Of a stretch of 32,079 nucleotides of DNA, positions 1-32,079 are shown piece by piece. Under the pieces are notes generated by a model that was given only the letters and a program-made list of their open reading frames with translations, made no database searches and had not been told where the DNA came from. Every line of letters begins with the position of its first letter. The first letter of the stretch is position 1. Made by a program: the position numbers and the translations under genes. The stretch comes from Rhodospirillaceae bacterium (GTDB taxonomy: Bacteria > Pseudomonadota > Alphaproteobacteria > Rhodospirillales > JABHCV01), in assembly GCA_014382375.1 (NCBI GenBank), contig JACNJU010000095.1:1-32079 (forward strand), written 5' to 3'.

Positions 1-2
1 AC

Positions 3-737
3 TACGTCACCGTGTTCATCGACGCCGACCGCAAGAGCGAGCCGGTAATCTTCGCCACGCCGGGCAAGGGCAAGAAGACAGTCAAGGAATTCAAGATGTT
101 TCTGAAGCGGCGCGGTGGCAAGCCGGGCCGTATCAAGGAGGTGGTCTGCGACATGTCACCTGCGTTCCTCGCCGCCATCGGCAAAGAGTTCCCCGCCGCC
201 GCCGTCACCGTGGACTGGTTCCATGTGGTGCAGTTGTTCACCAGGGCTGTGGACGATGTGCGTAAGGCGGAATACAAGCTGGTGAAAATGCCCGCCGCCA
301 CGCGCTGGGCGGTGTTAAAGGCTGGCGATGGCAAGTTGACGGACAAACAGGCGATGGCCTTGGCCGAACTGGAAGCCGGTGATTTCCTGACCGCCACGGC
401 TTGGCGCATCAAGGAAAAGCTCCGTTGGGTGCGTAAGGCCGGAACCCTGCATGCAGCCCGCTGGCGGTTGTCTCACTTCCTGCGTCACGCCACCGAACAA
501 ATCGGAGACGGTCCGCTGTTCGGGGCCGTCCGCAAAGCTCTGGAGACGGTCGAAAAACATCAGACGCGCATTCTCGAACGTTGGACCTCAACCCACAGCA
601 ACGCCCGCATGGAGGCAATGAACGGACTGTTCCAAGCCGCCAGGGCTCGAGCCAGAGGCTACCGAAACACCGCAACTTTTATCTCCATGATTTATTTGAT
701 CGCCGCCCCGCTTGGAGATATATTCAAATCCACTTGA
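3..737 (+). pseudogene. ISL3-family transposase, 5'-truncated by the window edge
   Basis: The reading frame is already open at the window start, so the 5' part lies outside and only the C-terminal 244 codons or so are seen. The protein matches the DDE catalytic domain of ISL3 transposases. An Asp in a VFIDADR context opens the fragment, CDMSPAF gives the second Asp, and NARMEAMN near the C-terminus gives the Glu. It is followed by the arginine-rich RARGYRN stretch typical of the family. The domain is uninterrupted as far as seen and its stop lies next to a plausible terminal inverted repeat, so the element may be intact upstream. It is classed here as a partial gene only because of the window edge. 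It has no functional link to the metabolic genes downstream. ISL3 family assignment is fairly sure; the specific element is not identified. Confidence 0.8.
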
Positions 738-751
738 AACGTCGAAGAGCC
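729..751. repeat. probable right terminal inverted repeat of the ISL3 element
   Basis: The sequence overlapping and following the transposase stop, read inward on the minus strand, starts GGCTCTTCGACGTTTCAAG. ISL3 elements usually have terminal repeats beginning GG, close to the transposase stop, and make 8-bp target duplications. The next eight bases (752-759) are AT-rich and would be the duplicated target. The left repeat is outside the window, so this cannot be confirmed here. Confidence 0.5.
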
Positions 752-848
752 TTACTTTTTATCTTGGTTTAGAGAAGGGCAAGAGTTGCAATCGGTGTAG
801 CTATCCCTGAGAATATCGAGAAAGAGGTATGCTTTCTAAATATCTACA

Positions 849-2075
849 ATGAGTGAACCAATAGCAAACACCGGGGAGATTAATGGCGTGGGTGCCTCGA
901 AACCAGCTGGAAAAGCACCTTCAATTGGTGAGCCAAGGATCGGATCTACCACTTCGAGCGATCCTGTTGGGGCGGCCGGGGCTCTTTTTGAAGAAATCCA
1001 GCAGGATGATTGTACTCTTGCCGTCGTTTTCTGTTCAACTGAGTTTAACCTAGGCGAAATGGAGTCCGCCCTTGCTTCAACGTTTGGTGACATCCCCCTT
1101 ATCGGGTGCACCAGTGCCGGCGAGATAACGCCCACTGGATACACAAACGGGACGCTAACGGGATTTTCTCTTCCCACCGAGAGCTTTACGGCTGTCAGCG
1201 CCCGGATAGATAATCTTTCTGATTTCGAAATATCATCTGGCCATCGTCTGGCCAAGGATCTGATTGCCGATCTGAATTTCAAACAACCCAAAACTTTCCC
1301 CGGCGACACCTTCGCTTTCCTGATGATTGATGGCCTCTCCTGTTCTGAAGAGACGATTGTCAGTTCCATATATTCAGCACTTGATGACATTCCTCTTTTT
1401 GGCGGTTCAGCCGGGGATGGGCTTGATTTCAACCGGACCTTTGTTTTCTACGAAGGCGCCTTCCATACAAACAGCGCCGTTTTGACGCTGGTGCGAACGA
1501 ACAATCCCTTCAAGGTCTTTAAAACCCAACATTTTATCAGTAGTGATAAGAAAATGGTGGTGACCGAGGCTGACCCGAAAACCCGCATCGTTTCTGAAAT
1601 CAACGCCGAGCCAGCCGGGCGGGAATACGCACGCTTGATCGGCCTTGCCGAAGAAGAACTTACGCCCATGATTTTCGCCACTTACCCAGTTGTCGTGAAG
1701 GTTGGGGGGACAGATCATGTGAGATCTATCCAGAAGGTGAACGATGACGGAGGCCTAACCTTTTTCTGCGCGATTGATAAAGGCGTTGTCCTGACGGTTG
1801 CTAAAGGCGTCGATATCGTCGAAAATCTGGAAGAAGTTCTCGATGAAATTCATCAGGAAATAGGAAAACCCCAGCTTATTCTTGGCTGCGATTGCGTCTT
1901 TCGGTCCCTTGAGCTTGAGCGAAGCCAGTTAAAGCAAAAGGTTGGTGAAATTTTAGCCACCAACAATACCATCGGATTCAATACATACGGAGAACAATTC
2001 CAAGCCATGCATGTCAACCAGACATTTACCGGCGTCGCCATTGGTTATAGGGACGATGAGCGGGAAAATTCTTGA
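849..2075 (+). CDS. nosP: NosP-like FIST-domain sensor protein
   Basis: 408-residue cytoplasmic protein made of an N-terminal FIST domain (about residues 40-240, with GCTSAGEI and the GGSAGDG turn) and a FIST_C domain (about 255-395, with the LGCDC and NTYGEQ motifs). FIST proteins encoded next to hybrid kinases include NosP, a haem-based nitric oxide sensor that controls the kinase NahK in Pseudomonas. Here the kinase gene follows directly, with its ATG overlapping this stop (TGATG), which is the NosP/NahK arrangement. There is no signal peptide or membrane segment. A seven-codon ORF at 829-852 overlaps the start. The FIST assignment is firm. The haem and NO-sensing role is inferred from gene neighbourhood; a small-ligand FIST sensor of another kind is possible. 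Confidence 0.8.
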   Translation: MSEPIANTGEINGVGASKPAGKAPSIGEPRIGSTTSSDPVGAAGALFEEIQQDDCTLAVVFCSTEFNLGEMESALASTFGDIPLIGCTSAGEITPTGYTNGTLTGFSLPTESFTAVSARIDNLSDFEISSGHRLAKDLIADLNFKQPKTFPGDTFAFLMIDGLSCSEETIVSSIYSALDDIPLFGGSAGDGLDFNRTFVFYEGAFHTNSAVLTLVRTNNPFKVFKTQHFISSDKKMVVTEADPKTRIVSEINAEPAGREYARLIGLAEEELTPMIFATYPVVVKVGGTDHVRSIQKVNDDGGLTFFCAIDKGVVLTVAKGVDIVENLEEVLDEIHQEIGKPQLILGCDCVFRSLELERSQLKQKVGEILATNNTIGFNTYGEQFQAMHVNQTFTGVAIGYRDDERENS

Positions 2076-4336
2076 TGACTTACCTTGACACGGAAGTATC
2101 CGGTGAAGCCGGAACTGAAAAGCTCTATAAAATCATCGACGCCTTGATGTGTCAGGTTGAACGCAGCATGGACGGGCAGGGGAACTCCTATTCCCTTTTT
2201 CAAACCGCAACTGTCCTGGAAGACAAAGTCAAGGTTCGTACGGCTGAACTTGAAACAGCCCTGAACAGGCTGGAAAGCACTAATAGAGAATTGAACCGGG
2301 CCAACAGCGAGGCGGAAACGGCAAGAATTCGCCTGCTGGAAGCTGTTGAAAGTATTTCTGACGGTTTTGTCCTTTTTGACTGTGATGAAAAGCTGGCGCT
2401 AAGCAACACCCGCTTTATGGATTTCTGGGGAAACGCCAAGGAAGGAAAACCTACTGGCGTTACTTTTGAAGAACACATCAAACAGGTGGTGAGCAAAGGT
2501 TTAATCGCCGACGCTGGAAGCGACCCTGAGAACTGGATTAAGGCAAGACTGGAACGCCACCGCAACCCTGGCGATCCCTTTGTTCTGAAACTGGCCGACG
2601 GGCGCTGGCTGCGGGTCGACGAACGCCACACAAACGATGGTGGCACCGTCGGCATTTACACCGATATCAGCGACATCAAGCATCAAGAAGAACAGCGTCG
2701 ACAAAAGGAACTAGCCGAAAAATCGGAATTACTGCAATCCTCCCTGGATAACCTGACGCAGGGCGTATCGGTTTTTGATAAAGACCTGCAACTCGTCGCC
2801 TGGAATGAGCGCTTCATTGAATTGCTACAATTGCCGGAAGGCATGGTTCAACAAGGCACGCATTATGAAGATTATATGGCCTACAACATTCGCCGCGGGG
2901 AATACGGCGGCGGCGATCTGAATGCCTTCAAAAAGCGTATGGAACGGGCCAAAAATTTTGAACCGCTTGCGATTGAATACATCCGGCCTGACAGCAGTTC
3001 TCTTGAAATCAGGCGAAACCCCATGCCGGGCGGTGGCTTTGTCACCACGTATACCGATGTCACAGAATCCAGAAAAGCCGCCGAAGAACTGCGGGAATCA
3101 AAAGAAAACCTGGAACGCCGTGTCAAAGGGAGGACGGCCGAACTAACGGACCTGAACCAGAAACTGGTGCAGGAAATTGAAGAAAGAACGATTATTGAGG
3201 AACAACTGCATCTGGCGAAAACGGAAGCCGAAGAAGCCAACATCAGTAAAACCAAATTTCTCGCCGCCGCCAGCCATGATCTTTTACAGCCGCTGAATGC
3301 CGCTCGCCTGTTCACGTCCGCCCTGGTGGATCGCAAACCTAGCGGCAAAGAAGGGGAATTAACGGCGGGAATTGATGGTGCACTACGTGGCGTGGAAAGT
3401 ATGCTGAATGCTCTGCTGGACATCTCCAAGCTGGACGCGGGCGCTGTCCCTATTGAAACGACGGACTTTCCCCTTTCCTCTATTCTCAACCGTATTATCG
3501 CCGAGCATGTTCCAATCGCCTTAGAGGCCGGACTGGATTTCAAGTGCGTTCCCTGCAAGGCCATCGTCAGAACGGATAGAAAGCTCCTCGGACGAATTGT
3601 TCGCAACCTGATAAGCAATGCCATTCGCTATACACCGAAAGGGAAAATCCTCGTCGGGTGCAGAAAGAAAAATGAGATCGTCAGACTGGAAATATGGGAT
3701 ACAGGCGTTGGCATCTCGGAAGATTTACGCGACGAAATTTTTGAAGAGTTCAGGCAGCTTGGTAATGAAACCAGGGAAGGTGACAAGGGGGTTGGACTTG
3801 GCCTGGCTATTGTCAAACGCATTGCTCAAATACAGGACCATCCGGTCGGGGTGCGCTCAGTCCCTGAGAAAGGATCTGTATTTTATGTCGACCTGCCCCT
3901 GGGAAAAGAAGAAGCCAAGAGCGCTGAAACATCTCGTTCTTTAAGCGGAGTTGAAAATAAAATACCGGGGACAAAAGTTCTCGTTATTGATAACGAACAA
4001 ACAATCCTCGATGGCATGGAATCCCTACTTAAGGGCTGGGGCTGCACTGTTGATACCGGATTGAACATCGAAACCGTGCAGCAAACAGTTACGTCGGCGC
4101 ATGACAACCCGGATCTTATCATCATTGATTATCATCTGGATGACGGCGAAAACGGCATAGATGGCATTGCCGCCCTTCATAAGACATTAGCCCCCGACAT
4201 TCCGGGAATCGTTATCACTGCCGATAGAACCGAAGAAATCAAAGCTGCTGTTGAAGGCAAAGGCCTTTACTTAATGAACAAACCCGTTCGTCCCGCCAGG
4301 TTACGGGCGCTGATTGGTCACATTCGCTCAGAATAA
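2075..4336 (+). CDS. NahK/ErcS'-like hybrid sensor histidine kinase
   Basis: 753 residues from the ATG at 2075; an in-frame TTG one codon earlier is less likely. Domain order, numbered from the TTG: N-terminal coiled coil (about 45-90), two PAS domains (about 90-200 and 220-330), a second coiled coil (335-390), HisKA with ASHDLLQPLN and the phospho-acceptor His near 402, HATPase with N-box NLISNA (512-517) and G-boxes DTGVGI and GVGLGLAI, then a receiver domain with Asp near 686. There are no transmembrane segments, so the input is cytoplasmic, fitting control by the upstream FIST protein. This architecture matches NahK (ErcS') of Pseudomonas, which sits near the ethanol-oxidation genes. It probably passes phosphate through an Hpt protein not encoded here, or to the neighbouring response regulator. 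Its 3' end overlaps the convergent regulator gene by 19 bases. Confidence 0.85.
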   Translation: MTYLDTEVSGEAGTEKLYKIIDALMCQVERSMDGQGNSYSLFQTATVLEDKVKVRTAELETALNRLESTNRELNRANSEAETARIRLLEAVESISDGFVLFDCDEKLALSNTRFMDFWGNAKEGKPTGVTFEEHIKQVVSKGLIADAGSDPENWIKARLERHRNPGDPFVLKLADGRWLRVDERHTNDGGTVGIYTDISDIKHQEEQRRQKELAEKSELLQSSLDNLTQGVSVFDKDLQLVAWNERFIELLQLPEGMVQQGTHYEDYMAYNIRRGEYGGGDLNAFKKRMERAKNFEPLAIEYIRPDSSSLEIRRNPMPGGGFVTTYTDVTESRKAAEELRESKENLERRVKGRTAELTDLNQKLVQEIEERTIIEEQLHLAKTEAEEANISKTKFLAAASHDLLQPLNAARLFTSALVDRKPSGKEGELTAGIDGALRGVESMLNALLDISKLDAGAVPIETTDFPLSSILNRIIAEHVPIALEAGLDFKCVPCKAIVRTDRKLLGRIVRNLISNAIRYTPKGKILVGCRKKNEIVRLEIWDTGVGISEDLRDEIFEEFRQLGNETREGDKGVGLGLAIVKRIAQIQDHPVGVRSVPEKGSVFYVDLPLGKEEAKSAETSRSLSGVENKIPGTKVLVIDNEQTILDGMESLLKGWGCTVDTGLNIETVQQTVTSAHDNPDLIIIDYHLDDGENGIDGIAALHKTLAPDIPGIVITADRTEEIKAAVEGKGLYLMNKPVRPARLRALIGHIRSE

Positions 4337-4980
4337 GCTTTGAAACCGACATCCTTGGCCATCAGGACGGCTTGTGTGCGGCTGAATACCTGAAGTTTTC
4401 TCAGTATCGCAGAAATATGCGCCTTGACGGTCGATTCCTTGATGTCCAGGTCATAGGCGATAATCTTGTTCGGCTTCCCTTCCACCAGCAAGTGGAACAC
4501 CTTGGTTTCCGCAGCCGTTAAGGATTTCATACGTTCCAGTAATTCAGGATCGCCGCCCCCGCTCTCACTGGCCATAGCAACTTCCAGGTCGGTTTCCTCA
4601 GGATGGTATACCTCGCCCGCCATAACTGTTCGTATCGCAGCCTGCATGCGTTCACGGGAGATCGCTTTGGGAATGAACCCCGCTGCACCGTATTCGATGA
4701 CCTTCTCGACGGCTGTTGCATCAGCCGATCCGCTGACAATGACAATGGGCGTTGCCGGGGAAAGTTTGCGAAGTTCAACCAGGCCTGAATATCCTTCAGC
4801 ACCGGGCATATGGATATCAAGCAGAACCAGGTCAAGCTCCTGGTCTTCGGTCATGACGGCGCGTGCTTCATCAAGGTTTCCGGCCTCAATGATGTCAGAT
4901 TCTTTGAACCCGCTTTCGACAACCTGACGCATGGCATCACGAAAAAGAGGATGGTCATCCGCAATCAGTATTCGGACCAT
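4318..4980 (-). CDS. NarL/LuxR-type response regulator (ErbR/AgmR-like)
   Basis: 220 residues starting MVRILIADDH at 4980. The frame is open 36 codons further upstream but those codons are not protein-like, and AGAG sits at ribosome-binding distance before this ATG. The receiver domain (1-125) has the acidic pair D8-D9, phospho-acceptor Asp at 55 in LLDIHMPG, and a Lys in the FIPKAIS loop. The C-terminal GerE-type helix-turn-helix (about 155-215) has LTAAETKVFHLL and STVKAHISAILRKL. Regulators of this kind (ErbR, AgmR, PedR1) switch on PQQ alcohol dehydrogenase genes in Pseudomonas. The position between the sensor kinase and the dehydrogenase operon supports the same job. The likely targets are the promoters of the dehydrogenase and cytochrome operons; this is inference. 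Confidence 0.85.
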   Translation of the reverse strand: MVRILIADDHPLFRDAMRQVVESGFKESDIIEAGNLDEARAVMTEDQELDLVLLDIHMPGAEGYSGLVELRKLSPATPIVIVSGSADATAVEKVIEYGAAGFIPKAISRERMQAAIRTVMAGEVYHPEETDLEVAMASESGGGDPELLERMKSLTAAETKVFHLLVEGKPNKIIAYDLDIKESTVKAHISAILRKLQVFSRTQAVLMAKDVGFKAYSERM

Positions 4981-5055
4981 ATCAAACTCTGGCAATTGCA
5001 ACTCTCTAGACACCCTATCACTACCACTGAACGAATTTAAATGAAGAACTTGACG

Positions 5056-5083
5056 AAAAAAGAGGGGGCACACTGGCCCCCTC
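5056..5083 (-). terminator. Rho-independent terminator of the alcohol dehydrogenase gene
   Basis: A perfect 8-bp GC-rich stem (arms 5062-5069 and 5076-5083) with a 6-base loop is followed, on the minus strand, by six T residues (5061-5056). It lies 25 bases after the dehydrogenase stop and before the response regulator start, so it insulates the regulator from strong dehydrogenase transcription. Confidence 0.9.
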
Positions 5084-5107
5084 CTCAATCGAGATCAGGC
5101 CAGGGCC

Positions 5108-6850
5108 TTATTTGGGCATTTTGAAGACCCAAACGCTGCCACCCTGGTTCAGGTGTTTGATGCGCTTGGCGACATCACCACCCCAAAGCGGAACAGCACC
5201 ACCCCAACCGGAAACAACGGCGAAGTACTGCTCGCCATTCTCTTCCCAGGTAACGGGCTGGCTGACGATGCCGGAACCGGTTTGGAACTTCCACAGAACC
5301 TTGCCGGTCGCGTCGTCAAGGGCCATGAAGTAACCTTCAGGATTGCCTGTGAAGACAAGTCCACCAGCCGTCGTCATGACACCGGCCCACAAAGGAGCGT
5401 TGTTCTTCAGTTCCCACTTGATGGAACCGTCCATCGGATCGATGGCTTTCAAAGAACCGATATAATCTTCAAACAGCGGTTTGATGGTAAAACCAGCCCC
5501 CAGATAGGCAGCACCCTTCTTGTAGGTGACGGGTTCATTCCACAAGTCCATGCCCCATTCGTTGGACGGAACATAGAACAGTCCGGAATTCTGACTGTAC
5601 GCCATCGGCATCCAGTTCTTACCACCCAGGAAAGAAGGAACGGCGAAGATCGCCTTACCTTTTTTGCCATCGGCAGATTTGGTCGGATCACCAGCACGGT
5701 TGGAGTCGATGAAGTTCGGACGACCCGTTTTTACGTCAATGCTGGATGCCCAGCTGATCTGTTCAACGAACGGTGTCGCGTTCTGCAGTTTACCGTTTGT
5801 GCGGTCCATAACGTAGAAGAAGCCGTTACGGTCGGCGGTGGCAGCAAGTTTTTTGCCACCAGCGTTGAACGACACGACTTCGTTGACGCCATCGTAATCC
5901 CAGCCTTCCCAAGGCGTGGTTTGAAGGTGCCATTTGATTTCACCGTTATCCGGGTTAATCGCCAGACGCGAAGCGGCATACAGGTTGTCGCCTTTACGAA
6001 GATGCGAGTTCCAGGGGGCCGGGTTGCCGGCACCGTAGAAGATGGTGTCGGTTTCATCGTCGTAGTTGCCACCGAGCCAGGTCGCACCGCCGCCGGACTT
6101 CCACATGTCGCCAGGCCAGGTTGCATTCAGTTTACCGGTCATCGTAGACGGCTTGCCGTTCAGCATACCCATGTGACCTTCAATTGTCGGGCGAGACCAG
6201 ACCAGTTCACCGGTTTCAGCGTTGCGGGCTTCAACTTTGCCGACGATACCGAATTCACCACCAGAGACACCGGTAATGACATTGCCTTTGACGATGAACG
6301 GAGCAGCCGTAAAGGAATAACCGGCTTTGTAATCGCCGAGTTTTTTCTTCCATTTGACCTTACCGGTCTTACGGTCCAGGGCAACCAGTTTGGCGTCCAG
6401 AGTGCCGAAGTACACCAGATCGCCATACAACGCGGCACCACGGTTGATCACGTCACAGCAAGGCATGATTCCATCTGGAAGACGCGCATCATACTGCCAC
6501 AGTTCCTCACCGGTTTTCACATCAACGGCGAAAATACGAGAATAAGAACTCGTAACATACATAACGCCATCATAAATGAGCGGCTGCGATTCCTGACCGC
6601 GCTGCTTTTCACCGCCGAACGAGAATGACCAAACAGGCAGCAATTTTTTGACGTTGGATTTGTTTACGATTTTCAGCGGGCTGAAGCGTTGCCCCTTGCG
6701 GCCCATACCGTTGGTGACGATTTGATGGGTTGTTTTTGAATCGTTGGCGATGTCTGCATCGGTAACACCAGCCTGTGCCTGCGAAGACATCGAAGAAACA
6801 GCAATTGCCGCGCCTCCTGCCAGGGCTAATGTTGTTTTAATGAAATTCAT
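5108..6850 (-). CDS. Lanthanide-type PQQ-dependent alcohol dehydrogenase (PedH/ExaF-like quinoprotein)
   Basis: 580-residue periplasmic quinoprotein that oxidises alcohols to aldehydes and passes electrons to cytochrome c. It has a Sec signal peptide (about 1-27) and an eight-bladed PQQ propeller. The adjacent cysteines C131-C132 form the usual disulfide ring over PQQ. The metal-site residues are E199 (GGEFG), N276 (GAGNPAPW) and D318 in WDYDGVN. D320, two residues after the catalytic Asp, is the extra acid found in XoxF, ExaF and PedH; calcium enzymes have Ala, Ser or Thr there. This makes lanthanide dependence very likely. Length and the PCCDVINRG context favour the ethanol-type clade over XoxF, but substrate range is not certain. 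There is no fused cytochrome domain, so the separate cytochrome c-550 upstream is the likely acceptor. The start has a strong ribosome binding site (GGGAGG, about 10 bases before ATG) and the gene ends in a strong terminator, both fitting high expression. Confidence 0.93.
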
Positions 6851-6979
6851 ATCTTTTCCTCCCTCTTGTAATTAAAGAAATAATGAATGCGTCCATTGTT
6901 CGAACTGAAGAATTTCCTATTGTCCAGTATCACCATGTGTTTGATAGGGACAATTAGCAAATAGTCTAAGGTGCTGGGG
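6851..6979 (-). promoter_or_regulatory. Putative promoter/operator region of the alcohol dehydrogenase gene
   Basis: This 129-base gap separates the dehydrogenase from the metallohydrolase gene and is long enough for its own promoter. It holds three copies of ATTGTYC: 6895-6901, 6919-6925 and, inverted, 6948-6954. The last two form a 7-bp dyad with a 22-base spacer. They could be binding sites for the nearby response regulator or another activator. No convincing -35/-10 pair was recognised. Confidence 0.4.
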
Positions 6980-7933
6980 TCAATCGATGCGGCGATCAAC
7001 TGCTTTGGGCAATTTGCGTTTAACGATTTCCGGCCACAAATGATGGACGGAACGGCGGTATTCCGCCTCAACAGTCGCTAAACTTTTGAACTTATTAGGC
7101 AAATCAAGGTTCATGACTTCCGTCATTTCCAACCCTTGGTCCGCAGCGTCTTCCAGCACCTTCACCAACCACTGAAGATATTCACGGGTCTGTCTGATGG
7201 CCTCGTTATCACCGATTACCGGACCATGGCCGGGAACGATCAGGCGGAAGTCTATTTCTTCCAGTTGATCCAGGCTTTCCAGCCATTTACCGATGTCAGC
7301 GTGAGGAGTTGTCGGGGCGCGATCCATAAACACCTGGTCGCCTGCGAACAGAACGCCGGTGGTTTCATCCAAAATTGCCAGGTCAGCGATATCGTGGCCT
7401 TGAAGGGCAATGTAGCGCAAACGATGTTCACCGATTTGCTCTCCTGATCGGTTTACTGATTTGCCCGGCACTATAACTTCTGTGCCTAACATCCAGTCGC
7501 CGACAAGCCGATACAGGTTCTCGTTCATGGCATCACCCTCGCTGCGGATCGCTGCAATGGTTTCCGGTAATGCCCAGATAGGAGCTCCGGAAAATGCCTG
7601 ATTACCGAGAAAGTGATCGGGGTGATGATGGGTAACGATCACCCTGTTAATGGGTAGCGGCGTGACCTCGTTGATGGCGTTACGCATTTCGTGGCCATAA
7701 CGGGCGGAAGGCCCGGTATCGATAACGATAACGCCCTCTTTGGTTATGATGAATCCCGTATTGACGATATTACCGCCATTCTCCAGGCTGAAATGCTCTT
7801 TTGAGCCCTGGAAGATATACGTGTCTTCAGCGACTTTTACCGGCTTAAGCTTATAGGAAAGCGACTCGGCAAATGTCGGCGCTATCGCCAGGAGACAAAA
7901 AATAAAGGACAAAAAGATAAGTGGGCGTTTCAT
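6980..7933 (-). CDS. Quinoprotein relay system metallo-beta-lactamase-fold hydrolase (SoxH-related)
   Basis: 317 residues with a signal peptide (about 1-22), so probably periplasmic. The zinc-binding pattern of the metallo-beta-lactamase fold is complete: HHHPDH at 102-107, H180, D199 (FAGDQ) and H236 (PGHGP). It belongs to the SoxH-related zinc metallohydrolases found with PQQ dehydrogenases and with SoxYZ-like carriers, and the carrier gene lies directly upstream with a 49-base gap. The substrate is unknown. By analogy with SoxH and other thioester or thiol hydrolases it may release a group bound to the carrier cysteine; that is inference. It is the fourth gene of the minus-strand operon beginning with the cytochrome. 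Confidence 0.85.
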   Translation of the reverse strand: MKRPLIFLSFIFCLLAIAPTFAESLSYKLKPVKVAEDTYIFQGSKEHFSLENGGNIVNTGFIITKEGVIVIDTGPSARYGHEMRNAINEVTPLPINRVIVTHHHPDHFLGNQAFSGAPIWALPETIAAIRSEGDAMNENLYRLVGDWMLGTEVIVPGKSVNRSGEQIGEHRLRYIALQGHDIADLAILDETTGVLFAGDQVFMDRAPTTPHADIGKWLESLDQLEEIDFRLIVPGHGPVIGDNEAIRQTREYLQWLVKVLEDAADQGLEMTEVMNLDLPNKFKSLATVEAEYRRSVHHLWPEIVKRKLPKAVDRRID

Positions 7934-7982
7934 AGTGGTATACTGCCTTCTATTGGGCTGATAATTCCCTGTGGGCTATTTT

Positions 7983-8771
7983 TTAGGATTTCGGGGCTTT
8001 TTCGACCCAGGCGCTGATTTCGTTACCGTTGTTGTCCATTCCTGAAATGGAATACCCACCTGTTTCTCCAACCGCATCGACCTCAAAGGTGATCACCGGA
8101 TCCTCACTGACGGGCTCGAAGGTTTGAAGATGCGCCAACTCCACACCTTCTGCGTTCTTGATGCTGAGGTGCTCCATGAAAAAAGCCGGAATATTTCCAG
8201 ATAATCCAGTATCCATGGGATGGATGATACGGGTACGAATGCGATCAACACCGTTTTCACGAGGCCAAATCTGGGCCTGTACATTGTTTAGATTGCTTTC
8301 CCAATCGGCGGCCGCCATCTGAACGCTTGGCACTGTGCAACCACCACCCGAAGCATCAACATATTTCCCCCCAAGATGCCACACGCCATCTTTCGTGCGA
8401 GCAGCAGCACGGATCACGCTTGCCTGCCCCATCTTCACCCGAAGGGCAAAATACGGACGGGCTTTATTAGGGGTAAATTTTGCCGTTTTCAGAATCGGGT
8501 TCAGGTCAACAATCAGAATGATTTCCGTTACGTCATCCAGACCGTCTACCCGGACGGAAACCGGTACCTGAAAATTTCCTTCGGCGCTATCCGGCGCATC
8601 AACCTTGACGCGGTCATCAAAAATCACCTGGCCCTGCTCCAGGATTTCCTCGTACACCCAGCCCCACATGGGTGAGTTAAACGGATCTTTGGGAGGCGCG
8701 CCAGCACTGGCGACATTCGCAAGAACAAGGACCGATAAAACCATCGGTGCAATCCGGAAAAGCCGTCCCAT
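7983..8771 (-). CDS. Quinoprotein dehydrogenase-associated SoxYZ-like carrier
   Basis: 262-residue exported protein (signal peptide about 1-23). The N-terminal half resembles SoxY and ends in SGGGC with Cys at 145, matching the position of the swinging-arm cysteine of SoxY. The C-terminal half (about 165-260) resembles SoxZ, so the two subunits are fused. Such fusions are a known family found beside PQQ dehydrogenases, but their cargo is not established. In the Sox pathway the cysteine carries sulfur intermediates; no soxA, soxX or soxB is present in this window, so thiosulfate oxidation is unlikely. A good ribosome binding site (GGGGGAC) precedes the ATG. The hydrolase downstream is the natural partner. 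Confidence 0.85.
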   Translation of the reverse strand: MGRLFRIAPMVLSVLVLANVASAGAPPKDPFNSPMWGWVYEEILEQGQVIFDDRVKVDAPDSAEGNFQVPVSVRVDGLDDVTEIILIVDLNPILKTAKFTPNKARPYFALRVKMGQASVIRAAARTKDGVWHLGGKYVDASGGGCTVPSVQMAAADWESNLNNVQAQIWPRENGVDRIRTRIIHPMDTGLSGNIPAFFMEHLSIKNAEGVELAHLQTFEPVSEDPVITFEVDAVGETGGYSISGMDNNGNEISAWVEKAPKS

Positions 8772-8791
8772 TTGTTTCGTCCCCCTATTGA

Positions 8792-9664
8792 TTATTGAGC
8801 AGTGGAACCAAGCAGATCATCCGGTGGAGGATTATACTTGATACCGTGAGTCTTAAAAATTTCCTTTATGACGCCGTCTTTCACCATTGCCGCCAAAATA
8901 TCTCCGACGAAATAACCAAGCTGGCGATATGTATGTTTGACTGCGGCCCCCAACAGCCAATGGCTCCTCAACCCCCGCATCGGTACCATCCCGGTGCGAA
9001 AAGAATCGCGATGTTCCTTCAAGCCTGCTTCAAGTTGAGTCAGCGGACCGGCCGCCCCGGCGAGTTCTCCTGCAATCAGCGCATCGGTCACTTTGCGGGG
9101 GCTGTGAAAATGAACTACATTTTTCAGGATCGCCCCACCCAGGGCCGATGCCAGGTAAAAGTCGGCAATCGTGTCCAGTTCCACACCAATCTTGTCGAAT
9201 CGGAAGACGGCAATTGTAGCTTGTTCCCCCACCATTTCAGGGTTCCAGGCAAGCCCGACCCGTTCCTGGTAATAGGCACCGAAAAAAACCACCTGATCGT
9301 TTCTCAGGGAAAATTCCCGATCATAAGGGACATGCAACATCACATCCGCCACCTGTCCCCCCAGGTAATGCCCCTTCCAGATGGCGTTTCTCAGATCGTC
9401 TTCGACATTTTCATCTGCCGTTTGCTCAATAAGATTGAGCCGTAAATTCATTTTTTTAGCTAAGTATCGGGCGATGTCCACATCGACCCCTGTCAGTTTG
9501 CCGTCCTTGCGATAGGAGAAGGGAAAGTAGTCGCGATAGACGGCTATGCCGATTTCGCCTTTTTCCGTGATTTCATCAAGAGAAAGCGCAAACGCCGAAG
9601 TGACGCTTGCGCTCAGTTGCAGGAAGAAAATCCAGAAAATCCAAAAAACTTTAAATCGCCGCAT
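8792..9664 (-). CDS. PedG/MxaJ-like periplasmic solute-binding protein of the quinoprotein system
   Basis: 290-residue protein with a signal peptide (about 1-27) and the family 3 solute-binding fold (ITEKGEIGIAVYRDYFPFSY near the start, then DVDIARYLAKKM). It has no transporter genes next to it. Related proteins (MxaJ, XoxJ, PedG) are encoded beside the cytochrome and dehydrogenase of PQQ systems. They are thought to help dehydrogenase maturation or electron transfer, not uptake. It lies 20 bases upstream of the SoxYZ-like gene and 26 bases after the cytochrome gene, so it is co-transcribed with both. AAGGAC is at good ribosome-binding distance. The exact function is not known. Confidence 0.8.
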   Translation of the reverse strand: MRRFKVFWIFWIFFLQLSASVTSAFALSLDEITEKGEIGIAVYRDYFPFSYRKDGKLTGVDVDIARYLAKKMNLRLNLIEQTADENVEDDLRNAIWKGHYLGGQVADVMLHVPYDREFSLRNDQVVFFGAYYQERVGLAWNPEMVGEQATIAVFRFDKIGVELDTIADFYLASALGGAILKNVVHFHSPRKVTDALIAGELAGAAGPLTQLEAGLKEHRDSFRTGMVPMRGLRSHWLLGAAVKHTYRQLGYFVGDILAAMVKDGVIKEIFKTHGIKYNPPPDDLLGSTAQ

Positions 9665-9690
9665 GCTTTGTCCTTAAGCTCACCGAAGAA

Positions 9691-10140
9691 TTATTCCTCA
9701 TCCTCGGGCTTTGAATCGATATAAGAGCGGATGGCCCACAACCCTTCCTGAGAGATGATGCCATCAAATTTAGGCATGTAAACCTTACCGTCGCGAACGG
9801 CGCCGCCACGGACCCGTTCTATATACCATTCGTCGCCGTCCATAGTCGCTTCAAGGTAGCGCAAATCGGGGGCGATACCGCCGGACATGACTTCAAGACC
9901 ATGGCAACGGGCGCAGTTCTGAATGTAACCTGAAGCGCCTATCTCAATGGCCAGATCCTTGAGAGCCGCATCGTCTCTGAAGGGGTTTTCTTCGGTCCAT
10001 TCTTCACCCAGAACCGGTAAACCATCCGTATTCATTGCCTGTGGCACTACATCGCCATGAGACCAGGCCTGAGTGCTCAAGCCGAACGTTGCTACGCTCA
10101 CTATCCCCAATAGCGCGATGACACGAATGATACGAAACAT
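9691..10140 (-). CDS. pedF: Cytochrome c-550 (PedF-like), electron acceptor of the quinoprotein dehydrogenase
   Basis: 149 residues from the ATG at 10140; an in-frame TTG at 10143 is less likely because GGAG is better spaced for the ATG. A signal peptide (about 1-28) is followed by a single haem domain with CARCH at residues 76-80. The probable axial Met is near 122 in VYMPKF. The family is the small cytochrome c encoded with PQQ alcohol dehydrogenases (PedF, ExaB). It takes electrons from the reduced dehydrogenase in the periplasm and delivers them toward the terminal oxidase. It is the first gene of the operon, so its promoter at 10141-10268 probably drives the binding protein, SoxYZ-like and hydrolase genes too. 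Confidence 0.88.
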   Translation of the reverse strand: MFRIIRVIALLGIVSVATFGLSTQAWSHGDVVPQAMNTDGLPVLGEEWTEENPFRDDAALKDLAIEIGASGYIQNCARCHGLEVMSGGIAPDLRYLEATMDGDEWYIERVRGGAVRDGKVYMPKFDGIISQEGLWAIRSYIDSKPEDEE

Positions 10141-10166
10141 CAATTTACTCCATAACCTGACTACAT

Positions 10167-10180
10167 TGCCGATATCGGCA
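10167..10180. promoter_or_regulatory. Perfect 14-bp palindrome upstream of the cytochrome operon
   Basis: TGCCGATATCGGCA is a perfect palindrome 27-40 bases before the cytochrome ATG. A position this close to the start codon suits a repressor operator or an mRNA hairpin in the leader. The binding protein is unknown. Confidence 0.45.
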
Positions 10181-10216
10181 TGGTGGTTATATATCCTGAA
10201 AACGAATTTATTTCTG

Positions 10217-10264
10217 CTCGACTTTGGTCGGAGCGTCCTGTTTTTTTACTCGACTTTGGTCGGA
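10217..10264. promoter_or_regulatory. Two identical 16-bp direct repeats, each with an internal dyad (putative operator)
   Basis: CTCGACTTTGGTCGGA occurs at 10217-10232 and again at 10249-10264, exactly 32 bases apart, which is close to three helical turns. Each copy contains the inverted repeat CGAC-N4-GTCG. The pair lies 77-124 bases upstream of the cytochrome ATG, a usual place for activator sites, and just after the MoaD-like gene. A 13/16 match lies upstream of the second cytochrome gene (23424-23439), so this is probably a shared operator. The NarL-type regulator at 4318-4980 is a candidate binder. Confidence 0.55.
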
Positions 10265-10268
10265 TGTT

Positions 10269-10526
10269 TTACTTTTTTCCTCCGGCCACGGGGGGCCATA
10301 TGGCAAGGGCGTCACCGTCTTTTAGTGTTTTTACAGCACTTTCGCTAGGGGCCAGATAATGCCCATTGATGAGGACCAGGTGACAGTGTTCGGGCGGCAC
10401 GCCGTGTTTGGCGAGTACGCCTTCGACGCTGGTTTCTTGCTCGATCTCGACCTCGACTTCATTCTTCTCGGCATGGTCGGGCAGATACTGGCCCAGCGAG
10501 GCATAGAGTTTTAGCGTCACCTTCAT
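10269..10526 (-). CDS. MoaD/ThiS-family ubiquitin-like protein associated with AOR
   Basis: 85 residues starting MKVTLKLYASLGQYLP, the classic beta-grasp MoaD start. The C-terminus reads PPVAGG followed by two lysines. MoaD-type proteins carry sulfur as a C-terminal Gly-Gly thiocarboxylate for pyranopterin synthesis; here two residues follow the diglycine, which would have to be removed or bypassed. The gene follows the FAD oxidoreductase by 5 bases and is the last of the AOR set, so it probably serves the tungsten-pyranopterin cofactor. MoaD-like genes are common in bacterial AOR operons. An upstream in-frame extension overlapping the oxidoreductase gene is not protein-like and was not used. 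Confidence 0.8.
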   Translation of the reverse strand: MKVTLKLYASLGQYLPDHAEKNEVEVEIEQETSVEGVLAKHGVPPEHCHLVLINGHYLAPSESAVKTLKDGDALAIWPPVAGGKK

Positions 10527-10531
10527 CGCTT

Positions 10532-11779
10532 TTAGGCCCCATCGCCGCGGGTGCAGTCGATGTAGGCCTCCACGACCCGGTTGGGGTCGGACATCAGGCG
10601 TTCTTTCCACGCGCCCAGGTTCACCGGCGTCATGATCAGGCCGCGCATGATGCCCATTTGATCCGTACGCCCCACCATCACCGCGCCGACCAGATGATCG
10701 CCATCGAAGTTCAGCAGCGTGTAGCGGTAATTCTCATTATCGATCTGCTGGGCACTCTCGCCGCCATCCTTGCCCTGCCACAGGCCGAACGAGCACGAGA
10801 TCAATCCCAACGTGTCCAGAACATTCATGTTCAGGCTGCCCCGGTAATCGACGCCCTTTTCAGCCATGCTCATGGCGGCAATGCGGCCATGCTCCACGCC
10901 GGTGGGCTGCACGGCATGAACGGACTTTTCACCGGTGGAATAGTCTGGTCCCTGCGCCACGTCACCGGCGGCAAAGATGTTGTCGATGCTTGAGCGAAGG
11001 TTGTTGTCGACCAGAATGCCGTCCTCGATCTCAACTCCCGCCCCGTCCAGAAAGTCCGTGTTGGGGCGCACGCCCGTTGCCACCACAATCAGGTCCGCCT
11101 GAATAACGTCGCCTGTATCCACATTGACCGACAGTTTCCCGTCCGTTTCATCAACGGAGTTAACCCGTGCGGAGGTCAACACATTAACGCCCTTCTCCAG
11201 ACACCAGTTCTTGATCATGTTACCGGCGTTTTGATCCATCATGCGCGGCACCATGCGGTCGCCGGCTTCAACGACGGTCAGGTTCGCACCCGAAAGCGCC
11301 AGGGCCTCCATGATGATACAGCCGATAAAGCCAGCCCCCATCAGCACCACATCAACACCCTCACCGGTAATCTTGGCAATGTTACGGGCGTCTTCCAAAG
11401 TCCAGCAATGGTGGATATTGGGCCTGTCCAGCCCTTCGATCGGCGGCTTGATGGGATGAGAGCCCGATGCCACGAGAAGCTTGTCATAAGGCAGCTTCTC
11501 GCCGTTATCCAGCGTCAGGGTATTGTCACCAACAGAGACGCTTTCGGCATGTGCCTGAATGCGGTTAATGCCTAAGTTTTCGAAGTGATTGTCGCCTTTG
11601 CGAAGGTAGACACCTTGTTCCGGAACCTTACCAATCAGGAAATAAGGGATCGCCATGCGACCATACGGCGGCTCGACCTCGCCATCGACCAGAGTAACCG
11701 AGGACTCCGGGTCGATTTTACGAAGGGTCTCAGCAGCGGTTACGCCGGACGGTCCGGCGCCGACAATCACGTGTTGCAT
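10532..11779 (-). CDS. NAD/FAD-dependent oxidoreductase, AorC-like subunit
   Basis: 415-residue pyridine nucleotide-disulfide oxidoreductase-fold flavoprotein. The FAD-binding GAGPSG lies at residues 7-12, the NAD-binding GAGFIG is near 148-153, and the second FAD motif IFAAGDVAQ is near 270. There is no CxxxxC redox disulfide in the N-terminal region. In Aromatoleum the AOR complex has such a flavoprotein (AorC) linking the tungsten and Fe-S subunits to NAD. The gene order ferredoxin, AOR, this gene, MoaD-like supports that role. It is separated from the AOR gene by a strong hairpin terminator, so its level may be set lower than that of the other two subunits. No signal peptide; cytoplasmic. 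Confidence 0.82.
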   Translation of the reverse strand: MQHVIVGAGPSGVTAAETLRKIDPESSVTLVDGEVEPPYGRMAIPYFLIGKVPEQGVYLRKGDNHFENLGINRIQAHAESVSVGDNTLTLDNGEKLPYDKLLVASGSHPIKPPIEGLDRPNIHHCWTLEDARNIAKITGEGVDVVLMGAGFIGCIIMEALALSGANLTVVEAGDRMVPRMMDQNAGNMIKNWCLEKGVNVLTSARVNSVDETDGKLSVNVDTGDVIQADLIVVATGVRPNTDFLDGAGVEIEDGILVDNNLRSSIDNIFAAGDVAQGPDYSTGEKSVHAVQPTGVEHGRIAAMSMAEKGVDYRGSLNMNVLDTLGLISCSFGLWQGKDGGESAQQIDNENYRYTLLNFDGDHLVGAVMVGRTDQMGIMRGLIMTPVNLGAWKERLMSDPNRVVEAYIDCTRGDGA

Positions 11780-11792
11780 AAGTAAACTATCC

Positions 11793-11843
11793 TAAAAAAA
11801 AGAAAGCCCCACACCCTACAGACTTACGCCCAAGGGTGTGGGG
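11793..11843 (-). terminator. Hairpin terminator between the AOR and FAD-oxidoreductase genes
   Basis: A perfect 10-bp stem, CCCCACACCC (11807-11816) with GGGTGTGGGG (11834-11843), has a 17-base loop. On the minus strand it is followed by CTTTC and an eight-T run (11800-11793). It starts 22 bases after the AOR stop and ends shortly before the oxidoreductase start at 11779. It should end or reduce transcription between the two genes. Confidence 0.85.
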
Positions 11844-11864
11844 ACTTTTCAGATAACCTGGCCT

Positions 11865-13712
11865 CTAAAGGTCGAGGCGGCTCAGAGTTTCGTTGGACGG
11901 TACACCGTCAGGCGTCCAGCCACGAAGCTCGTAGTACTCCGGCAGCATCTTGCCAAGCTCGCTGACTTTGCCTTCAGCCGGGCCGGTTTTGGCTGCGTCT
12001 TTCAGCAAACGCTGAGGCAACGTGTCGTCAGCAGCCGTAAAGCCTGCATCCATGTTGAACTTGCGCTCAAGGTTCCAGATGCGTTCGCCAACTTCCATCA
12101 AGGTTTCAGAAGACCAATCACCTTCAAGGTCACCATCGATCATGGGGGCGACGTCATCCAGCGTCAACGCGAAGGACGTAAAGATGCAGATACCGGCAGC
12201 ATCAAACGCAGCTGTCGCATCCTGGAATGCCTTCACCAGACCGGCTTTGCCGTCGGGTGTCAGCGGATCGGTCTTTTCAGGAATACCCAGAACTTCGGAA
12301 GCTACGGTGTAGCTGCGAAGGTGACAGGCGCCACGGTTGGATGTGGCATAGGTCAGGCCCATGCCCTGAATACCGCGCGGGTCGTAAGCCGGGAATTCCT
12401 GGCCTTTAACAGACATAGACAGTTCCGGATGACCGTATTTTTCGCACAGGCGTTTGGAGCCAAGGCCGATTTCCTTACCAAAACCTTCACCAAGGCCCGT
12501 CATATCGCAGATTTTGCAAAGGGCTTCGGCGTTGCCGAACTCAAGCTGAATGCCACCGGTGTTTTCGGTCGTAATGGCACCAATCTGGAACATTTCCATC
12601 GCCGCACCGATTGTGGTGCCAAGCGTGATCGGATCCATGCCGTATTCATTGCAGATGTAGTTGCAATAGGTCAAAGCTTCCAGATCGTTGACACCGGTTG
12701 CTGCACCCAGAGACCAGGCGTTTTCGTATTCCAGACCACCTTCGACGCCGTGGTATTTCGGCTCTCCGGCAACGGAGAAGTGGTTCGGGTCCATCTGGGA
12801 ACGACGCTGACACGAGATCGGGCAACCGAAACACGCTGCGTTGGAAACCAGGTTGGCTTTGCCGTCACTTTCGCGCGGCGTCGTCATGGCTTCACCACCA
12901 ATGTCGGCTGCGCCTTCGAACTGAACTTCCGTACCGTTACGGGTCGGCAGAGCGCCGGTTTCGTTGATGACGTTCATCAGCACCTGGGTGCCGTAGGTCG
13001 GCAGGCCTTCACCGGTAACCGGGTTGTCAGCCAGGATCTGGTTGCAAGCGCCAGTGGCCTGCATGAACTTCATCGGGTCGCTTACCTGAATACCCTGGGT
13101 ACCACGGCAAGCAACGGCTTTAAGGTTTTTCGAGCCCATAACCGTACCAACGCCGGAACGACCAGCTGCGCGGTCCTTATCGTTGACGATAGCGGCATAC
13201 AAGTTGCCGTTCTCACCAGCTTGCCCAATAGAGGCGCAACGGATGTCATTATCGCCGCGAGCTGCACGCAACATGTCTTCCGTATCCCATACCGATTTAC
13301 CCCACATAGCGGAGGCGTCTTTCAGTTCGGCTTGATCGTTTGTGATATCCAGGTAGACCGGGCTGGCGGACTTGCCTTCGAAAATGACCATGTCCCAACC
13401 GGCATTCTTCAGTTCAGCACCAAAGAAACCGCCAGAGTTTGAACAGGCAATTGCATTGGTCAATGCACCCTTGGTGATAACCGTCCAGCGGCCCGACGTC
13501 GGCGCAGCGGTACCAGTCAGCGGACCTGTGGCGAAGATCAGTTTGTTGTCAGCCGACAGAGGGTCAACCTTCGGATCGCATTCTTCAGTGTAATACTTGG
13601 TCGCCAGACCACGGGAACCAAGATACTTCTTGGCCCACTCCATATTGAGCGGTTCGCTTTGGCACGTGCCGTTCGTCAGGTTTACTCGCAGTACTTTTTG
13701 TGTCCAGGACAT
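11865..13712 (-). CDS. Tungsten-containing aldehyde:ferredoxin oxidoreductase (AorB-like)
   Basis: 615 residues, the usual AOR length, with the N-terminal AOR domain (1-210: GSRGLATKY, GPLTGT, GFFGAELK) and the helical C-terminal domains. The [4Fe-4S] cluster cysteines are C294, C297 and C301 (CFGCPISC) with C509 as the fourth. H464 in GACHLRSY is a plausible active-site residue. The enzyme oxidises aldehydes to carboxylic acids using a tungsten bis-pyranopterin cofactor. No signal peptide, so cytoplasmic. A ferredoxin-like subunit gene lies 39 bases upstream. The ribosome binding site GGGAG is clear. In this locus it probably takes the aldehyde made by the PQQ dehydrogenase. Tungsten rather than molybdenum is inferred from the family. 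Confidence 0.92.
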   Translation of the reverse strand: MSWTQKVLRVNLTNGTCQSEPLNMEWAKKYLGSRGLATKYYTEECDPKVDPLSADNKLIFATGPLTGTAAPTSGRWTVITKGALTNAIACSNSGGFFGAELKNAGWDMVIFEGKSASPVYLDITNDQAELKDASAMWGKSVWDTEDMLRAARGDNDIRCASIGQAGENGNLYAAIVNDKDRAAGRSGVGTVMGSKNLKAVACRGTQGIQVSDPMKFMQATGACNQILADNPVTGEGLPTYGTQVLMNVINETGALPTRNGTEVQFEGAADIGGEAMTTPRESDGKANLVSNAACFGCPISCQRRSQMDPNHFSVAGEPKYHGVEGGLEYENAWSLGAATGVNDLEALTYCNYICNEYGMDPITLGTTIGAAMEMFQIGAITTENTGGIQLEFGNAEALCKICDMTGLGEGFGKEIGLGSKRLCEKYGHPELSMSVKGQEFPAYDPRGIQGMGLTYATSNRGACHLRSYTVASEVLGIPEKTDPLTPDGKAGLVKAFQDATAAFDAAGICIFTSFALTLDDVAPMIDGDLEGDWSSETLMEVGERIWNLERKFNMDAGFTAADDTLPQRLLKDAAKTGPAEGKVSELGKMLPEYYELRGWTPDGVPSNETLSRLDL

Positions 13713-13751
13713 CTGTTTCTCCCTAGTTTATGTTTTATATTGATAAATTAA

Positions 13752-14234
13752 TTAATCGGCTGACGCCTGATTTCCGGCGTCCGTTTTTTCCGCCCAGTGG
13801 CGCATCTTGTCCATGCCAGCGCTTTCAGCTTCGATGAAAGACAGGGCAGGTGTGGGGCAAACCTTGACGCAATCCGGGTCGCCGCCGCACAAATCACATT
13901 TGTCGACTTTCGCCGTGATCGAATTGTAATTGATCGTGCCGAACGGGCAGGCGATCGTGCACACCTTGCAGCCAACACAGACTTCAGCCGTAACCTCTTT
14001 GGCGCCAGTCGCCGCATTGACCGAAATGGCGTCTACAGGACAAGCCTGCAAACACCATGCATCGGCACACTGAGTGCAGACATACGGCACATTGCGGTTG
14101 GTCTCATCAAATTTGAAAACCTTGATGCGGGATTTAGATGGATTGAAAGCCCCTTCGTGATGATAACTGCATGCCATTTCGCACTGATGACACCCAGTAC
14201 ACTCACTGGCATTGATATGGAGGACTTTTACCAT
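13752..14234 (-). CDS. Four-cluster ferredoxin-like subunit (AorA-like)
   Basis: 160 residues from the ATG at 14234; an upstream GTG at 14279 would add 15 non-conserved residues. Sixteen cysteines fall in four groups: CTGCHQCEMAC, CTQCADAWCLQAC, CVGCKVCTIAC and CDLCGGDPDCVKVC. This is the pattern of a polyferredoxin carrying four [4Fe-4S] clusters, like AorA of Aromatoleum and DMSO reductase-type subunits. The gene lies directly before the AOR gene and should carry electrons from the tungsten subunit to the FAD subunit. No Tat or Sec signal, so cytoplasmic. Confidence 0.87.
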   Translation of the reverse strand: MVKVLHINASECTGCHQCEMACSYHHEGAFNPSKSRIKVFKFDETNRNVPYVCTQCADAWCLQACPVDAISVNAATGAKEVTAEVCVGCKVCTIACPFGTINYNSITAKVDKCDLCGGDPDCVKVCPTPALSFIEAESAGMDKMRHWAEKTDAGNQASAD

Positions 14235-14337
14235 TTCTCGAATTTTCCCTATTTGGTTGGCAACATGGAACAAGGACACTAGCAGTGTGCGAGCCCACGT
14301 TTCAATTCACCGAAAGTCTAAGACGGGAGGTTAAAAA

Positions 14338-14643
14338 TTATTCAGCCAGGGAGCGGCAACGAATATCTCTTTTACCGCTAACCACGACGAGACGCTGCCA
14401 GGGTGTGAAAATCTGACACAGCTGACGGGGGTTTGAGACCCACCAAATATTGATATCAACACCGATGGAATCTTCATTTTTGAAGCTAACGGTGACGGGG
14501 CCGGAATCGGGCTCAAGAACGGCGCTGCCCCCCGGCGCAACCAGTTTTATTTTGTTCTTAGATTGATTGTCGAAAGTGATTGTCTCCGCCGAAAATGCCG
14601 GAGACGCTATAAAGACAATGAGGAGAGCCATGATCCATTTCAT
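14338..14643 (-). CDS. Small exported protein of unknown function
   Basis: 101 residues with a clear signal peptide (MKWIMALLIVFIASPAFSA). The mature part is short, probably all beta, with two cysteines near the C-terminus (in LCQIF and DIRCRS) that could form a disulfide. I recognise no family. It lies 104 bases upstream of the ferredoxin subunit on the same strand, so it may be the first gene of the AOR transcript, although the AOR proteins are cytoplasmic and this one is exported. It is divergent from the ABC-type binding protein at 14765. Confidence 0.6.
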   Translation of the reverse strand: MKWIMALLIVFIASPAFSAETITFDNQSKNKIKLVAPGGSAVLEPDSGPVTVSFKNEDSIGVDINIWWVSNPRQLCQIFTPWQRLVVVSGKRDIRCRSLAE

Positions 14644-14764
14644 GGGGTCGCATCGTAACCACTGTCTTCGACGTTTCCAAGGTGCCTTATTCTTCGACTT
14701 TCGTTCACTTGACTGCTTTCAACGGATAATGATCTAAAACAACCAAGGATTTATTGGGTGAATA
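14644..14764. promoter_or_regulatory. Divergent promoter region between the AOR side and the ABC operon
   Basis: A 121-base gap between divergent genes must hold both promoters. TCGACTTTCGTTC at 14694-14706 weakly resembles the 16-bp motif found near the two cytochrome genes (about 10 of 16 positions). No clear -35/-10 pair was identified. Confidence 0.35.
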
Positions 14765-15979
14765 ATGAAAACCGGTAATTGGGATATCAACGTCGGCAGA
14801 TTTTTTCCTATCGTACTCTGTCTTTGGACGGCGATTCTCTGCTTGAGCGCCGGTCGTCCCCTTGAAGCCGCAACTCTAGTCCCCATCGACGTTGAAATCA
14901 TCTTCCTGAGCCAGAAAGTCGACCTGCCACCTGCCTTGTCGAACATCGACAGCGTCCCCGATGACGCCGGTCTGATGGGCGCCCGCATCGCTATTGGCGA
15001 CAACAACACAACAGGGCGATTCTTAAAACACAAATACAGCCTGATTGAAGAAACCCTTGCCGCAGACGCCAACGTCGCCGAAGCCTTCGCCCGGTTGGCG
15101 TCGGAGGGCGGGAAAGTGTTCATTCTCGACCTGCCTGCCTCTTCGCTCGATATCGTCAGGAACCATGCAAAGGCCGGGCAATCCCTGTTGTTCAACACCC
15201 GCGCCACGGATGACCGGTTCCGCTCAAAAGATTGCCATGACTTTCTACTGCATACCATTCCAAGTCGCGCCATGCGTACAGATTCGCTCGCCCAATATTT
15301 GATTACCAAACGTTGGAAGGATTGGTTGCTGATCGTTGGGTCGCGCCCTGAAGATGAGTTGTTTGCCCAGGCGATTAGGAAATCGGCGAAAAAGTTTGGG
15401 GCAGATATTATTAAAGAGAAAAAATGGACCGGCGAACATGATGCCCGTCGCACGGCCCAAACTGAGGTTCCCTTGTTCACACAAGGCATCGACTACGACG
15501 TCCTGATGGTAGCGGACGAAATCGGCGACTTCGGCGATTATTTGATGTACCGCACCTGGACACCGCGTCTTGTCGCCGGAACTCAGGGCCTTGTGGCCAA
15601 GGCCTGGGGACGCCCGATCGAACAATGGGGCGCGGCACAGCTTCAGGAACGCTTTCTTAAAGAATCGAACCGCTGGATGCTTTCCCGGGATTACGCTGCA
15701 TGGGCGGCTGTGCGGACCATCGGAGAGGCCGTCACGCGAACCAAATCAGGCAGCACTGAAGAAATCAGAAAATTCATTGCGTCGGACAAATTTCAGCTCG
15801 CCGCCTTTAAAGGGCGCAAGTTGAGTTTCAGAACGTGGAATGGCCAGTTACGCATGCCCGTTGCAGTTATGTCCGCCCGCTCCGTCGTCGCTCAGCCCCC
15901 CTTAAAGGGATACCTTCATCAAAGAACCGAACTCGACACCTTGGGGTTGGACAAACCTGAAAGCAGTTGTGGAAAATGA
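14765..15979 (+). CDS. ABC transporter substrate-binding protein of the PQQ alcohol dehydrogenase system
   Basis: 404 residues with a signal peptide (about 1-38) and a periplasmic-binding-protein type 1 fold resembling branched-chain amino acid binding proteins (DDAGLMGARIAI, then VFILDLPASSLD). It belongs to the family that co-occurs with PQQ alcohol dehydrogenases. It heads an operon in which the next gene overlaps it by four bases (ATGA) and which continues through a propeller, an ATPase and an ABC-2-type permease. Comparable modules (PedA1A2BC in Pseudomonas putida, Lut in Methylobacterium) are linked to lanthanide supply. Since the local dehydrogenase is of the lanthanide type, the same role is inferred here. 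The ligand itself cannot be read from sequence. Confidence 0.82.
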   Translation: MKTGNWDINVGRFFPIVLCLWTAILCLSAGRPLEAATLVPIDVEIIFLSQKVDLPPALSNIDSVPDDAGLMGARIAIGDNNTTGRFLKHKYSLIEETLAADANVAEAFARLASEGGKVFILDLPASSLDIVRNHAKAGQSLLFNTRATDDRFRSKDCHDFLLHTIPSRAMRTDSLAQYLITKRWKDWLLIVGSRPEDELFAQAIRKSAKKFGADIIKEKKWTGEHDARRTAQTEVPLFTQGIDYDVLMVADEIGDFGDYLMYRTWTPRLVAGTQGLVAKAWGRPIEQWGAAQLQERFLKESNRWMLSRDYAAWAAVRTIGEAVTRTKSGSTEEIRKFIASDKFQLAAFKGRKLSFRTWNGQLRMPVAVMSARSVVAQPPLKGYLHQRTELDTLGLDKPESSCGK

Positions 15980-16941
15980 TCAAAACGACCTTCTCCGCCT
16001 TTTTGTTTCTTCTGACATTCACCGCCGCCGCTACCGCGCAAACGGCCTATGTCACCAATGAAAAGGACGACACCCTATCCGTCATCGACTTGACAAAAAT
16101 GGAAGTCATCACGACGATCGAAGTGGGCCAACGCCCCCGCGGCGTCTACCTGAGCCCGGATAACAAGACGCTCTATCTGTGTGCCTCTGATGATGACACC
16201 ATTCAGGAAATTGACGTTGAAACCCTTAAGGTGCGCCATGAACTTCCCTCGGGCGCAAATCCGGAAACCTTCGCCATCAGCGCCGATGGTAAGAGGATAT
16301 ACACCTCCAACGAGTCAGATAACGTTGTCACGGTGATCGATCTTGAAAACCGCAAACTGGCAGGGCAGATCGATGTCGGCGTCGAACCGGAAGGCATGGC
16401 CGTCAGCCCGGATGGCAAGATCGTTATCAATACATCCGAAACCACCAATATGGCGCATTGGATCGACTCCGACTCATTGGAAATTTTCGACAACTCGCTC
16501 GTCGATCAGCGGCCCCGCCATGCGGAATTTGACAGTGAGGGAAAACAACTCTGGGTGTCGGCAGAAATCGGCGGCACGGTTAGCGTCTTCGATGTGAAGA
16601 ACCGTCAGGAAATAGCCAAAATTCCTTTCGCCATTAAAGGCATTCATAAAGACAGGGTGCAACCGGTCGGCATTCGCCTTTCCAAAAACGGGCGCTACGC
16701 CTTCATCGCCCTTGGCCCCGCCAACCACATTGCCGTCGTCGACGCCAAGACCTTCGAGGTAACAAAATACATCCTGGTCGGTCGCCGTGTCTGGCATATG
16801 GCCTTCACCCCGGACCAGAAAAAGCTGCTCACCACCAACGGCGTTAGTGGGGATGTCACCGTCATCGACGTTGACGACCTGAAAGCCGTTAAATCCATCA
16901 AGGTTGGACGCTTCCCCTGGGGCGTCGCCATTCGTCCTTAA
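15976..16941 (+). CDS. PQQ-dependent catabolism-associated YVTN beta-propeller protein
   Basis: 321 residues from the ATG at 15976, which overlaps the previous stop by four bases; an upstream in-frame TTG is unlikely. Signal peptide about 1-21, then repeated YVTN/WD40-like blades of about 42 residues (AYVTNEKDDTLSVIDL, IYTSNESDNVVTVIDL, LLTTNGVSGDVTVIDV), making a seven-bladed propeller. It has no PQQ or haem motif. The family is always found near PQQ dehydrogenases, and in this operon it is a periplasmic partner of the ABC module. A binding or scaffold role is likely; the ligand is unknown. Confidence 0.85.
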   Translation: MIKTTFSAFLFLLTFTAAATAQTAYVTNEKDDTLSVIDLTKMEVITTIEVGQRPRGVYLSPDNKTLYLCASDDDTIQEIDVETLKVRHELPSGANPETFAISADGKRIYTSNESDNVVTVIDLENRKLAGQIDVGVEPEGMAVSPDGKIVINTSETTNMAHWIDSDSLEIFDNSLVDQRPRHAEFDSEGKQLWVSAEIGGTVSVFDVKNRQEIAKIPFAIKGIHKDRVQPVGIRLSKNGRYAFIALGPANHIAVVDAKTFEVTKYILVGRRVWHMAFTPDQKKLLTTNGVSGDVTVIDVDDLKAVKSIKVGRFPWGVAIRP

Positions 16942-16960
16942 TCAAAATTTGGAGTTCTAC

Positions 16961-17395
16961 ATGCGAATTTTTTCATTCCTTCTAATCGCCCTGGCTATCC
17001 TTGTCAGCGCACCGGTCGCCGTTGAGGCGAAAGGCAATATGGCGAAAAAGGTTTACCGGCTTGAGCCTCTGATTCTGGGTGATGGCGAGGAAAACGATTT
17101 CGCCGTCTCGCGAAAAGAAGTGAAACTGGAGACCGGGAAATATTACGTTCTTCCCGTCACCGCTAAAGGTTTCAAGGAGTACCGGCTGGAAGCGCCGGAC
17201 TTTTTCCAGAATATCTGGGTCTCGCAGGTTGTCGTTGAGGATCTGGAAGTACACACCACGAAAATTCACGCCATGGAGTTCGACGATCAGGGAACAATGG
17301 ACCTGTGGTTCATCGCCATCAAACCCGGAACATACAAATGGGCAATTGAGGATTTTGAAGAAAAAGGAATGACGGGTACATTTGTCGTCGAATAA
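16961..17395 (+). CDS. Exported cupredoxin-like protein lacking the usual copper ligands
   Basis: 144 residues from the ATG at 16961, which has GGAG at ideal distance; an upstream frame extension runs into the propeller gene and is rejected. Signal peptide about 1-23. The C-terminal part (about 55-144) looks like a cupredoxin fold: a KLETGKYYVL strand, and a terminal PGTYKWAIEDFEEKGMTGTFVVE-like end where cupredoxins normally have a Cys and His copper loop. Here there is no cysteine at all, so type 1 copper is impossible. Two His (98 and 103) and an acidic stretch remain. Its place between the propeller and the ABC ATPase points to a periplasmic metal- or ligand-handling partner of the transporter. 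Confidence 0.65.
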   Translation: MRIFSFLLIALAILVSAPVAVEAKGNMAKKVYRLEPLILGDGEENDFAVSRKEVKLETGKYYVLPVTAKGFKEYRLEAPDFFQNIWVSQVVVEDLEVHTTKIHAMEFDDQGTMDLWFIAIKPGTYKWAIEDFEEKGMTGTFVVE

Positions 17396-17431
17396 TGCTC
17401 CTTCAACAAAGCTTCGCTAGATGGAATTGAA

Positions 17432-18178
17432 ATGGCCGGGGAAAACAGCGCACTTGAAATAAGTTCCGTTTCCTTTGCTTACACAAAAACGGCAAAGGCC
17501 TTGGACGGTGTTTCTTTCAATGTGCCCAGAGGACGTTTCACAGCGCTTCTTGGACCCAACGGGGCTGGAAAATCGACACTTATTTCCCTTGTCACCCGCC
17601 TTCTTGGCCAAACCAATGGCTCTATCTGCATTGACAGCCGGAACATCGAGAAATCCCCAGGCGATGCCATGTCGCGTCTGGGGATTGTCTTTCAACAACC
17701 GACCCTTGATCTGGACCTGAGCGTCACACAGAACCTGCGCTACTTTGCCGCCCTGCATGGTATGCCCGGGCAACTCGCTGAGCAGCGGATCGATGAGGAA
17801 TTGCGCCGCTTTAACATGCTTGAACGCCGTAATGAAAAAGTACGCCGATTAAATGGCGGTCATCGCCGCCGGGTCGAAATCGCCCGCGCCCTGCTTCATC
17901 AACCGGCCTTTTTGCTCTTGGACGAACCATCCGTTGGGCTTGATATTCCAACCCGGGAAAAGATTGTCGAGCATGTCCACACCTTGAGCCGGGAAAAAAA
18001 TATCGGGGTTCTGTGGGCGACACATCTTATCGACGAAATAAGGGCCGAGGACGATGTTGTTGTCCTTCACCAGGGCAAGGCGATTGAAAAAGGCCCGGTC
18101 CCGGATATTCTGGCCTCGACCGGATTTCCCACCCTTGGCGAAGCATTCAACAAATTGACCGGGGAGGCCGCACCATGA
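17432..18178 (+). CDS. ABC transporter ATP-binding protein of the PQQ alcohol dehydrogenase system
   Basis: 248 residues with a complete ABC ATPase core: Walker A GPNGAGKS (41-48), Q-loop FQQP (87-90), Walker B LLLDEP (161-166) and the switch His in WATHL. The signature motif reads LNGGHRRR instead of LSGGQ, with Asn and His at two normally conserved places. This sub-family accompanies PQQ dehydrogenases. The permease gene overlaps its stop by four bases, so the two subunits are translationally coupled. The permease type (ABC-2) is usual for exporters but the operon also includes a periplasmic binding protein, so direction of transport is unclear. Confidence 0.87.
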   Translation: MAGENSALEISSVSFAYTKTAKALDGVSFNVPRGRFTALLGPNGAGKSTLISLVTRLLGQTNGSICIDSRNIEKSPGDAMSRLGIVFQQPTLDLDLSVTQNLRYFAALHGMPGQLAEQRIDEELRRFNMLERRNEKVRRLNGGHRRRVEIARALLHQPAFLLLDEPSVGLDIPTREKIVEHVHTLSREKNIGVLWATHLIDEIRAEDDVVVLHQGKAIEKGPVPDILASTGFPTLGEAFNKLTGEAAP

Positions 18179-18978
18179 GAGCCTCCGCCTTCCTGATCTG
18201 CTTCAAGGGGATCGCAACGCGTGAGGTTCTGCGCTTTTTTCAACAACGCGAACGCTTTCTGGCCGCGCTAATCCGGCCCTTGTTCTGGTTGCTGGTGTTT
18301 GCCGCCGGTTTCCGCGCCGCCCTTGGGGTTTCCATCATCCCCCCTTACGAGACCTACATCACTTACGAGGTCTACATCACACCCGGCCTGATTGGCATGA
18401 TCCAGTTATTCAACGGCATGCAGAGTTCACTGTCGATGATTTATGATCGGGAAATGGGATCCATGCGGGTATTGATGACATCCCCCATGCCGCGTTGGTT
18501 CCTGTTGATCAGTAAATTGCTTGCGGGAACGGCAGTTTCGATCATCCAGGTCTATGTTTTTTTGGGGATCGCCTTTCTGTTTGAAATAGAAGCCCCGGCC
18601 ATTGGCTATCTGGCCCTGCTTCCTGTCCTGGTGGTCACGGGCCTAATGCTGGGTGCGCTCGGCATGCTGCTTTCCGCTACGGTACGCCAACTTGAAAATT
18701 TCGCCGGGATCATGAATTTCGTAATTTTCCCGATGTTTTTTCTGTCGTCCGCTCTATATCCATTGTGGAAGATAGGTGAGTCGAGCCCCCTGCTTAGGCA
18801 AATTTGTGAACTCAATCCATTCACCTATGCCGTTGAAAGCATTCGCTTCGCGCTCTACCAGCAATTCAACGTCACCGCATTTTTCGTTACGGCGATAGCT
18901 GGCGTGTGCTTCCTGCTTCTTGCTATCAAGGGCTACAGCCCGGCAAAGGGAATGATGCAAAGAAAGGGGCCGTCATGA
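18175..18978 (+). CDS. ABC-2-type transporter permease of the PQQ alcohol dehydrogenase system
   Basis: 267 residues with about six transmembrane segments (for example FWLLVFAAGFRAAL, VVTGLMLGALGMLL, FVIFPMFFLSSALYPLW and ALYQQFNVTAFFVTAIAG). The pattern and the sequence before TM6 (FFLSSALYP, then LNPFTYAVESIR) are typical of ABC-2 permeases. The start overlaps the ATPase stop by four bases and the stop overlaps the next start by four bases, so the three genes form a tight unit. It is the membrane subunit for the preceding ATPase. Confidence 0.85.
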   Translation: MRASAFLICFKGIATREVLRFFQQRERFLAALIRPLFWLLVFAAGFRAALGVSIIPPYETYITYEVYITPGLIGMIQLFNGMQSSLSMIYDREMGSMRVLMTSPMPRWFLLISKLLAGTAVSIIQVYVFLGIAFLFEIEAPAIGYLALLPVLVVTGLMLGALGMLLSATVRQLENFAGIMNFVIFPMFFLSSALYPLWKIGESSPLLRQICELNPFTYAVESIRFALYQQFNVTAFFVTAIAGVCFLLLAIKGYSPAKGMMQRKGPS

Positions 18979-19535
18979 AAAAACGCCTTCTCATTTCTTT
19001 GTGGATATTGCTATTTGCCTTCACCGCCAAGCCATCCATGAGCACCGACCTTACCGGCACGCGACAAATCAAATTGATGTCTGGCGCCGGCGAGGAAACC
19101 AGTATCGGCAGCATCACCTTTGAGAAAAAAGGCGATAGCTATACCTATACCTTCAGTCTTGACGACTCCAAATTCGCTGCGCACTTCCTGTCCATGCGCC
19201 CGTTCAAATGCCTGGAGGGAGAGGTTCAATACCTGTGTCATCTTCCCTATCCATACGAAAAAACACATGTCATCTCGCACGGAGACTTTGCCGACCTGGA
19301 GCATGAGTTCCTGTTCATTCACAAGAAGCCGACCGACTACGGCATCAACATGTGGAACGGGGTGTATTTCGTGATGTCGGAAACGGAGTCCGGATTGACG
19401 GGACGCCTGCACGAACTCGATATGGATATCCTGGCCTCACCGCCGGAAGCGGGCGTTATGTATCCGCTGCTGGAAGCAGAGAAAATGGAGGGAGAACCTT
19501 CGTCGCACTGGCTGCCCTTCCTGAAAATCGAATAG
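18975..19535 (+). CDS. Exported protein of unknown function at the end of the ABC module
   Basis: 186 residues from the ATG at 18975, which overlaps the permease stop by four bases (ATGA); longer frame starts lie inside the permease gene. Signal peptide about 1-22. The mature protein is probably beta-rich, with a Cys pair in the middle (FKCLEGEVQYLCHL) that may form a disulfide. I do not recognise the family. Its coupling to the permease suggests a periplasmic accessory of the transporter, comparable in position to the exported proteins of the Lut cluster; that comparison is inference. Confidence 0.7.
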   Translation: MKKRLLISLWILLFAFTAKPSMSTDLTGTRQIKLMSGAGEETSIGSITFEKKGDSYTYTFSLDDSKFAAHFLSMRPFKCLEGEVQYLCHLPYPYEKTHVISHGDFADLEHEFLFIHKKPTDYGINMWNGVYFVMSETESGLTGRLHELDMDILASPPEAGVMYPLLEAEKMEGEPSSHWLPFLKIE

Positions 19536-19540
19536 AGACC

Positions 19541-20332
19541 ATGATTCGTACAATTGCCCTGATAGCCTTTCTGTCGTTTTCGCCCTCGCACGTATTTGCT
19601 GACGAGGCCGCTAACTCTCCGCAAGTCATGACCCGATTATTCGCCGCTTACGCCAAGTTCAAGATGGCCGATTATTCGGGTGCGCGGGAAATCTGGGAAA
19701 AAATCGGGGCCGCCGGTCAGGGTGAGGCGCTTTTCAATCTGGCTATCCTTTATGAGGATGGGTTGGGCGTCAAGCCCAGCATGGAGCATGCCCTGATGCT
19801 CTATAGAAAAGCCGGGACTGCGGGCAGCCGTTCGGCGCAATATCGCTTGGGGCAGCTATTACTGGACGAGAAGAACCCATTCCGAAATGAAGCGGAAGCC
19901 ACCCACTGGCTTGAACGCGCCGCCGAACAGGGAGATGAAGACGCTGCGACGCTTCTTGCGAACCAGGAAGGAAACATCGCGGTCGTTCCGACCCGTCCTG
20001 CTGAACAGGCCTTTAACCGTGGAGACTATGCCAAGGCCGCGTCCCTTTGGCGAAAGCGTACCAATGACGGAGATGCAAACGCCCAGTCCCGACTGGCCTG
20101 GTTGTATGAAGCGGGGCTTGGCGTTGAACGAGACCTGCAACAGGCCGTGAGTTTGTTTAAGTTATCCGCCGAAGCCGGAAGTCCCGAAGCCCAGTACGCC
20201 CTAGCAGTCATGTTAAGAACCGGCAGCGGAACCGAACTGGACCCGACACAATCCCTGATATGGCTTAAAAAAGCCGCAGCCCAAGGTCACGCTTCCGCCA
20301 TTTCGGCGCTTGAAGAATTTGCAAACTACTAA
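19541..20332 (+). CDS. Exported Sel1-repeat (TPR-like) protein
   Basis: 263 residues from the ATG at 19541, 6 bases after the previous stop. Signal peptide about 1-20. At least four Sel1 repeats of about 36 residues follow, with the typical pattern ALFNLAILYEDGLGV, AQYRLGQLLLDE, AQSRLAWLYEAGLGV and AQYALAVMLRTGSGT. Sel1 proteins act as protein-protein scaffolds. Being last in the ABC operon, it may organise the periplasmic proteins of the system. Its last four bases overlap the convergent ATPase gene. Confidence 0.82.
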   Translation: MIRTIALIAFLSFSPSHVFADEAANSPQVMTRLFAAYAKFKMADYSGAREIWEKIGAAGQGEALFNLAILYEDGLGVKPSMEHALMLYRKAGTAGSRSAQYRLGQLLLDEKNPFRNEAEATHWLERAAEQGDEDAATLLANQEGNIAVVPTRPAEQAFNRGDYAKAASLWRKRTNDGDANAQSRLAWLYEAGLGVERDLQQAVSLFKLSAEAGSPEAQYALAVMLRTGSGTELDPTQSLIWLKKAAAQGHASAISALEEFANY

Positions 20333-21078
20333 AGCCGGGTCCTGAGATTCCCTTTGGTTTGGCGTATCCATTCCTCGTCCCGATCCTTACGAGGGCGATC
20401 CAGCACCATCTCGCCAATCGTTGTCGTCGGCTGATTTCCCAAAATCAATACTCTGTCTGCCAGGCGAACGGCTTCGGACAAATCGTGGGTGACGAAAAGG
20501 ATGGAGCGGGGCGTCAGCTCCAGCAAGTCACTCAACATGGCCCGCAAATTATCCGCCGTGCTTTCATCTAATGAAACAAACGGCTCGTCCATCAGCATGA
20601 TATCCGGTTCGACTAGCAAAGCCCTCGCCAGGGCGACCCTACGCGCCATTCCCATGGATAATCTGTTGGCGAAGACGGTTTCTTGACCCTGCAAGCCAAC
20701 GGCTGCTAGCATGGCGGTCATATTGACGTCTTGTCCCTGGTCCTGACCCAGAACAAGGCGAAGGTTGCCGGCGACGGTCATCCAGGGAAGCAGTCGTGGG
20801 CTTTGAAACACGAAGCCGGTTTTCTCCACCTTCGGCACATCGCCGGAGAACTCCTTGTCCAGACCGGCAACAAGGTTGAGCAATGTCGTCTTGCCACATC
20901 CGGAAGGCCCGATAACGGCCAAAAATTCTCCAGATGAAATACTGAAGCTTAGGCTCTCCAGAACCTTTACCGCCGGGGCGTCACCTGCGGCGGGAAATGT
21001 CTTGGCCTTGATGTTGACGCAAAACCCGTCAACGCTGCCAGGCTGTGACCCGTCGTTCGATGGGTTGGAGGAGTCCAT
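20329..21078 (-). CDS. NitT/TauT-type ABC transporter ATP-binding protein
   Basis: 249 residues from the ATG at 21078; an ATG seven codons upstream is also possible. Both starts lie inside the permease gene, an overlap of 50 bases or more. Walker A GPSGCGKT, Q-loop FQSPRLLPW, signature LSMGMARRV (Met for Gly at one place) and Walker B IMLMDEPF are present. It is the energising subunit of an importer with the next two genes. The family moves nitrate, sulfonates, taurine and similar small solutes. The substrate here is not known. Confidence 0.85.
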   Translation of the reverse strand: MDSSNPSNDGSQPGSVDGFCVNIKAKTFPAAGDAPAVKVLESLSFSISSGEFLAVIGPSGCGKTTLLNLVAGLDKEFSGDVPKVEKTGFVFQSPRLLPWMTVAGNLRLVLGQDQGQDVNMTAMLAAVGLQGQETVFANRLSMGMARRVALARALLVEPDIMLMDEPFVSLDESTADNLRAMLSDLLELTPRSILFVTHDLSEAVRLADRVLILGNQPTTTIGEMVLDRPRKDRDEEWIRQTKGNLRTRL

Positions 21079-21775
21079 GTTCAATACCTTGGATAACAAT
21101 AATGAATGCTAACGAATATGCCAGAATGCCGGTGACGTCGAATAGCTGGAAATAAATGCCAAGTTGAAAACCAACACCGTTTCCACGGCCCAGAAGCTCG
21201 ACGACCAAAACGATTTTCCAGATTAATGCGAGGCCCGAGCGGGCGGAAACCGCCAGAAAGGGATAAAGTTGAGGCAGGACGATGTGACGCAGGGTGCGCC
21301 CGCGACCAATCTTAAAGCAGTTGGCCATATCCAGAAGATCGCGATCAATCGCCCTGGCACCTTCACGCAGGGTCACCGCAACATTGGGTATTTTATTGAT
21401 GGAGACGGCAAGAACGGCTGCCGCTTCGCTCAGCCCAAACCAGACATAACAAAGAATGATCGTTACCAGAGCGGGAATATTCAAAAACAGGATCAGCCAG
21501 GAATCGAAGAAATCATCCAGATGCTTCTTACTTCCCATGGAGATGCCAATCGCGGCGCCGATAATCATGGCGATGAAAAAGCTAACGACGACCCGCGACA
21601 GGGTAGCCCCGATATGGGGCAGCATCTCGCCATTGCCGAGCTCTGAAAATATGGTTTGGAAAACCGCCACGGGACCTGGAAGCAATCTGCTTCCAACCAG
21701 CGTGGCGGCGACATACCAGCAAACAAGCAGCCCCAGTACGGACAGTCCCTGAACGGCGGGTCTATGGCGTATCAT
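21029..21775 (-). CDS. NitT/TauT-type ABC transporter permease
   Basis: 248 residues with about six transmembrane segments and the binding-protein-dependent transport signature near the cytoplasmic loop (EGARAIDRDLLDMANCFKIG, then LRHIVLPQLYPFL). It resembles the SsuC/TauC permeases. The gene follows the binding protein with a 9-base gap and overlaps the ATPase gene, so all three form one operon divergent from the rhodanese-like gene at 22877. The conserved location inside the alcohol oxidation locus suggests the imported compound is connected with it. Confidence 0.85.
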   Translation of the reverse strand: MIRHRPAVQGLSVLGLLVCWYVAATLVGSRLLPGPVAVFQTIFSELGNGEMLPHIGATLSRVVVSFFIAMIIGAAIGISMGSKKHLDDFFDSWLILFLNIPALVTIILCYVWFGLSEAAAVLAVSINKIPNVAVTLREGARAIDRDLLDMANCFKIGRGRTLRHIVLPQLYPFLAVSARSGLALIWKIVLVVELLGRGNGVGFQLGIYFQLFDVTGILAYSLAFIIVIQGIEHGLLQPIERRVTAWQR

Positions 21776-21784
21776 TGCCCATCA

Positions 21785-22765
21785 TCAGTAAGTCACGCTT
21801 TCAGCAAAAGTGCCCTTTTCTATTTTCTTACCCGGACCGACAAGTTTGGCCCCACCTATTTTGGCAAGGATTGAGAAAAGCTTGGCCGCTTCCTTGCGTT
21901 CATGGCCCCCCCAACTTGACGGAATTCCGGCCCGGTAACCTTTTTTCAAAGCAGCGAAGGTTGCGTCATCCTTGGCTTTGGTCAGGGGCCGGATTCGTTC
22001 CCATTCCTGATCGGACTTGCCAAGGATCGCTTTCGCTTCCAAAAGCGCTGTATTGAATTTTTTCAATGCGCCGGGGTGGGAGCTTACCCAGTTATCGTTG
22101 AAGACATAACCGATTTGCGGCACCTGAGCGGCGATCCCCAAGTCGCTGGCGATCTGTCCGATATCAACCACCCGCCGCATGCCCTTGGCCTCCAGTTTGG
22201 CGGCGAAATGCCAAAAGGTCAGAACGGCATCAACCTTTCCGTCTTCCAGCTGCTGTGAGAGCAGCGGCGGTGCGCCGAATACCTTTTCAACGGATTTATC
22301 GAGTTTCAGGCCATGCTTCTCACTGGCGAGTGCGCGCATGAGCAGCCAGCTTTTATCAAGCGGCCCGCCAGCGATACCGAGCTTACGTCCGGGTAAATCC
22401 TTGATGGAATGGATTGGCGAGTCCGCGTTGACCATTAACGCACCGACGGAAACGGAATAGGGGATGAAGGTGAAGCCCTTACCTTCGGTCCGCTGGCGTG
22501 ATGTCCACAGCCAGTCCGTCACAATGGAATCGACAGCCCCGCCTTGCAGCGCGACCGAGCTCGCCTGTTTTCCGGCGAAACCGCTAACCTGCACATCAAG
22601 ACCATGCTTGGTATCCAGTTTGTGATGCTTGAGAACGTTCAGTTCCCAGTTGACGGTGCCGAACTTGAGAACCCCAAGCTTTAAATTAACTGATTCGGCT
22701 TTTGCTGAAACCGCGCTGAGAGAAATTACAACGGCTAAACCAATGATGTGAAATATCTTGAACAT
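21785..22765 (-). CDS. NitT/TauT-type ABC transporter substrate-binding protein
   Basis: 326 residues from the ATG at 22765 (MFKIFHIIGLAVV), chosen because it begins with a clear signal peptide (about 1-25); the frame stays open far upstream through non-protein-like sequence. The mature protein has the SsuA/NMT1 fold: LKFGTVNWELNVLKHH, then a GGAVDSIVTDWLW segment and DLPGRKLGIAGGPLDKSW. A tryptophan-rich ligand pocket is plausible (SIVTDWLW, LTFWHF). The ligand is unknown. First gene of the three-gene transporter operon. Confidence 0.84.
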   Translation of the reverse strand: MFKIFHIIGLAVVISLSAVSAKAESVNLKLGVLKFGTVNWELNVLKHHKLDTKHGLDVQVSGFAGKQASSVALQGGAVDSIVTDWLWTSRQRTEGKGFTFIPYSVSVGALMVNADSPIHSIKDLPGRKLGIAGGPLDKSWLLMRALASEKHGLKLDKSVEKVFGAPPLLSQQLEDGKVDAVLTFWHFAAKLEAKGMRRVVDIGQIASDLGIAAQVPQIGYVFNDNWVSSHPGALKKFNTALLEAKAILGKSDQEWERIRPLTKAKDDATFAALKKGYRAGIPSSWGGHERKEAAKLFSILAKIGGAKLVGPGKKIEKGTFAESVTY

Positions 22766-22876
22766 ATAACGACTTACCCATTTCAACTTGCAGATGTTCT
22801 TGCCTTTATTGCTGAAGTTAGGATAGCACGTTGTCCTCCTGTTACCATTAGACCTTTGATGAAGGCCCTCCAGATA
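22766..22876. promoter_or_regulatory. Divergent promoter region
   Basis: A 111-base gap separates the importer operon (minus) from the rhodanese-like gene (plus) and must hold both promoters. ATG at 22859 is an alternative start of the plus-strand gene. No clear operator or -10/-35 pair was recognised. Confidence 0.4.
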
Positions 22877-23416
22877 ATGAAGAAATACGTGCTCTTCCTG
22901 CTGCTGATATTGCCCTTTCCCGCGCTTGGCGTGGATTTGCCCGAAGGCTTTAGGATGAATCATTACCGGGCGGCGACGCCTGATACGGTTCCGGGGGGGA
23001 TTGTTGTCGACGCCACAGCTGTCGAACGCCTGATAAGCAAAGGCGCAACGCTGGTCGATGTTATGGGAGCGGGTCAGTTCGCCAGCGAAGGGCTGGATGG
23101 CGCCTGGATTATCGACAAACAACATCTTTCCATTGATTCGGGCGTCTGGCTGCCCAATGTCGGACGCGGCTTCTTGACCGAGCGGCTGGAGGCCTTTTTC
23201 CGAAAGGAACTTAAGCGCCAAAGCGGGAACGATTTAGATCATCCCTTCATCTTCTATTGCGTCGCCGATTGCTGGATGGCCTGGAATGCGGCGAAACGCG
23301 CCACCCTTTGGGGCTATAGCCAGGTCTACTGGTTCCCCGAAGGAACCGATGGCTGGAAGCGTGCCGGACACCCCCTGATCCATGCCGTTCCTACGCCTTT
23401 ATCCGTCACGGAATGA
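22877..23416 (+). CDS. PQQ-dependent catabolism-associated rhodanese-like protein with a Cys-Trp motif
   Basis: 179 residues from the ATG at 22877, which gives a compact signal peptide (MKKYVLFLLLILPFPALG); an ATG at 22859 would add six residues. The mature protein has a rhodanese-like fold (ATLVDVMGAGQFAS, then FIFYCVADCWMAWNAAKRA). Two cysteines, C128 and C132, are followed by Trp 133, the hallmark of the family that accompanies PQQ catabolism genes. In rhodaneses the first of these positions holds the catalytic Cys. The family's reaction is unknown. Together with the SoxYZ-like carrier and the metallohydrolase it suggests a thiol or sulfur relay in the periplasm. Confidence 0.85.
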   Translation: MKKYVLFLLLILPFPALGVDLPEGFRMNHYRAATPDTVPGGIVVDATAVERLISKGATLVDVMGAGQFASEGLDGAWIIDKQHLSIDSGVWLPNVGRGFLTERLEAFFRKELKRQSGNDLDHPFIFYCVADCWMAWNAAKRATLWGYSQVYWFPEGTDGWKRAGHPLIHAVPTPLSVTE

Positions 23417-23423
23417 ACGAGGC

Positions 23424-23439
23424 CTCGACTTAGGTCTTA
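23424..23439. promoter_or_regulatory. Third copy of the CTCGACTT-type operator motif
   Basis: CTCGACTTAGGTCTTA matches the repeats at 10217 and 10249 at 13 of 16 positions. It lies 54-69 bases upstream of the second cytochrome c gene, a position similar to that of the repeats before the first cytochrome gene. Confidence 0.45.
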
Positions 23440-23492
23440 TTGACGTCTCCCATCCCCTGTCCGATAAGAACAGCTGGTAAATATTCAATTGG

Positions 23493-23903
23493 ATGCGAGT
23501 TATGATGAAGGCACTTATTTCCGGCCTGGCGACACTGGTCTTTTCAATTTCCATCTTGAATGCGGCTCATGCCGCTGACGATGACTTGTACAAGGAAGCA
23601 ATGGTTGCTGCGGGGTATGCCGCATTTCAACATCGGTGTATTGCCTGCCATTCTATGGAATCATCCAAGAATTCATTTGGCCCCAGCCTGCATGGTGTCA
23701 TAGGCCGCGAAGCCGGGAGTCTTCCCAGATATTCGTATTCAAAGGCAATGAAAAAAGCCAGCTTCATCTGGGACGACAATTACCTGCGGGACTGGATCGC
23801 CGACAACGAAAGTTTCCTTCCGGGAACCCGCATGCGCCATGTCGCGATTTCCGACATCACCGAACAAGACTACCTTCTCGCATTCATCAAAACTCTGGAG
23901 TAG
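23493..23903 (+). CDS. Mono-haem cytochrome c
   Basis: 136 residues; the ATG at 23493 is followed by two further in-frame ATGs at codons 4 and 5, so the exact start is uncertain. Signal peptide about 1-27, then a class I cytochrome c domain with CIACH at 49-53, FGPSLHGVIGR and a probable axial Met in PGTRMRHV. This is the cytochrome c2/c-556-like pattern of soluble periplasmic electron carriers. The next gene is a NosR-like membrane protein, so this cytochrome may exchange electrons with it or with the alcohol dehydrogenase. A copy of the shared operator motif lies upstream. Confidence 0.87.
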   Translation: MRVMMKALISGLATLVFSISILNAAHAADDDLYKEAMVAAGYAAFQHRCIACHSMESSKNSFGPSLHGVIGREAGSLPRYSYSKAMKKASFIWDDNYLRDWIADNESFLPGTRMRHVAISDITEQDYLLAFIKTLE

Positions 23904-23933
23904 CCATCTGATGAACGTGTAAAGTGCTCTGCC

Positions 23934-25988
23934 ATGGTGCGATCATTTTTCCCGTTTATTTTTTCAATTTTTCTGATCCTTTGCCCTTTCGAGGCAAAGG
24001 CAGGACTGGATGAAGAAGAACTCGCTGATCTGATTATCCCGCCCTATAAACTTGGCACGCGCGATGAGGGACTCCCGCTCTGGACGTTGCTGGATGGCGG
24101 CGGTGCGCCTGCGGGGTATGTCTTCGAATCCAATGATCTCGCGCCCATTCCGGGCTTTTCAGGAACCCCCATCAATTTATTGATCTCGATAGATCAGGAA
24201 GGGAAATTTCTTGAGGTCAAGGTTTTGTCCCAGAACGAACCGGTCTTCGTCAGCGGCCTTGGCGCGCGTCCCCTGCACAAATTCGTTCGCCAATATCAAG
24301 GGGAATCTCTAGCCAGCAATATCAAGGTCAGCAGTAAATACGGGACGAGTGGGCCGGGAGTTGACGGCACCATCGTGCTGGACGGTGTGACCAAAGCCAC
24401 GGCCTCGGTCAGGATCGTCAACGAGACCACTCTGGCCTCGGCCCTGAAAGTCGCCCGCGAGAAACTGGCCGGTGTCGCCCCCAAACCCGCCGGGCGGCCG
24501 CGCAAGGATATTTTCGAACTGATGAGTTGGAATGAATTGATCGACTCAGGTCTGGTGCAGCACTTGCGTCTCGCAAACAAGGATGTCGAGCTCGCCTTCA
24601 AAGGATCGATGTATGAAGGCGAGGACGAAGAAGCGCTGGCGGACCCGGAAGGGCTCTATATTGACCTCTGGTTCGCCGACTTAGGACTCCCGATCATCGC
24701 CCGAAACATTCTTAGCGAGGCGGGAATCACCGAACTGTATACTCATGTGGAAGAGCATGAGGAGCCACTTCTGGTGCTGGCGAATGGTCGGCACAGTGTC
24801 GTCCACCCCGACTTCGTTCGAAATACAGCGCCCGAACGCCTGGGCATTATTCAGGACGGTTTTCCTGTCAGCATTCGCGACGCCGATGTGGACATTTTCC
24901 TGAAACCCGAAATTCCTGAATCTGAGCAGGCCATGGCTTTTCGCCTGGACCGAAGACTCGGGTTCGATCCGGCCTCACCCTGGTCTTTCTATATCAAGAC
25001 AATCCGAAAACGCGGCCAGTTCCGCCCCGAAGTCGCAAGCCGCAACATGACGGCTGAATATTCTTTGCCCGAGACATACTTCATCCTGCCTGAAGAGAAG
25101 AGCGATACTCCACCCTGGGTCGCCTCCTGGAAGGACCAGACCTGGAATTTGATCGCGTTGGGCCTTTTTCTTGCTGCCCTGTCATGGGCCCTGCTGAAGC
25201 AGAAAAAACTCACCAATTCCGGATACCTAAACGCTTTCAGATATTCAGCCCTGGCCTTTACCTTGTTTGGCATTGGCTGGTATGGGCAGGGTCAACTGAG
25301 CATTGTCAATTTACTGGCATTGGTGCGGGCCACCACTGAACAGCAAGGTCTGACATTCCTGCTTTACGATCCGATTACTTTGAGCATCTGGATTTTTGTG
25401 CTTGTCTCCTTGATTGCCTGGGGGCGGGGTGTTTTCTGCGGCTGGCTTTGCCCGTTTGGCGTTTTGCAGGAAATTTCCCATCTTCTGGGAAGACTATTCA
25501 GGCTTCCCGCACTCGGGCTCTCTGCGCGCTACGACAACTTGCTCCTGAAAATGAAGTACCCAATCCTTGGAGGTCTTGTGTTGATGGCGGTGATTTCCCC
25601 CTCCCTGACAGATAAGCTGGTTGAGGTCGAACCTTTTAAAACCTCAATCACTTTGTATTTTGACCGTTCCCTTCCCCATGTCGTCTATGCAGCCGTATGG
25701 CTATTGATGGGGATGTTTCTGTTCAAACCTTTCTGTCGCTTTATCTGCCCGTTGGGAGCTGGTCTCGCCCTTCTCGGCCAATTGAGAGTGATCAAGTCGA
25801 TCCCCCGATACAATGACTGTGGCAGTCCGTGTCACCTCTGTCAGGTGCGCTGCCAATACAACGCCATCGATAACACGGGAAAAATCGACTACGACGAATG
25901 CTTCCAGTGTTTGGAGTGCGTCGATATTTACTACGACGATAAAAAATGCGTCCCCCTGATCCTTGCCGCCCGGGCAGAAAAAAAATGA
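23934..25988 (+). CDS. NosR/NirI-like FMN-binding and polyferredoxin membrane protein
   Basis: 684 residues. Signal peptide about 1-23, then a periplasmic FMN-binding domain with the covalent flavin site DGVTKATAS (150-158; the second Gly of the usual motif is Lys, and S158 would carry FMN). About six transmembrane helices follow, starting near 405. Two CxxxCP motifs (CGWLCP and CRFICP) are present, followed by two ferredoxin clusters (CGSPCHLCQVRC and CFQCLECVDIYYDDKKC). This is the full NosR architecture. NosR supports nitrous oxide reductase, but no nosZ or other nos gene is present here. It probably moves electrons across the membrane in the alcohol oxidation system. ApbE downstream (four-base overlap) would attach the FMN. 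Confidence 0.88.
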   Translation: MVRSFFPFIFSIFLILCPFEAKAGLDEEELADLIIPPYKLGTRDEGLPLWTLLDGGGAPAGYVFESNDLAPIPGFSGTPINLLISIDQEGKFLEVKVLSQNEPVFVSGLGARPLHKFVRQYQGESLASNIKVSSKYGTSGPGVDGTIVLDGVTKATASVRIVNETTLASALKVAREKLAGVAPKPAGRPRKDIFELMSWNELIDSGLVQHLRLANKDVELAFKGSMYEGEDEEALADPEGLYIDLWFADLGLPIIARNILSEAGITELYTHVEEHEEPLLVLANGRHSVVHPDFVRNTAPERLGIIQDGFPVSIRDADVDIFLKPEIPESEQAMAFRLDRRLGFDPASPWSFYIKTIRKRGQFRPEVASRNMTAEYSLPETYFILPEEKSDTPPWVASWKDQTWNLIALGLFLAALSWALLKQKKLTNSGYLNAFRYSALAFTLFGIGWYGQGQLSIVNLLALVRATTEQQGLTFLLYDPITLSIWIFVLVSLIAWGRGVFCGWLCPFGVLQEISHLLGRLFRLPALGLSARYDNLLLKMKYPILGGLVLMAVISPSLTDKLVEVEPFKTSITLYFDRSLPHVVYAAVWLLMGMFLFKPFCRFICPLGAGLALLGQLRVIKSIPRYNDCGSPCHLCQVRCQYNAIDNTGKIDYDECFQCLECVDIYYDDKKCVPLILAARAEKK

Positions 25989-26977
25989 ACACGAAACCTT
26001 CAAGACGCCGCTTTATCTCCATTGTCGGCGCGGCAGCAGGCGTGTCGCTAACGCCCGGCCTCTCCCTTGCCGCCCACCATCGGGTAACTTGGACCGGCAG
26101 GGCATTGGGAGGAGACGCCTCGATCAGTCTTTATCATCACGACAAGCGGGCCGGCCAGAAAATCGTCGCTGCCTGCGCCGTAGAGATTGCCCGCCTGGAA
26201 AAAATATTCAGTCTGTTTCGCCGCGACTCGGCCCTCGTGAAACTGAACAAAGAGGGTCATTTATCCTCGCCTCCCATTGAGCTTGTCTCCCTGATAAAAC
26301 AGGCGAATGGTATTTCGCAGATGAGCAATGGCGCCTTCGATGTAAGCGTTCAACCGCTATGGGCATTGTATGCCCGGCATTTTGCAAAAGCCGACGCTAG
26401 CCCCGATGGCCCTGAGCGCCGGGCAATCGATAAGGCCAGAAATCTTGTCGGTTGGCGGAACATTTCAATCGCCGAAGACCGGTTATCCTTCATGAAATCA
26501 GGCATGGCGATAACCCTGAACGGTATCGCCCAAGGGGAAATCACAGACAGGATTACCGACATTCTCCACCGCGAAGGAATCCGAAATACGCTGGTCAATC
26601 TCGGGGAATTCAGGGGTATGGGGGGACATCCAGACGGACAGCCCTGGCGGATCGGTATTGCCGACCCTTTAAAAAAATCCAGCTTGTTGGACACCCTGGA
26701 CCTGAAAAACCATGCCGTGGCCTCGTCGGGTGGATATAGCACCCCCTTAGACGCCGAGGGCCGTTTCCATCACCTGTTCGATCCCGGAAATGGTCTTCCC
26801 TCACACTCCTGGGCCGGGGTGACGGTAGTCGCAAAGAAATCGGCGAGGGCGGATGCGCTATCCACAGCCCTGGCCGTCATGCACCCTGAACGGGCTCAGA
26901 ACCTGATACGCGCCTGCGAAGGCATTAAAACCATACTGATTGCGCCGGATGGAACCGTCACACGGATTGAATCCTGA
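25985..26977 (+). CDS. apbE: FAD:protein FMN transferase (ApbE family)
   Basis: 330 residues from the ATG at 25985, which overlaps the NosR-like stop by four bases; earlier in-frame starts fall inside that gene. The N-terminus has a Tat-like signal (SRRRFISIVGAAAG). ApbE hallmarks follow: NGIAQGEITDRI, NLGEFRGMGG (usually NLGGD), HHLFDPGNG and the metal-binding ARADALSTALAVM. The enzyme transfers FMN from FAD to a Thr or Ser in the flavin domain of exported proteins. The direct coupling to the NosR-like gene marks that protein as its substrate. Export fits modification in the periplasm. Confidence 0.9.
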   Translation: MNTKPSRRRFISIVGAAAGVSLTPGLSLAAHHRVTWTGRALGGDASISLYHHDKRAGQKIVAACAVEIARLEKIFSLFRRDSALVKLNKEGHLSSPPIELVSLIKQANGISQMSNGAFDVSVQPLWALYARHFAKADASPDGPERRAIDKARNLVGWRNISIAEDRLSFMKSGMAITLNGIAQGEITDRITDILHREGIRNTLVNLGEFRGMGGHPDGQPWRIGIADPLKKSSLLDTLDLKNHAVASSGGYSTPLDAEGRFHHLFDPGNGLPSHSWAGVTVVAKKSARADALSTALAVMHPERAQNLIRACEGIKTILIAPDGTVTRIES

Positions 26978-27090
26978 ACGAATTGATGCCCCGTTCAGAT
27001 GACATGAGCCTACAGTCGAATGTTGCCGGTTTCCCTTTCTGGTGTATTGACGTGTTAACTAAACGTCCATTTTACTCTTGTTCGGTAAAG

Positions 27091-27114
27091 GTGCTTGCGT
27101 GCCCACGCAACCAC
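27091..27114. repeat. Near-perfect inverted repeat at the border of the mobile cassette
   Basis: TTGCGTG (27095-27101) and CACGCAA (27104-27110) form a 7-bp stem with a 2-base centre, and outer GTG/CAC extend the match across one mismatch on each side. It has no T-run, so it is not a standard terminator. The 226-base gap holds no gene that I can support. Confidence 0.4.
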
Positions 27115-27203
27115 TTACAACGAACATTTAAACGTACTTTGAAATCGTAGGGTCTTGAACAAATCCCTCCCCCGCAACCAACCTACATGAGGCTATATAT
27201 CCA

Positions 27204-27911
27204 TTATTCTTTGGGCCTCCATCCCTGTAGGTGGTCATCGATCCGGCTTATAGTATCCTGGACATGCTCCTGATACTTAATTGTTTCTTGTTTACACTTT
27301 TTGTCTGACGTTATTTCCAATTCCATATCTGTATCTTCCAGGCTTTTTTTGAGGGTGTCACTGATTTCCAGAAGCCCAACCATTCTCTTTTTATCGGTAT
27401 ATGTTACTGGCCCAATAACGGTCACTTCACCGGTGTCCAAGTTGATGAACATATCATCAGGATGGGGGATGATATCAGCAACGGACTGGCCATTTTTCTC
27501 CCGCCTTTGAACTTCCTCGTCTGCATCAATCATGTACTGAACCGCAGCCTGAAGTTCAATTTCTTCTCGCTCAGCCTTTGTCGTTTCAACCGTGTCAACA
27601 AGTTCGGCCAACAGCTTTTGGGAACGGTGTTCACCTTTGGCTGCTTTAACGGCGATGGATCTCATGGCAGCCTGTATGATAGGCATTGTCAGGTGGCCGT
27701 TATCTTCTTTTACCTTGATCTTCCGATACGCTTCATTTGCAATAATTTTATGAAGGCGTTTATCCCCTAATAGAGGCCGTCTGTTCTTCGACCCTTTGGG
27801 GCGCCCACTTGGGTTGCCGGACTGCCCCTTCTTAAACCGTGTTTCCGTTGGTGGCTTGCTGTAGCCAACCTCGTAGCCATTGTAAGGTCCGGGAAGCTTG
27901 GATTTTTTCAT
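27204..27911 (-). CDS. DUF5681 domain-containing protein
   Basis: 235 residues. The N-terminal 50 residues have the DUF5681 pattern RFKKGQSGNPSGRPKGSKN, rich in Gly, Lys and Arg, suggestive of nucleic acid contact. The rest is helical and charged, without a recognised domain. The start overlaps the stop of the upstream ParB-like/methylase gene by four bases, so the two are translated together. DUF5681 proteins are commonly found in prophage-like and integrative regions next to such methylases. The function is unknown. Confidence 0.8.
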   Translation of the reverse strand: MKKSKLPGPYNGYEVGYSKPPTETRFKKGQSGNPSGRPKGSKNRRPLLGDKRLHKIIANEAYRKIKVKEDNGHLTMPIIQAAMRSIAVKAAKGEHRSQKLLAELVDTVETTKAEREEIELQAAVQYMIDADEEVQRREKNGQSVADIIPHPDDMFINLDTGEVTVIGPVTYTDKKRMVGLLEISDTLKKSLEDTDMELEITSDKKCKQETIKYQEHVQDTISRIDDHLQGWRPKE

Positions 27912-29188
27912 TGGGCGGCCTCCATTGCTTCCCGTTTGCCGATGAGTTCGGCCTCATCATTAGCGTAAGCCTCCCATCTGGCGATGATGCGATCGCAATA
28001 AATGGGATCGAGCTCACAGAGATAGGCCCGCCGGCCCGTTTTATGTGCTGCAATCAGCGTTGAGCCAGAACCACCAAAGAGATCAAGGACGATGTCGTTT
28101 CTGCCGGATACGTCCTTGATGGCATCCACGATCATTTGGACCGGTTTAGCCGTGGGATGCATGGACAACTCATCCATGCGCCCGGCGCGAAGGGTGTTGA
28201 TGCCTTTGTATTCCCAAACGTTTGTCCGGTAACGCCCGTGTTGACCAAGCTCAAACGTGTTGATGTGAGCTTTGGTGCCTTTCTTGAACACAAAAACCAA
28301 TTCATGGCGGGAACGATAAAAAGTACCCATGCCACCGTTGTCCTTGACCCAGACAATGAGGTTCTTCATCTCGTCATATACGCTGTGACAAGCCAGAAGC
28401 ACTTCCTGCATGTGGCGCCAATCCATGCAGATGAAGTGGATCGACCCATCCAGGCTGTAGTCATATAAATTCTGCAGGGCAGACTTTAAGAAGCCTGCGA
28501 ACTGTTCAGCCGTCATCTCGCCTGAGGCCATGGCAAACTCCCGGTGCTTGACTTTTCCGGAGTTCCCTACATGGCCATCAATCGGCACGTTATAGGGAGG
28601 GTCGGTAAAGACCATTTGGGCTAGTTCACCATCCATGAGACGGGCAATCGTTCGTGGGTCAAGAGAGTCACCACAAATCAATCGGTGAGAGCCAAGCTGC
28701 CATAAGTCACCATGCTGACAGCGGGATGGTGTTTCTGGAGGGAGATATTCGTCTTCCGGATCGTCAGGCTCGGAGCCCTCAAGATCATCCATCAGGTTGT
28801 CGATCTCAGAAATGCTGAAGCCGGTAATCTCCACATCGAAGTCGAGATCCAACTCGTACAATGCTTCCAGCTCTTTGGCCAGAAGGTCTTCATCCCACCC
28901 AGCATTCAGGGCCAGCTTGTTGTCAGCGAGAACGTAAGCCCGTTTCTCCGATTCAGTCATCTGTTCCTGCCTGAGACAGGGCACGGTCTCAAGTCCCATT
29001 GACTTCGCCGCTTCAACCCGGCCGTGGCCGGCGAGAATGGTGTTGCCATTGTCAATAAGGACAGGGTTGGTAAAGCCGAACTGACGAATGCTGTCGGCAA
29101 TCTGTCTTAGCTGTTTTTTGGAGTGGGTTCTGGCATTTGCAGCCCAAGGGGATAGGTTTTTAGGTTCTATGTGTTCGATCGTCATCAT
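27908..29188 (-). CDS. ParB-like nuclease domain fused to a site-specific DNA methyltransferase
   Basis: 426 residues from the ATG at 29188; the next codon is also ATG. The N-terminal ParB/sulfiredoxin-like domain (about 1-100) has IRQFGFTNPVLID and ILAGHGRVEAA. The methylase domain follows, with the catalytic DPPYNV first (about residues 205-210) and the SAM-binding DLFGGSGST later, an order that marks a beta-class N4/N6 amino methyltransferase. There is no restriction enzyme gene beside it, so it is an orphan methylase, of the kind carried by phages and mobile elements. The recognition sequence cannot be inferred from sequence. Confidence 0.87.
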   Translation of the reverse strand: MMTIEHIEPKNLSPWAANARTHSKKQLRQIADSIRQFGFTNPVLIDNGNTILAGHGRVEAAKSMGLETVPCLRQEQMTESEKRAYVLADNKLALNAGWDEDLLAKELEALYELDLDFDVEITGFSISEIDNLMDDLEGSEPDDPEDEYLPPETPSRCQHGDLWQLGSHRLICGDSLDPRTIARLMDGELAQMVFTDPPYNVPIDGHVGNSGKVKHREFAMASGEMTAEQFAGFLKSALQNLYDYSLDGSIHFICMDWRHMQEVLLACHSVYDEMKNLIVWVKDNGGMGTFYRSRHELVFVFKKGTKAHINTFELGQHGRYRTNVWEYKGINTLRAGRMDELSMHPTAKPVQMIVDAIKDVSGRNDIVLDLFGGSGSTLIAAHKTGRRAYLCELDPIYCDRIIARWEAYANDEAELIGKREAMEAAQ

Positions 29189-29221
29189 ATTTACTGGTCG
29201 TCCCAAACATAATAAAGCCAC

Positions 29222-29583
29222 ACCGAAGGTTGATGGGTCCTATGGCCCCGTATCTTCCTCCCTGTGTGGCTCGCTTACGCCAGCAGATACTTAAGATCAT
29301 GATTCCCGGTGCGTAAAAGAACCAATCACTGATAAGTAAAATACACTATTTTTACGCGCTGCCAAAGCCCCCTAAATTTATAGAGTGTTTACAGTGACTT
29401 ATTAGTTGCCAAAAACCGTATTAAACAAATTGTTTCAATAAGATAAGCGAATCGCGAAGGCCAATGTGGTGTTTTAGCCCTGGCTCTTCTCATCGGTTGT
29501 ACATCCCTCATTTAAAGACTGGACTTCTCTTCTAAAGAGAGCGTCACTGGTCTACGAGCTTGTGTGCTTGCAGGGAGTTGATC
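29222..29583. other. Intergenic region between divergent cassette genes
   Basis: This 362-base gap is AT-rich in its middle (29330-29450) and should hold divergent promoters for the methylase pair and for the DUF2924-recombinase pair. A small hairpin with arms CTCTT and AAGAG is seen near 29530. I see no gene, RNA or clear operator. Confidence 0.4.
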
Positions 29584-30000
29584 ATGACGGATTTAAGCGT
29601 TGAGACGATTGAGAATTTGGAACGAAAGGAGCTCGTTACCTTATGGAAGGAACTTCTTTCTGAACCGGTTCCAAGGCGGGCCAGTGTCTCCTTTATGCGC
29701 CATGTTTTGGCCTTTGAAGTGCAGAGTCGGCGATATGGCAAATTGCCGACAGGGTTTATTGATAAGCTCAAGAAGCAGGCCAAAGGGGGACGATCAAATC
29801 GATCAAAGATTGAGCCAAAACCTGGAGGCCGCTTGCTCAGGGAATGGAACGGCATTACGCATGTTGTCGATGTTGAGGACGGACAGTATGTCTGGAATGG
29901 TCAATCCTATAGATCACTTTCAGCTATTGCCCGAACCATAACAGGCGCTCATTGGTCGGGGCCCAGGTTCTTTGGATTAACCGGGGCCAAAAATCCATGA
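29584..30000 (+). CDS. DUF2924 domain-containing protein
   Basis: 138 residues from the ATG at 29584; the frame opens eight codons earlier but GGGAG lies just before this ATG. The pattern is that of DUF2924: an N-terminal helical part (ELVTLWKELL, then MRHVLAFEVQ), then PGGRLLREWNGITHVVDV and YRSLSAIARTITGAHWSGPRFFGL, a small domain also seen in other mobile-element proteins. The recombinase start overlaps this stop by four bases, a conserved pairing in alphaproteobacteria. It is probably an accessory DNA-binding protein of the recombinase; that is inference. Confidence 0.85.
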   Translation: MTDLSVETIENLERKELVTLWKELLSEPVPRRASVSFMRHVLAFEVQSRRYGKLPTGFIDKLKKQAKGGRSNRSKIEPKPGGRLLREWNGITHVVDVEDGQYVWNGQSYRSLSAIARTITGAHWSGPRFFGLTGAKNP

Positions 30001-31673
30001 GTAAACCCACCATTCGATGCGCCATATATACCCGCAAGTCTACTGACGAAGGGTTGGATCAGGAGTTCAATTCTCTTGATGCCCAATATGAAGCCTGCGC
30101 TAATTATATAGCCAGCCAACGCCATGAGGGCTGGAAGCTTGTTAAACAACGCTACGATGACGGCGGCATCTCCGGGGGAACTCTGGAACGCCCATCACTA
30201 AAAAAATTACTTGAAGATATTGATGCCGGGCGTATTCAGATGATTGTCGTCTACAAGATTGATCGCCTGACACGGTCCTTGGCCGACTTTGCCAAGTTGG
30301 TCGAACGACTTGAAGCCAGCAATTGCTCGTTTGTATCTGTCACTCAAGCCTTCAACACATCTTCTTCCATGGGAAGACTGACCTTGAACGTATTGTTGTC
30401 GTTCGCTCAGTTCGAGCGGGAAGTTACGGCTGAGAGGATCCGAGACAAGATTGCGGCATCGAAAAAGAAGGGATTGTGGATGGGTGGGGTTTGTCCGTTG
30501 GGTTATGACAAAAACCATGATCCTCAATCAAGAACACTGGTCGTTAATAATGAAGAAGCCAACAGGGTCAGAACACTGTTTGGTCTGTATGACAGGTTCG
30601 GTTGCTTGAGATTGGTTGAACAGGAAGCCATAAGCCTGAAGCTTCGCTCCAAGGTTCATCATTATAGGACAGGTCGCATCTCTGGGGGCAGGCCGTTCTC
30701 GCGCGGACAGATCTATCATATTCTTCGCAACCCCATTTACTTAGGCCTTGTCCGTCACAAGGATCAAACCTATCAAGGACAGCATGATGCCATCATTGAT
30801 CAGAACCTCTGGGATCGCGTTCAGGAAAAGCTTGCGCAGGCCAGTCGGCGTAAACGCGGGGGAACATCGACTAATGATCAATCAGGTGTCTTCACTGATC
30901 AGGCGATCCTGACCGGTAAGATCTTTGATGAGACAGGGGATCGTCTAACCCCGACCCATACCCTTAAGAATGGTCGCAAGATACGCTATTACGTCTCCAA
31001 CCGCCTGATCTCCGGCGGACCTGATCCGACTGGGTTGCGGCTATCGGCGTTAAAGTTTGAAGAACATCTGGCCAACATCATTGCCGGTCACCTTGAAACC
31101 ACAGCTGCCAACTACGCCCTCACAGAATCACCAAATCTGCACGGAGTTGGTTCAATCCGGAAACAAACCGCAGGCATAACAGTCAAACTTCGTTCCAAGG
31201 GGCTTTTGCAATATGGTGACCTTGTTGAAAAGGTCTGTATCCAGCAAACAACCGTACTTATCAAATTGGATGGAAAAGTGCTGGGTGACAAGCTTGGCTT
31301 ATCACCAGACGTCCTATCATCTGCACTTGTCGAGTTTGATGTGCCCTGGATATTCAGAAAACGTGGCGTTGAAAACAAGATCATCGTTGGCTCACCTGCG
31401 CCCGAGCCCGATCAGGTCTTGATCGGCACGCTCGCCAAAGCTCATCAATGGGCGCATGAAATGAAAAACGGCGCATCCCCAAAAGCCATTGCCCAAAGGC
31501 AAGGTGTGACGCCAGGATACATCAGGACCCGTTCCAAACTGGCTTTTCTATCGCCGAAAATACAACAGGCTATTGTCAAGGGAATGCTGTCTCCGGAGTT
31601 CACAACAAACAAGATCATGCAGATGACAATACCCCGGGATTGGCATCATCAGCATTCCCTGTTCGGGTTATAA
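29997..31673 (+). CDS. Large serine recombinase (resolvase/integrase)
   Basis: 558 residues from the ATG at 29997. The N-terminal resolvase domain (1-150) starts CAIYTRKSTDEG with the nucleophile Ser at about 15, followed by LDAQ, the YKIDRLTRS motif and NVLLSFAQFERE. The recombinase domain (about 165-290) has GGVCPLGYD and ILRNPIYLG. The zinc-ribbon part (about 300-350) is present in outline (LTGKIFDETGDRLTP) but has no cysteines. A helix-turn-helix-like segment is found near the C-terminus (SPKAIAQRQGVTPGYI). Such enzymes integrate and excise mobile elements. It ends beside an array of short repeats and a tRNA-Ser gene, both possible attachment sites. Confidence 0.88.
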   Translation: MSKPTIRCAIYTRKSTDEGLDQEFNSLDAQYEACANYIASQRHEGWKLVKQRYDDGGISGGTLERPSLKKLLEDIDAGRIQMIVVYKIDRLTRSLADFAKLVERLEASNCSFVSVTQAFNTSSSMGRLTLNVLLSFAQFEREVTAERIRDKIAASKKKGLWMGGVCPLGYDKNHDPQSRTLVVNNEEANRVRTLFGLYDRFGCLRLVEQEAISLKLRSKVHHYRTGRISGGRPFSRGQIYHILRNPIYLGLVRHKDQTYQGQHDAIIDQNLWDRVQEKLAQASRRKRGGTSTNDQSGVFTDQAILTGKIFDETGDRLTPTHTLKNGRKIRYYVSNRLISGGPDPTGLRLSALKFEEHLANIIAGHLETTAANYALTESPNLHGVGSIRKQTAGITVKLRSKGLLQYGDLVEKVCIQQTTVLIKLDGKVLGDKLGLSPDVLSSALVEFDVPWIFRKRGVENKIIVGSPAPEPDQVLIGTLAKAHQWAHEMKNGASPKAIAQRQGVTPGYIRTRSKLAFLSPKIQQAIVKGMLSPEFTTNKIMQMTIPRDWHHQHSLFGL

Positions 31674-31860
31674 AACTTCCCTGTTCACCGTTTTTAATTC
31701 CCTGATACGGCTTTGGAAATTCCCTGTTATTGAATTAACAGGGAAATGCCCTGTATCCCATTGAAAACACGCGTTTAATCAGGGGCAAAAACGCCCAAAA
31801 CTGCCCAAAAATGGCCAAAAACATAAGAAATTCCCTGTAAATTCCCTGTTAATCAGGGAA
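31655..31860. repeat. Cluster of TTCCCTGTT direct and inverted repeats downstream of the recombinase
   Basis: TTCCCTGTT or a close variant occurs on the plus strand at 31655, 31677, 31698 (ending in A), 31720, 31831 and 31842. On the minus strand it occurs at 31737-31745 and 31854-31860. Copies at 31720-31729 and 31736-31745 make a perfect 10-bp inverted repeat with a 6-base centre; those at 31842-31848 and 31854-31860 make a second. Between them lie three imperfect 11-base units rich in GCCCAAAA (about 31789-31823). The first copy is inside the recombinase gene. The remainder to 32025 holds a GAGACTGG/CCAGTCTC inverted repeat (31872 and 31934) and no gene. Confidence 0.7.
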
Positions 31861-32025
31861 ATAGGCCTAAAGAGACTGGCCAAATACCCAAACTGAGACG
31901 ATGGCCAGAATGCGGGCAAATATTAAACCAGAACCAGTCTCAGGTTCCGTTAAGATCGACTAAGTCGCCGGAATATAAAGGGGAATACAGAATAATAAAC
32001 TGAGCACCGCAATAGCGGGGGTTGG

Positions 32026-32079
32026 TGGCGGAGGGAGAGGGATTCGAACCCTCGATACGGTTTCCCGCATACACGCTTT
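32026..32079 (-). tRNA. tRNA-Ser, 3' part (cut by the window end)
   Basis: Read on the minus strand this gives the 3' half of the anticodon loop and stem (AAAGCGTG), a long class II variable arm (TGCGGGAAACCGTA), the T arm with GGTTCGAATCC, the acceptor strand TCCCTCC, discriminator G and an encoded CCA. The long variable arm and discriminator G identify serine. The last anticodon base is A, which fits GGA, TGA or CGA anticodons; GGA is most likely from the flanking stem. The rest lies beyond the window. Confidence 0.9.

Follow-up and report, generated by a model that had tools for sequence, protein, structure and literature searches.

Genes at the locus

The window considered here is a whole stretch of 32,079 nucleotides from a Rhodospirillaceae bacterium (GCA_014382375.1, contig JACNJU010000095.1). 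Its first 19 kb or so carry the following genes.

849..2075, plus strand: NosP-like NO-sensing protein (NCBIfam NosP, 485.5 bits; cut-off 450)
2072..4336, plus strand: NahK/ErcS-type hybrid histidine kinase (near_NosP_CTERM, 458 bits; cut-off 400)
4318..4980, minus strand: ErdR-like response regulator (Response_reg and GerE; start set at ATG 4980)
5108..6850, minus strand: lanthanide-type PQQ alcohol dehydrogenase (ADH) of the PedH/ExaF type (family score, PedH as best structure, D-Y-D)
6980..7933, minus strand: quinoprotein relay system zinc metallohydrolase 1, SoxH-related (TIGR04558, 424.6 bits; cut-off 300)
7983..8771, minus strand: quinoprotein-associated SoxYZ-like carrier (TIGR04557, 202 bits; cut-off 140)
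8792..9664, minus strand: periplasmic family-3 solute-binding protein (PF00497, 39.9 bits; cut-off 26.4)
9691..10140, minus strand: cytochrome c550 PedF (TIGR04494, 197.9 bits; cut-off 122; start ATG 10140)
10269..10526, minus strand: AorD-like sulfur carrier of the MoaD/ThiS family, likely for maturation of the tungsten cofactor (PF02597, 36.5 bits; cut-off 22.5)
10532..11779, minus strand: AorC-like FAD subunit for NAD reduction (top PDB chain 8C0Z_E, E 5.3e-126)
11865..13712, minus strand: AorB-like catalytic subunit, tungsten pterin and 4Fe-4S (8C0Z_A, E 1.1e-279; PF01314, 456 bits; PF02730, 264 bits)
13752..14234, minus strand: AorA-like four-cluster ferredoxin subunit (8C0Z_C, E 6.1e-66; 16 Cys)
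14765..15979, plus strand: PedA1-like ABC substrate-binding protein (TIGR03863, 480 bits; cut-off 414)
15976..16941, plus strand: PedA2-like YVTN beta-propeller protein (TIGR03866, 514 bits; cut-off 287)
17432..18178, plus strand: PedB-like ATP-binding subunit (TIGR03864, 332 bits; cut-off 302)
18175..18978, plus strand: PedC-like permease (TIGR03861, 421 bits; cut-off 241)

The dehydrogenase (5108-6850) and the aldehyde oxidoreductase (AOR) block (10269-14234) run in the same direction on the minus strand, with pedF between them. AorABC is directly upstream of pedF, with aorD in between, and the genes for a PedA1A2BC-like lanthanide importer lie on the far side of the AOR block from pedF. The first-pass annotation had placed both blocks correctly, the AOR genes within 5108-14234. 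It overlooked the MoaD/ThiS-like aorD (10269-10526), whose product scores below the cut-off of the moaD_arch model.

A promoter scan of the window did no better than the shuffled level, and a terminator scan gave 15 against 11.7 +/- 3.5 expected. The direct repeat at 10217-10263 has 7 matches (with at most 2 mismatches) across the window, which is not significant, as 6 of 100 shuffles also reached 7.

A ped/exa cluster without ExaC

The dehydrogenase scores 773.9 bits against the NCBIfam family PQQ_enz_alc_DH (cut-off 480), and its closest solved structure is PedH (6ZCV/6ZCW). Its D318-Y-D320 aligns with D323-F-D325 of PedH, where the calcium enzyme ExaA (1FLG) has D-F-S. Membership of this family together with D-x-D at this place puts the enzyme with the PedH/ExaF type. 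The enzyme also keeps E199, N276 and a vicinal cysteine pair at 131. Family score, structural match and motif together bear out the earlier view of a lanthanide-type dehydrogenase with Asp-Tyr-Asp. A search of the genome found no other ADH above the family cut-off. Neither a family search, in which the controls were silent too, nor a protein query found pqqC in this genome, so the dehydrogenase may depend on imported PQQ; a gap in the assembly is possible, and the same protein query matched in 15 of 20 ADH genomes, leaving 5 assemblies without it.

The presence of the dehydrogenase together with PedF and a PedA1A2BC-like transporter marks the locus as a ped/exa cluster. It resembles those of Pseudomonas putida and P. 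aeruginosa also in its SoxYZ/SoxH-like and solute-binding partners and in its ErdR/NahK-like regulators. The importer (14765-18978) has the same architecture as PedA1A2BC in PMC6839425. Relatives of the family-3 solute-binding protein occur in other ped loci, and a NosP-like gene adjoins the cluster in several relatives as well. PedF is the likely electron acceptor of the dehydrogenase. ErdR is the top NCBIfam model for the response regulator, at 185 bits (under the cut-off of 390), and the NahK/ErcS' model gives the kinase 649 bits (under the cut-off of 1500).

Two things set this locus apart from Pseudomonas: it has AorABCD at pedF, and its genome lacks ExaC, which many relatives keep near the cluster. 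A genome-wide search for the Aldedh family (PF00171) found seven matches, all above the family cut-off, two of them partial, and all on contigs other than that of the window. None is of the ExaC type, the nearest being 40% identical, and ExaC is therefore missing from the contig and from the genome as a whole. The earlier statement that no NAD-dependent aldehyde dehydrogenase is present holds for the locus, but the genome has these seven family matches elsewhere.

A predicted tungsten aldehyde oxidoreductase

AorA, AorB and AorC each have as top PDB match the corresponding chain of 8C0Z, the AorABC of Aromatoleum aromaticum (the start of AorA was set at ATG 14234 from its likeness to the genome's second copy). 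AorB keeps R75, N92, G94, R181, A182, C294/C297/C301, E330, D360, H464, D504, I508 and C509, all residues named in the available part of PMC10413684, which numbers the active-site histidine both 484 and 464. The AorC-like protein has R41-M42 and R179. Thus AorA, AorB and the FAD subunit stand in one operon-like block, with pterin, FS0 cysteine and His/Glu active-site residues all present, as expected of class III. The AorABC-like set is complete, as had been claimed. A second AorABCD copy lies elsewhere in the genome, which also encodes a TupA-like protein (238.5 bits, under the model cut-off of 400).

The likeness to A. aromaticum AorABC(DE) extends to the three subunits, the FAD/NAD subunit, the residues for tungsten and Fe-S clusters and the MoaD-like aorD. 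The difference is one of genomic context, which in the window is alcohol oxidation. According to the available text of PMC10413684, the A. aromaticum enzyme takes NAD as acceptor, oxidises many aldehydes and is insensitive to oxygen in extracts; a half-life of 1 hour in air is given in PMC13328260. Tungsten was present and molybdenum absent in A. aromaticum AorABC, as far as the available part of PMC6365974 goes. By analogy, the window's enzyme would bind tungsten and use NAD.

Recurrence of the pairing

Is the neighbourhood peculiar to one strain? It is not. AOR genes are found at pedF in five genomes of the order, from four family groups. In the window, as in G043, G254 and G256, AorABC sits immediately upstream of pedF. 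The fifth genome, G090, has a single cytochrome gene between AorC and pedF, and its AorB is reduced to 78 aa by the end of the contig. Leaving out the window's own genome, an AOR lies within 10 kb of the ADH in 3 of the 9 order genomes that have both genes (G043, G254 and, by its AorB piece, G090), where random placement would give 0.064 (Poisson 4e-5, uncorrected for kinship). A scan of named genomes found an alcohol-oxidation marker within 10 kb in 11 of the best 80 AOR loci, from three proteobacterial classes, including loci labelled beta- and gammaproteobacteria; the other 69 have none, many of these loci being incomplete in sequence. The survey of co-occurrence suggested in the first-pass annotation thus came out in its favour, and the recurrence makes it probable that the two enzymes act one after the other.

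Twelve of the 20 order genomes with ADH have ExaC. A pedF-linked AOR occurs in 5 of the 8 without it and in 0 of the 12 with it (Fisher p 0.0036, uncorrected for kinship). Three members of a single genus divide in this way: ExaC stands beside the ped genes of G253, in which no AOR reaches the threshold, and is missing from G254 and G256, which both carry an AOR. The Fisher result is weakened because the linked ADHs cluster together on the ADH tree. Over that tree the linked-AOR state switches only twice, giving two phylogenetic contrasts. Of two independent pairs, an average of 1.8 show ExaC changing in the opposite sense, for which a sign test gives p 0.5. A strict mutual exclusion across proteobacteria can be rejected: G335, G545 and G560, one family group placed with betaproteobacteria, carry both enzymes. 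Nor does absence of ExaC demand AOR, since some ADH genomes have neither at the thresholds used (G332, G519, G363, G415 and G611, and within the order G101 and G103).

A proposed pathway and its alternatives

I propose that the locus is a ped/exa system for alcohol oxidation in which an NAD-linked tungsten AOR, rather than ExaC, probably takes the aldehyde step. The proposal starts from what was observed: which genes the locus holds and in what order, the match of both enzymes over their full length to characterised relatives with the active-site residues kept, the recurring pairing, and the presence or absence of ExaC. Metals, substrate, compartment, coupling and regulation would be as follows. 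In the periplasm, the lanthanide-PQQ dehydrogenase would act on an alcohol, either short-chain or aromatic, yielding the aldehyde and handing electrons to PedF. The aldehyde would cross into the cytoplasm, where AorB would oxidise it to the acid; the Fe-S clusters of this subunit and then those of AorA would relay the electrons to the AorC FAD, for the formation of NADH. Lanthanide would enter through the PedA1A2BC-like transporter, tungstate would be supplied by the TupA-like transporter encoded elsewhere, and NosP/NahK/ErdR would regulate the system. The ExaA/ExaC route likewise delivers electrons to both cytochrome c and NAD. The split between these acceptors, noted earlier, is therefore nothing peculiar to the pairing.

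One might suppose that most of the aldehyde is oxidised by the alcohol dehydrogenase, or else by a general NAD-dependent enzyme from elsewhere, and that the AOR only clears the surplus. PedE and PedH do oxidise acetaldehyde, with a catalytic efficiency 10-15 fold below that for ethanol (available part of PMC5487730), PMC10413684 in its available sections gives detoxification as the primary role of AOR, and the seven PF00171 matches, the three genomes with both enzymes and the several with neither all fit. Yet a pedF-linked AOR appears in the order set only where ExaC is absent, and a 40% identical protein is the closest that the genome comes to ExaC. I consider this explanation unlikely.

It is less likely still, and indeed quite improbable, that the neighbourhood is incidental, that the AOR serves another source of aldehyde (amino acids, for example, as in A. 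aromaticum) or that it acts as an acid reductase, which the available part of PMC10413684 says an AOR can do given strong reductants. The 69 loci with no alcohol gene near speak for such views, as does the fact that the closest relatives of the window's AorB are standalone copies from the same genus; the same site, adjoining pedF or one gene off, in four family groups, and a linkage far above random placement speak against them, and an adjacent periplasmic alcohol dehydrogenase should itself produce aldehyde. Finally, the pathway might be as proposed with one or both metals different in vivo, molybdenum in AorB or calcium in the dehydrogenase. Sequence does not reveal metals, but the D-x-D signature, the PedA1A2BC-like importer, the TupA-like protein and the metal content of A. 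aromaticum AorABC (PMC6365974, as above) make such a substitution scarcely to be expected.

How the AOR came to pedF is a separate matter. In the AorB tree, the linked copies of the window, G043 and G254/G256 fall among the standalone copies of their own lineages, that of the window nearest to those of its genus. The AorABC-pedF gene order, by contrast, is common to the linked loci. The linked AOR may have arisen by repeated independent recruitment, or it may descend from one ancestral insertion followed by gene conversion.

Returning to the proposed pathway, I tentatively extend it to a recurrent two-metal module, an idea that may well be right but that I would stop short of calling probable: several proteobacterial lineages repeatedly recruited their own standalone AOR, or drew on it by gene conversion, and the resulting AorABC took over the aldehyde step of lanthanide alcohol oxidation, in some of them displacing ExaC, so that growth on alcohol needs both a rare earth and tungsten. 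If so, the bacterial NAD-linked tungsten AOR serves not only to detoxify aldehydes but also in the catabolism of alcohols, two unusual metals are joined in one pathway, and ordinary proteobacteria should show tungsten-dependent growth on alcohol. That prediction is open to testing in cultured bacteria, such as Macromonas nakdongensis and Methyloversatilis universalis.

A precedent in Methyloversatilis

The pairing is not wholly new: a 2015 paper on Methyloversatilis mentions that a tungsten-dependent aldehyde dehydrogenase had been predicted there, and it lists one close to XoxF3 and Mdh2 (available part of PMC5023235). The first-pass claim that no pathway with this exact pairing had been described was accordingly too strong. 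In the tables available from that source, M. universalis FAM5 has, in its Ald-xoxF3-mdh2 region, a tungsten AOR (METUNv1_590040) near XoxJ3 (590042), XoxG3 (590043), XoxF3 (590046) and Mdh2 (590049). Compared by these table entries, the likeness to the window is that of a tungsten AOR two to nine locus tags from genes of alcohol oxidation. The organism differs in that it is methylotrophic and the aldehyde concerned is formaldehyde. Its AOR transcript was 2.6-fold higher on methanol than on methylamine, with a significance not readable from the table, and the same comparison was in the same direction for all five genes, AOR, XoxJ3, XoxG3, XoxF3 and Mdh2.

The locus and its two enzymes

The first-pass annotation proposed that a lanthanide alcohol step and a tungsten aldehyde step are encoded together in one locus. 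The dehydrogenase is closer to PedH (6ZCV/6ZCW, 851 bits) than to the calcium enzyme ExaA (1FLG, 712 bits), and its metal motif is D-Y-D, as against D-F-D in PedH and D-F-S in ExaA. It also has E199 and N276, which correspond to PedH's other metal ligands. D-x-D is described as the diagnostic lanthanide motif (PMC11996626). On the side of the aldehyde oxidoreductase (AOR), the matching chain of 8C0Z is the top match for each of AorA, AorB, and AorC, and AorB keeps the residues listed for it in the tungsten cofactor section of PMC10413684. Judged by eye, none of the three has an obvious signal peptide at its N-terminus, while the dehydrogenase, PedF, SoxH, SoxYZ, and the binding protein all have one. 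The genes run along the minus strand (4318-14234) in the following order, with plus-strand genes on the two flanks.

14234-13752, minus: aorA
13712-11865, minus: aorB
11779-10532, minus: aorC
10526-10269, minus: aorD
10140-9691, minus: pedF (cytochrome c550)
between pedF and the SoxYZ-like gene, minus: family-3 solute-binding protein
between the solute-binding protein and SoxH-related genes, minus: SoxYZ-like carrier
between the SoxYZ-like and dehydrogenase genes, minus: SoxH-related hydrolase
6850-5108, minus: PQQ alcohol dehydrogenase
last in the run, after the dehydrogenase gene, minus: ErdR-like regulator
one flank, plus: nosP and nahK-like kinase gene
14765-18978 (flank opposite nosP/nahK-like), plus: PedA1A2BC-like transporter

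In P. putida, a transporter with this four-gene PedA1A2BC architecture is reported to be required for lanthanide-dependent growth when little lanthanide is available (PMC6839425).

Several smaller features accompany these genes. Between aorD and pedF (10217-10263), a 15-base direct repeat occurs in two identical copies. A small ORF at 14338-14643 begins with what resembles a signal peptide and matches no family; counterparts lie beside ped genes in three surveyed loci (L023, L026, and L137; 35-48% identity). The region 20329-26977 encodes an Ssu-type ABC transporter with an NMT1-like binding protein, a cytochrome c, a NosR-like membrane Fe-S protein, and ApbE; its NMT1/Ssu/cytochrome part also directly adjoins aorA in genomes G254 and G256. 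Mobile-type genes occupy both edges of the window (12-737 and 27204-31673). An ISL3 transposase marks one of them; the other has DUF5681, a DNA methylase, and a resolvase/recombinase.

How often the two enzymes are paired

In one set of 317 genomes of the order, searched for both enzymes (AOR at E <=1e-100, dehydrogenase at E <=1e-150), AOR is found in 93 and the dehydrogenase in 20. Both occur in 10, where the two separate rates lead one to expect 5.9. Four genomes place AOR no more than 10 kb from the dehydrogenase: the window's own, G043, G254, and G090, where AorB is a 78-aa piece at a contig end, followed by AorC. In G256 the distance is 36 kb, yet AorABC adjoins pedF. Leaving out the window's own genome, three such neighbors are observed among nine order genomes, which are not independent, against 0.064 expected from random placement.

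A draw of 398 genomes from the phylum (AOR at E <=1e-150, dehydrogenase at E <=1e-80) gave AOR in 8 and the dehydrogenase in 95. Besides the window's genome, four have AOR together with a close dehydrogenase, separated by 36 kb in G335 and 38 kb in G560 and on different contigs in G545 and G558. G335, G545, and G560 fall with betaproteobacteria in the AorB tree.

Among named genomes, the best 80 of 594 confirmed AOR matches were scored for eleven alcohol-oxidation markers within 10 kb. At least one marker was present in 11 of these 80 loci and two or more in six. The marker-bearing loci include a Thauera sp. MAG (L103), whose AOR is near a D-F-D dehydrogenase, pedF, soxH, and soxYZ; a Burkholderiaceae MAG (L111), where a D-F-D dehydrogenase is the sole marker; Azospirillum soli (L056), with one marker; Macromonas nakdongensis (L107); Litoricola (L102); and gammaproteobacterial MAGs. 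The dehydrogenase adjoining AOR in L101 is of another type, 38% identical to the window's. Over 103 distinct loci, some picked because a dehydrogenase was already known in their genome, 16 have at least one marker and 11 have two or more; many are truncated, 8 kb being available on both sides in 41, of which six, the window included, have two or more.

A motif search for KEM..[TS]H.[ED]FFR located an ORF of roughly 96 aa in 12 loci, 10 of them distinct (L012, L029-L033, L035-L039, and L094). The search was negative for the pedF-linked loci (the window, L021, L022, L024, and L025) and for the remaining surveyed loci, some of them also unlinked. The ORF sits near aorC/aorD of AORs unlinked to pedF; the L012 copy (5017-5307) has no Pfam match, and in L094 a pedC-like gene is nearby.

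A possible replacement of ExaC by AOR

The usual NAD-dependent acetaldehyde dehydrogenase, ExaC, adjoins the ped genes in G253 (947.6 bits, cut-off 900). Used as query, that protein finds ExaC-type proteins (at least 72% identity, the next best being 45%) in 12 of the order's 20 genomes that have the alcohol dehydrogenase. ExaC and the dehydrogenase share a contig, about 4-15 kb apart, in nine of the 12, and are on different contigs in G073, G117, and G175. A pedF-linked AOR is present in none of the 12 genomes with ExaC and in five of the eight without it (window, G043, G090, G254, and G256; Fisher p 0.0036), a comparison for which the dehydrogenase tree provides only two independent pairs, ExaC being opposite in 1.8 of the 2 on average (sign test p 0.5). 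ExaC is also missing from G066, where a piece of AOR lies elsewhere in the genome, and from G101 and G103, which have no AOR; in these three, and in G117, the dehydrogenase contig is short. ExaC accompanies an unlinked AOR in G107, G139, G148, and G175. The contrast is clearest among three genomes of a single genus: ExaC without AOR in G253, AOR without ExaC in G254 and G256.

In the phylum, ExaC was sought (E <=1e-190) in the 32 of 94 other dehydrogenase genomes whose enzyme shares 62% identity or more with the window's, and was found in 26. ExaC and AOR occur together in G335, G545, and G560. Both are missing from G332, G519, G363, G415, and G611; of the two, G558 has only AOR. Thus AOR can occupy the place where ExaC is missing, and a missing ExaC does not demand AOR.

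How did AOR come to lie beside pedF? In the AorB tree (71 rows, quick method, SH-aLRT only), the window's copy clusters with standalone ones from the same genome and genus; the linked copy in G043 clusters with that genome's standalone one (95.8% identical), and the linked ones of G254 and G256 with each other, inside their own genus. The presence of at least one marker changes at least 12 times on this tree. In the AorC tree, the window's copy groups with that of G082, of the same genus, and the two from G043 lie close together without being sisters. Repeated recruitment is one reading; a single insertion followed by gene conversion is equally good, because the order AorABC-pedF is common to the linked loci.

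Among the matches listed from open-licence PubMed Central, one paper joins both enzymes (PMC5023235, on Methyloversatilis universalis). According to it, formaldehyde conversion had been assigned by prediction to a tungsten-dependent aldehyde dehydrogenase. It lists Ald (590040), whose locus tag is close to those of XoxJ3, XoxG3, XoxF3, and Mdh2, with a 2.6-fold increase on methanol relative to methylamine; AldB, located elsewhere, changed 1.2-fold. A 2026 classification of tungsten oxidoreductases (PMC13328260) speaks of one characterized class III enzyme, and its main text gave no match for PQQ, lanthanide, quinoprotein, or alcohol dehydrogenase. The parts are therefore known and the pairing is partly anticipated; the comparative case for AOR replacing the function of ExaC was not met among those matches.

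The rest of the genome

The assembly around the window (G000; 3.3 Mb, 205 contigs) has one PQQ alcohol dehydrogenase above the family cut-off, that of the window, and four AFOR_C matches. One of these belongs to a second AorABCD block, whose AorB shares 87.6% identity with that of the window. Judged from the translations by eye, bamB/der-like genes flank this block on one side and serA/serC-like genes, at a greater distance, on the other. There are seven PF00171 matches, two partial, the closest to ExaC being 40% identical. A TupA-like protein scores 238.5 bits, under the model cut-off of 400, and its gene adjoins those of an ABC ATPase and a permease, both named by eye.

A family search found no pqqC in G000, and no control genome was positive in it either; a protein query positive in 16 of 25 genomes did not find it in G000. 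Of the order's 20 dehydrogenase-bearing genomes, 15 were positive for pqqC in that query; the exceptions were G000, G043, G103, G107, and G148. Import of PQQ is reported as widespread among Gram-negative bacteria (PMC12124388). G083, of the same genus as G000, has pqqC and no dehydrogenase at the threshold.
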